NCBI RefSeq assembly: GCF_000964425.1
Contig: NZ_BANF01000041.1
Coordinates: 1-44,224 of the forward strand
DNA length: 44,224 nucleotides
From: Komagataeibacter intermedius TF2
Lineage (GTDB): Bacteria > Pseudomonadota > Alphaproteobacteria > Acetobacterales > Acetobacteraceae
Direction of reading: 5' to 3'
This document shows, one piece after another, positions 1-44,224 of this stretch; positions within the stretch are counted from its first letter, which is position 1; every line of letters starts with the position of its first letter. The notes beneath the pieces were generated by a model. It was given only the letters and a program-made list of their open reading frames with translations. It did not search any database and was not told the DNA's origin. The position numbers and the translations under genes are program-made.

Positions 1-74
1 GTCAGGATCTTGTCCTTCGTGACCAGCGTGCCGTCCACATCGGCAAGTACAAGACGTATTTCGGGTTCAGACAC
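1..74 (-). CDS. HAD-superfamily phosphatase, Cof-like (N-terminal fragment)
   Basis: Only the first 24 codons lie in the window; the gene runs off the left edge. The start is GTG at 74, with an AGGAGG ribosome site 8-9 bases upstream. The visible peptide carries DVDGTLVTKD, the DxDGT motif I of haloacid-dehalogenase phosphatases, in which the first Asp is the nucleophile. The Cof/SPP-type sugar-phosphatase branch is likely because the motif sits at the very N-terminus. It follows zwf by about 50 bases on the same strand, so it is probably the next gene of the pentose-phosphate cluster. The substrate cannot be inferred from this fragment. Confidence 0.75.
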   Translation of the reverse strand, partial: MSEPEIRLVLADVDGTLVTKDKIL

Positions 75-124
75 GCGGGGGTCCTCCTGTCGGTGTCATT
101 CAGTCAGTTTCCTGGGGGAACGCG

Positions 125-1657
125 TCAGGAACCGATTTTCAGCCAGTGCCGGTGGTCGCGGGCCAGAAGGTCATCGGCGGCCTTTGGCCCCTCGCTGCCG
201 GCGGCGTAAAAATCCAGCCCGGCGGGGGCATGCATCCACTCCAGAACGGGCTGGACCACGCGCCATCCGGCCTCGATATTATCCGCGCGCTGGAACAGCG
301 TCGCATCCCCGATCATGCAGTCGTACAGCAGCGTTTCGTAGCCGGTGCTCGGCCCTTCGTGGAACCATTCGGAATAATCGAATTTCATGCGCACGCCGCC
401 CAGATGCACCGTAGGACCGGGGATCTTGGCGGAAAACTGCAGTGTCACCCCTTCGGTTGGCTGGATATGCAAAAGCATGATGTTGGGTGTCAGCTTGTCC
501 ACCGGCGTATCGCGGAACAGGGCATAGGGCGCTGACTTGAAATGCACCGCGATTTCCGTCTTGCGCGCGGCCAGTCGTTTGCCCGTGCGCACATAGAACG
601 GCACCCCGGCCCAGCGCCAGTTGTCGATCATGAGCTTCATCGCGACATAGGTTTCGGTATGCGAATGGGGATCCACGCCGGGTTCGTCACGATACCCGAC
701 CACGGGCTGTTCCTTTATGCTGCCCGCCGCGTACTGGCCGCGCACCACGTCATGGTGCTGCACGGCATGGATGGCCTTGAGCACCTTGGTCTTTTCATCA
801 CGCACGGCATCGGCGTCAAACGAAATGGGCGCTTCCATCGCCGTCATGGCCAGAAGCTGCATGACATGGTTGGGCACCATGTCGCGCACGGCGCCCGTGC
901 TTTCATAAAACCGCGCACGCTGTTCCACGCCCACCGTTTCGGCTGCGGTGATCTGGACATGGTCGATATTGTCGCGGTTCCACAAAGGTTCAAAAAAACC
1001 GTTGGAGAAACGCAGGGCGAGGATGTTCTGCACCGTTTCCTTGCCCAGATAGTGGTCGATCCGGTAGATCTGGCTTTCATCAAGCGTGCGCAGCAGCCGT
1101 TCGTTCAGCGCAATGGCGGAGGCGAGGTCGCTGCCAAAGGGTTTTTCGATGATCACACGGCGAAAGACCTTCCCGCTTTCCTTCGCAAGGCCGGACACGC
1201 CAAGCTGGTCCACGATCGTGCCAAAGAAACGGGCGGCGACCGCAAGGTAGAAGATACAGTTCTGGTTGCCGATCTTTCTGGCAAGGGCATCATATGTCGC
1301 CGCCTCCTCGAACGAGCCGCGCACGTAATCAATGCTGGAGGACAGGCGCGTCCACACATCATCATGCAGACTGACGGCTTCAGTCCCGCGGCTGGTTACG
1401 AAGTTTTCCAGTGAATCATGGAAGCTCTGGCGCAGGTCGGCCGCCGAGACATCGGCCCGGTCAACCACAATGATGGAGAAATGGCTGTCCAGCAGCCTCG
1501 CATTGGCAAGATTGTAGAGTGCCGGCACAAGAAGGCGGTGCGTCAGATCGCCGCCCCCACCGAATATGACAAATACCCCCGGCGGCCCGCGACGCGGCAC
1601 GTTTTCATGTCGCGTATCGTCAATCTGCGAGGACGCGGATGCGACAATGCTCTCCAT
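125..1657 (-). CDS. zwf: glucose-6-phosphate 1-dehydrogenase
   Basis: Oxidises glucose 6-phosphate to 6-phosphogluconolactone with NAD(P)+, the entry step of the oxidative pentose-phosphate pathway. The protein has 510 residues, a normal length. A Rossmann nucleotide site reads GGGGDLTHR at about residues 33-41, where many homologues have GASGDL. EKPFG lies near 170, and the substrate/catalytic motif RIDHYLGKE lies near 205, with the conserved His after it. The reading frame is open to 1819, but ATG at 1657 is chosen because AGGGAGA precedes it and the residues before it do not resemble the family. Stop to start with gnd is about 95 bases, with no terminator seen between them. Confidence 0.95.
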   Translation of the reverse strand: MESIVASASSQIDDTRHENVPRRGPPGVFVIFGGGGDLTHRLLVPALYNLANARLLDSHFSIIVVDRADVSAADLRQSFHDSLENFVTSRGTEAVSLHDDVWTRLSSSIDYVRGSFEEAATYDALARKIGNQNCIFYLAVAARFFGTIVDQLGVSGLAKESGKVFRRVIIEKPFGSDLASAIALNERLLRTLDESQIYRIDHYLGKETVQNILALRFSNGFFEPLWNRDNIDHVQITAAETVGVEQRARFYESTGAVRDMVPNHVMQLLAMTAMEAPISFDADAVRDEKTKVLKAIHAVQHHDVVRGQYAAGSIKEQPVVGYRDEPGVDPHSHTETYVAMKLMIDNWRWAGVPFYVRTGKRLAARKTEIAVHFKSAPYALFRDTPVDKLTPNIMLLHIQPTEGVTLQFSAKIPGPTVHLGGVRMKFDYSEWFHEGPSTGYETLLYDCMIGDATLFQRADNIEAGWRVVQPVLEWMHAPAGLDFYAAGSEGPKAADDLLARDHRHWLKIGS

Positions 1658-1751
1658 CTTGCTTCTCCCTGAACTTTTCCAGCGTGTAAAATCCGGCCCG
1701 CCCGCCCGTGGTCGTTGCGTGCCAACATGGTCCGTGGCGGCCGGGGCATTA

Positions 1752-2753
1752 TCAGTTGTTCGTGCCTTCGATATGGCCACCGAAGCCGAAACGCATGGCG
1801 GACAGCATCTTTTCGGCAAAGTTGTTGCCCGTGCGTGAACGGAAACGCGTGAACAGGGCTTCGGTCATGACCGGAACGGGCACTGCCTCTTCAATCGCGG
1901 CCTCGATGGTCCAGCGGCCCTCGCCGGAATCCGCCACGTCGCCCTTGTAGTTCGACAGGTCGGGATTGCCCGCAAGCGCGCTTGCCGACAGGTCCAGCAG
2001 CCACGACGAGACCACGCTGCCACGCCGCCAGACTTCGGCAATATCGGCCATGTTCAGCTCAAAACGCTGGTTTTCGGGCAGATCGGTCGAGTTCTTGGAC
2101 TTCATGACATGGAAGCCCTCGGCAAAGGCCTGCATGATGCCGTATTCGATGCCGTTATGGACCATTTTCACGAAATGGCCTGAACCCGACGGTCCACAAT
2201 GCAGGTAGCCCTGCTCGGCGCGCGGGTCGAAACCGGGTTTATCGCGGTTTGGCGTGCGCGGAATATCGCCAATTCCCGGCGCCAGGGCCGACAGGATCGG
2301 ATCGATATGGTCGGTCGCGTCCTTCGTGCCGCCGTACATCATACAGTACCCGCGTTCCAGTCCCCAGACACCGCCCGATGTGCCGACATCGACGTAGTGA
2401 ATGCCCTTTTTCGCCAGTTCCGCAGCGCGGCGGATATCGTCCTTGTAGAAGGAATTGCCGCCGTCGATCAGGATATCCCCCTTGCCCAGCAGGCCGCCGA
2501 GTTCCTTTACCGCATCTTCCGTCACGTGGCCTGCGGGCAGCATGAGCCAGATGATCCGACGCTGCGCCGTCAGTTTTGACACCATGTCCTTCAGCCCGGA
2601 TGACGCGATGGTCTTTCCAGCCTCGGCCCGTTCCGCGACCTTGGTCATAACGGCGGCCGTGCGGTCATACAGCACCACATCGTGCCCGTGACGTGTCAGG
2701 CGGATGGCAATGTTGCCCCCCATCTTGCCCAGACCCACTATACCAATCTGCAT
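1752..2753 (-). CDS. gnd: 6-phosphogluconate dehydrogenase, decarboxylating, short type
   Basis: Converts 6-phosphogluconate to ribulose 5-phosphate and CO2. The 333-residue product belongs to the short (about 300-335 residue, YqeC/GntZ-like) class rather than the 470-residue E. coli class. The N-terminus is [16 protein letters not shown], a GxGxxG Rossmann loop followed by the class motif [25 protein letters not shown] and [13 protein letters not shown] are the substrate-site motifs; the Lys of KMVHNG is the catalytic one in the family. ATG at 2753 is preceded by AGGA, and the 13 upstream in-frame residues do not fit the family. The short class often prefers NAD+; that is family knowledge, not seen here. 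Confidence 0.94.
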
Positions 2754-2772
2754 GATTCCTGCTTCTCCCGTG

Positions 2773-2790
2773 GCGGGGGCATGCCCCCGC
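2773..2790. repeat. 18-bp perfect palindrome before gnd
   Basis: GCGGGGGCATGCCCCCGC is a perfect inverted repeat 20 bases upstream of the gnd start and just beyond its ribosome site. It lies between the tal-pgi terminator and gnd. It could form a leader hairpin, or mark a processing or regulator site. No T-run follows it. Confidence 0.6.
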
Positions 2791-2814
2791 ATTTCAACCC
2801 GCGTTCGGGCTGGT

Positions 2815-2851
2815 AAAAAATGGCCCCGCCATTGTGATGACCATGGCGGGG
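2815..2851 (-). terminator. rho-independent terminator after tal-pgi
   Basis: On the minus strand a perfect 9-bp GC-rich stem (CCCCGCCAT pairing with ATGGCGGGG, positions 2824-2832 and 2843-2851, 10-base loop) is followed by GGCCATTTTTT-type sequence (six T at 2815-2820). It begins about 17 bases after the tal-pgi stop. It should limit read-through into gnd and zwf. Confidence 0.85.
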
Positions 2852-2867
2852 TTGATGTGGTGTGCGA

Positions 2868-5735
2868 TCAGACGGCGCGGCTGATGGCCTGCGCCAGTTT
2901 TTCAAGGCCGGATTTCAGGTCGCCATGGATATGCACACGCAGCACGCGGCGACCGCGTTCGCCCAGTACTTCCAGATCACCGCGGGCCTGTGCTTCCTTG
3001 ACGATGCTGAAGGTATATTTTTCCCCCGGCACCGGCAGGTTCACGGCGTCATCGCAGGTAATCTGCACGAACACGCCGGTGTTGGGGCCGCCTTTGTACG
3101 CCTGGCCTGTGGAGTGCTGGAAACGCGGCCCGAATTCCGCCGCCGTGGCCAGTTTCAGCCCGTCTCGCACGGACAGCCTTACTGTCTGGAGCCATTCACG
3201 CGTGGCCGTATCACGGTCGATATAGGCCAGCAGGGCGACGTAATCGCCAGCCTTCCCACGGGCGAAATGGGCCTTCAGGATACCTTCCGCCGTACCGCCC
3301 GACTTCAGTGCCGCAGCATTTTTCGGGTCGGCATAAAATGCAAACGTGCCGTCTTTTGCAAAGGGTTCATACGGCGGCAGCCTGCCGGTTTCGTTATAGG
3401 CGGTCGTGATCTTTTTTGTCTCGATCTTTGATGCCTCGACATCAGGCTGGTTGAAGGCGTTGATGCCGATGATCGACCCGGCGACGGCGGTGGCGAATTC
3501 CCAGCGGAAGAATTCCTCGGCAATCTGGTACCGGTCATGCAGTTCGATCGTTACGACCGGCTCGCCCGCATCAATCAGCTTTTTGAAAGCGGCGTCCTGT
3601 TTCTCGCACGGCTTTTCGCTCAGACGCAGGTAGATGAAAACACGGTCCCTGCCATAGACGGATGCAGGTCCCGCCGTTTCCCCATCAATGGGGATCAAGC
3701 CCCGGCCGTCCTTACCCGTTGATTCCGCCAGAAGCTGTTCCAGCCATGCCCCCATGTCATATATCGCAGGCGATGCCAGCAGCGTCACCTTGTCCCGGCC
3801 AAACGACCGCGCGGCGACACCCAGTACGGCACCCAGCACCACGCCGGGGTTCTGCGCGGGCGGGACGGAGGCGGCACAGGATTTCTCGCCGCGCAGGGCA
3901 GCATCCAGCAGCCGCTTCAGTGGCAGGCCGGCAACGGCCGCGGGCACCATGCCGAAATCGGACAGCACGGAATACCGGCCACCAATCTGCTTATTGCCGT
4001 AGAAGATTTTCCAGAACCCGTCCTTCTTCGCAACATCTTCCATGTGCGAACCGGGATCGGTCACGGTGATGAAGTGCGAACCTGCCCTGTCACCCAGCAC
4101 CTTTTTTGCCTGATCGAAGAAATAGGCCTTGAGGATGTTCGGCTCCAGCGTACCGCCGGACTTGGACGAGACGATGAACAGGGTCTTGCTGATATCGATC
4201 CTGTCCTGAAAATCCCGGATCTGCTGCGGGTCGGTGCTGTCGAGCACATACAGGTGCGGGAAGCCGTCATGCCTGCCGAATGTCACCGACAGGACTTCGG
4301 GGCCGAGGCTGGAACCACCCATGCCCAGCAGCAGCGCATCACGGAAGCCGCGCGCCTTCACCTCAGCCTGGAATTCCTCGAACTTCGACAGGTCAAGCAG
4401 CTGGTCATCGACAATGCTCAGCCATTTCAGCCAGCCTGCCTCGTCATGGCCGGTCCACAGCGTGGCGTCCTTTGCCCACAGGCGGCGGACATCGCCAGCC
4501 TTGCGCCATGTCTCGAGTTCATCCGTAACGGCCTTATCAAGGTCGGCAGGCAGGTTGAGCGTGGTCGTGGTGACCTTGTGGCCCAGGAACGCCGCCTGCT
4601 TGGCCGCGATCGAGCCGAGCAGGGCATCAAACGCATCCTCGAAACCGCGTACCCCCTCGTCCACCAGGGTCCGGGTCACGCCATCCAGATCAAGGCCAAG
4701 GCGCCGGGCCTCGCTTATGATATTATTCGCGTCCGCCACGTCCTGCGTCAGTGTCGGTGCGACCCTGCCGTGATCGCGGAAATCATCGAAGGTGGCGGGG
4801 GGAATGGTATTGACCGTCTCGGGGCCGATCAGACCGTCGACATACAGCACGTCGCTAAACGTCTTGTCCTTCGTGCTGGTGCTGGCCCACAGCAGGCGCT
4901 GGGGCATCGCACCGGCCTGCGCCAGTTTCTGCCAGCGCGGGCTTTTCACCACGCCCTGCCAGTATTCATAGGCCTGCTTGGCATTGGCGATGGCCACCTT
5001 GCCGCGCAGCGCCTTCAGCGCGGCTGCGTCTTTGTCCCCCGCCGCGACACGATCATCGATTTCTTTATCGATCTTCACGTCAATGCGGCTGACGAAAAAG
5101 GATGCGACGCTTGCAATCCCCTTTACACTCTCCCCACGTGCAAGGCGGTCTTCCAGTCCGGCGATATAGGCTTCCACCACCTTCCTGTACGCATTCAGCG
5201 AGAACAGCAGCGTGACATTGACATTGATCCCCCCGGCGATGGCGGCCTGCACGGCGGGTGCGCCCTCATCCGTTCCGGGGATCTTGATCATGAGATTGGG
5301 CGCGCCCACCGCAAGCCACAGCCGCCGCGCTTCCGCAATGGTGGCGGCGGTATCACGCGCCAGATAGGGCGAGACCTCAAGGCTGACGTAGCCATCCACT
5401 TTCGCGGTCTGTTCATAGACCGGGTGCAGCACCTTCGCCGCCGCACGGATGTCATGGATCGCCAGTGTTTCATACAGCGTTCCGGCATCAACGATCTGGT
5501 GTTCAAGTATCTGGCGGATCTGTGGATCGTAATCGGTACCGTGGCCCATGGCTTTCTGGAAGATGGACGGGTTGGAGGTGACACCCTTCAGCCCATCCTC
5601 ATCGACCAGCTTTTTCAGCTGGCCACTTTCGGTATAGGACCGCTGGATGAAATCCAGCCATGGGGACTGACCGAAGCGGGCCAGTTGCTTTAACGGGTTG
5701 GCGGCTTCACTGGTACCGGCGTCATACGCAGTCAT
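2868..5735 (-). CDS. tal-pgi: bifunctional transaldolase / glucose-6-phosphate isomerase
   Basis: A 955-residue fusion. Residues 1 to about 365 are a TalB/TalC-like transaldolase: GVTSNPSIFQKA near 51-62 and the Schiff-base lysine in LMIKIPGTDEG (Lys151). Residues about 400-955 are phosphoglucose isomerase: GGSSLGPEV near 475, then SKSGGTLEPN, and a C-terminal lobe with TAYNETGRLPP. The first half exchanges three-carbon units between sugar phosphates; the second interconverts glucose 6-phosphate and fructose 6-phosphate. The ATG is preceded by AAGGA, 8 bases away. It follows tkt by 92 bases. Such fusions are known from acetic acid bacteria and a few other lineages. The reading frame is intact throughout. 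Confidence 0.95.
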   Translation of the reverse strand: MTAYDAGTSEAANPLKQLARFGQSPWLDFIQRSYTESGQLKKLVDEDGLKGVTSNPSIFQKAMGHGTDYDPQIRQILEHQIVDAGTLYETLAIHDIRAAAKVLHPVYEQTAKVDGYVSLEVSPYLARDTAATIAEARRLWLAVGAPNLMIKIPGTDEGAPAVQAAIAGGINVNVTLLFSLNAYRKVVEAYIAGLEDRLARGESVKGIASVASFFVSRIDVKIDKEIDDRVAAGDKDAAALKALRGKVAIANAKQAYEYWQGVVKSPRWQKLAQAGAMPQRLLWASTSTKDKTFSDVLYVDGLIGPETVNTIPPATFDDFRDHGRVAPTLTQDVADANNIISEARRLGLDLDGVTRTLVDEGVRGFEDAFDALLGSIAAKQAAFLGHKVTTTTLNLPADLDKAVTDELETWRKAGDVRRLWAKDATLWTGHDEAGWLKWLSIVDDQLLDLSKFEEFQAEVKARGFRDALLLGMGGSSLGPEVLSVTFGRHDGFPHLYVLDSTDPQQIRDFQDRIDISKTLFIVSSKSGGTLEPNILKAYFFDQAKKVLGDRAGSHFITVTDPGSHMEDVAKKDGFWKIFYGNKQIGGRYSVLSDFGMVPAAVAGLPLKRLLDAALRGEKSCAASVPPAQNPGVVLGAVLGVAARSFGRDKVTLLASPAIYDMGAWLEQLLAESTGKDGRGLIPIDGETAGPASVYGRDRVFIYLRLSEKPCEKQDAAFKKLIDAGEPVVTIELHDRYQIAEEFFRWEFATAVAGSIIGINAFNQPDVEASKIETKKITTAYNETGRLPPYEPFAKDGTFAFYADPKNAAALKSGGTAEGILKAHFARGKAGDYVALLAYIDRDTATREWLQTVRLSVRDGLKLATAAEFGPRFQHSTGQAYKGGPNTGVFVQITCDDAVNLPVPGEKYTFSIVKEAQARGDLEVLGERGRRVLRVHIHGDLKSGLEKLAQAISRAV

Positions 5736-5827
5736 GGTGTGTTTCCTTCATTATATTGCGGGCAGGACCGCCGCCCGGCAGGGGCACGTGGCGGCTGTCG
5801 CGTCGCAGTTATGGTGATGTGGCGCGA

Positions 5828-7945
5828 TCAGCGCGCGGCAAGCTGCCTGCGGGCGGCGGCCAGGACGGCGTCCACCGTGAAGCCGAATTTGACCTCCAGT
5901 TCGCCCGCCGGGGCGGATGCGCCAAATGTGTGCATCACGATCGTCTCCCCCCGCAGGCCGACATACCGTTCCCACCCAAGGCGTGCTGCCTGTTCCACCG
6001 CCACGCGCGCGGTAACGTCGGGCGGCAGCACACTGTCGCGGTAGGACTGTGGCTGTGCCTCGAACAGGTCCCATGACGGCATGGAGACGATGCGGGCCCT
6101 GACCCCTTCGGCCTTGAGCTGCTCGAACGCTTTCACGATCAGCCCGACCTCGCTGCCGGTCGCCATAAGGATGATATCGGGTGTGCCGGTACCGCTGTCG
6201 GCCAGCACGTAAGCGCCCTTTGCCAGACCGGTGGCCGAGGCATAGGTCTTGCGGCAGATGGTGGGCAGGTTCTGGCGTGTCAGCACCAGAACCGTAGGGC
6301 GGTCAGCCAGCGGGACAAGGGTGCGCCAGGCCTGTGCGACCTCATTGGCGTCTGCCGGACGGATCAGCGTCACCCCCGGTGTCGCGCGAAGCTGGGCGAG
6401 CTGTTCGATGGGCTGGTGGGTCGGGCCGTCCTCCCCCACCCCGATGGAATCATGGGTGAATATATATAGCACCGGCAGCTTCATGAGTGCTGCAAGGCGG
6501 ATGGGGGGCTTCATGTAATCGGAAAAAATGAAGAAGCCGGAGCAGTAAGGCCGTATATAAGACAGCGCCAGCCCGTTGCAGATCGATCCCATCGCATGCT
6601 CGCGCACGCCGAAATGCAGGTTGCGCCCGCCATAGGTGCCGCCCCATTGCGGGGGCTGGAAATCACCCGCGCCGTCAAATGTCAGGTGTGTCTTGGTGGA
6701 CGGAGACAGGTCGGCCGATCCGCCGATCATCCACGGATAGCTGGCCGCGACCTGATTGAGCACGGTCGCGGAACTGCCGCGGGAGGCCAGTCCTTTCGCA
6801 TCGGCAGGGAAATCGCTGATCTGGCGATCCCAGCCTGCGGGCAGCTTTCCCGCAAGGATCAGATCAAGTTCCGCCGCGAGATCAGGATGCGCCGTGCGAT
6901 AGCGGGCCAGCATGTCATACCACGCCGAACTGGCGGCGGCCCCACGCGTGGCGATGCCCTGCTGCATATGTTCGGGCACGCCATCGGGCACGTAGAAGCT
7001 TCTGTCTTCCGGCCAGCCGTAGAATTTCTTGGTCTCACGGATTTCCTCAACACCCAGCGGGGACCCATGCGCCGCCGCCGTGCCCGCCTTGTGCGGCGAT
7101 CCCCAGCCGATGATGGAATGGACAATGATCAGCGTGGGCCGTGATGTTTCGGCCTTCGCTTCGGCCAGCAGGCGGCGGAAATCGCCCGTGTCGTTGGCAT
7201 CCTTCAGTTCCAGCACATGCCAGCCATAAGCCTCGAAGCGCCTGTGCACGCTTTCGGTAAAGGCGATGCGGGTATTCCCCTCGATGGAAATATGATTGCT
7301 GTCATAGATCCATGTCAGGTTGCCCAGCTTCAGATGCCCCGCGATCGAGGCCGCTTCACTCGACACGCCTTCCATGTTGTCGCCATCACCGCAGAACGTA
7401 TAGGTATGATAGGTAAACAGGTCGAAGCCGGGTTTATTGAAATGCGCGGCCAGCCATTTCTGGGCAATGGCCATACCAACGGAATTGCCGCAGCCCTGAC
7501 CCAGCGGGCCGGTCGTGGTCTCGACGCCTGCGGTGTGCCCGTATTCCGGGTGGCCGGGTGTGCGGGAATTCAGCTGGCGGAACTGCTCGATATCCGCAAG
7601 CGTGAGTGCCGGCCTGTCCGCCAGCACGCGTCCGTCCTTCACATCACGGATGCCGGACAGGTAGATCAGCGCATATAGCAGCATGGAGGCATGGCCGATC
7701 GACAGTACGAAACGGTCACGGTCGGGCCATAGCGGATTGGCGGGATCGTAATTCAGGACTTCGCGCCACAGGGCATAGGCCGGCGGGGCAAGCGCCATGG
7801 GTGTGCCCGGGTGGCCGGAATTGGCTTTCTGCACCGCATCCATAGCCAATGTGCGGATTGTATTGATGCAGAGGGTATCCATATCCGCCCGTGCATTTCC
7901 GGCACCGTCGGGTGCCCATACGGGACAGGGAAATAATGAACGCAT
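5828..7945 (-). CDS. tkt: transketolase
   Basis: A thiamine-diphosphate enzyme that moves two-carbon ketol units between pentose, erythrose and hexose phosphates. The 705-residue product has the expected order of domains: NSGHPGTPMALAP near the N-terminus, GPLGQGCGNSVGMA, the ThDP/Mg motif beginning GDGDNMEG, and the pyrimidine-domain block THDSIGVGEDGPTHQP (transketolase signature). ATG at 7945 is chosen because GGAGGA stands 9 bases upstream. A second Met at 7882 (MDTLCINTIRTLAMDAV) matches the usual N-terminus better but has a weaker ribosome site, so a 21-residue shorter protein is possible. It is the first gene of the minus-strand pentose-phosphate cluster. Confidence 0.95.
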   Translation of the reverse strand: MRSLFPCPVWAPDGAGNARADMDTLCINTIRTLAMDAVQKANSGHPGTPMALAPPAYALWREVLNYDPANPLWPDRDRFVLSIGHASMLLYALIYLSGIRDVKDGRVLADRPALTLADIEQFRQLNSRTPGHPEYGHTAGVETTTGPLGQGCGNSVGMAIAQKWLAAHFNKPGFDLFTYHTYTFCGDGDNMEGVSSEAASIAGHLKLGNLTWIYDSNHISIEGNTRIAFTESVHRRFEAYGWHVLELKDANDTGDFRRLLAEAKAETSRPTLIIVHSIIGWGSPHKAGTAAAHGSPLGVEEIRETKKFYGWPEDRSFYVPDGVPEHMQQGIATRGAAASSAWYDMLARYRTAHPDLAAELDLILAGKLPAGWDRQISDFPADAKGLASRGSSATVLNQVAASYPWMIGGSADLSPSTKTHLTFDGAGDFQPPQWGGTYGGRNLHFGVREHAMGSICNGLALSYIRPYCSGFFIFSDYMKPPIRLAALMKLPVLYIFTHDSIGVGEDGPTHQPIEQLAQLRATPGVTLIRPADANEVAQAWRTLVPLADRPTVLVLTRQNLPTICRKTYASATGLAKGAYVLADSGTGTPDIILMATGSEVGLIVKAFEQLKAEGVRARIVSMPSWDLFEAQPQSYRDSVLPPDVTARVAVEQAARLGWERYVGLRGETIVMHTFGASAPAGELEVKFGFTVDAVLAAARRQLAAR

Positions 7946-8978
7946 GAAAACCGTCCTCCGTTGTCACGGCCAGCCCTGTTCGCTACGGGCGTTACATGGA
8001 ACTGCATGAAAGGACGGCATCCATCCGGTCATGCCTGCATGCCACGTACGTCACATACCTGTGCCGAGATCCATTACCCTGCTGCCATCCATGACAGTAC
8101 AGGGACCGATGCGCCGACATCTATCCAGTATAACCCGCAGGCCGGATGTAATTCATTCAGTCCTGCGGTTTATTGATATGGAACAGTGCGTCATGTCTGG
8201 CGCGGCAGTTCCTGCATTGAAGTCCCAATTCCGACCCAATGCCACCCTCGTTCATTCACGAGTTCTCGATACGCATTTATTCTTTCCGCGCATGGACATA
8301 CATTTTTCATATGCCGTCATGGGAATGTAACAAGATATGTCGCGCCTCAAAAACACACGGTTTCCTGCCATTTTACAACAGGCAACAGGGGCCACGAATG
8401 CACGGCCACACAGCCAGGCCGGATGCCCTGAAACAGACATGGATACATCTTCCGTACACAAAAATATGTGCAAAATCATACATTCATAAAATAACACAAG
8501 GCACGAATCGAATATATTTTTATGATTTCCGAATATATTATATGTAAACATGAAATACGTCTGGAGAATCGATTCCGGTCCGTGACCGATTCTTATTTCA
8601 ATACCGATTTTGTTACTTATTCCTGCAATGCGCAATGCACATGACACGCCACGTCTACCATTACGGTCCAGTTTTTTCGCCCGGCATACCGACCATGATG
8701 AATGTCGGGATGGCGACTGGCGGCGCCCTGCCGCCATTATCAGGATTTTCTTCTATTTATATAAAAATATTAGATATCCGGGTCACAGAAAAATGTTGGC
8801 GACCGGCTTCATATCTATTGTTCAGCATGGGGCAATATATGCATTGATGCAGGCATACCAGCGTCTGTAATGGCCTGCGGCTTCATCATGACCGGGCCGG
8901 ATCATCCCGAAGCGACAACGGCAATCATGTAGCCAGACAGGCGTATTTCAATAAATAATAACGAGAAGGTACCCCGTA
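7946..8978. other. 1-kb intergenic region between divergent tkt and sugar transporter
   Basis: No gene could be supported. The part from about 8240 to 8960 is distinctly AT-rich compared with both flanks. It has two copies of CGAATATATT about 25 bases apart (near 8508 and 8530). It must hold the promoters of tkt and of the symporter, but I could not fix a -35/-10 pair. The open frame on the minus strand at 8252-8737 has no recognisable domain and an unusual composition, and is not called. Confidence 0.5.
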
Positions 8979-10460
8979 ATGCCTGAAGACGATCTGCTGA
9001 CCCGTGACATGGCGCATGCGCCCCCACAGGACCAGGCAACACCCCCCGGGGTCGCCACACCGGGGCATGCCATGGTCGTGGGGGTGCTGGCGGCACTTGC
9101 CGGTCTCATGTTCGGGCTGGATACCGGGGTGATCGCGGGCGCGCTGCGTTTTATCGGAACGGATTTCGATGCATCACCGCGCACGCAGGAATGGATTGTT
9201 TCCTCCATGATGGCGGCGGCGGCGGTGGGATCGCTGATTGCGGGGACGATCTCGTTCCGTTTTGGCCGACGGCGCGCGCTGCTGGGGTCATCCATCCTGT
9301 TTCTTGCCGGGTCCTTGATCAGTGCGCTTGCCCCCTCCGTTGCCATGCTCATTATCGGCCGGATTTTCCTTGGTTTTGCAGTCGGGATCGCGGCCTTTAC
9401 GGCCCCCCTTTACATATCCGAAGTCTCCGCCGTGGCGCAGCGCGGCTCCATGATCGCGTGTTACCAGTTGATGATGACGGGTGGCATTTTCCTGTCTTAT
9501 GTCACCGATGGCGTGCTGGCGAATGGCGCGCACTGGCGATGGATGCTGGGACTCATGACAGTACCAGCCACGGTCTTCCTGATCGGCTGCCTGTTCCTGC
9601 CTGACAGCCCGCGCTGGCTTATGATGCGCGGTGAACGGCTGCGCGCACGCAAGGTGATGCGCTACCTGCGCCCAACCCCGCAGCAGGCCGACCGGGAAAT
9701 ATCCGATATTGCGACGGAACTGACCCGGGGCCGGTCTGAGGGATTTACGTTTTTCCGCCACAACGCCAATTTCCGGCGTTCGGTCGGGCTGGGTATCGTG
9801 TTGCAGGTCATGCAGCAGCTGACCGGCATCAATGTACTGATGTATTATGCGCCCAAGGTCTTTCAGGCCGCCAGTTTTGGCGCGTCCGCCGCTGGCTGGG
9901 CCACGGCGCTGATCGGCCTGATCAACCTTGTTGCCACCTGTGTCGCGATCGTGACGGTTGACCGCTGGGGCCGTCGGCCGCTCCTGCTGCTCAGTTGCGC
10001 CATCATGACGGGCAGCATGCTGCTGGCGGGTGGCCTGGTTGAATATGGCGGCCATGACACCGTGGCCCAGATCGCCATGGTGGGGTCACTGCTGGTATTC
10101 GTGCTGGGGTTCGCCATTGGCGCCGGGCCACTGGTCTGGACATTATGTGCTGAAATCCAGCCTCTGCGGGGGCGTGACTTTGGCATTGTCTGTTCCACCT
10201 TTACCAACTGGGCAACCAACTGGGCGGTCAGCAATACATTCCTCAGCGTGCTCGATACATTGGGGGAAGCCCATACATTCTGGCTGTTTGCTGGCATGAA
10301 CGCCCTGTTTATCGCCATCACGCTATTTTATGTGCCGGAAACAAAAGGGGTTTCGCTGGAAGACATTGAATCCCACCTGCTTGCAGGCTGGCCCCTGCGT
10401 GACCTGGGGGCGCGTGCCCTGCCGCAGGGCGGTAAAGTCTCCACCAATCCTTTACCCTGA
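8979..10460 (+). CDS. MFS sugar porter (sugar/H+ symporter)
   Basis: A 493-residue inner-membrane transporter with 12 predicted membrane segments, GalP/XylE/AraE-like. Family marks are GLMFGLDTGVIAGAL in helix 1, FGRRR after helix 2, PDSPRWLM before the central loop, DRWGRRPLLL after helix 8, and the C-terminal PETKGVSLEDIE. The first 30 residues are a soluble extension. GAGAAGG lies upstream of the ATG. Family members move hexoses or pentoses with protons; which sugar cannot be told. It lies divergent from the pentose-phosphate cluster, a sensible pairing of sugar uptake and use. Confidence 0.9.
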   Translation: MPEDDLLTRDMAHAPPQDQATPPGVATPGHAMVVGVLAALAGLMFGLDTGVIAGALRFIGTDFDASPRTQEWIVSSMMAAAAVGSLIAGTISFRFGRRRALLGSSILFLAGSLISALAPSVAMLIIGRIFLGFAVGIAAFTAPLYISEVSAVAQRGSMIACYQLMMTGGIFLSYVTDGVLANGAHWRWMLGLMTVPATVFLIGCLFLPDSPRWLMMRGERLRARKVMRYLRPTPQQADREISDIATELTRGRSEGFTFFRHNANFRRSVGLGIVLQVMQQLTGINVLMYYAPKVFQAASFGASAAGWATALIGLINLVATCVAIVTVDRWGRRPLLLLSCAIMTGSMLLAGGLVEYGGHDTVAQIAMVGSLLVFVLGFAIGAGPLVWTLCAEIQPLRGRDFGIVCSTFTNWATNWAVSNTFLSVLDTLGEAHTFWLFAGMNALFIAITLFYVPETKGVSLEDIESHLLAGWPLRDLGARALPQGGKVSTNPLP

Positions 10461-10474
10461 GGGATTCCAGACAG

Positions 10475-10508
10475 AAAACGGCTTCCGAACCATTTCGGAA
10501 GCCATTTT
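10475..10508 (+). terminator. rho-independent terminator of the sugar porter
   Basis: A perfect 10-bp stem (GGCTTCCGAA / TTCGGAAGCC at 10480-10489 and 10494-10503) with a CCAT loop is flanked by AAAA on the left and TTTT on the right. It starts 15-20 bases after the stop codon. Because of the flanking A and T runs it could work in both directions. Confidence 0.9.
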
Positions 10509-11167
10509 CCACACCCGTACCGCAGGCGACAGAGATCAGTGAATTGCCCCGGGTTTTGTGGAAACAGAAAGGACTGACCCCCTTCGTGACCGCCCGCATG
10601 ACCATGCCTGAAATAGCATCTGGCTCGGTCAGTTCTAAAACAACTTAAGGTTTCAGGACACCGCCTGTTGCGTTTTCGTGCACGAAGACGGACACTTAAA
10701 AAATCCTGAACCCGTCATTTCACAGGGTTCCCGCATGTAAGGCGGCACCTGATGATGGCCCAACAGGTAAATACTGGCATTGCTGTATAAAACCGTTTTC
10801 GGGCCTGATATTGCAGGCAGGCTACTGGCGCGCCCCATGGGAACCATGGGGTAGAGGCCCACGGCATGCAGGTACATACTGGTGACATGCCCGGACAGTA
10901 TTCCAGCCACATGCCCGTGCGGACGACAGACATATCCGTCTGCATTGTCATGCTGCCGACCCGAACCTTCTTGATGCACCACAATAATTACAGAAAAAAC
11001 CATTTAATTAAAATTGATAAATATAATACCAAAAAGACATATTCTATTTTTTATTTATATAAATATTATATTTTTCTCCGAATTTTTGAAACTGCATTCG
11101 GGTCGGGCGGTTTGTCATGTGACGGTCGGATGAACGATCGTCCCCTATCAGACAAAGGAATGGAAAA
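10509..11167. other. Intergenic region before the stress-protein pair
   Basis: No gene is supported. The region contains a perfect hairpin CCCCATGG-GAA-CCATGGGG at 10833-10851. A strongly AT-rich block at about 10,985-11,090 probably carries the promoter of the repeat protein. I did not find a clear alternative-sigma (GGAAC...GTT) promoter. Confidence 0.45.
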
Positions 11168-11446
11168 ATGGCAAATCAGGGCGGCAGCCATGAACAACAC
11201 GTCAAGGCCGGCGAGCAGAGCCACAAGAACACCGGCACGTCGCATGGCGAAAAAGGCGCAGGGGAACACAGCACCGGCACCCGTGGCGGCACGCATGAAC
11301 AGCACGTCAAGGCTGGACAGCAGAGCCACAAGAACACCGGCACATCGCATGGTGAGAAAGACGCGGGGGAACACAGCGCCGGCACCCGTGGCGGCACGCA
11401 TGAGCAGCACGTCAAGGCTGGACAGCAGAGCCATAAGAACACCTGA
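11168..11446 (+). CDS. YciG-like repetitive stress protein
   Basis: A 92-residue, very hydrophilic protein with almost no hydrophobic core, composed of 2.5 copies of a 35-residue unit that starts GG(S/T)HEQHVKAG(E/Q)QSHKN and continues TGTSHGEK(G/D)AGEHS. Copies start at residues 5, 40 and 75. The DNA copies (105 bp) are nearly identical, suggesting recent duplication. The KAGQQSHKN element resembles the KGG-type repeat of E. coli YciG. The next gene is of the YciE/YciF family, as in the E. coli yciGFE operon, which supports the link. AAGGAA precedes the ATG. Probably an intrinsically disordered stress or desiccation protein; the role is inferred. Confidence 0.75.
   Translation: MANQGGSHEQHVKAGEQSHKNTGTSHGEKGAGEHSTGTRGGTHEQHVKAGQQSHKNTGTSHGEKDAGEHSAGTRGGTHEQHVKAGQQSHKNT
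11186..11440 (+). repeat. 105-bp tandem coding repeat
   Basis: Roughly 2.4 tandem copies of a 105-bp unit inside the YciG-like gene, differing by only a few substitutions. The unit is a multiple of three, so copy-number changes keep the frame. Confidence 0.85.
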
Positions 11447-11460
11447 CACCGTGCAGGATA

Positions 11461-11494
11461 CCGGGGGCGTCAGCATTACGCTGGCGCCCCCCGG
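11461..11494 (+). other. Intercistronic hairpin between the YciG-like gene and yciF
   Basis: CCGGGGGCGTCAGC pairs with GCTGGCGCCCCCCGG across an ATTAC loop, with one G-T pair and one bulge. There is no T-run, so it looks like an attenuator or an RNA-stability element rather than a full terminator. Confidence 0.5.
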
Positions 11495-11554
11495 AAGCCA
11501 GATGCGCCTCTTGGCAGTCAGGCGACCGGTCGCCCTGGACAATGGAGAAAATCA

Positions 11555-12058
11555 ATGAGCCTGTTTTCGAAACCGATAAAGACGCTTGATGACCTGTTCG
11601 TGCATACCCTGCAGGACATCTATTATGCCGAAAACCAGATTGTCAAAAACCTGCCCACAATGGCGGAAAAGGCCACTGATCCGGAACTGAAGGCCGCCTT
11701 CATGAACCACCTGACGGAAACGGAAGGCCATGTACGCAGGCTGGAACAGGTATTCCAGATGCATGACCAGCCAGTGAAAGGCGTGACATGTCAGGCAATG
11801 GATGGGATCCTGAGCGAAGCGAAAGAAATGATCGGTGACTGCGATGATCCCGAGGTCTGTGACGCTGCCATGCTTTCGGCTGCCCAGGCTGTCGAGCACT
11901 ATGAAATAACCCGTTATGGCAGCCTGATCGCCTATGCCAGACAGCTTGGCCGCCCGGACTGCGCGACCGTCCTGCAGCAGACGCTGGAGGAAGAAAAATC
12001 CGCCGACCAGAAACTGACGCGCATTGCCGGGGCTGGCGTAAACCAGCATGCCGCCTGA
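11555..12058 (+). CDS. yciF: YciE/YciF ferritin-like family protein (DUF892)
   Basis: A 167-residue all-helical protein. The start TLDDLFVHTLQDIYYAENQI and the regularly spaced acidic and His residues (ETEGHVRRLEQVF, AVEHYEITRYG, LEEEKSADQKL) match the DUF892 family, a ferritin-like four-helix bundle with a candidate di-iron site. E. coli YciE and YciF belong to the same family and are induced by stress. The ATG is preceded by GGAG 8 bases away. It lies 108 bases after the YciG-like gene with a hairpin between, so the two are probably one transcript. The biochemical activity is unknown. Confidence 0.88.
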   Translation: MSLFSKPIKTLDDLFVHTLQDIYYAENQIVKNLPTMAEKATDPELKAAFMNHLTETEGHVRRLEQVFQMHDQPVKGVTCQAMDGILSEAKEMIGDCDDPEVCDAAMLSAAQAVEHYEITRYGSLIAYARQLGRPDCATVLQQTLEEEKSADQKLTRIAGAGVNQHAA

Positions 12059-12420
12059 TATATTTTTCCCGGCAAGGTCCAGACAGACCGCCGCCGGATA
12101 CATAAACACACGGAAGCCAGGACGATAGCTGACAGGTCTTTCTCAAAAAAGCGTGGCGGTCGAACCTGTACCGCTGGCACCGCGTTCCCGATGATGCCCC
12201 GGTCGTTCAGACCTGTATGGGCAGCATCGTATCACTGCCATCGCATACAGCGATCATATGCCTGACAGGCATCTGGCAATAATGGCCTGTCGTGAACCTG
12301 TCCTGTTGGCACAGGCAGTGCCGTGTCCCCATGTTGTCTCTGGAAAAACTTCCGTCATCGGATGGTGATCCGCCAGTAATGTTTCCGGATACTGTCCAGA
12401 CACGCTGCAACTGCAGGCGA
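12059..12420. other. Intergenic region, nothing recognised
   Basis: No gene, repeat or terminator could be supported. It leads directly into the decayed ThDP-enzyme gene and may contain further unrecognisable parts of it. Confidence 0.4.
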
Positions 12421-13026
12421 CATATTCATCCATATGCAGAGACACGGGACGAAATTCCTGCCCGGGCCGGGGCATGAAAGCCTCCCTATCCGGTAGCCTG
12501 GCCTCGCTCGGGGCAGGGACACCTTATGCCATGGCGGCCAAGATGGCCTATCCCGAACGACCGTAATTGCCTGCATGGGCGACAGGGCCCATGCAGATAA
12601 ACGGCCTGAACGTGATGATCACGATTTCCAGATACTGGAAACAGTAGTCCAACCCGCGACTGATCGTGCTGGTGCCGCATAATCAGTTCACATGGACAGA
12701 ACGTATCCAGTCTGGCGCAGGCAAGACAGATTCAATCCAGTCCATCCCGGACTTTCCCTACCATCGCCATACCGGGCTGCTGGATCTACAGGGGTATCTA
12801 TGTTGACGATCCCGCGCCCATCGCCGCTGCGTGGGAGGAAGCGCTGACCGCCGACCATCCGGTCATTCTGGAGGCACACGCCGACCCCGATATGCCGCCA
12901 TTGCCGCCACACGTCACCCTACAGCAGGCCCGGGCTTTCCTGACATCACTCCCTACGGAACCGGAACGGGCAGGCGTCATTATGGGTTCGGCAAAGGAAC
13001 TGCTGGCGTTCATCCTGCCCATTGGA
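12421..13026 (+). pseudogene. Decayed thiamine-diphosphate-dependent enzyme (PoxB/acetolactate-synthase-like), C-terminal part
   Basis: Joining frames gives the C-terminal domain of a pyruvate-oxidase/acetolactate-synthase-like enzyme. The pieces in order are MKASLSGSLASLGAGTPYAM, AKMAYPERP, NGLNVMITISRYWKQ, SNPRLIVLVPHNQFTW, SIPDFPYHRHTGLLDLQG, GIYVDDPAPIAAAWEEAL, PVILEAHADPDMPPLPPHV and GSAKELLAFILP. Damage is clear: a base lost in CCGTAATT near 12561-12568 (expected PVIA), an extra base near 12588-12590, an in-frame TAG at 12645-12647 between WKQ and SNPR, and an extra G in the run at 12791-12794. The GDG(A)MQ Mg-ThDP motif is disrupted. The N-terminal two thirds is not recognisable. The gene cannot make an active enzyme. 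Confidence 0.85.
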
Positions 13027-13213
13027 AAAACCTGGGACACCCGGACAGTGCCGTACCAGATCGACCGCCCGTATCCATTGCGTTGCCAATGCCACGGCAA
13101 AGTCGGTCGTCCGGTCCCTCAATGTTCGGAAATACCAGAACCCTCTGTTGCAGACGTGCCCGGACCCAACCGGCAGCACGCCTCCCTCCATATGAAAGAA
13201 CCGGCTGCCCCGG

Positions 13214-14104
13214 TTACCATAGATAGACAAATTTGACGTAATACGCATTACTTTCCGGAATATTGCGCCCGTCAACGGAATGCGAATACCGCGTGGTAAA
13301 AGAAACATGCTTCGTTATGTTGAACATGGCACCAAGACCCAGCGTTATTTCACGACTGTTTGAATCATCCAGATACTGGCCCGCCGTCCGGTCATAGGTG
13401 CCTTTGACATTCTGCCAGTCCAGCGCAAAGAAAGGTTCAAACAGCCGCGTTGCCTTCCAGCTGAACCGCAGGTTGGTATAAAAGACCACGCCGGGTGAAT
13501 AGGTATGACCGCCCTTTACATGCTTTGCCGCCCCCGCAACCGTCCCGGCATCGCCATCAAAGCTGAAATGCGTCCATTCATAATCAAAAATAAAACTGGA
13601 TATGTTTGACCAGTAATTCGGCGAGGTTGCATCGCGCGTGCCAACAGCCGTCTGCATGAAGGTCTGTATGCCGAATGTACTATGCCTGTTGGGCTTGAAC
13701 CATGCTGCCGGCCCGACAATGGTCGGACCAAGGCCACCATAATCCGTGCCATCCGCCAGGCTGTAGCTTTCGGTCTGGATCAGTTCGAACGCAAAACCGA
13801 CATGGGGAATGGCATCAAAACTGCGAAAATGGACATATTTGGTCATGCCTGACCATGTATGGCTGCCGCCACCGGGCCTGCGCTGACCAAGACTGTTATA
13901 GGAATTGCCAGCCGCATTCCCGTCGCCATATTGCACAAGCACATTGAATGGCTTGAAATCAACTGGCAGGTCATATTCATGGGGACCGATAATACCCAGT
14001 GTGACATCCGCAGCGCGCACGCCGGATACCCACAGCATCACAACGCAAGGAAGGATGACAGGCAACAGGACGCTGAACCCGGACGATCGTGCCGGCAGAC
14101 GCAT
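13214..14104 (-). CDS. MetA/SphA-type outer-membrane protein (phenol MetA-degradation family-like)
   Basis: About 296 residues. From ATG at 14104 there is a clear signal peptide (RLPARSSGFSVLLPV, a hydrophobic stretch, then GVRAAD as the likely cleavage site). The rest is a series of short alternating aromatic strands, such as FNVLVQYGDGNAAGNS, YSPGVVFYTNLRFSW and VSFTTRYSHSV, ending in YYVKFVYLW with a terminal aromatic residue, as expected for an outer-membrane beta-barrel. It resembles the family named after phenol meta-pathway protein MetA, whose members are thought to be transport channels. A start at 14164 is possible, but it lacks a ribosome site and would hide the signal peptide. Confidence 0.7.
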   Translation of the reverse strand: MRLPARSSGFSVLLPVILPCVVMLWVSGVRAADVTLGIIGPHEYDLPVDFKPFNVLVQYGDGNAAGNSYNSLGQRRPGGGSHTWSGMTKYVHFRSFDAIPHVGFAFELIQTESYSLADGTDYGGLGPTIVGPAAWFKPNRHSTFGIQTFMQTAVGTRDATSPNYWSNISSFIFDYEWTHFSFDGDAGTVAGAAKHVKGGHTYSPGVVFYTNLRFSWKATRLFEPFFALDWQNVKGTYDRTAGQYLDDSNSREITLGLGAMFNITKHVSFTTRYSHSVDGRNIPESNAYYVKFVYLW

Positions 14105-14790
14105 GGGAAGGGTTCCCCGGAAAAGGGCAGGCGCCGGGCCTGTCCCGCCACCTGCAGTGTTCATGACCGGGCGGCATGATCTGCGTGGGCACCAGTATCC
14201 GTGCAGGCGATGATGTCATCTCCGCTCCGGGTGTGCCAAAGCCATCACGGCCATCCCCACCCTTCGCAAGACATGGACTTCGCCCGCCACTGGCAGATGG
14301 ACAGTCACGCCACGTCATCCTGCCGGTAGCAGGCCCGAAGATGTGCGCGCACACCATCCGCTGTAACACAGACGAATACAACGCCATCCCGGGTCACGAT
14401 ATTGCCACCGACGTTGTATTCACCCACGTACAGGGACACATTATTGTGTATATGAACCCGATGCCATGGCATGCTGTCATGCCATACTCTCCATGCAGCA
14501 GGAATGACTACGTCCCGGGACACGCAACGGCAATGGCGACATGATGCGTGGCGCAGCCACCATACACGATGTCCGTATTGACGGCCCCCGGGTTCATGCC
14601 CCATGTGTCTGCGCCCTGGGCGGCATCAAAGCCTGGCACGATCTTTTCCAACATCACGTCCGGATGACAGGGCCAATCGGGAATTGGCCCCCTTGTCGCC
14701 CTGCCGCCTGAAAAACCGAAACCATGGCAATGTCCGCTGGCCATTCACAGCCAGAAGGGCGTTGCGGGACAGCCTTCCGGCAGGAAATCT
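14105..14790. other. Intergenic region, no supported gene
   Basis: No intact gene was recognised. Minus-strand fragments such as MLEKIVPGFDAAQGADTWG (frame at 14508-14744) and VSLYVGEYNVGGNIVTRDG (frame at 14305-14604) read like ordinary protein in adjacent frames. This region may therefore hold a broken gene of unknown family. A short inverted repeat GGGCCAAT-CGGGA-ATTGGCCC lies at 14670-14690, about 100 bases downstream of the rhodanese stop, without a T-run. Confidence 0.35.
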
Positions 14791-16410
14791 TTACAGGTCC
14801 TGCTCCTCCTCCAGCACATGGAAACCATGCGTGCCATCACGTTCAAGCTGACCAACAAGCCCGAATTCCCAGTCCAGATAGGCCTGCATCGCAGCGGCGG
14901 CATTATCCGTGCCTTCATAGGGGCGTTTATATACATCATCGGGACGCGATAGCGCGACATGCTCATCCAGCCCGACGGCAAGGGGCAGCCCCGCAGCCTG
15001 CCACGCCTTTGTTCCCCCGGCCAGTACCCGCACATGCGCCCCCTGCCGCCGAAGGTCCGGCGCGGCATAACAGGCGGAAATGGAATCGGGAGACGTCAGG
15101 ACAATATCCGCCCCCTTCAGCCGCCCATGTTTGTGCAGGTCACCACGGATGGCGAAGACCGCTCCTGGCACATGCCCCTTGCGAAAAACGGGACTGGTCG
15201 CAAGATCAATGACCAGCGGGGCATCCACGCCGTGCAGCGCGTTCGACAGTTCCCGTGCGGAAATCGTCTCCACATCCGGCAGGGCCGTGGCCAGCACGAC
15301 CGGTTCGGGACCACGGGCGCGTGGAAGGTCCGCCCGGTCATCCAGCACATAAACTTCCCGCCAGCCAAGCTGCCGCAGCCAGTGCGCCGTCATGCGCGCG
15401 CGCACCCCATCATCATCCGTCAGCACGATCGTGCCGTGACGCACGCCAGCCCATTCATCCGTCGCCTGCACAAGCTGCCCACCCGGTGCGCTGCGGAAAC
15501 CCGCCAGGTGGCCGGCCTCATATTCCTCAGGCGAACGTACATCAAGACGGTAGAGGCTGCGCCGTGGGTCAGCCGCCAATGCGTCCAGTCCCTCCGCATC
15601 GATCACACGCACACCCGTGCGCCGCGCAAGGGATCGGGCAACCGCACGGGCCTGCGCCAGCTTTGCCGATGATGGCGCCCCTGCCCTGCGCGTGGCGCCA
15701 TGATCCAGTTCCAGTCCCGCCAGCGTCCAGCCGATCGTACCGTTCCGCAGGGCAAAGACGGGATTGGGAATACCGGCATTGACCAGCGACTGCGCCCCGA
15801 TGATGGACCGCGTGCGCCCCGCGCAGTTCACCACCACCGTCGTTTCGGGCGAAGGGGCAATATCACGCACCCGCAATGCCAGTTCCGCACCGGGCACGGA
15901 CCGCGCGGCTGGAATGGACATGGTATTGTATTCGCTGAAGCGCCGGGCATCGAGAACGACAAGATCATCGCCGCGTTCCAGCCGTTCATTCAGTTCCCGC
16001 GCGGGGATGGACGGCGTGTGCCGGACATGTTCCACCAGTTCCCCAAACGCCTTGGAGGGGACATTGACGTCAATGAAGATTTCCCCACCAGCCGCCCGCC
16101 AGCCTGCCAGGCCACCTTCCAGCACGCTGACATTGCCGTAGCCCAATGCCGCCAGTACCGGCAGGGCGCGCGCAACACGGCCTTCACCATCATCATACAC
16201 CACGACGGGCGCATCACGCCGCGGCACCAGTGCCGCAATGCGTTCCTCGATCCGTCCCAGCGGCAGGTTCACGGCAAAAAGCGGATGGGCGGCGGCAAAC
16301 GGCCCCTCCTCACGCAGGTCCAGCAGTGCGATTTCCCGCCCCGCACGCAGGCTGTCCTGTACCGCCTGCACCGATGTCACGCGCGGCCTGACCAGATCAA
16401 GCACGGTCAT
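14791..16410 (-). CDS. Four-domain rhodanese-like protein
   Basis: 539 residues holding four rhodanese folds, at about 12-112, 130-235, 265-365 and 380-480, plus a C-terminal tail. Only domain 2 has a catalytic cysteine in a canonical loop (NCAGRTRS, Cys196). The matching loop is YDDGEGR in domain 1, TDDDGVRAR in domain 3 and SPDSISA in domain 4, so these three are probably structural or substrate-binding. Family members transfer sulfane sulfur from thiosulfate or persulfides. ATG at 16410 overlaps the TGA of the thiol dioxygenase gene (ATGA), so the two are translationally coupled and probably act on the same sulfur compound. A longer frame exists upstream but lies inside the dioxygenase gene. 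Confidence 0.88.
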   Translation of the reverse strand: MTVLDLVRPRVTSVQAVQDSLRAGREIALLDLREEGPFAAAHPLFAVNLPLGRIEERIAALVPRRDAPVVVYDDGEGRVARALPVLAALGYGNVSVLEGGLAGWRAAGGEIFIDVNVPSKAFGELVEHVRHTPSIPARELNERLERGDDLVVLDARRFSEYNTMSIPAARSVPGAELALRVRDIAPSPETTVVVNCAGRTRSIIGAQSLVNAGIPNPVFALRNGTIGWTLAGLELDHGATRRAGAPSSAKLAQARAVARSLARRTGVRVIDAEGLDALAADPRRSLYRLDVRSPEEYEAGHLAGFRSAPGGQLVQATDEWAGVRHGTIVLTDDDGVRARMTAHWLRQLGWREVYVLDDRADLPRARGPEPVVLATALPDVETISARELSNALHGVDAPLVIDLATSPVFRKGHVPGAVFAIRGDLHKHGRLKGADIVLTSPDSISACYAAPDLRRQGAHVRVLAGGTKAWQAAGLPLAVGLDEHVALSRPDDVYKRPYEGTDNAAAAMQAYLDWEFGLVGQLERDGTHGFHVLEEEQDL

Positions 16411-17006
16411 GCTGCCTCCACACGTCTGGAACGGTCCCACAGATTGGGAACCTCGTCGTTCGAATACCCGGAAATGAAGTTTTTTTCCGCCCCTGTCTGC
16501 ATGTCGTAGGTCGCGCGCGACACACCGCCGATATTGTCGCCATAGACATGGATGGAAATCGACGTCTGGTCCGACAGCGCATTGGCGACCAGATGGTAGT
16601 CATTGATCCCCGGTGTCAGGAACGCCACCTGTCCGGGTTCAAGAAAGGTGGTTTCCGTTGCATGGAAACGGCCACCGGCATCGCGCACGAACTGGGTTTC
16701 GCTTTCACGTCCACGCAGCATGCCGATCAGCCCCCATACACGGTGATCGTGCAGCGGGGTCTTCTGCCCTGCGCCCCAGACAAAGCTCACGACCGAAAAA
16801 CGCTCCATCGGATCGCAGTGCAGTAGATACTGGCTGTAACGGTCCGGATGCGGGCGGGTAAAGGGCTCCGGCAGCCAGTCATCGCGGGACACCAGCTGGC
16901 GCAACAACCCGCTGCCTTCGTGCTGGATGGCCGTGGCCGAAAGGCCACGTTCATACAGCCCTGTCAAACCGGTTACGAAATCACGCAGGGGAAAAATGGT
17001 CGTCAT
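16407..17006 (-). CDS. Cysteine dioxygenase-family thiol dioxygenase (Gln-type, possibly 3-mercaptopropionate dioxygenase)
   Basis: A 199-residue cupin. The iron ligands are His86 and His88 (PLHDHRVWG) and His138 (DYHLVAN). SIHVY at 151-155 supplies the Ser-His-Tyr outer-sphere residues of the family. Gln59 in YSQYLLH sits where mammalian cysteine dioxygenase has the substrate-carboxylate Arg; bacterial enzymes with Gln there favour 3-mercaptopropionate or other thiols. The enzyme adds O2 to a thiol to give a sulfinate. The start is ATG at 17006; a TTG at 17024 is an alternative with a slightly better ribosome site. The stop overlaps the rhodanese start. Substrate preference is inferred from one position and needs assay. 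Confidence 0.85.
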   Translation of the reverse strand: MTTIFPLRDFVTGLTGLYERGLSATAIQHEGSGLLRQLVSRDDWLPEPFTRPHPDRYSQYLLHCDPMERFSVVSFVWGAGQKTPLHDHRVWGLIGMLRGRESETQFVRDAGGRFHATETTFLEPGQVAFLTPGINDYHLVANALSDQTSISIHVYGDNIGGVSRATYDMQTGAEKNFISGYSNDEVPNLWDRSRRVEAA

Positions 17007-17079
17007 GGGATTCAATCCAGTCAATCGGGTTCCGGTCTGGAAACTGAAATAACCGCCCGGACGGGTGCCGGGCCGTCCA

Positions 17080-18168
17080 TCAGGCCGCAGCCGTTACCTG
17101 TCCATCCTCCGCCGCGATCAGGGCACGGACACGCGGGATCAGGTCACGCCCGTATTCATAGGCATCAAGCAGCGGGTCAAAGCCGCGGATCAGGAACGTG
17201 CTGATGCCAAGCCGGTAATAATCCAGCAGGGCTTCGGCGACCTGGTCAGGCGTGCCGACCAGCGATGTCGAATTGCCGCGCGCCCCGGTCAGCGCCGCAA
17301 TGCCCGTCCACAGTCGCTTGTCCAGTCGGCTTCCCTGTGCCGCGGCAGCCAGAAGGCGGCGCGACCCTTCATTGGGAATTTCAGCGGCCCGCACATAACC
17401 GGTCCGTGCCTGCAGGGCGCGCGCCGTTTCCAGAATATGGTCCGCCTTTGCCCATGCCGCCTCTTCCGTGTCCGCCACAATGGGACGCAGCGAGAGTGAA
17501 AAGCGCGGCGCACGGCCATGCCGGGCGGCAGATGCGCGCACACGCTGCACGGTCTCGCTGACCTGTTCATAGGTTTCACCCCACAGGGCGTACACATCGG
17601 CATGTCGGCCCGCCACGGCAATCGCTTCGGCCGAGGAACCACCAAAATAAACCGGGATGCCGCCTTCCCGGTACGGGTGCACCAGCGAACCGGCGCCACG
17701 CACGTCATAGAACCGGCCGCTGTAATCAAATGGCGTATGGCTGTCCCATTCCGCCCGGACGATATCAAGATATTCGCTGGTGCGGGCGTAACGCTCGGCC
17801 TTGGTCAGGTGATCCCCATCCGCCTGCAGTTCGACATCGCTGCCGCCGGTAATGACATGCACCGCCACCCGCCCGCGCGTCAGATGGTCGAGCGTGGCGA
17901 ACTGACGCGCCGCAATGGTTGGCGCGTTGAAACCCGGACGATGGGCGATCAGCACCCCGAGATCCCGCGTGACTGCCGCCGCATGCTGGGCCAGCAGGAT
18001 GCTTTCGGGGGAATTGGAATGAAACGCGATGAGCGTGCGGTCAAACCCACCGTTTTCGTGAATCTTCGCCGCTGTTTCCACGTGGTTGAGGTCAACGACG
18101 GGCCCTGCGGGAGGAATGGTTTCCGACTGGTTGCGGCTGCCGATGTAGCCGATGAATTCAACAGGCAT
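17080..18168 (-). CDS. SsuD-like FMNH2-dependent alkanesulfonate monooxygenase (LLM class), copy 1
   Basis: 362 residues, bacterial luciferase-like TIM barrel. Family blocks are HRPGFNAPTIAARQFATLDHL, VHVITGGSD, ADGDHLTKAERYARTSEYL, GGIPVYFGGSSAEA and SLVGTPDQVAEAL. Such enzymes use reduced FMN and O2 to release sulfite from sulfonates; related LLM enzymes act on other organosulfur compounds. ATG at 18168 is preferred because AGAGGA lies 10 bases upstream. It is followed after about 70 bases by the thiol dioxygenase and the rhodanese, suggesting one sulfur operon, and is divergent from a LysR gene. It is clearly paralogous to the gene at 23021-24148. Confidence 0.88.
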   Translation of the reverse strand: MPVEFIGYIGSRNQSETIPPAGPVVDLNHVETAAKIHENGGFDRTLIAFHSNSPESILLAQHAAAVTRDLGVLIAHRPGFNAPTIAARQFATLDHLTRGRVAVHVITGGSDVELQADGDHLTKAERYARTSEYLDIVRAEWDSHTPFDYSGRFYDVRGAGSLVHPYREGGIPVYFGGSSAEAIAVAGRHADVYALWGETYEQVSETVQRVRASAARHGRAPRFSLSLRPIVADTEEAAWAKADHILETARALQARTGYVRAAEIPNEGSRRLLAAAAQGSRLDKRLWTGIAALTGARGNSTSLVGTPDQVAEALLDYYRLGISTFLIRGFDPLLDAYEYGRDLIPRVRALIAAEDGQVTAAA

Positions 18169-18313
18169 TTCCGACACATCCTCTTATTAAACTATTATGT
18201 TACGTGATTGGATGTCATTTACGGTCGCCATGATATAAAATACAATGTTAAAATAATCATATGACGATTTTCATTCGTTAATATGTAACCTCTCGCCAAC
18301 GGAGTACGGCGCC
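18169..18313. promoter_or_regulatory. Divergent control region, SsuD-like copy 1 / LysR
   Basis: A 145-bp AT-rich spacer between divergent genes. It carries TTACGTGATTGGATG at 18200-18214, which shares ACGTGATT-GAT with the ssuC/ssuA spacer and ACGTGATTT with the region upstream of the second SsuD-like gene. It is a candidate operator for the adjacent LysR protein. Confidence 0.5.
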
Positions 18314-19207
18314 GTGTCTCACCCCCTTCCCTCCCGCCTGCCCCAGCGGATGGCCAGGAATGTGCCAACGGAACTGCTGCGGTCGTTTGTCGCCATTGTC
18401 GAAGCCGGATCCATGGCGCAGGCAACTGAAACGATCTTCCTGACACAGTCCGCACTGAGCCTGCAGATGAAGCGGCTGGAAGACATGCTCCAGCAGAAGC
18501 TGTTCCGCCGCGACGGACGCAGGCTGCTGCTGACGGCCACGGGGGAGGAACTGGTCACCTATGCCCGCCAGCTTCTGGCCCTGAATGACCGGATCATGCA
18601 GAATCTTGGGCAGCAGACCGATCCCGAACCGATTACCGTGGGCATGGTACAGGATTTTGCGGATACCATCCTGCCTGACGTGCTGGGCCGCTTCCGGCTG
18701 GAACATCCGCGCGCGCGCCTGATCGTGCGTGTCGGCGGCTCGATCGAACTTCTGGACCTGTTCGACCGTTCCCGCCTCGACCTGGTGCTGTGCCTTGGCC
18801 AGCATGGCGACCGCCCCGGCGCGTCGTGGGACATTGTTGGCCACGACCAGATGGTGTGGCTGGGCGATCCGGCCAATACCGAGTACGAGGAAGTCCCCCT
18901 TGTGCTGCTGGAACCTCCCTGCCGCTTCCGCGATGCCGCGTTACGCACGCTGGGGCAGGCGGGACGTGATTACCGTATCATGCTTGAAACACCCAACCTG
19001 CCTGCGCTACGGGCCGGTGTGCGCGGGGGGCTGGGCATAAGCTGCCGCACCCGGCGTTTTGCTGCGGCGGAAGACCTGCCGGTGCTGCCCGCCAGCGCCC
19101 TGCCGGACGTGCCGGAAATCGAAACCATGCTTGTCCGTCGCAACGATGCTTCCGACGTGGCGCATGACCTTGGGGACCTTCTGGCCGAAGCCGCAGGGAA
19201 TAAATAA
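18314..19207 (+). CDS. LysR-family transcriptional regulator of the sulfur region
   Basis: 297 residues. An N-terminal winged helix-turn-helix (LLRSFVAIVEAGSMAQATETIFLTQSALSLQMKRLEDML, about residues 21-60, described here by its ends) is followed by a ligand-binding domain. The start is GTG at 18314 with GGAG 9 bases before it; ATG at codon 13 is an alternative. It is divergent from an SsuD-like gene, the classical LysR arrangement. Organosulfur regulators of this family (for example Cbl, SftR) sense sulfur status. Control of the surrounding genes is an inference from position and the shared ACGTGATT sites. Confidence 0.88.
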   Translation: MSHPLPSRLPQRMARNVPTELLRSFVAIVEAGSMAQATETIFLTQSALSLQMKRLEDMLQQKLFRRDGRRLLLTATGEELVTYARQLLALNDRIMQNLGQQTDPEPITVGMVQDFADTILPDVLGRFRLEHPRARLIVRVGGSIELLDLFDRSRLDLVLCLGQHGDRPGASWDIVGHDQMVWLGDPANTEYEEVPLVLLEPPCRFRDAALRTLGQAGRDYRIMLETPNLPALRAGVRGGLGISCRTRRFAAAEDLPVLPASALPDVPEIETMLVRRNDASDVAHDLGDLLAEAAGNK

Positions 19208-19305
19208 GAAATTTCAAAACCTCGGTTGAGGGAAACTCCTTTGTCGTGCGTGATGTACCTGGTTCATAGCTCCGGTTTCCAATCATTGTTTCAGGAAACC
19301 CGGAT

Positions 19306-20004
19306 ATGAGCTCTGACCAGACACCTTCTGCCCCCTCGCTCCGTGCCCGTTTCAGGGAAGTGGAGGATGAACGCAGGCGTACGTGGCCGCCACAGGCGCT
19401 GGCCATCAATATCAACCAGCGCACGACGCTGGTGACGGAACACGGTCGCACGCCCCATGTCCATGTGGGCGATGTCCTGCCCGCCACGACACTGACCGCC
19501 ACCGATGGCACGCAGGTGTCCCTGGATGACCTGGTGACGGATGGACCGGCCGTGCTGGTCTTCTTCCGTTTCGCGGGATGCCCGGCCTGCAACATTGCCC
19601 TGCCCCATTACCGCGATACGCTGTGGCCGGCGCTTGCGGCCGCGCATATTCCCCTTGTCGCGATTTCACCGCAGCCAGCAGTGCTGCTGGGCGATATTGC
19701 GACCCGCCATGACCTGCCCTTCCCGATTGTAACGGATCCTGCCCTGTCGCTTTCCCGTACGCTGGGCATTACCTATGTCTATGATGATGCGTCCCGCGAA
19801 GCGGCGCAGGCCAAGGGCGGCACCAGTCATGCCCTTAACGGCACGGATGACTGGGAACTGCCCAAACCCGCGATCATTGTCATCGGCTCCGGCCGCGTGG
19901 TGCGGTTTGTCGATATCTCCCCCGACTGGATGGACCGCACCGAAACGCCCGTGATCCTGAAGGCCCTGGATATTCCGGCAAAGGTCCACCCGCATGCAGC
20001 CTGA
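19306..20004 (+). CDS. Peroxiredoxin-like AhpC/TSA family protein
   Basis: 232 residues with a thioredoxin-fold core. The block AVLVFFRFAGCPACNIALPHY holds a CPAC motif (Cys92 and Cys95) at the N-terminus of the first helix, as in the peroxiredoxin-like redox family. Residues 1-45 form a charged helical extension. No signal peptide is seen, so it should be cytoplasmic. AGGAA lies about 8 bases before the ATG. It overlaps the flavin reductase gene by 11 bases, so the two are probably co-translated. It may remove peroxide formed when free reduced flavin meets oxygen; that role is inferred from the neighbours. Confidence 0.82.
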   Translation: MSSDQTPSAPSLRARFREVEDERRRTWPPQALAININQRTTLVTEHGRTPHVHVGDVLPATTLTATDGTQVSLDDLVTDGPAVLVFFRFAGCPACNIALPHYRDTLWPALAAAHIPLVAISPQPAVLLGDIATRHDLPFPIVTDPALSLSRTLGITYVYDDASREAAQAKGGTSHALNGTDDWELPKPAIIVIGSGRVVRFVDISPDWMDRTETPVILKALDIPAKVHPHAA

Positions 20005-20557
20005 TACGATGCCTGACACCGCGCGGCTGCAACCCGCCGTCACGACAACGCTGTTCCGTGATGCCATGAGCAGGCTGGGCGCACCGGTGACCATCGTGAC
20101 CACCAGCGGCCCCGCCGGGCGCCAGGGCCTGACCGTTTCCGCCATGACCAGTGTCAGCGATACACCCCCCACGGTTCTTGTCTGCCTGAACCGTGCCAAT
20201 CGTTCACATGAAGCGTTCGTGCGGAATGGCGTGATCGGCATAAGCCTGCTGTCACAGGGGCATGAGGATATTGCCGGCACGTTTGCCAGCAGCACACGCA
20301 GCGCGGATGAGAAGTTCGCCATGGGCGCATGGCATGCCGATGTCACCGGTGCGCCGCTGCTGGTTGATGCACTGGCAACATTCGACTGCACCATTTCGAC
20401 AGTCCATATGTCAGGCAGTCATGATGTCATGTTCTGTGCGGTAAAAGCCATCCATATCCATCCTGCGGGTGAAACGGGGCTTGCATGGTTCGGCAGACGG
20501 TTTCACAGCCTACCATCCGCAGGTGATGCGCGCTACGACCGGCTGGTCGGCCGGTAG
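19994..20557 (+). CDS. Flavin reductase-like protein (HpaC/RutF family)
   Basis: 187 residues. The core is FRDAMSRLGAPVTIVTT, then GLTVSAMTSVSDTPPTVLVCLNR, and GISLLSQGHEDIAGTFA, typical of the FMN-binding split-barrel flavin reductases that use NAD(P)H to supply reduced flavin. The two SsuD-like monooxygenases in this region need FMNH2, so this is their likely partner, replacing the unrelated SsuE of E. coli. It begins inside the end of the peroxiredoxin gene (11-base overlap). The start could also be Met6. Confidence 0.85.
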   Translation: MQPDTMPDTARLQPAVTTTLFRDAMSRLGAPVTIVTTSGPAGRQGLTVSAMTSVSDTPPTVLVCLNRANRSHEAFVRNGVIGISLLSQGHEDIAGTFASSTRSADEKFAMGAWHADVTGAPLLVDALATFDCTISTVHMSGSHDVMFCAVKAIHIHPAGETGLAWFGRRFHSLPSAGDARYDRLVGR

Positions 20558-20703
20558 ACCATCATTGATAACAACACGAACAGTTTCCGGGTGTTGCCTT
20601 TCCTGAAAAAAGCGTCCCCGGAAACGTCCTTATGATTACTGGATGTTTTTCAGACAGGCTTTTCAAACCGCATCCAGACGCCAGCGCGGGACACATACGC
20701 AAA

Positions 20704-20729
20704 ACGGCAGGGCCGAACCGCCCTGCCGT
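20704..20729 (-). terminator. Terminator of the TonB-dependent receptor gene
   Basis: A perfect 10-bp stem, ACGGCAGGGC / GCCCTGCCGT, with a six-base loop. On the minus strand the stem runs into TTTTGCG, and it lies about 55 bases after the receptor stop. On the plus strand it is followed only by CGCTTTG, so the minus direction is the better reading. Confidence 0.75.
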
Positions 20730-20784
20730 CGCTTTGTGGAAACCGGGCCGCAGGTGCCGCGCCAGACATCATCCCCTGGTATGA

Positions 20785-22974
20785 TTACAGGTCAAAGCGG
20801 GCACTGAACGTGACCGTCCGGGGCGCACCGGGGAAGATATTCAGGTTCCCACGGCTGAGCCAGTAACGGACATTGCCAATGTTTTCGACGGCCGCGCGAA
20901 ACACCATCTGATGTTCGCCCACACGGGTCGTATAGGACGCGCCCACATTTCCAACAATATAGGATGGCAGCCGAACAGTATTGGCAGCATCAAGCCAGCT
21001 TCCGGAAACAAAATTGAACCCTGCATTCACACTCAGTCCCCGGATTGCCATGAACCGGTAATCGGCATTAAGGGCCGCCTGAAACGGGGCAACCGCTTCA
21101 AGACGATGTCCGGCATAGCCTGGCGCTGCCTTCACATACCGCGCGTCAAGATAGGCGAGGCTGGCATTAACGTTCAGGTTTGACACCACCAGCCAGGACG
21201 CGGCGGCTTCCACGCCCTGATAGCGCGACATGCCATCCTGAACATAATAATTCTGTGCATTGGTATAGGCCGCACCAGTATCCATGCGAAAAACAGCCAG
21301 CGTTCCACTGTACCGCTTCTTCTGCACCTTGACGCCCAGTTCATATTCATTGCTGCGGATCGGCCCGAACACCTGCATGTAATTCACATTGGTCGGCCCC
21401 GCCTGCCCGCCGGACTGCATCGCCTGAACCCAGCTGAAATAGGTATTGATTTCCGGGGTGACCTTGTAACTGAGCGAAACAAGCGGCGTAACCGGGTTAT
21501 TGCGGTGTGCTGCCGTGCGCTGGCCCGAACTGGCGTAATCGTTTTCCAGATAATCCGTGTACCGCGCGCCCGCCATCAGGGACCAGCGGCCATAGCTCAT
21601 GGTATCGCTCCAGAACGGGGCGACCTGCTGATAATCGATATAACGGTACAGCCGGGGGTTATAGTCCGACGCGTTTGTCAGGACAGGCCGGCTGGAATAA
21701 ATATTCCCGTATTCAATGGCTGACGTCGTGCCAGAAGCGGCATCCGCGTCGAACATCTGACGCAGCCATGTAATACCGGCGATCACGTCATGACGCAGCG
21801 GGCCGGTGCGGAAATGGCCCTGTGTCATGGCATCGACCTGGTGATAGGTCAGCACACGGGTCTGCTGGAAGGGCTGGCTGTAATAATCGCCATCCGCGCT
21901 GGTGAATGTCAGCTGGTTTGACGGGAAGCGTTCGTCCAGATGGGTGTAGCCATAGGTCAGGCTTGCGGTCCAGTTGGGGGCGAAATCCCAGTCAAACCCG
22001 GTACTGAACCGTTTCAGGTCGTTTGTTTTCCACGATCCCGCGGCGCCAAGGGCCGCCCGTCCACTGATCGGGGTCACGGCGCCCACGCCCGAGGCGACAG
22101 CCACCGTATTCACCATGCCCTTCTGAAGCGTATTGAGGTAAAAACTGTTGAACCGCCAATGCAACGTGTCTGTCAGGCGCACGCGCGTGGTAAAGGACAT
22201 TGAAAGGTTGCGCACGAAGCTGTCATTGTACTGATTGCCAACCTCGCTGGCGAAGACAAGGCGTGTTTCAATCCGGTGGGCCTTATCCAGCGCGCCGCCG
22301 GCATCCACCATCTGGCGGAAGACCGCATCCGAACGGTATCCGGCTTCAACAGACAGTTTCCGCTCGCTCACAGGGGCCTTGAGACGATAGTCCAGCACGC
22401 CACCGGGCGAGCCGAAGCCATACATGAAGGCAGATGCCCCCTTAACGACCTGGATCGCATCAAAATTGGCGACCGGCAGGTCGATATACCAGAACGGAAT
22501 GGCAAGTCCGTCGATCTTGTAGCCGTTGGTCCAGTCAAGGTTCAGCCCCCGCACGCGCACGCTTGATCCCGACGCTGTCGAGGCCCCGTTGGAATTGGCC
22601 TGCACGCCGGGTTCGTATCGCATGACGTCGTTGATGTCCGTGGCCTGCATTTCCGAAATGCGCGCGGCCGACACAGTACTTACGGAAAACGGCGTATCAA
22701 ATTCGGACCGGTTCCCGAACGCGCCCAGCGGGACATGCCGGGCGAGGCGGGGCGCATGACGCGTTCCCTGCACGTGAAGGAATTCGACGCCTCCCCTTGT
22801 CGGTGACGACGTTTTTTTCGCAGTCGTGGTGGCCTGTGTTCCAGCCGCAGGCGTGCGCGGATGCACCGCGTCATGATGGGGATGGGATGTCTGGTCCGTG
22901 CCAGTCGTGGCGGCATGCGCCGACAGGCCGGGAAGGGAGACGAGAAGAAGGGCGCGCAGCCCGAAACGGGTCAT
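20785..22974 (-). CDS. TonB-dependent outer-membrane receptor, probably for an organosulfur compound
   Basis: About 729 residues. ATG at 22974 starts a signal peptide (TRFGLRALLLVSLPGLSAHA); an upstream extension of the frame has no ribosome site. The plug domain has RISEMQATDINDVMRYEPGV, SVRVRGLNLDWTNGYKIDGL and VVKGASAFMYGFGSPGGVLDY. The rest is a long beta-barrel ending in TVTFSARFDL with aromatic and hydrophobic alternation. It resembles siderophore-type receptors, but it lies 46 bases after an SsuD-like gene in the same direction. Receptors of this kind in sulfur-ester clusters (SftP in Pseudomonas) take up organosulfur compounds, so sulfonate or sulfate-ester uptake is more likely than iron uptake. 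The ligand is unknown. Confidence 0.88.
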   Translation of the reverse strand: MTRFGLRALLLVSLPGLSAHAATTGTDQTSHPHHDAVHPRTPAAGTQATTTAKKTSSPTRGGVEFLHVQGTRHAPRLARHVPLGAFGNRSEFDTPFSVSTVSAARISEMQATDINDVMRYEPGVQANSNGASTASGSSVRVRGLNLDWTNGYKIDGLAIPFWYIDLPVANFDAIQVVKGASAFMYGFGSPGGVLDYRLKAPVSERKLSVEAGYRSDAVFRQMVDAGGALDKAHRIETRLVFASEVGNQYNDSFVRNLSMSFTTRVRLTDTLHWRFNSFYLNTLQKGMVNTVAVASGVGAVTPISGRAALGAAGSWKTNDLKRFSTGFDWDFAPNWTASLTYGYTHLDERFPSNQLTFTSADGDYYSQPFQQTRVLTYHQVDAMTQGHFRTGPLRHDVIAGITWLRQMFDADAASGTTSAIEYGNIYSSRPVLTNASDYNPRLYRYIDYQQVAPFWSDTMSYGRWSLMAGARYTDYLENDYASSGQRTAAHRNNPVTPLVSLSYKVTPEINTYFSWVQAMQSGGQAGPTNVNYMQVFGPIRSNEYELGVKVQKKRYSGTLAVFRMDTGAAYTNAQNYYVQDGMSRYQGVEAAASWLVVSNLNVNASLAYLDARYVKAAPGYAGHRLEAVAPFQAALNADYRFMAIRGLSVNAGFNFVSGSWLDAANTVRLPSYIVGNVGASYTTRVGEHQMVFRAAVENIGNVRYWLSRGNLNIFPGAPRTVTFSARFDL

Positions 22975-23020
22975 CACACGGTAATTCCTAGTAAAGCAGC
23001 GGTGTTGTGGAGAAAAGATG

Positions 23021-24148
23021 TCAGCCCACAAGACGCCGACATCCGTCCTCCTTTTCCACCAGCGCCCTGACGCGCGGGATCAGTTCACGTCCGTACAGAA
23101 TGGCATCGGACAATGGATCGAACCCACGGATCAGAAAGGTCTCGATGCCGAGGCGATAGTACCGCAGCAGGCTTTCCGCCACCTGATCGGGCGTGCCGAC
23201 AAGGGAAGTCGAATTCCAGCGCCCTCCGGTTGCCTGCGCAACGCCAGTCCACAGACGTTCGTCGTGCCGCGCCCCTTGTGCGGCGATGGCCTGCAGGCGG
23301 CGTGACCCTTCATTGGTCGGAAGCGTGCCGTCTGTTGGGCGCTGTCCCGCACGATCAAGCGCGATCCCTGTCGCATCGCCGTCTTCCGCCTGCCGTGCAC
23401 GGAGCCGGGCTTCGATTTCCGCGGCGCGTTCCCATGCCTGCCCTTCGGTATCGGCAATGATGGGGCGGAAGGAAATCGAGAACCTCAGCGTCCGTCCATG
23501 CGCACGGGCGGCGGCGCGCACACGGTTGACGAGTTCCTCGGCCCCGCGCAGCGGTTCACCCCATAATGCATAGCCATCCGCATACTGCCCGGCGACGGCG
23601 AGTGCGTCTTCGGACGCACCGCCGAAATAGATGGGAATGCTGCCCCTGTTTCGTGGCAGGACCGAGGAATGCGCCCCCCGGATACGATAGAAGCGTCCGT
23701 CATGATCGAACGGCGCGCCCCCTTCCCATTCCCGCCGGATGATCTGCAGGTATTCGGCCGTCCGGGCATAGCGTTCGGCCTTGGTCAGGTTGTCGCCATC
23801 GGCCTGCAGTTCCCTGTCATTGCCACCAGTGATGACATGCATGGCCACACGCCCGCCCGTAAGGTTGTCCAGCGTCGCGAACTGCCGGGCGGCCAAGGTA
23901 GGCGCCGTAAAACCCGGACGGTGGGCTACAAGCAGGCCAAGCCGCGATGTCACGGATGCGGCATGCTGCGCGATCTGCAGGCTTTCGGGGGACGTGGAAT
24001 GAAACGCGATCAGGGCACGATCAAAGCCCGCGCGTTCATGCAGCAGGGCCGTCGCGGCGATATAGGCCGCATCCACCGACGGTCCTGTGGGATCAAGGAT
24101 TTCCGTCTGTTCGCGTGCGCTGACATATCCGATGAATTCTATGGGCAT
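23021..24148 (-). CDS. SsuD-like FMNH2-dependent monooxygenase (LLM class), copy 2
   Basis: 375 residues, luciferase-like barrel, strongly similar along its length to the gene at 17080-18168. Shared blocks are HRPGF-APT-AARQFATLD, HVITGG, ELQADGD-LTKAERYART-EYL, SIPIYFGG, STSLVGTPDQVAE and FLIRGFDPL. It has an extra loop of about 15 residues near 260-280 (GIALDRAGQRPTDG). ATG at 24148 has no good ribosome site. The TonB receptor follows at once, so the pair may be dedicated to one substrate. Two paralogues with the same scaffold suggest different sulfonate ranges. Confidence 0.88.
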   Translation of the reverse strand: MPIEFIGYVSAREQTEILDPTGPSVDAAYIAATALLHERAGFDRALIAFHSTSPESLQIAQHAASVTSRLGLLVAHRPGFTAPTLAARQFATLDNLTGGRVAMHVITGGNDRELQADGDNLTKAERYARTAEYLQIIRREWEGGAPFDHDGRFYRIRGAHSSVLPRNRGSIPIYFGGASEDALAVAGQYADGYALWGEPLRGAEELVNRVRAAARAHGRTLRFSISFRPIIADTEGQAWERAAEIEARLRARQAEDGDATGIALDRAGQRPTDGTLPTNEGSRRLQAIAAQGARHDERLWTGVAQATGGRWNSTSLVGTPDQVAESLLRYYRLGIETFLIRGFDPLSDAILYGRELIPRVRALVEKEDGCRRLVG

Positions 24149-24472
24149 TTCTATACAACCACTGTTTGTCGTTGGTTGTTATTTTCATCATTATACACAG
24201 TGAAATCACGTCAGTAATCATCATGAATGATGTGATATTTGTTAATGATGGCAATCGGTCACGGTGTCGGAATGGCACAATATGGACGGATGCGATCCGC
24301 GCGTGCCCACCACAACGCGGATTATGGGCAGGCAGCGCCTGCAGGTGCCCGCATGCACCCGTCTGACACACGCACGTCATGCAGAACATGTTTCGACCGG
24401 CCGGTTATGAAAGCAGTCCGTCACAACCGGGTTCCCGTCTCCGGCATACCCGGAGACAACCGGAACGGTCGG
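24149..24472. promoter_or_regulatory. Spacer between ssuB and SsuD-like copy 2
   Basis: A 324-bp spacer without a gene. Near the SsuD-like start it is AT-rich and contains, on the minus strand, ACGTGATTTCA (about 24,201-24,211), matching the word in two other control regions. Close to ssuB lies a perfect hairpin, GTCTCCGG / CCGGAGAC at 24437-24444 and 24450-24457. It sits 15-35 bases after the ssuB stop and may act as its terminator, although it has no T-run. Confidence 0.5.
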
Positions 24473-25210
24473 TCAGTTGTCCCCGACACCCAGCGTGCGC
24501 AGCAGCCGCGTGCGCAGGTCCTCGAAACGTGGATCGGCATGGCGGCGCGGATAGGAAAGCGGAACAGGCAGTTCCATGCGGATGCGACCTGCATCAAGAA
24601 CCACCACCCGGTTGGCCAGCAGCAGTGCTTCGTCCACATCGTGGGTCACCAGCAACACGGCACTTCCGTGACGTTGCCACAGCCCATGCACAAGATCCTG
24701 CATGCGCAGGCGTGTCAGGGCGTCGAGCGCTGCGAAAGGTTCATCCAGCATAAGGAAACGCGGTTCACGCACCAGCGCACGCGCCAGCGCGGCACGCTGG
24801 GATTCGCCACCCGAAAGGGTCAGTGGCCACGCATCCGGACGGTGGCCAAGCCCGACTTCCTCCAGCGCGGCCACCGCATGGTCGCGCGTGGCCCCTGCCT
24901 GCCCCAGAACAACATTCTGCCAGACCTTTTTCCACGGAAGGAGACGGCTTTCCTGAAACACGACCGATGTCTCCGCAGGACGCATGACACTGCCCTGCGT
25001 TACGGCATCCAGCCCGGCCAGCGTACGCAGCAGTGTCGATTTGCCCGAACCGCTGCGCCCCAGAAGGGCAATGAATTCACCGGGGGCAATATCCAGGCTG
25101 AGACGGTCGAGGACAGCAGGGCCATTGCCGAAACGTCGTGTCAGGTCACGGACGCTGACAGCCGGTCCGGTCACGGGTGTCCGCACGGATGCCTGCGGGA
25201 TGGCGTTCAT
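24473..25210 (-). CDS. ssuB: Aliphatic sulfonate ABC transporter, ATP-binding subunit
   Basis: 245 residues. Walker A is GRSGSGKST, the Q-loop is VFQESRLLPW, the signature LSGGESQRAALARAL, Walker B FLMLDEPFAALD, and the H-loop LLVTHDVDEAL. The Q-loop form and TRRFGNG start match the SsuB/TauB/NrtD group. The ATG overlaps the ssuC stop by 4 bases (ATGA). With SsuC and SsuA it forms an importer for alkanesulfonates, feeding the SsuD-like enzymes. Confidence 0.9.
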   Translation of the reverse strand: MNAIPQASVRTPVTGPAVSVRDLTRRFGNGPAVLDRLSLDIAPGEFIALLGRSGSGKSTLLRTLAGLDAVTQGSVMRPAETSVVFQESRLLPWKKVWQNVVLGQAGATRDHAVAALEEVGLGHRPDAWPLTLSGGESQRAALARALVREPRFLMLDEPFAALDALTRLRMQDLVHGLWQRHGSAVLLVTHDVDEALLLANRVVVLDAGRIRMELPVPLSYPRRHADPRFEDLRTRLLRTLGVGDN

Positions 25211-26073
25211 GCTGCACCACCCTGATTCTGCCGCGCCGGTCGCCAGGCAATCACACGGCTTTCCAGAAAACGGACAGCCTGATCCGAAACAAGGCCAAAA
25301 AATCCGTAAATGACAAGGCCAACAAGGATGATATCCGTGCGCAGGAAGTCCTGTGCATCCATCATCATATGCCCGATACCGCTATCGGCGTTCACCTGTT
25401 CGGCCACCACCAGCAGCAGCCATGATATCCCGACGGAAAAACGGATACCGACCACCAGATCCGGTAACGCACCGGGCAGGATGACGTCACGGATGGTCTG
25501 CAGGCGTGTCAGCCGCAATGTCCGGGCCATTTCGACCAGCTTGGGATCAATCGAGCGGATCCCCTTATGCAGGTTGAGGTAGATCGGAAACATCGAACCC
25601 AGCGCAATAAGCAGGACCTTCGGCGTTTCCCCGATCCCGAACCAGAGAATGAAAAGCGGCGCAAGCGCCAGAACCGGGAGCGTCCGCAATATCTGTATCG
25701 GGGCATCCACAATGTCCTCGCCCATGCGTGACAGCCCGGACACCAGCGCCAGCGTGATACCGGCAGCCAGCGCCAGAACAAGACCCGAGACAGCACGGAG
25801 GAGGGAAATACCCAGATTGGCGGGAAGCGTGCCGTCGCGCATCAGTGACCAGCCTGTCGATGCAATCTGGAACGGGGATGCGACAAGCCTGGTCGAAATC
25901 AGCCCCGTCGTGCAGGCAACCTGCCACAGGACCACGAACAGCACAGCAGACACGTACCGCACCAGCGGACGGAGGCGTTGTTTTACAACTTTCCATCGTG
26001 GATTAATGGCCGGTTCCGCCGCCGGTGTGTCCGTCAGGGAATTCGTGGGGGACCAGAAGACAGTTCCGGACAT
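25207..26073 (-). CDS. ssuC: Aliphatic sulfonate ABC transporter, permease subunit
   Basis: About 288 residues, six predicted membrane segments, and the cytoplasmic EAA loop (KGIRSIDPKLVEMARTLRL, then PGALPDLVVGIRFSVG). This is typical of SsuC/TauC permeases. ATG at 26073 has GGAG 9 bases upstream; an open frame continues to a TTG at 26127 without a better ribosome site. It is translationally coupled to ssuB and divergent from ssuA. That arrangement is unusual, because the binding protein is usually first in the same operon. Confidence 0.9.
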   Translation of the reverse strand: MSGTVFWSPTNSLTDTPAAEPAINPRWKVVKQRLRPLVRYVSAVLFVVLWQVACTTGLISTRLVASPFQIASTGWSLMRDGTLPANLGISLLRAVSGLVLALAAGITLALVSGLSRMGEDIVDAPIQILRTLPVLALAPLFILWFGIGETPKVLLIALGSMFPIYLNLHKGIRSIDPKLVEMARTLRLTRLQTIRDVILPGALPDLVVGIRFSVGISWLLLVVAEQVNADSGIGHMMMDAQDFLRTDIILVGLVIYGFFGLVSDQAVRFLESRVIAWRPARQNQGGAA

Positions 26074-26210
26074 GAGATCAGGCTCCGTTGTCAGACTCGT
26101 GCTATCTGGTTGTCCCTTATTTTCCAAACAAAGTCAGGTAAATTAATTTCATATCATTATTTAACGTGATTTGATTGTCTTCCATCCGCAGGCATGCTCT
26201 GTCTTGCGGC
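26074..26210. promoter_or_regulatory. Divergent ssuC / ssuA control region
   Basis: An AT-rich spacer of 137 bp. It includes TTAACGTGATTTGATTG at 26161-26177, which matches TTACGTGATTGGATG in the first SsuD/LysR spacer. A LysR-type site that controls both directions is plausible. Confidence 0.5.
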
Positions 26211-27176
26211 ATGATGACGCGCAGAATCCCATCCCACCGTTCCGTCTGGCCTGTAGCAGCGCTGGCGCTGCTGACAGCCATTTTCCTGTTCCCGGCCAGA
26301 GGACGTGCCGCTGATGAACTGATCGTGGCTGACCAGAAGGGCCAGCAGAGGGCGCTGATGGACGCATCGGGGGCATCGGCGAACCTGCCCTATTCCATCA
26401 AATGGGTGGATTTCGAAGCTGCCGCGCCCCTGCTGCAGGCTCTGGCCGCCGGTGCCGTTGATACCGGAATTGCAGGGGACGGACCGTTCATATTCGCGTG
26501 GGGCGCAGGTGTCCCGATCAAGGCGGCGTACATCATTCCCCCGCGTGGTGCCGGCAAGGCGACGGCGATTGTCGTCGCCCAGGATTCACCCATTACGACG
26601 CCTGCGCAACTGTCCGGCAAGCGCATTGCAACCGGACGCGGTTCAATCGGCCATCTGCTTCTGCTGCGCCTGCTGGCCACCGGCGCCATTCCGCCCCCTG
26701 CGCCACAGATCGTATTCCTGCTGCCCGCACAGGCCAAGGCGGCGCTGGATACGGGCCGCGTCGATGCGTGGTCAACATGGGAACCCTATGTGTCGCTGGA
26801 AGTCGTGGGGCATCACGGCCATATCGTTGTCGATGCAGCGGGGCTTATGCCCAACAACAGCGTGTTCGTGGCCAGCGATGCGGCACTTGCCACCAAGCGC
26901 ACGCAGATCGAGGATTTCTACAGGCGCGTTACGGCAGCCTATGAATGGGGCATGACGCATCAGGACCAGTACGCCCGGATCCTTGCGCACCAGACGGGAA
27001 TGCCACAGGACGTAGCGAATGCCGTGGCGGAAAAACTGATCGCAGCGCCGGTTCCCGTGTCACGGGATGTCATCAGGGCGGAACAGGTGACGCTCGATAC
27101 TTATAAGCAGGCAGGGCTTGTCCATCCCACGACGTCGTTCGAAAACGCATTCGATCTGAACGGTGAAGCGCCCTAG
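26211..27176 (+). CDS. ssuA: Aliphatic sulfonate-binding periplasmic protein
   Basis: About 321 residues. From ATG 26211 (or the next codon, 26214) there is a signal peptide: basic TRRIPSHRS, a hydrophobic core, and a likely cleavage after GRAADE. The mature part has the SsuA/TauA (NMT1/THI5-like) pattern: LIVADQKGQQRALMDASG, IKWVDFEAAAPLLQALAAGAVD, a KRIATGRGSIGHLLLLRLL helix, and DAWSTWEPYVSLE. A frame from TTG 26175 exists but is unlikely. It is divergent from ssuC. Confidence 0.9.
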   Translation: MMTRRIPSHRSVWPVAALALLTAIFLFPARGRAADELIVADQKGQQRALMDASGASANLPYSIKWVDFEAAAPLLQALAAGAVDTGIAGDGPFIFAWGAGVPIKAAYIIPPRGAGKATAIVVAQDSPITTPAQLSGKRIATGRGSIGHLLLLRLLATGAIPPPAPQIVFLLPAQAKAALDTGRVDAWSTWEPYVSLEVVGHHGHIVVDAAGLMPNNSVFVASDAALATKRTQIEDFYRRVTAAYEWGMTHQDQYARILAHQTGMPQDVANAVAEKLIAAPVPVSRDVIRAEQVTLDTYKQAGLVHPTTSFENAFDLNGEAP

Positions 27177-27312
27177 CAGCCTGTCGGGTTGGGGTACCCT
27201 GTGAAGCGGCGAGGTTATAAGGTGACGTGATGAGCAGCTTCATCCCGTTTAAGACCGGCCTCAGCCATATCTTCTGCCGCCTGATCTGAAGTCGTGACTT
27301 CCGGCTGACAAT
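27177..27312. other. Spacer after ssuA
   Basis: Short spacer between ssuA and the transposase remnant; nothing recognised in it. Confidence 0.4.
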
Positions 27313-27660
27313 ATGGCGCATTTCGTTGTTGCCGCCGTTGAGCGGGTTCCGATGAATGTATTTTCCGTGCCGGTGCACACGGGTGGCAAGGCGCGGTATC
27401 ATCCGCGCCTGATGCGCGCACTTCTGATCTTCAGCTATGCAAACAGGATTTTTTTGTCACGCCGGATCAAGCGGGCGACATATCGTGATATCGGCATACG
27501 CTTCATGGCGGCGAACCTACATTGACACAGGTCCTGCTTCTGGCGCGCGAAACGCTGAAAGCGAAGCTGGATGAAGCCTGCGCCCGGCTGGAGGCTGATG
27601 GTATCCATGCCTTCACCGCTGGCCGCTCCCACTCCCTACGTCAAGAAAAACCGGTAATGG
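27313..27660 (+). pseudogene. IS1182-family transposase remnant
   Basis: The plus strand encodes HFVVAAVERVPMNVF, then GGKARYHPRLMRALLIFSYA and RRIKRATYRDIGIRFMAANL, the N-terminal region of IS1182-like transposases. A stop follows at 27523-27525. A shifted frame then continues with LTQVLLLARE fused directly to TLKAKLDEACARLEADG, parts that are well separated in complete transposases, so there is an internal deletion. No DDE catalytic core or terminal repeats were found. The last part to 27829 has nothing recognisable. Confidence 0.8.
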
Positions 27661-27829
27661 GCCGCACAATCTTAAGATTTCCAGCCTCAGTCTGATTGTC
27701 ATGAAAGATATGAGCAGTAAGGGCAAGAACGATGACTACCGTGTCAGTTTCTTTTGGAAATGCCCATGGCATGTTGCCCGTTCGATGGGGAGGGCCGTCG
27801 AACAGACATGCTGTCCAGAGTCAAAAAAG

Positions 27830-29176
27830 TCAGCCGACCAGACTGAAGGATGAGGGACGCATCTCTTTTCTTTCTAACGCCCTTAGCTTCATCTCAGCCA
27901 TATCCCTGTAATGAATGCGCTGGAGCTCCGGAACAAGAGAACCCCCTGTTGCCCAGATAACATGTGTCGCGTGATCTGGAACGATCTGATGTGTCTTCAG
28001 ATATTCCCGCCCTGCTTCGGTTTCATTAAGCCACATTGGTCCGCGCAGTCCGGCCGCTGCAGATGGCTCCAGTAAAAATCCCAGATATTTTTCTACAAGG
28101 GCCATATTTTCATATAATTCGTCATCGGAAACCGTAAATACACCTGCCAGCATGTCCTGAATGTGACGCGCGACAAGCAACGACGCCTGTCCGACAGCAA
28201 GTCCATCGGCTTCCGTTTTGTTATCCAGTCCGATTTCCGAAACGGAAACTGGCCCCGTTTGTCCAGAACATAACTGGAGCAGCATACAAGGTGACGCAAC
28301 CGGTTCGGCAAAAAAGCAGTGCACGTCTGGGCCAAAAATCGCTTTCAGCCCGACCGTAATCCCCCCAGGTGCACCGCCTACCCCGCATGGTAGATAAACC
28401 AGCAACGGCGTCTGGCTATTCACCTTGCGACCGGCCGCATGCAATTGCATTTTCAGTTCCAGCGCTGCGGTTGCATAGCCGTAAAACAAAAGGGCGGATG
28501 CTTCATCGTCGACAAAGTAGTCGGACTCCTTCATGAGCGAACGCGCTGTCGCAACTGCGGTGGAATAGTCCCCCTGATGTTCAACGACAGCCACGCCCCG
28601 CGCCAGAAGACGATCTTTTTTCCATTGCCTGGCATCGGCAGACATATGGACTTCCGATCTGAACCCAAGGGCAGCCGACAGGGTACCGATTGCAAGGCCC
28701 AGATTTCCAGTGCTGCCTACAAGGATCTTATGTGCGGAAAAAAGTTCTCTGGCCGCCTCTCCTGCCAGAGAACGCCTGTCAGAGGCGGGATTGATGATGC
28801 CATGATCAAGCGCGAGTTTTTCGGCATAGGCGAGAACCTCATGAAATCCACCCCGCGCCTTGATCGAACCTGCGACCGGAAGCAGGTCGTCACGTTTGAT
28901 GAACCACGCGCCTGGTGCGGTTACAGGCGAACATGCAGCCAGTTTCCCTACCTCGGTCAGGGGAGATTCAATGCGACCATCTGTCGGACCCAACTCGTTG
29001 AAGAGCGCTGCCAGAAGCGGTTCACACCGCCTGAAGCGCGCGCCAGCATCAGCAATTCCAGCTAATATGGACTGGTCAGGGTGGCAGTCGGGAAGCAGGC
29101 ACTCGTTCAGCCAGAGACAACGCTTTTTCGTGCGCAAGCAATCTATAATATGGCTATAATCTTTGCTATTCGTCAT
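27830..29176 (-). CDS. dsdA: D-serine dehydratase (D-serine ammonia-lyase)
   Basis: 448 residues, normal for the PLP-dependent DsdA family. The Schiff-base lysine is Lys106 in PVAGSIKARGG; GSTGNLGLAIG is the phosphate-binding loop; VYLPCGVGGAPGG and CFFAEPVASPCMLL are further family blocks. It converts D-serine to pyruvate and ammonia. The ATG at 29176 has AGG about 9 bases upstream. Codon use and base composition are less GC-rich than the sulfur and pentose-phosphate genes. Together with the transposase remnant downstream, this hints at acquisition by transfer. Confidence 0.93.
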   Translation of the reverse strand: MTNSKDYSHIIDCLRTKKRCLWLNECLLPDCHPDQSILAGIADAGARFRRCEPLLAALFNELGPTDGRIESPLTEVGKLAACSPVTAPGAWFIKRDDLLPVAGSIKARGGFHEVLAYAEKLALDHGIINPASDRRSLAGEAARELFSAHKILVGSTGNLGLAIGTLSAALGFRSEVHMSADARQWKKDRLLARGVAVVEHQGDYSTAVATARSLMKESDYFVDDEASALLFYGYATAALELKMQLHAAGRKVNSQTPLLVYLPCGVGGAPGGITVGLKAIFGPDVHCFFAEPVASPCMLLQLCSGQTGPVSVSEIGLDNKTEADGLAVGQASLLVARHIQDMLAGVFTVSDDELYENMALVEKYLGFLLEPSAAAGLRGPMWLNETEAGREYLKTHQIVPDHATHVIWATGGSLVPELQRIHYRDMAEMKLRALERKEMRPSSFSLVG

Positions 29177-29260
29177 TTCACGCGGCCTGAATGATGCGGT
29201 TCTGGCGGCGATGTGTAGCGCGTCGTGGCATTACGTGGAAACGATATATTCTAATTGATG

Positions 29261-29277
29261 CATTAGTGGAGCTAATG
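29261..29277. repeat. Inverted repeat over the LysR ribosome site
   Basis: CATTAG-TGGAG-CTAATG is a perfect 6-5-6 inverted repeat. The GGAG in its centre is the ribosome site for the LysR gene, whose ATG is at 29281. It could be a protein-binding site or an RNA hairpin that affects translation. Confidence 0.6.
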
Positions 29278-29280
29278 GAT

Positions 29281-30240
29281 ATGCCTCTGCCCTCAACATC
29301 AGTTCTGGGAGCGCTTCGCAGCTTTCATGTCGTCGCAACGAAGCTATCCTTTACGAAGGCAGCCGCCGATCTGTGCGTAACCCAGGGAGCGGTCAGTCAA
29401 CAGATCAGGTTGCTTGAACAGCATCTTGGACTCAGATTGTTCATACGCTCCGCGCGCACCCTGACATTAACAGGAAAAGGGGAGGCATTGCACAAAGTCA
29501 TGACACGTGTGTTCTCGGATACCGAGGCTATTCTTGAAGAACTACAGACACCCGATGCGCCTCTGCAGATAAGTTGCTCGCCTTCGTTTGCCCTGCATTG
29601 GCTGACGCCCCGTCTTGCAGATTTTAACGCACAGCATCCCCATGTCCCGGTTCGACTTGTTGCGGAGTTTCAGGATCTGGATTGCGAGGAACTTGCACGC
29701 GGCCGTATTGATATCGCCATTCGTTATGATCCCAAAAAATACAATGATGTGGCGGCGGAAGACCTGCTTGATGAGTTTATTATTCCTGTATCGACACCAT
29801 CATTTGCAGAAAAAGCACAGCCACTGGAAATAAGAAATGTCCACCTTCTGCACGATAACGAACCGTGGACGGGCGCCCCTGAATATTGTGAATGGAATGA
29901 CTGGATAGAAGAAAATACGGACGATTACAAATGCACGATTGGCGGATCACAGTTTAACCTGTCCAGTCTCGCGCTGGGATCTGCCCTGAAAAATCAGGGT
30001 ATGGCAATGGGTAGAATGGCCCTGGTGTATGACGACATTCTTTCTGGAAGACTTGTTTTCCCATTTGGCAAGGCGATACCTGCAAGCGCGCGTTATGTCC
30101 TGATCTGCCGTGATGCGGCAGACAGAAGAGTAAGTGTTTTCACGCATTGGTTAAAAACTGAATGTGCCCATTTCCGGCGACAGCGAGACAACATGTTAAA
30201 ATCCATGCCAACAGAAAGCCGTTCATTGAAAAACAGATGA
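29281..30240 (+). CDS. LysR-family regulator next to dsdA (DsdC/GcvA-type)
   Basis: 319 residues with a GcvA-type N-terminus: LGALRSFHVVATKLSFTKAA, then DLCVTQGAVSQQIRLLEQHLG. The effector domain has ISCSPSFALHWLTPRLADF, also typical of the GcvA/DsdC group. ATG 29281 is chosen because GGAG is 9 bases before it; a frame open to 29191 adds 30 residues with no family likeness. Divergence from dsdA, as for E. coli dsdC, suggests D-serine-responsive activation. Composition is lower in G+C than the rest of the window. Confidence 0.88.
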   Translation: MPLPSTSVLGALRSFHVVATKLSFTKAAADLCVTQGAVSQQIRLLEQHLGLRLFIRSARTLTLTGKGEALHKVMTRVFSDTEAILEELQTPDAPLQISCSPSFALHWLTPRLADFNAQHPHVPVRLVAEFQDLDCEELARGRIDIAIRYDPKKYNDVAAEDLLDEFIIPVSTPSFAEKAQPLEIRNVHLLHDNEPWTGAPEYCEWNDWIEENTDDYKCTIGGSQFNLSSLALGSALKNQGMAMGRMALVYDDILSGRLVFPFGKAIPASARYVLICRDAADRRVSVFTHWLKTECAHFRRQRDNMLKSMPTESRSLKNR

Positions 30241-30421
30241 TTGACCTGCCCGCCCGGCAGGGGTACCAGTGCGCGTAAGACAAGATCAAAAAAGTGCTGA
30301 CACCGTAGGAAAACACTACCCACATAAAAGTATTTAAAAATAAATTACCAAATGACTGATATACGCCTGTAGTAGTCCGCCTACTGAATGCCCATCAATG
30401 ACGAAGTTTACCAGATCATGC

Positions 30422-31234
30422 TCACATTGGGTCAGTTGTTCCAACCCGGCAGCGTTGTACATAGGCGCTGGGGCTATATCCGGTGCTTTTTCTAAAGGCC
30501 GCAGCAAACGCGCCCAGACTTTCGTAACCGACTGCGGCGGCGACATCGGTCACACGCTCACGTCGCGCCAGCCTCTCCTGCGCATTAAGAATACGCAGGC
30601 GCTGCCGCCAGACTGAAAACTGCATTCCCGTATCGGCGGTAAAATGCCGAATGAACGACCGCAAAGACATTCCTGCCATATCCGCCCACTCCTGCTGCCC
30701 TCGCGGATCCGCGGGAGTGGCGCTCAGGGCTTCTGCGACCCGCTTTAGCCGGGCATCTTCGGGAAAAGGCAGTGAAACAGAATGACGCGGAATGGACAGG
30801 AATTCGTCCCAGAAGCTTTCGGCCAGCCTTGTAAAGCTGTCCTGCCATGCTGCCCCTTTGGCATTTTGCGACAGACGTTCAACCTGAGCCATCAGTAATC
30901 GCGTGCAGTCCGCCAGAAAAGGCTTGTGTGCAACTGAAGAACATCTCCCAGCAGTAATATACAGACTCCAGCCTGCGATAGCACCATGGGATCGCGCCTC
31001 ATGAACACAGCCAGAAGGCAGCCAGAGAAGCTGTCCCGGCCCGATCAGCCAGTAAGAATTTTGGATCGTCACGGCCATAACACCACTTTCCACGACGAAT
31101 ATCTGTCCTCTTCCGTGAACATGCAGCTCAGTGGTGCGGCGGTTCGTCTGTCTTACGGGACTTCCAGATAGCCAGGGAGCGCCACATGACGGAGCAGTAT
31201 CTTCTGATAAAAAGCAAAACGGTTTGGCGTGCAT
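30422..31234 (-). CDS. AraC-family regulator with N-terminal cupin domain
   Basis: 270 residues. Residues about 30-100 form a cupin-like sensor (TELHVHGRGQIFVVESGV, PGQLLWLPSGCVHEA). The C-terminus has two helix-turn-helix units: ADMAGMSLRSFIRHFTADTG and VTDVAAAVGYESLGAFAAAFRKSTGYSPSAY. It is divergent from a SnoaL-like gene with about 93 bases between them, which may be its target. The effector is unknown. Confidence 0.88.
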   Translation of the reverse strand: MHAKPFCFLSEDTAPSCGAPWLSGSPVRQTNRRTTELHVHGRGQIFVVESGVMAVTIQNSYWLIGPGQLLWLPSGCVHEARSHGAIAGWSLYITAGRCSSVAHKPFLADCTRLLMAQVERLSQNAKGAAWQDSFTRLAESFWDEFLSIPRHSVSLPFPEDARLKRVAEALSATPADPRGQQEWADMAGMSLRSFIRHFTADTGMQFSVWRQRLRILNAQERLARRERVTDVAAAVGYESLGAFAAAFRKSTGYSPSAYVQRCRVGTTDPM

Positions 31235-31327
31235 GAGTCGAATTATGGCCGACTATCGGCAGAATGCCAAAAGTATTTCCTTTAAAATCTTCTGGTCCAC
31301 TCAATCCACAAGATTATAAGGGGTTCC

Positions 31328-31723
31328 ATGTCTTCCATACATCACGAGCAGATCATCCGGGAAATGTTCGCCACATTCACGGATTTTGGTTCAACTCCGG
31401 ATAGGCTGCTTGATTTCATGACGCCGGACTATCGACAGTTTGTCGATGGACGTGAAATGACGTTGGGCGACTTCCAGGCCCACACACACGCCTTACGCAA
31501 CACTCTTGCTGCATTGGAAATAGATATTCAGCATGTCGTATGTGAAGACGATAAAGCAGCCACCGTTCACATGGCCCGTGCAACACATCGTTCCGGCGAG
31601 CAAAGTCTGATCAAGGTCGTTGCCTTTTATCAGTTTCGAAAAGGGCGCATCTGCCTTGTGGATGAACTGACGCACGTTCTCGAAGGGAGTGGAAGCGATC
31701 GGATGCTTGGGGCGCTACAATGA
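31328..31723 (+). CDS. SnoaL-like / NTF2-fold protein
   Basis: 131 residues with the cone-shaped alpha+beta-barrel pattern of the SnoaL/NTF2 superfamily: an N-terminal helix, FMTPDYRQFVDGREMTLGDFQAHTHALR, and C-terminal strands (KVVAFYQFRKGRICLVDEL). A strong AAGGGG precedes the ATG. Proteins of this fold act as isomerases, hydrolases or binding proteins for small molecules, often in aromatic or polyketide metabolism. The activity is not deducible. It is divergent from the AraC gene. Confidence 0.75.
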   Translation: MSSIHHEQIIREMFATFTDFGSTPDRLLDFMTPDYRQFVDGREMTLGDFQAHTHALRNTLAALEIDIQHVVCEDDKAATVHMARATHRSGEQSLIKVVAFYQFRKGRICLVDELTHVLEGSGSDRMLGALQ

Positions 31724-32152
31724 GAGAACCCAGTCAAGACGAGTAGATGTTCTTTTTTCAGATGTAGAGTGTCCGCCTTCAAAGGGGTCTATCCTGAATT
31801 TGGCAGAAAATTTGGACTCGGATCCGGAAGGATGACTCAAGCCGTTTCTGGCTGCGCTGGGTCATAAAATGCAGGGAGCGATGTGTACGGCTTATATTGC
31901 AGGACGAGTTGTCCCCAGTGGTCGCAAAACCGTACGCCTCATGACTGTCTGCTCCCCTTGACCATCATTCACCCCCGCGATCCAGCCGCCAGAGCGCCTT
32001 CCGCCCTGTGAATGGGAGCGTTATCAAAAGACGGTTTATGCCAGCCTGTTTTACGACTGCAGCAGGATACCACGACCGTTCCCGGCCGTGCAGGAAACCG
32101 GTTCACTTACGCTCCCCCTGTCCGGGCAATCAGTTATCCGAATGGAAAGGAT
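31724..32152. other. Gap holding a transposase fragment
   Basis: No intact gene. The recognisable part is the IS701-like fragment at 31823-31960. The following 190 bases up to the amidase stop code for nothing I recognise. Confidence 0.5.
31823..31960 (+). pseudogene. IS701-like transposase, N-terminal fragment
   Basis: The plus strand reads LKPFLAALGHKMQGAMCTAY and IAGRVVPSGRKTVRLM before a TGA at about 31960. This is the conserved start of IS701-type transposases (R/KPFL-ALGHKARR--C-AY--GL--PGDRKSV). An in-frame stop precedes it, where the family has an acidic/aromatic stretch. No further part of the transposase is present here; a C-terminal part of the same family occurs at 43663-44030 on the other strand. 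Confidence 0.75.
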
Positions 32153-33553
32153 CTATGCCGCAGCCCCATTCTGTCCAGCCCTGAGCAGGCCTTCAATCTG
32201 CGCGGCGATCTGGAACAGTGCATCATCGTGCATCCGTTTTCCCACAATCATCAATCCTACAGGGGCTTCCCCTTCGTCATGGCAGGGCAGACTGATGGCA
32301 CATCGATCCAGAAAATTTACAATCGTCGCGTTCCGCAAAAGAAGCAGATTAGTATTCGCATACACGTCATCATCATCAAGATCGTCCATACGGGGTGCCA
32401 CAATCGGAACAGTAGGCAGGATAATGGCGTCATACTCATTCAGCATGACGTCAGCACGATCAATCATCTGCTGGCGTTGCTGTATCAGTTCAATGTAATC
32501 AACTGCACTCTGCTCAAGCCCGCGCAAAATACGGCGAAGTACGAACAGGTCATACTGCTCTTTTTTCGCGGCAATCAGATGCTGGTGCCAGGCAAGGGAT
32601 TCTGGCGCGGGGAAACCACCCTTTGCATTGATCCCGGGCAGGCGGTCCAGATCCGGGAAAAAGCAGTCCACCAGTTGTACGCCAGCCTTTCCCAGTCGAC
32701 GCAAGGTTTTCTCCCAAATGGAAATGACCGTACTATCTGCCCCCCGCATAACATATTCTTCCTGCATGATACCCAGTGTGAGTTGCCGGTCCTGCCTACC
32801 ATCTGGAAGTTGCGACATCGAAATATCATGACCTGCCATGACCCGATCAGCGGCCCAGCATCCCGCCACACTGCCCGCTATGGATCCTATCGAATCCAGT
32901 GTTGTCGATAATGGTATGATATGCGTGGTCGGAATACGACGCGCTGTAGGTTTATAACCAACCATTCCGGTCAGGGCTGCGGGAATACGGCATGATCCTC
33001 CCGTATCACTTCCTATGCCAATGCAGGCCATACCATCACTGACGGAAATGGCAGCACCCGAAGATGAACCGCCGGGCACATGCCTGCGCTCACGTTGCCA
33101 CGGATTGGCTGGCGTATCGAAATGGGGATTTATGCCGACGCCGGAAAACGCGAATTCTGTCATGGTGGTGCGACCGATACTGATCATGCCAGACTGTTTG
33201 AGTCGCAATATGGCAGGCGCATCAGACCGAGCCGCAGGCGCATCGGCCAATACGGTAGATCCGGCCTGCGTGACCGAACCGGCTTCATCAAACAGGTCCT
33301 TTACAGAAAAAGGAATCCCGGCAAAAAGCGGCAGCGTCCGTCCGGCCTGCCGCAGCCGGTCTGTTTCATCGGCGGCCCGCCTTGCCGCGCCAGCATGGCA
33401 TTGCATGAAGGTACGGGCTCCCTCGCCCGCCGGATCCGCAATGCGTTCCAGGCATCTTTCAACCAGTTCCCGGCTTGATATCTCACCCGTTTCAAGCTGC
33501 CGTCCGGCATGAAGAAAATCAATAACAGTATTCATGTAATCCAACCCCGTCAT
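32153..33553 (-). CDS. Amidase signature-family amidase
   Basis: 466 residues. The Ser-cisSer-Lys centre is visible: Lys85 in GIPFSVKDLFD, the serine cluster PGGSSSGAAIS (163-165), and the nucleophile Ser187 in GSDTGGSCRIPAA. The family hydrolyses amides; substrates range from indole acetamide to peptide amides. It is the last gene of the porin-Liv transporter operon (25 bases after the binding-protein gene), so it should act on the imported compound, perhaps as the first step. The start may be ATG 33553 or ATG 33535. A GatA role is unlikely, as GatB and GatC are absent. Confidence 0.88.
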   Translation of the reverse strand: MTGLDYMNTVIDFLHAGRQLETGEISSRELVERCLERIADPAGEGARTFMQCHAGAARRAADETDRLRQAGRTLPLFAGIPFSVKDLFDEAGSVTQAGSTVLADAPAARSDAPAILRLKQSGMISIGRTTMTEFAFSGVGINPHFDTPANPWQRERRHVPGGSSSGAAISVSDGMACIGIGSDTGGSCRIPAALTGMVGYKPTARRIPTTHIIPLSTTLDSIGSIAGSVAGCWAADRVMAGHDISMSQLPDGRQDRQLTLGIMQEEYVMRGADSTVISIWEKTLRRLGKAGVQLVDCFFPDLDRLPGINAKGGFPAPESLAWHQHLIAAKKEQYDLFVLRRILRGLEQSAVDYIELIQQRQQMIDRADVMLNEYDAIILPTVPIVAPRMDDLDDDDVYANTNLLLLRNATIVNFLDRCAISLPCHDEGEAPVGLMIVGKRMHDDALFQIAAQIEGLLRAGQNGAAA

Positions 33554-33578
33554 CCATCAATAATGAATATACTGAATG

Positions 33579-34745
33579 TTACGGCGTGCCTGCGGGCAGA
33601 AGTTTCCATGCCCCATCATAAATTTCGAGCACATAAACGGGTTTTATGGCATCGTGCTCGGCATTGATCGTGATATTTCCCTCAAGAGCCGGAAAATCAG
33701 AGATCTTGGCCAATGCATCACGCATAGCGGTTCTTTCTTCCGCCAGGTGTGCTTTATCGCCCGTCAACCGGCCCTGCTTCATGGCCTGTGCATACAGGTA
33801 GACAATATCATACGCGACGGCATCCATCTGGTTGGGAACCGTGCGGGTCATACCGACCGCATGGGCCCTGCTGGAAAATTCCTGGGCAAAAGACCGGGTC
33901 CGTTCGTCATGCTGGGCATAAAAAGTCGTGCCAATTGTCAGGTTTTCCCCATTCCCCTGCAGGCGCGCGGGCAGTTCCGGGTCTGCAACGGTAGTGCCGC
34001 CAACAATACGTGCATCTACGCCCTGCCGCTTCATTTCACGTGCAAGGTTGATGGCGACTTCGGGCGGCGTACCCAGCGCCAGCAGATCGGGATGCATCTC
34101 CTTTAATTGCGAAACCTGCGATGAAAGGTCAAAGGCCGCGAGCTGGAAATCAATCGAGCCTTTCATCTCCACACCGTATTTATGAAACACCTGCGGCAGA
34201 ACGGTCGTACCCATTGTCTTGGAAACAACATCATCCGTTGCATAAGCCACGGCGCCTGTTGCCATAGGCAGATGGGCAGTCCTGAGTGCCGCCATGACCT
34301 GATCGACCACGATACCTTCATCTGTCGTGTTGCGGAATGCAAAGCTGTAGCTTTTTGCCAGTCCGGGAGCCGAGGACGCAATCGCCATTTCTGCTATGCC
34401 CAGCCGCTCACCTGTCGGGAAGGCGGTCCTGACCTCGCTGGAGGAAAAAGGGCCGATCACGGCAAGCGCCTGGTTATCCTGTGCCAGTTGCCGCACGCCC
34501 AATGCAGCCTGCCGGGCATCGCCCGCCGTATCAAAGGTAATAACCCGCAGATTATGGCCATTTACGCCGCCACTGGCGTTTATTTGTTCCACCGCCATGT
34601 CAACTGCAATCCCATTCGTGCGGGACAGGCTGGCAAATGGCCCGCTATGAGCTGTCAAAAAGCCTAGGGTCAGGTCATCTGCCCCATGGGCAGCCAGAGG
34701 CATGCAGCCAAACATGACGGCACAGGTCAGTGTTAATGCTTTCAT
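33579..34745 (-). CDS. Branched-chain-amino-acid-type ABC transporter substrate-binding protein
   Basis: 388 residues, periplasmic. ATG 34745 is preceded by AAGGA 8 bases away and starts a signal peptide (KALTLTCAVMFGCMPLAAHG). The mature protein is a Leu/Ile/Val-binding-protein (type I periplasmic) fold: TLGFLTAHSGPFASLSRTNG, AVEQINASGGVNGH, IGPFSSSEVRTAFP, and AYDIVYLYAQAMKQ. Members of this family bind amino acids but also aromatic acids and amides. It is placed last of the transporter genes and before the amidase. The upstream open frame to 34976 is not used. Confidence 0.9.
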   Translation of the reverse strand: MKALTLTCAVMFGCMPLAAHGADDLTLGFLTAHSGPFASLSRTNGIAVDMAVEQINASGGVNGHNLRVITFDTAGDARQAALGVRQLAQDNQALAVIGPFSSSEVRTAFPTGERLGIAEMAIASSAPGLAKSYSFAFRNTTDEGIVVDQVMAALRTAHLPMATGAVAYATDDVVSKTMGTTVLPQVFHKYGVEMKGSIDFQLAAFDLSSQVSQLKEMHPDLLALGTPPEVAINLAREMKRQGVDARIVGGTTVADPELPARLQGNGENLTIGTTFYAQHDERTRSFAQEFSSRAHAVGMTRTVPNQMDAVAYDIVYLYAQAMKQGRLTGDKAHLAEERTAMRDALAKISDFPALEGNITINAEHDAIKPVYVLEIYDGAWKLLPAGTP

Positions 34746-34791
34746 TCTGTTTTCCTTCCAGGTCAGATTGACAGGCATTTCTTGCGCAGGT

Positions 34792-35511
34792 CTATGTCTG
34801 ACCATGCCCCAGATAGGCGGCCTGAAGATAAGGATGGTTCGTAAGTGTGGCTGCATCGCCTGACATGACGACACGGCCAAGTTCCAATACGGTGGCGCAC
34901 GTGGCAACACGTAGCGCCTGCGCGGTATTCTGTTCCACCAGAAGGATGGTCGTCCCGTTACGATTGATCTCCACAATCAGATCAAACAGGCGTTGCACGA
35001 ATAATGGTGAAAGACCAAGTGATGGCTCATCAAGCATCAGCAGGCGCGGCCGGGCCAGCATGGCCCGGCCAATCGCCAGCATCTGCTGCTCACCACCGGA
35101 CAACCCTGCCGCAAGACCATGCCTGCGGGCAGCAAGATTTGGAAAGCGATCATACAGGTTATCGATTTCCATACGAACGACCTGCCTGTCACTGCGGCGA
35201 TGCGCGCCGAGCAGGAGGTTTTCCTCTATGGTCATGGAGATGGCGATCCGGCGCCCTTCCGGCACGAGCACTATGCCACATGCGACCCGCTGCATGATGG
35301 AAAGTGTAGTTATCGCCTGCTGCGCAAAAGTAATTTCGCCTGCGTCCGGCCGGACAGCACCCAGTACCGTACGCAGCAACGTACTCTTGCCCGCACCATT
35401 AGCGCCCAGAACAGTGGCGATTTCCCCTTCCCTGACCTGCAGGCCAACATCATGCAATGCTTCGATACGCCCGTAACGTACACACAGACCGGAAACATCA
35501 AGCAGGGTCAT
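34792..35511 (-). CDS. livF: LivF-type ABC transporter ATP-binding protein
   Basis: 239 residues. Walker A is GANGAGKST, the LivF-type motif VLVPEGRRIAISMTIEENL is present, the signature is LSGGEQQMLAIGRAL-like, and Walker B is LLMLDEPSLGLSP. It powers uptake together with LivG through the LivH/LivM channel. The start overlaps the livG stop by 4 bases. Confidence 0.92.
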   Translation of the reverse strand: MTLLDVSGLCVRYGRIEALHDVGLQVREGEIATVLGANGAGKSTLLRTVLGAVRPDAGEITFAQQAITTLSIMQRVACGIVLVPEGRRIAISMTIEENLLLGAHRRSDRQVVRMEIDNLYDRFPNLAARRHGLAAGLSGGEQQMLAIGRAMLARPRLLMLDEPSLGLSPLFVQRLFDLIVEINRNGTTILLVEQNTAQALRVATCATVLELGRVVMSGDAATLTNHPYLQAAYLGHGQT

Positions 35512-36281
35512 GCCATCACCTCCTGCTGCGCCGTGGTGCCGATATAGGCCTGCTGGACAAGGGGATTGCGTTGCACCTGCGCCAATGTGCCCTCGGCAAT
35601 TTTCGCGCCAAAGTTCAGGACCACCACATGATCACAGGCACGTTCGATAAAACCCATGTCATGCTCGATAACCACCAGGGTCATGCCATCGATGCGCATG
35701 CGGTCCAGATGCTGACGCAGCGCATTCGTCTCGCTGGGGTTCAGTCCGGCCGCAGGTTCATCAAGTAAAAGCAGGCGCGCGCCCGTCAGTGTCGCACGCA
35801 CAAGGTCTACGCGCTTGCGGATGCCATACGGCAGCGCACCCACCGGTTTGTTTTCCATTCCGGTCAGGTCATAGGTTTCCAGCGCCTCACGTGCAGCCTC
35901 ACGCCACCGGTTATGGGGCATGAGCCGGAAAGGCGCCAGCAATGTGCCCACACCGGATGCCTGTAGATGCTGCCCCAGCAACAGGTTATCCATAACACTG
36001 AGATATGGCATAAGCCTTACATTCTGGAAGCTACGCGCGACGCCTGCGCGAATACGGCGGCCAGACGAAATATTGGTTACATCTGTTCCATCAATGTAAA
36101 TTCTGCCCTGATCCAATGGATAAATACCACTGATCAGATTGAATACCGTTGTCTTGCCCGCCCCATTGGGGCCAATCAGGGCAATCGCCTGTCCTTGGTG
36201 CACAGTCAGGTCAAGGTTGTCGACAACCCTGTTCTGGTGGAATGATTTGGTAATGTTATCAAGAACAAGCGCCATCGTCAT
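35508..36281 (-). CDS. livG: LivG-type ABC transporter ATP-binding protein
   Basis: 257 residues. Walker A is GPNGAGKTT, followed by the LivG block GVARSFQNVRLMPYLSVMDN. Walker B is LLLLDEPAAGLNP. The signature segment is degenerate: where LSYGxQRRLEIARAL is expected, the sequence has LPYGIRKRVDLVRATL, which is seen in a subset of LivG proteins. The start is ATG 36281 or 36275, overlapping the end of livM. Confidence 0.92.
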   Translation of the reverse strand: MTMALVLDNITKSFHQNRVVDNLDLTVHQGQAIALIGPNGAGKTTVFNLISGIYPLDQGRIYIDGTDVTNISSGRRIRAGVARSFQNVRLMPYLSVMDNLLLGQHLQASGVGTLLAPFRLMPHNRWREAAREALETYDLTGMENKPVGALPYGIRKRVDLVRATLTGARLLLLDEPAAGLNPSETNALRQHLDRMRIDGMTLVVIEHDMGFIERACDHVVVLNFGAKIAEGTLAQVQRNPLVQQAYIGTTAQQEVMA

Positions 36282-37114
36282 GATTGTGCCCCCCTGCGGG
36301 TAAGCCGTGACAGAAGATGCGCCGTCAGTACCCCATCAGGGCGCAGACGCATGCATGCAATTAGCACGGCGGCAAAGATCGCATACCGCCACTGCTCCGA
36401 AGCCCTGAAGATTTCAGGCAGGAATGTAAATGCTGCAGCACCGATAACAGGGGCGAATGGCGTTTCGATCCCGCCCAGTAGTACCATCAAAACGTAGTAT
36501 ATGCTTAGCATGATACTGAAATGCTGCGCCTCGACAAAACTGTAGGAAGCCGCATACAGTCCGCCCCCGAGACCTGCAATTGCGGCCCCCATGATAAAGG
36601 CCACAATGCTCAACCCACGGGTTGGCACGCCCATAAGGCTGGTGACCAGTGGATCCGTACGGATGGCTGTCAGGTATAATGTAAAACGCGTGCAGCCCAG
36701 ATACACGATCACGGCCAGTACAGCCGCACTGGCCGCATAGACAACGGCGGGTGATATATAGGCAGGCAGGGGGTAACCGGATGCCCCACCCACGCTATCC
36801 ATATCAAGAAAGACGGCCGGGATGATTTCACCCAGCGCAAAGGTACTTAGGGCAAAATAGATACCACGAACCCTTAGCGTCAGAAACGACGCCAATGCAC
36901 CCAGCGCGGTTGCAGCCAGGCCACCTGCAAGTATATCGGCAGCAACAGGCAGGTTCCATGTATTGCACATATAGGCCGTAGCATAAGCCCCGACCCCCAT
37001 GAAGGCCGCTGTTGCCAGCGTTAGTTGGCCTGCAAGTAATGATAGATATGCCGCACTGGCCCCGATCAGGTTAAAGCAGAATATTATGAGAAGGCCCGAA
37101 AAGTATCCACTCAT
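36278..37114 (-). CDS. livM: LivM-type ABC transporter permease
   Basis: 278 residues with about 8-9 membrane segments. LIGASAAYLSLLAGQLTLATAAFMGVGAYA-type sequence and LRVRGIYFALSTFALGEI are LivM landmarks, as is the loop GGLYAASYSFVE. ATG 37114 overlaps the livH stop (TGATG). A longer frame to 37210 lies within livH and is rejected. Confidence 0.9.
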   Translation of the reverse strand: MSGYFSGLLIIFCFNLIGASAAYLSLLAGQLTLATAAFMGVGAYATAYMCNTWNLPVAADILAGGLAATALGALASFLTLRVRGIYFALSTFALGEIIPAVFLDMDSVGGASGYPLPAYISPAVVYAASAAVLAVIVYLGCTRFTLYLTAIRTDPLVTSLMGVPTRGLSIVAFIMGAAIAGLGGGLYAASYSFVEAQHFSIMLSIYYVLMVLLGGIETPFAPVIGAAAFTFLPEIFRASEQWRYAIFAAVLIACMRLRPDGVLTAHLLSRLTRRGAQS

Positions 37115-37989
37115 CACAATTTTTCCTGTTGTGGGGCACAACCAAGAAGTCCCGCTGGTCGCATGACAAGAAGAAGAAGGAGAATGCCGTAAACAACAAT
37201 ATTGACACATTCCGCCCCAGCACAGGAAATGGTAGCAACCTCGACCATTCCCAGCAGCATACCCCCGAGAACGGCTCCCCAGATACTACCTACGCCACCA
37301 ATAATCATGGCAGCCAGCCCCTTGAAGCCGACTTCCTCGCCCATGAAGGGCGAAACCTGCTGGTAATTACAGGCAAACAGGATGCCAGCCACAGCGGATA
37401 GCAGAGCACTGATAATGAACAGCATCCTGACCAGACGCACGATATTGAAACCAAGCAGCAGGGCTGTCTCGGTATTTTCCGCCATGCAGCGTATCTGTCG
37501 CCCCATACCGGTCGCACGCAGGAACCATGAAAGCCAGATGACAACCCCGATGGACAGCAGCAGGCTGCCCACCTGTATTCCGCTTATGACCAGACCGGAC
37601 ACATGAATGTTCAGGCCGGTCACGACAGGTGGGAGCGCCTGCTGGTCGGAACCGCAGATGGCAACAAGAAGATTTTCAATCAGGACCAGAAAGGCAAGCG
37701 AACTAACCAGCGGCAGCGTCGGGTCACGCAGGCGAGAAGGCCAGTAAACCAGCCATTCCGTTACAAGCGCAACCGCGACAACAGCTGCCGGTGCCAGGAC
37801 CATTGCCCATACAGGCCCCCACCCCGCATGCAGGCATATCCATGTCAGCATGCCCCCCAGAGCGAACAGTCCCGGCAGGGAGAAGTTCAGAAAATTGAGT
37901 ACGCCAATCATTATTGTAAAAGACAGCGCAACAAGCATGTAGACCGCACCCAACAGAGCACCATTCACGATCTGCTGCATCAACATCAT
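37114..37989 (-). CDS. livH: LivH-type ABC transporter permease
   Basis: 291 residues, membrane protein with NGALLGAVYMLVALSFTIMI and NFLNFSLPGLFALGG near the start and GFKGLAAMIIGGVGSIWGAVLGG near the end, all LivH landmarks. GGGAA lies before the first ATG; ATGs at codons 2 and 4 are possible. It is the first transport gene after the porin, 61 bases away. Confidence 0.92.
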   Translation of the reverse strand: MMLMQQIVNGALLGAVYMLVALSFTIMIGVLNFLNFSLPGLFALGGMLTWICLHAGWGPVWAMVLAPAAVVAVALVTEWLVYWPSRLRDPTLPLVSSLAFLVLIENLLVAICGSDQQALPPVVTGLNIHVSGLVISGIQVGSLLLSIGVVIWLSWFLRATGMGRQIRCMAENTETALLLGFNIVRLVRMLFIISALLSAVAGILFACNYQQVSPFMGEEVGFKGLAAMIIGGVGSIWGAVLGGMLLGMVEVATISCAGAECVNIVVYGILLLLLVMRPAGLLGCAPQQEKL

Positions 37990-38050
37990 TCATGTTTCCC
38001 ATGCAGTATTCCATTATGGCAGCATTCATCCCGCGCCGGCACACTCTCCA

Positions 38051-39517
38051 TCACAGCGGCTTGATTTCGGGCAGATCAAATGCTTCGTTAAAGCGGATCA
38101 TGATCTGCGCGCCCCCACCTACAGAATAGTGGATCTTTGGATCGGGCACATAGGCATAGAGTTCCTGGTCAGGATGGAAAACCGCATCGATATAGGGGCG
38201 GAACAGAACCCCAGGCAGGACTTCGGCACCATAAGTAAACTCGACCCCTTCCGTGCTGCGTGCAAAATTGCCCCTGCCACCATTGACCTGCACCGCCGTA
38301 TCGAGTGCGGCCGTCACGCGCTGATTGAAGACCGAAGCAACACCAATCAACCCCATGTAATCATGCGGGCGGCGCGGCAGGCCATGTTTGAGAACACCAA
38401 GCGTATAGTAAGCATTGACAGTGGGGTGACCGGATGAACCAATATATGCCCCGCCAAATATCTGCAGGTCCTCATGGGATTTACGGTTGGGTTTCCATAC
38501 CGTCTGCATGAATTCACCATAAACTTCCGTATGCGCACCATCATTCATGGGCGTGCCGCCATTGGTCAGGAGCGGCTTGCCCGCTGTATTGAGGTAGGCA
38601 TCGCTAAAATTATGGGAGTCATAATAAAAGCCGACTACATATTTTTTAGGATAGGCTTCCGTTTCATACGTCGAGGAATAGCCACCTTCGACCGGGATGA
38701 ACGTGCCATTGGCATGGGCTTCCGACCAGTTCCCCGAAAAGGGGAATCCTGTCCGTGTAAATCCCCACGAATTATCCGCATAGGCGCCCGTCTGGATATA
38801 ATAGTTCGTCGCCGGGCGGATGGTCAGCATGCCACCCCACGTTGCAACCGGCCAGTGTGACTGGTTTGCATTGAAGCTCCAGCCTCCAGGATTGCCGCAT
38901 ACGAAAGAGACAAACTGACAGTCGGTCGGCAGGTTGGTCAGGTATTTGGTCGGTGCGATACGGCCCAGACGGATGTTGATGATCCGATTGAAAAGATTCT
39001 GTTCATATGAAAATTCCGACAGTCGCGTATTGTTGCTTGGTCCCGTCACGCCACCCTGATAGTCCATGGCGCTTCCATTAAAGGTATTCAGGCCGCCCGC
39101 GTTGAACGTGCCGAAACGTGAATCCAGCCCGATATGGATCTGCCCGCCATGCAGATGGACCAGTTTTTCGAGGTCCAGATCCATGCCATAGGCAAAGTCA
39201 TGCAGGAAGGCAGTTCCCTTTTTTCGACCACCCGATGCCTGCGAATAGGACGTTCCCGCATAATATCCGTTAAAATATATGCCCCTGTTCGCCAGGTTAT
39301 GCGTAATTCCCTGAAGACCAATATAGCGAGAAAAGGAAACGACCGGGGAGACTTCGGGCTCTTTCTCAGCCGTGTACTGGGGGACCTCCTGTTCGTCCTC
39401 GGTCTGCCCCCATGCCACATGGGACATGCCGCTAACCGACAGAAGGGCAAACGCGGAGCAGACCGCGGTTATGTTTCGTGGTCGTAACGGTGTAGGTAGG
39501 CAAATCTTGGCACCCAT
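38051..39517 (-). CDS. OprB-family outer-membrane porin
   Basis: 488 residues. ATG 39517 has AAGGTG 9 bases upstream and starts a long signal peptide ending near HVAWGQ. The mature protein has the OprB carbohydrate-porin pattern: GITHNLANRGIYFNGYYAG, LVHLHGGQIHIGLDSRFG, INIRLGRIAPTKYL, and the late block YGAEVLPGVLFRPYIDAVFHP. Acetic acid bacteria carry many OprB paralogues. Its position at the head of the Liv-amidase operon suggests it admits the same compound across the outer membrane. The TTG at 39553 is not needed as a start. Confidence 0.9.
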   Translation of the reverse strand: MGAKICLPTPLRPRNITAVCSAFALLSVSGMSHVAWGQTEDEQEVPQYTAEKEPEVSPVVSFSRYIGLQGITHNLANRGIYFNGYYAGTSYSQASGGRKKGTAFLHDFAYGMDLDLEKLVHLHGGQIHIGLDSRFGTFNAGGLNTFNGSAMDYQGGVTGPSNNTRLSEFSYEQNLFNRIINIRLGRIAPTKYLTNLPTDCQFVSFVCGNPGGWSFNANQSHWPVATWGGMLTIRPATNYYIQTGAYADNSWGFTRTGFPFSGNWSEAHANGTFIPVEGGYSSTYETEAYPKKYVVGFYYDSHNFSDAYLNTAGKPLLTNGGTPMNDGAHTEVYGEFMQTVWKPNRKSHEDLQIFGGAYIGSSGHPTVNAYYTLGVLKHGLPRRPHDYMGLIGVASVFNQRVTAALDTAVQVNGGRGNFARSTEGVEFTYGAEVLPGVLFRPYIDAVFHPDQELYAYVPDPKIHYSVGGGAQIMIRFNEAFDLPEIKPL

Positions 39518-39557
39518 GATCTCTAACACCTTTTTATGAAAGCTATGTTGCAATGGG

Positions 39558-39587
39558 ATCGTAATAATTGGTTCTTTTTGATGTCAA
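39558..39587 (-). promoter_or_regulatory. Predicted sigma-70 promoter for oprB-liv-amidase
   Basis: On the minus strand TTGACA (39587-39582), an 18-base spacer, and TACGAT (39563-39558). The palindrome at 39591-39605 lies immediately upstream of the -35 box. Confidence 0.5.
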
Positions 39588-39590
39588 CTT

Positions 39591-39605
39591 GAATCTTGAA
39601 GATTC
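39591..39605. promoter_or_regulatory. Perfect palindrome, candidate operator
   Basis: GAATCTTGAAGATTC, two 6-base arms around TGA. It lies next to the minus-strand -35 box. Its size suits a MarR-type dimer. Confidence 0.5.
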
Positions 39606-39687
39606 TCAAATATTTTTCGTAACATACTGCCAATATACGGTAATTATACAGAATAAATATCATGTTATGAATCCGGCATGAATTTTG

Positions 39688-39716
39688 TTGACACATTCAT
39701 AATGGCTTTCATACAA
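39688..39716 (+). promoter_or_regulatory. Predicted sigma-70 promoter for the monooxygenase operon
   Basis: TTGACA (39688-39693), a 17-base spacer and ATACAA (39711-39716), about 45 bases before the first start codon. A second TGTCAA at 39724-39729 mirrors the -35 box and may be part of an operator. Confidence 0.6.
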
Positions 39717-39760
39717 AGCTATATGTCAAATCACTCCTTCTGCCTGCACAGGAGACGTTC

Positions 39761-40285
39761 TTGAAACTGGATCAGAAAAAACTTCGGAATGTGCTGGGAC
39801 GCTTCGCTACAGGCGTGACGATCATCACAGGGCGGGACATTACCGGCGAACCCTTCGGATTTACGGCCACCTCGTTCAATACTGTATCGCTCGACCCGCC
39901 ACTGATCCTGTTCAGCGTACGCAAGGGGGCGCGCAGTTGCGATATCCTGTCCGGCGCGAATGCCTATACAGTGAATGTTCTGGGGCTGCACCATGCTCCA
40001 TTATCCGACATGTTCGGGCGGAACACGGGACTGAAAGAACGTGCAATAAAACTGACCGAGATGTGTGGCCACAGCATGCGTGGCGTGTCGGACGCCCTGG
40101 CGGTCCTGCACTGCCGCCCCTATGCCGCGCATGGGGCAGGCGACCATGTCGTGTTTATTGGTGAAATACAGGAAATCCTGACATCAGAGGGATGCAGACC
40201 CCTTATTTTCTATAATGGCCAGTACCATACAACTGTGCCGTTCAACGATCTGCTACCTGCACAACAGGAGAAAAAAGTAGTATGA
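39761..40285 (+). CDS. Flavin reductase, HpaC-like component of a two-component monooxygenase
   Basis: 174 residues. RNVLGRFATGVTIITGRD, GFTATSFNTVSLDPPLILFS and YTVNVLGLHHAPLSDMFG are the flavin-reductase-like split-barrel motifs. It should reduce FAD or FMN with NAD(P)H and pass it to the oxygenase encoded next. The start is TTG at 39761, preceded by AGGAG 6 bases away, and no in-frame ATG fits the conserved N-terminus. The stop overlaps the oxygenase ATG (ATGA), so the two are coupled. Confidence 0.9.
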   Translation: MKLDQKKLRNVLGRFATGVTIITGRDITGEPFGFTATSFNTVSLDPPLILFSVRKGARSCDILSGANAYTVNVLGLHHAPLSDMFGRNTGLKERAIKLTEMCGHSMRGVSDALAVLHCRPYAAHGAGDHVVFIGEIQEILTSEGCRPLIFYNGQYHTTVPFNDLLPAQQEKKVV

Positions 40286-41718
40286 AAACTGGGCAGCAAT
40301 ACCGGGATTCCCTGAAGGATGGGCGCACTGTCTATATCGACGGGAAACAGGTTGAAGATGTAACGACCCACCCTGCTTTCTGTAACGCCATAGACACAGT
40401 GGCGCGGATGTACGATTTTTCATCATCTCCACAGAATGAACGCCTCATGACATGCCAGAATACTGATGAAGACAGAATCAACCGTATATGGCAACTGCCT
40501 AAAAGCTATAATGACCTGGTCGAGCGGCGGAAGGCACTTGAGGCATGGGGACAGCTACATGCAGGCTTCTTCGGCCGCTCCCCCGATCATGTCGCATCCT
40601 GTATTGCTGGCATGTATATGGGCCGCGATATATTTAATGCCTACGACCCCAAGCGGGCGCAAGCATTGGGTGATTACTATCATTATGCTTCCAGCAATGA
40701 TATTTTCCTGAGCTATGTCATCATTAACCCGCAGGGGGAACTTCCGGCATCAGGAGAAACGGCCGGCAGGCGACGCCTGGCCGCATCCATCGTGGACCAG
40801 GACAGCAGCGGGATTGTCATCAACGGCGCCAAGATGCTGGCCAGCGGTGGTGTGATGGCACATGAGGTGCTGGTCACCTGCATCCAGCCCCTACCTGTGG
40901 GTGATGAAGCCCTGGCCTTCTCTGCCGTGGTGCCGATGAATGCACCGGGCCTGCGCATCCTGTCGCGTAAATCCTATGAAACAGGGACCGGTTCGGTTTT
41001 CGACTATCCCATGTCCAGCCGGTTTGACGAAAATGATGCCGTGCTGGTTTTCGAAAATGTCAGCATACCGTGGGAGCGGGTTTTCATTATTGATAACCGC
41101 GAGATGTGCCAGAAGCAGTTCATGGCGACACCGGCGCATGTGTACCAGAACTATCAGGCCATGATCCGCCTTAAAACCAAGCTGCTGTTCCTGGTTGGCC
41201 TGGCGCATCGCACTACGGAAATCAACTGCACGGCACGCTTTCCCCAGGTTCGGGAAATACTGGGACAACTTGCAGCCGAAGTGGGTATGCTTGATGCCAT
41301 GGTGGCTGGCATGGAAGCCAAGGGCAGCGAAGTTGGCCCATACTTCATCCCGGATCGCCATTCCCTCTATGCTGCCCAGACGCTTACGCAGCAACTGTAT
41401 CCACGCTTTATCGAACAGCTGCGTAATCTGGCCGGTGGCGGCGTAATCATGCTGCCTTCATCCATAAAGGATTTTGACAATCCTGAAATCATGAAATGGA
41501 TCAACGAAAGCCAGTCCTCCCCCATTGTGGATGCGCATGACCGGGTCAAATTTTTCAAGCTGATGTGGGACGCCATCGGCTCCGAATTCGGATCGCGCCA
41601 TACCCAGTATGAAATGTTTTACGCAGGCGCCAGTTATGTGCCGAAAAACCATTCCTTCCGCACCTTTGACTGGAATGGTTCTGCCACCCGCGTCGATACC
41701 ATGCTGGCTTCTTACTGA
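40282..41718 (+). CDS. HpaB-type (4-hydroxyphenylacetate 3-hydroxylase family) FADH2-dependent monooxygenase
   Basis: 478 residues. The N-terminus (TGQQYRDSLKDGRTVYIDGK and VEDVTTHPAFCNAIDTVARMYD) and the middle (HAGFFGRSPDHVASCIAGM) are characteristic of the HpaB/PvcC/TftD family. The acyl-CoA-dehydrogenase-like C-terminal domain ends in TFDWNGSATRVDTMLASY. Family members hydroxylate phenols or related aromatic rings using FADH2 and O2; a few are dehydratases instead. An adjacent HpaC-like reductase supports the oxygenase reading. No HpaD-I ring-cleavage genes of the 4-hydroxyphenylacetate pathway are present, so the substrate is probably something else. Confidence 0.88.
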   Translation: MKTGQQYRDSLKDGRTVYIDGKQVEDVTTHPAFCNAIDTVARMYDFSSSPQNERLMTCQNTDEDRINRIWQLPKSYNDLVERRKALEAWGQLHAGFFGRSPDHVASCIAGMYMGRDIFNAYDPKRAQALGDYYHYASSNDIFLSYVIINPQGELPASGETAGRRRLAASIVDQDSSGIVINGAKMLASGGVMAHEVLVTCIQPLPVGDEALAFSAVVPMNAPGLRILSRKSYETGTGSVFDYPMSSRFDENDAVLVFENVSIPWERVFIIDNREMCQKQFMATPAHVYQNYQAMIRLKTKLLFLVGLAHRTTEINCTARFPQVREILGQLAAEVGMLDAMVAGMEAKGSEVGPYFIPDRHSLYAAQTLTQQLYPRFIEQLRNLAGGGVIMLPSSIKDFDNPEIMKWINESQSSPIVDAHDRVKFFKLMWDAIGSEFGSRHTQYEMFYAGASYVPKNHSFRTFDWNGSATRVDTMLASY

Positions 41719-41742
41719 ACCTGACAACTGGAGATCAAACAC

Positions 41743-42123
41743 ATGGCTATAAACAAGGCACATGACGAATTCCATACCCTTGACATGAACAATGGATGGG
41801 AACGCCCCGCAGCATACAAGGTGGACGTCAGAGAAAAGGTCCTGTCCGGGGCACTGGATGAAGTCAGTAAAAAAGGCAGCCGCACCCGCCTCCTGCGCTT
41901 TTCACCCGGTGTCTACACAACAAAACCTTTCGTGCATGATTATTGGGAGGAAGTATATCTCATCTCCGGTGACCTGACCGTAGGTAATGATGAAAATGGC
42001 GAAGGCGGCGAAGCCTTCGGTCCCAATACCTATGCCGTGCGGCCACCCGGTGCGGTACATGGCCCTTTCAAATCGAATGGCGGCTGCCTTCTTCTGGAAA
42101 TTCATTACTACGATCCGGCATAG
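41743..42123 (+). CDS. Cupin-domain protein of the monooxygenase operon
   Basis: 126 residues, one cupin barrel. The first cupin motif reads FVHDYWEEVYLISGDL (His65, Glu69, Glu70) and lacks the second His of the usual HxH. The second motif has RPPGAVHGPF (His106), and LLLEIHYY follows (Glu119, His121). A metal site of His and Glu ligands is possible, but standard ring-cleaving cupins have HxH...E...H. It may be a dioxygenase, isomerase or hydrolase acting after the monooxygenase. GGAG lies 9 bases before the ATG; the gap to the previous gene is 24 bases. Confidence 0.85.
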   Translation: MAINKAHDEFHTLDMNNGWERPAAYKVDVREKVLSGALDEVSKKGSRTRLLRFSPGVYTTKPFVHDYWEEVYLISGDLTVGNDENGEGGEAFGPNTYAVRPPGAVHGPFKSNGGCLLLEIHYYDPA

Positions 42124-42134
42124 GAGCTAGGGGC

Positions 42135-42815
42135 ATGCTGCATTTTACACGCATGACGCAAGACGGGCAGGACCATATCACCTGCGCACCCAACCGGCTG
42201 ATCATAGCGGGCTGGGCGGGGCGAGACATGGCTGCGATTGAAGAACATATCGTGGAACTTGAAGCAATCGGGGTTCCTCGCCCATCGTCTGTGCCGGTCT
42301 ATTACCGTGTGGCACGGGACCTGCTCCTGCAGGCGGATCGGGTGCAGATTCTGGGCAGCACGTCATCGGGTGAGGTTGAGCCTGTTCTACTTGCCCTAGC
42401 TGATGGGTGGTGGGTCGGCATTGGCTCGGACCACACGGATCGAGAAGCGGAAACAATCGGAATTGCGCTATCCAAACAGCTCTGCTGCAAGCCGGTATCA
42501 AGGGTTCTGTGGAAATGGGAGGATGTCGCCGACCACTGGGATATGCTCATCATGCGTTCCTGGGCTACGATTGATGGCATGCGGGTCCTTTACCAGGAAG
42601 GTCCGGTCAACAGCCTGCGCGCGCCGGATAATCTGGTGGATAACCTGCCAGATACAATCGCATTTACACCAGGCGACATGATGTTCTGCGGGACCCTGTC
42701 CGTAAAAGGCGGCATTCGCCCTGCCCAGCGTTTCGAAATGGAACTGGAGGATCCTGTCCTCAAGCGGTCCATAAGACATGCCTATGATCTGGATATGTTG
42801 CCCGTCGTTTCATAA
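42135..42815 (+). CDS. DUF2848 protein, fumarylacetoacetate-hydrolase-like
   Basis: 226 residues. The blocks NRLIIAGWAGRDMAAIEEHI, ELEAIGVPRPSSVPVYYRVA, LGSTSSGEVEPVLLALADG and VGIGSDHTDREAE are those of DUF2848. The C-terminal part (FTPGDMMFCGTLSVKGGIRP) resembles fumarylacetoacetate hydrolases, which cleave C-C bonds of acylpyruvates or decarboxylate and hydrate related acids. It lies 11 bases after the cupin gene. The likely role is cleavage of a ring-opened or oxo-acid intermediate; this is inference, as no DUF2848 activity is known to me. Confidence 0.85.
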   Translation: MLHFTRMTQDGQDHITCAPNRLIIAGWAGRDMAAIEEHIVELEAIGVPRPSSVPVYYRVARDLLLQADRVQILGSTSSGEVEPVLLALADGWWVGIGSDHTDREAETIGIALSKQLCCKPVSRVLWKWEDVADHWDMLIMRSWATIDGMRVLYQEGPVNSLRAPDNLVDNLPDTIAFTPGDMMFCGTLSVKGGIRPAQRFEMELEDPVLKRSIRHAYDLDMLPVVS

Positions 42816-42837
42816 GGGGCCATGCAGCATGGCTTAA

Positions 42838-42887
42838 CTGGATTGGGACCATGCATGAATATACCAGAAATACCCAATCCAGATTTT
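42838..42887 (+). terminator. Probable terminator of the monooxygenase operon
   Basis: CTGGATTGGG (42838-42847) pairs with CCCAATCCAG (42873-42882) around a 25-base loop, followed by ATTTTACGCTTCC and six T. The loop is long, so the efficiency is uncertain. It separates the operon from marR. Confidence 0.65.
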
Positions 42888-42973
42888 ACGCTTCCTTTTT
42901 TCCGCCTTTCCGAAAATAGCTCTGGTCCTGCTTTTTCGATCGACAGGAAAATACGGCATGCTATCACGTCAGA

Positions 42974-43570
42974 ATGAAAGCGAAAAAAACTTCCGGACCC
43001 AAAATGCGTGACCACTCTCCGGTCCTGACTGAACCATTTGACGAGGCGCATCCCCTGACGGTATCGCGGCCTGAACTTCTGGTTAATGGATCAGATCGTA
43101 TTTTCCGTGAAATGCTGCACAATATTCTGGCATTTTCGGCCCGGATTCAAGAAAATCGCAGTCGTCTTGGACGGCATATTGGTCTGAGCGGCACGCAATA
43201 CACTATTCTGATTTCCATTGCGCATATGGAAATCGAAGAAGTCGGCATCATACAGATTGCCGAGCACATCCATCTCAGCGGGGCATTCGTCACGATTGAA
43301 GTCAACAAGCTGGTTGAGGCGGGACTGGTAAAAAAAGAAGTCAACCCGCATGATCGCCGACGTATTCTACTTCATACGACAGCCAAAGGCCGTGCAAGTC
43401 TTAAAAAACTGACCGAAATTCAGGTTCCGGTTAATGATACAATCTTTCGTGATATTACCCATGAACAAATGCAGCAACTCAGGAGAATATTGCCACTTCT
43501 GCTGCACGGCTCCAACGCCTCCCTACGACTAATGGATGCTCCTGAGCCCCAAGAATCTGACCGAAAATGA
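42974..43570 (+). CDS. MarR-family regulator of the catabolic island
   Basis: 198 residues. A winged helix-turn-helix occupies about residues 75-145: GLSGTQYTILISIAHME, then IIQIAEHIHLSGAFVTIEVNKLVEAGLVKKEVNPHDRRR-type sequence, with the DRR wing motif. MarR proteins often repress aromatic-catabolism genes and release DNA when they bind the substrate or a CoA derivative. ATG 42974 gives an N-terminal tail of about 40 residues that is unusual; ATG 43004 is a shorter alternative. It has its own upstream region after the terminator. The control target is inferred from position and the palindromes at 39591-39703. Confidence 0.88.
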   Translation: MKAKKTSGPKMRDHSPVLTEPFDEAHPLTVSRPELLVNGSDRIFREMLHNILAFSARIQENRSRLGRHIGLSGTQYTILISIAHMEIEEVGIIQIAEHIHLSGAFVTIEVNKLVEAGLVKKEVNPHDRRRILLHTTAKGRASLKKLTEIQVPVNDTIFRDITHEQMQQLRRILPLLLHGSNASLRLMDAPEPQESDRK

Positions 43571-43662
43571 ATTGAAACCTGGAATATGATCAGCCCTGCA
43601 TGGCACTACTTTGGCAGAATGCGTCGCGGGGTCTGGGGTAGAAAATTTCCACAGTGCGGGTA

Positions 43663-44030
43663 TTACCCCGGTGGGTAGTCACAGGATGCGATCAGGAATG
43701 GCCTGTCGTATGGCTGGCAGGCCGGGCTGCGGAAGAGGACTGGTGACTCTTTTTTCCATCCTGCCGCCGTGAGGCGCCGAGACTGGAGAAGGGCGCAGGC
43801 CAACATGGATATCAGGGCGTGCCGGTGCAGCCTGTCCATGATCGCCCCTCAAAGTGATCGAGGCCCGGTTCCTCCCTGAGTTGCCGATGTGCCTGTTCGC
43901 AGACTCATCGGGTCGTAATCGCAGCGGCCATTAGCCTGAGGGATGTATAGGCAGACAGATTGGACAGGTCGTATTTCCGTTCGCCGGTGGAACGCTGGCC
44001 CGCTTCACCCGGCAAGGTAACGGCCTGTCT
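43663..44030 (-). pseudogene. IS701-like transposase, C-terminal remnant
   Basis: On the minus strand the sequence reads ERKYDLSNLSAYTSLRLMAA, then [20 protein letters not shown] and RSWTG, followed in another frame by [20 protein letters not shown] and TAAGWKKESPVLF. This is the conserved C-terminal part of IS701-like transposases. A TGA stands where Trp precedes VCEQ, and a one-base loss separates RSWTG from LHRHAL. The rest of the transposase is absent. Confidence 0.85.
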
Positions 44031-44117
44031 GGACGCCACCCTGGACTACATGCGGGCCGATGGGATGCAGTAAATGGCGTAGTGCCAGTTGCACCTCAGC
44101 CCCTCTGCTCAGGACTA

Positions 44118-44224
44118 GGGCCTGTTATGGCTTGATCCAGTCTGCTGCGGCAGCGATGTGGATGACGGCGAGGAACGACGTTGCTGTTTTTTCATATCTG
44201 GTTGCGACAGCGCGGCACTCCTTG
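44118..44224 (-). mobile_element. IS5-family insertion sequence, left end (cut by window edge)
   Basis: The terminal inverted repeat appears to begin GGGCCTGTTATGGC directly after CTAG at 44115-44118, a usual IS5-type target. Only the first 107 bases are inside the window. Confidence 0.65.
44125..44224 (-). CDS. IS5-family transposase, C-terminal end (partial)
   Basis: The last 32 residues of the transposase end at TAA 44125-44127. KECRAVATRYEKTATSFLAV is the typical end of the second open frame of IS5/IS427-group transposases, in which (K)R-(I/V)ATRY-KTA--FLA is conserved. No stop interrupts the visible part, so this copy may be intact beyond the window. Confidence 0.8.
   Translation of the reverse strand, partial: KECRAVATRYEKTATSFLAVIHIAAAADWIKP

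Follow-up and report, generated by a model that had tools for sequence, protein, structure and literature searches.

A recurring cupin–DUF2848 gene set in Komagataeibacter intermedius as a candidate MarR-controlled catabolic island for a small ring acid

What compound does a compact block of uptake, enzyme and regulator genes in Komagataeibacter intermedius TF2 break down, and in what order do its enzymes act? The block occupies positions 32153–43570 of the window, by which we mean the whole 44,224-nucleotide stretch of DNA analyzed (contig NZ_BANF01000041.1). An open reading frame (ORF) list combined with Pfam and NCBIfam profile scans confirmed two divergent, tightly packed operons carrying the genes that an earlier note on this DNA had named. 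On the minus strand, the left operon encodes an OprB-family porin (38051–39553; PF04966, E 9.9e-48), whose probable true start, judged from the sequence, is the ATG at 39517; the permeases LivH (37114–37989; PF02653, E 1.4e-34) and LivM (36278–37210; an NCBIfam LivM-like match scoring under its cut-off); the ATPases LivG (35508–36281; named by its position and by its resemblance to the LivG of this transporter in related loci) and LivF (34792–35511; PF00005); a Liv-type periplasmic binding protein of the Peripla_BP_6 family (approximately 33579–34751, with an internal ATG assumed as the start of an ORF that is open from 34976; PF13458, E 3e-45); and, as its last gene, a 466-residue amidase-signature amidase (32153–33553; PF01425, E 1.6e-76). 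The true start of LivM probably lies inside its ORF, which would leave a small overlap with livH.

The plus-strand genes encode an HpaC/HsaB-like flavin reductase with a TTG start (39761–40285; PF01613, E 6.2e-31), a 478-residue flavin-dependent hydroxylase of the HpaB superfamily (40282–41718; PF11794, E 5.9e-85, and PF03241, E 2.2e-52), a small cupin of 126 residues (41743–42123) recognized by its predicted fold and a Cupin_7 score just under the Pfam cut-off (25.7 versus 27 bits), a 226-residue DUF2848 protein (42135–42815; PF11010, E 3.6e-80) and a MarR-family regulator (42974–43570; PF12802, E 3.5e-9). Four-base overlaps join the reductase gene to hpaB, livG to livM and livF to livG, and the gaps elsewhere are short: 24 bases between hpaB and the cupin gene, 11 between the cupin and DUF2848 genes, 25 between the binding protein and amidase genes, 61 between oprB and livH and 158 between the DUF2848 gene and marR. 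The host has apparently acquired this two-operon set, for which a megablast search of plasmids with the whole cluster returned one 79-base match only.

The genes recur together in other proteobacteria. Among 80 named relative loci gathered via the window's cupin, HpaB is encoded in 60, DUF2848 in 59, the reductase in 57, MarR in 48, the amidase in 40 and three or more parts of the Liv transporter in 37, so that the co-occurrence of HpaB, cupin, DUF2848 and Liv genes that the earlier note had wanted checked, and its picture of a catabolic island, both find support in a recurring unit of uptake, enzymes and regulator. The cupin is highly conserved across this module (81% identity to its Gluconacetobacter sacchari counterpart), and relatives of the binding protein (51–60% identity) adjoin the module in loci L088, L121, L123, L226 and L229. 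In a sample of 289 genomes of the class, searched at E 1e-20 or better for the cupin and E 1e-60 or better for HpaB, 23 encode the cupin, 35 encode DUF2848 and 16 encode both (Fisher p 8e-12, uncorrected for ancestry); HpaB occurs in 28 genomes, 15 of which also have the cupin (Fisher p 3e-12, likewise uncorrected). Co-occurrence of these genes thus exceeds chance. Text searches of an open-licence library found no paper on the gene set, in keeping with the note's suggestion that it may be undescribed, and none mentioning DUF2848.

The reductase and hydroxylase share superfamily and domain architecture with HpaBC (TIGR02309, TIGR02310 and TIGR02296), a two-component flavin hydroxylase. The HpaB_N and HpaB domains score 285.6 and 177.6 bits against cut-offs of 35 and 25, whereas the pair falls under every HpaBC equivalog cut-off: the hydroxylase reaches 300.4 versus 480.2 on TIGR02309 and 282.1 versus 885.2 on TIGR02310, and the reductase lies under the cut-off of all eight NCBIfam equivalogs that it matched. 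The pockets differ as well, solved HpaB structures (6qyh and others) having R-Y-H at the positions where the window protein has R-H-Y (R99, H103 and Y145); we take the phenol-pocket Tyr and His to be Y117 and H155 of Escherichia coli HpaB. By curated cut-off or pocket residues, then, the enzyme is not a 4-hydroxyphenylacetate hydroxylase. R-H-Y is present in 72 of 73 distinct HpaB sequences from cupin loci and in 11 of 18 from loci whose fetched stretch, in some cases only about 4 kb long, contains no cupin; the 11 cupin-free proteins (35–51% identity) led us to reject the signature as specific to cupin-linked HpaB. No HpaDEFGHI gene was seen in the cluster, and the absence of the usual partners (HpaD–I, Rieske oxygenases and catechol dioxygenases) claimed in the earlier note holds among the cluster genes and, by eye, in the rest of the window. 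One LigB-family gene lies elsewhere in the genome.

The two small proteins downstream of the hydroxylase are candidates for the later steps. The cupin fold was predicted by AF2 (pLDDT 87.9); residues H65, E69, E70 and H106 are invariant in 33 sequences, the usual metal motif lacks its first His, and non-oxidative enzymes, KdgF being one, are among the closest folds. For DUF2848, the AF2 model (pLDDT 94.5) matched Cg1458 (4dbf; Foldseek E 4e-10, TM 0.68) as one of 17 PDB entries reaching E 0.001 or better, with titles naming Cg1458, HpcE, HpcG and keto-deoxy-acid dehydratases/hydrolases, all of which we take to be members of the fumarylacetoacetate-hydrolase (FAH) family. DUF2848 is thus predicted to have an FAH fold, as the note's label of FAH-like had anticipated. 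Its H38xxE41, E80-V-E82, D99 and K114 are invariant in 32 sequences. Aligned by eye with the FAH protein of the same genome, its H-x-x-E, E-V-E, G-x-D-x-T and K motifs are possible counterparts of those of the family that includes Cg1458, HpcE, FAHD1 and 2-keto-3-deoxy-arabinonate dehydratase, and the E-V-E, D and K positions may have the metal-binding and catalytic roles of that family. A passage of one FAH-family paper names a His30-Glu33 dyad (PMC8398924). Unlike these proteins, DUF2848 forms a separate Pfam family, with approximately 15% identity to 4dbf. Since hhalign matched DUF2848 to the genome's own FAH protein over the C-terminal motif only (probability 2.6, insignificant), we rely on visual inspection for the motif alignment and on prediction for the fold.

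Comparison of the relatives revealed that two functions of the module are exchanged. None of the 80 loci has both HpaB (60 loci) and an FAD_binding_3 hydroxylase (13 loci), and none has both the amidase (40 loci) and an enamidase homologue (12 loci) near the cupin; outside the 80, L229 has both hydroxylase types and L037 an enamidase homologue together with an amidase at 40%. Comparing one representative of each with solved structures, we found the enamidase homologue nearest to enamidase 2vun (E 1.7e-98), the FAD hydroxylase nearest to HspB, a pyridine hydroxylase, and a UbiD protein of locus L080 nearest to 6h6v, which we take to be HmfF, and to AnInD (7p9q). A further 28 loci of the 80, among them all 9 from Pandoraea, have neither C-N hydrolase near the cupin; when only the 61 loci whose flanks are complete are counted, the figure is 17. 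An amide step within the cluster is therefore not universal.

These patterns bear on where the amidase acts. It scores 592 bits on NCBIfam PRK07056 (cut-off 447), its K85, S163 and S187 (presumably the catalytic triad) are at least 95% conserved across 41 sequences, and its nearest solved structures, allophanate hydrolase 4cp8, GatA and biuret hydrolase 6c62, include hydrolases of small polar amides. The earlier note had the amidase act first, and a reading of this kind would have it free an aromatic acid from an amide such as an aryl or amino-acid conjugate, HpaBC hydroxylate its phenolic ring, and the cupin together with DUF2848 cleave that ring. Consistent with that order, the amidase gene sits with the uptake genes and apart from HpaBC in both the window and G. 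sacchari, and the protein scores 247 bits on an indoleacetamide hydrolase model, under the cut-off of 532. Against it stand the exchange with an enamidase homologue, the position of the amidase gene directly behind the cupin gene in most loci of Cupriavidus (9 of 11) and Bosea (3 of 5), and operons that pair DUF2848 with an amidase but have no hydroxylase. Indeed, DUF2848 often adjoins amidase or D-glutamate-cyclase genes without a hydroxylase: the 20 DUF2848 loci with no cupin in the fetched stretch include 8 with an amidase, 9 with a D-glutamate-cyclase family gene, 1 with PxpBC-type genes, 1 with HyuAB and 7 with none of these. Since an enamidase homologue can substitute and DUF2848 and amidase occur without a hydroxylase, we place the amidase after ring oxidation, acting on a later, ring-derived amide, and consider an amidase-first route unlikely.

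Are the two operons controlled together? Short inverted repeats near the promoter turned out to be something other than the conserved operator; a comparison of the sequences upstream in 20 selected loci, the window among them, yielded instead a 19-bp palindrome, TAGCTTT-N5-AAAGCTA, that the earlier note lacks and that precedes both operons. The site of the oprB-liv-amidase operon (39527–39545; CACCTTTTTATGAAAGCTA) has two mismatches, and that of the reductase operon (39703–39721; TGGCTTTCATACAAAGCTA) has one and overlaps the expected -10 element, behind a -35-like TTGACA at 39688–39693 on the plus strand. Judged by eye, 12 of the 19 relatives listed have a TTGAC ahead of the reductase gene's palindrome or of what remains of it, and the palindrome also precedes reductase or MarR genes in many relatives. 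In 134 sequences (2.43 Mb), 30 sites with at most one mismatch compare with 0, 1, 0 and 0 for four control patterns, and 65 sites with at most two mismatches compare with 4, 4, 7 and 7; of these 65, 64 fall between -40 and 250 nt relative to where a queried pathway gene begins. The control TGACTTT..AAAGTCA, itself close to the motif, has 6 of its 7 matches near pathway genes.

A second, gene-blind scan of 398 genomes for the exact pattern gave 6 sites versus 11 for the reversed control. Four of the six (in three of five genomes) adjoin reductase/HpaB, MarR or Liv binding protein genes, and two lie beside no queried gene; one genome with module-side sites (G786) is probably that of locus L068, which did not contribute to the 20-locus comparison that gave the pattern. 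In the genome of the window itself, 5 sites with at most two mismatches compare with 7 for the reversed control, so we credit only the two of this promoter pair; with reversed controls outnumbering the palindrome in both searches, the location of the sites is telling there and their number is not. Of 60 sequences whose HpaB is at least 57% identical, 18 lack the palindrome at up to two mismatches, as does the region preceding the window's own marR; it occurs in 0 of 21 FAD-hydroxylase loci and in only 4 of 13 enamidase loci. MarR relatives adjoin operator-bearing promoters. The palindrome is thus likely to be a MarR operator that links both operons, with MarR as the presumed binder and repressor. 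Co-regulation of the operons, on which the earlier note had staked its proposal, is accordingly suggested at the sequence level by a palindrome before each.

Computation shows which genes are present, that they recur, that DUF2848 is predicted to adopt an FAH fold, that one palindrome is common to both operons and that relatives exchange the hydroxylase and the amide hydrolase; beyond this, we infer an order of reactions, a nitrogen in the ring and MarR as the binder. The reading that we prefer, at a probability of roughly one half, has MarR governing a catabolic island whose substrate is a small aromatic acid, most likely N-heteroaromatic (pyrrole-, pyridine- or similar), with the amidase acting after hydroxylation. 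Uptake of the substrate would rely on the porin OprB together with the Liv-type ABC transporter, and the reductase and HpaB-type enzyme would hydroxylate its ring, which the cupin would then open or isomerize. The amidase would cut the C-N bond of the ring-derived amide or enamide, freeing the nitrogen, and the FAH-fold DUF2848 protein would cleave or decarboxylate the resulting 2-oxo acid to central metabolites. MarR would sit on TAGCTTT-N5-AAAGCTA before both operons until the substrate, or an intermediate formed early in the route, releases it.

More tentatively, the relatives may together represent a new module for hydroxylated N-heteroaromatic acids built around the cupin and DUF2848, in which the hydroxylase cassette, either HpaBC or FAD_binding_3, and the C-N hydrolase cassette, of amidase or enamidase type, are exchangeable and converge on one oxo-acid amide. 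The cupin would then be a new ring-opening or tautomerizing enzyme and DUF2848 a new FAH-type oxo-acid lyase or hydrolase, and in the HpaBC form both operons would be under one MarR operator. The shared operator, the cassette exchange and the fold narrow the role of DUF2848 to an FAH-type step near C-N hydrolysis, making a family found in 35 of 289 sampled genomes directly testable, and with the operator in hand, reporter screens could reveal the inducer, and hence the substrate, with no prior guess at the chemistry.

A more specific proposal takes the substrate to be pyrrole-2-carboxylate or a close pyrrole acid, which HpaBC would convert to a 5-hydroxy (5-oxo-pyrroline) acid, a cyclic enamide that the amidase or enamidase would open to 2-oxoglutarate and ammonia. 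A pyrrole-2-carboxylate monooxygenase is reported to have been purified from Rhodococcus. The structures nearest to the L080 UbiD protein (6h6v and AnInD) and the amidase/enamidase exchange favor this route, but it has no evident need of DUF2848 or of a dioxygenase, and we regard it as improbable. Least probable is a plant phenolic ester route, in which a receptor or porin and an esterase would deliver a hydroxycinnamic or hydroxybenzoic acid, HpaBC would form a catechol-type acid, the cupin would cleave it and the amidase would have a side role: HpaB-family enzymes usually act on phenols, G. sacchari L111 has a tannase/feruloyl esterase gene (PF07519, E 2.4e-75) beside a TonB receptor and the amidase, which points to a phenolic-acid ester at least as well as to a nitrogen ring, and palindromes lie approximately 198 nt before a TonB-receptor gene in Nguyenibacter L050 (two mismatches) and, as the second site of the L111 divergent region, approximately 430 nt before the TonB ORF, yet the window's cluster genes include no tannase, the HpaB pocket residues are unlike those of solved HpaB, a search of the genome yielded no intradiol dioxygenase and 40 of the 80 loci have the amidase.

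The preferred reading, hydroxylation of a ring acid followed by amide hydrolysis, can also be set beside described pathways. Auxin degradation was raised by the MarR and amidase genes and the plant-associated hosts, and the Variovorax iad operon is likewise an inducible catabolic operon for a plant ring acid, MarR being mentioned in its description (PMC10374108); we rejected this candidate because IadD/E, with the IadC reductase, is there given as a Rieske dioxygenase (PMC10374108), whereas no such enzyme is among the identified genes of the window cluster. Indole degradation, raised by a Cupriavidus sp. IDO locus, was dropped, since PMC6165268 places IndA-type enzymes among the group E flavoproteins. 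Uracil, picolinate and classical nicotinate routes were also considered and set aside.

Further parallels come from pyridine catabolism. The 4-hydroxypyridine (kpi) pathway of Arthrobacter sp. IN13 begins with an FAD hydroxylase, opens the ring with an enzyme related to enamidase, hydrolyzes a formyl/imino amide and ends with a hydrolase proposed to be of the FAH family (PMC7356986), an order like that proposed here. Enamidase 2vun is from Eubacterium barkeri (PMC7356986), and its close homologue in 12 of the 80 loci never accompanies an amidase near the cupin; the window cluster has the amidase-signature enzyme in its place. KpiA is a single-component FAD_binding_3 protein, KpiB an alpha/beta hydrolase and KpiD a PF01557 protein (PMC7356986, in part), whereas the window has HpaBC, the amidase, the cupin, DUF2848 and MarR. 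A kpi-type FAD_binding_3 hydroxylase and a PF01979 ring-opening enzyme are absent from the window cluster, and some relatives encode the FAD hydroxylase or the enamidase homologue. The kpi regulator is FadR-type (PMC7356986), and GntR-type neighbors accompany the FAD-hydroxylase variants of the present module.

ORF and family scans of the window recovered the gene content listed in the earlier note, arranged as two divergent operons (approximately 32153–43570). The minus strand carries oprB, livH, livM, livG, livF and genes for a Peripla_BP_6 binding protein and an amidase-signature amidase, and the plus strand encodes a flavin reductase, an HpaB-superfamily hydroxylase, a 126-aa cupin and a DUF2848 protein, followed 158 bases 3' by a MarR gene. 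Adjacent cluster genes overlap by 4 bases or are separated by gaps of 11–61 bases, apart from livM/livH, whose larger overlap has a size that hangs on the choice of start codon. G+C content is 53.7% in the cluster versus 59.7% in bases 1–27000; the low-G+C stretch runs from about 26–28 kb to the contig end, with a second dip (to 55%) at 8–14 kb. The final ~115 contig bases (44109–44224) are part of an IS5-family element and match Komagataeibacter and Acetobacter plasmids at 95–97% in the eight matches shown. In a 150-genome sample of the family, the cupin is present in 11 genomes, the window's own counted, and absent from both other listed members of the genus. The cluster looks like an acquired accessory island, and its host is probably an acetic acid bacterium.

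Elsewhere in the window, positions 14791–27176 hold rhodanese-like, luciferase-like monooxygenase (two copies), TonB receptor and SsuABC/TauABC-like genes (ORFs by eye), which look like a sulfur-source island. On its left edge, the low-G+C stretch has a gene for a D-serine dehydratase-like PLP enzyme, divergent to a LysR gene (27830–30240, by eye).

Scanning GTDB contigs with the cupin yielded 266 relatives, and the counts below use the best 80 (loci of relatives are labelled L). Counted to about 8.5 kb from the cupin, these 80 loci encode HpaB (60), the reductase (57), DUF2848 (59), MarR (48) and an amidase of at least 40% identity (40), and 37 have at least three Liv parts inside 10.5 kb. 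Among the 61 loci with at least 6 kb on each side of the cupin, the counts are 49 for HpaB, 46 for the reductase, 50 for DUF2848, 41 for MarR and 35 each for the amidase and Liv. The cupin's own frequency is meaningless in a set chosen by cupin. Independently of that set, a scan of 289 genomes of the class found the cupin in 23, DUF2848 in 35 and HpaB (E 1e-60 or better) in 28, with the cupin accompanied by DUF2848 in 16 and by HpaB in 15. Hosts of the module include Cupriavidus, Pandoraea, Bradyrhizobium, Bosea, Nitratireductor, Asaia, Nguyenibacter and Gluconacetobacter, and a locus from the same family (L226) combines the module with the window's transporter type at 52–69% identity. The earlier interpretation is borne out as regards a recurring, apparently undescribed unit. 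A search of open-licence literature found no paper on DUF2848 or on the combination of gene names, which argues only weakly that none exists.

Nineteen of the 80 loci have a stand-alone IscS-type cysteine desulfurase gene close to the cupin (e.g. L052, 6293–7573): 18 Pandoraea and Cupriavidus loci, where it sits between marR and the reductase gene, and one Ramlibacter locus. The one such desulfurase scanned scored above the TIGR02006 cut-off. Two genomes provide a second context of the cupin family (L206, 9607–9996; L207, 9258–9647), in which the same cupin (60–63%) lies beside a second small cupin-like gene and genes resembling those for sulfurtransferase and cysteine synthase (mostly by eye), with no HpaB match at either locus.

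The hydroxylase has both HpaB domains but stays below the equivalog cut-offs, with 300 bits where HpaB-1 requires 480 and 282 where HpaB-2 requires 885, and the reductase falls under the cut-off of every equivalog it matched. H103 and Y145 of the hydroxylase align with the Tyr and His of E. coli HpaB that face the phenol. Of 73 distinct sequences from cupin-bearing loci, 72 carry the R99-H103-Y145 combination; because it also occurs in 11 of 18 HpaB sequences from loci whose fetched stretch has no cupin, it marks a wider subfamily. In the cupin, H65, E69, E70 and H106 are invariant (33 sequences), and Phe replaces the first His of the common motif. Since TM1459, KdgF and acetylacetone dioxygenase are among its best fold matches, the cupin could be a dioxygenase, a tautomerase or a hydratase.

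The AF2 model of DUF2848, built from 32 sequences, has high confidence (pLDDT 94.5) and matches Cg1458 (E 4e-10), HpcE and keto-deoxy-acid dehydratases. Invariant residues comprise H38xxE41, E80-V-E82, D99 and K114. In an alignment by eye these correspond to H-x-x-E, E-V-E, G-L-D-M-T and A-K-G of the genome's single detected PF01557 protein, with which profile comparison gave no significant match. The FAHD1 dyad is reported as His30-Glu33 (PMC8398924). The predicted fold supports the earlier suggestion that DUF2848 is FAH-like.

We also collected 20 DUF2848 loci whose fetched stretch lacks a cupin: 17 came from the class scan and three were among six plasmid loci (the other three contain the cupin). 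These encode an amidase (8), a D-glutamate-cyclase-family protein (9), PxpB/C-type carboxyltransferases (1) or a hydantoinase/oxoprolinase (1), and seven contain none of these genes. Five loci (L196, L191–L193 and L213) combine DUF2848 with a TRAP transporter, a D-glutamate-cyclase-family protein (PF07286) and an amidase or PxpBC, and represent a second DUF2848 operon type. A Pantoea vagans plasmid carries a small unit, GntR / DUF2848-amidase-DUF4286-MFS (L209, 7156–11905), in which no oxygenase is annotated, and Phyllobacterium L208 has a similar set with LysR neighbours.

Among the 80 loci, where exchange counts share ancestry, HpaB (60) never occurs together with a FAD_binding_3 hydroxylase (13), nor the amidase (40) with an enamidase homologue (12). 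Outside the 80, L229 contains both hydroxylases, and L037 both an enamidase homologue and a 40% amidase. The nearest solved structure is HspB, 6-hydroxy-3-succinoylpyridine 3-monooxygenase, for a representative FAD hydroxylase (L113), and 2vun (E 1.7e-98) for a representative enamidase homologue (L090). In 10 of the 80 loci (L090, L099 and eight others), the enamidase homologue occurs alongside a DUF1185 (AA_synth, PF06684) gene; as a guess, its product might be a tautomerase.

K85, S163 and S187 of the window's amidase are conserved, and its nearest solved structures are allophanate hydrolase, GatA and biuret hydrolase. The amidase had been proposed to free an aromatic acid before ring hydroxylation. 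This order is probably wrong, as the exchange with the enamidase homologue and the lactam-type neighbours of DUF2848 point to a ring-derived C-N bond. Because these neighbours (amidase, cyclase, PxpB/C and oxoprolinase types) belong to families that, by their names, open or close lactams and similar rings, the amidase more likely acts on such a bond. Counting against a ring-derived amide, 28 of the 80 loci, including all nine Pandoraea loci, have neither amidase nor enamidase homologue near the cupin, and the amidase of G. sacchari (L111) has a tannase/feruloyl-esterase-family gene and a TonB receptor gene beside it.

Substrate and reaction order of the window's route are inferences. Arthrobacter 4-hydroxypyridine degradation is the nearest described pathway by logic, proceeding from flavin-dependent hydroxylation through ring opening by an enamidase-related enzyme and hydrolysis to a proposed FAH hydrolase (PMC7356986). 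The window has other families at each step, and its cluster is therefore an analogue rather than a member of that pathway. A fungal nicotinate route has imide opening followed by amide hydrolysis (PMC9304392).

A palindrome, TAGCTTT-N5-AAAGCTA, emerged when 20 chosen loci, among them the window, were compared over the 230 bases preceding the reductase. Read by eye, an intact or degenerate copy follows a TTGAC box in the window and in 12 of the 19 relatives. At up to three mismatches, the 44-kb window contains two matches (shuffle mean 0.44; two reached in 3 of 100 shuffles), both in the divergent promoter region: 39703–39721 before the reductase, and 39527–39545 directly before the probable oprB start. 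Across 134 sequences (2.43 Mb), the palindrome has 30 sites at up to one mismatch versus 0, 1, 0 and 0 for four controls, and 65 at up to two versus 4, 4, 7 and 7. For all but one of these 65, a queried pathway gene starts within −40 to 250 bases; the closest is the reductase (30), MarR (22), UbiD (5), DUF2848 (3) and, once each, UbiX, a TonB receptor, oprB and DUF1185. The motif-like control TGACTTT..AAAGTCA has 6 of 7 matches near pathway genes, versus 1/4, 1/4 and 1/7 for the other three.

Where HpaB reaches at least 57%, 42 of 60 sequences have a site near a queried gene, as do 4 of 13 enamidase-homologue loci and none of 21 FAD-hydroxylase loci (up to two mismatches). When 398 genomes of the phylum were scanned for exact matches without regard to genes, six sites turned up in five genomes versus 11 for the reversed control; four (three genomes) adjoin reductase/HpaB, MarR or Liv binding protein genes, and two lie beside none of the queried genes. 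G786, one of the three genomes with module-side sites, is probably the genome of L068. Here the informative feature is the location of the sites and not their number. The window's own genome has five sites at up to two mismatches, two being the divergent promoter pair, versus seven for the reversed pattern. Gene adjacency suggests MarR as the binder.

Sites also precede TonB genes: Nguyenibacter L050 has one with two mismatches ~198 nt upstream, and L111 a second site in its divergent region, ~430 nt ahead of the TonB ORF. Seven of the 80 loci have UbiD genes, five of them with the palindrome nearby. The one UbiD compared (L080) is nearest to 6h6v (HmfF) and AnInD, decarboxylases of five-membered heteroaromatic acids.
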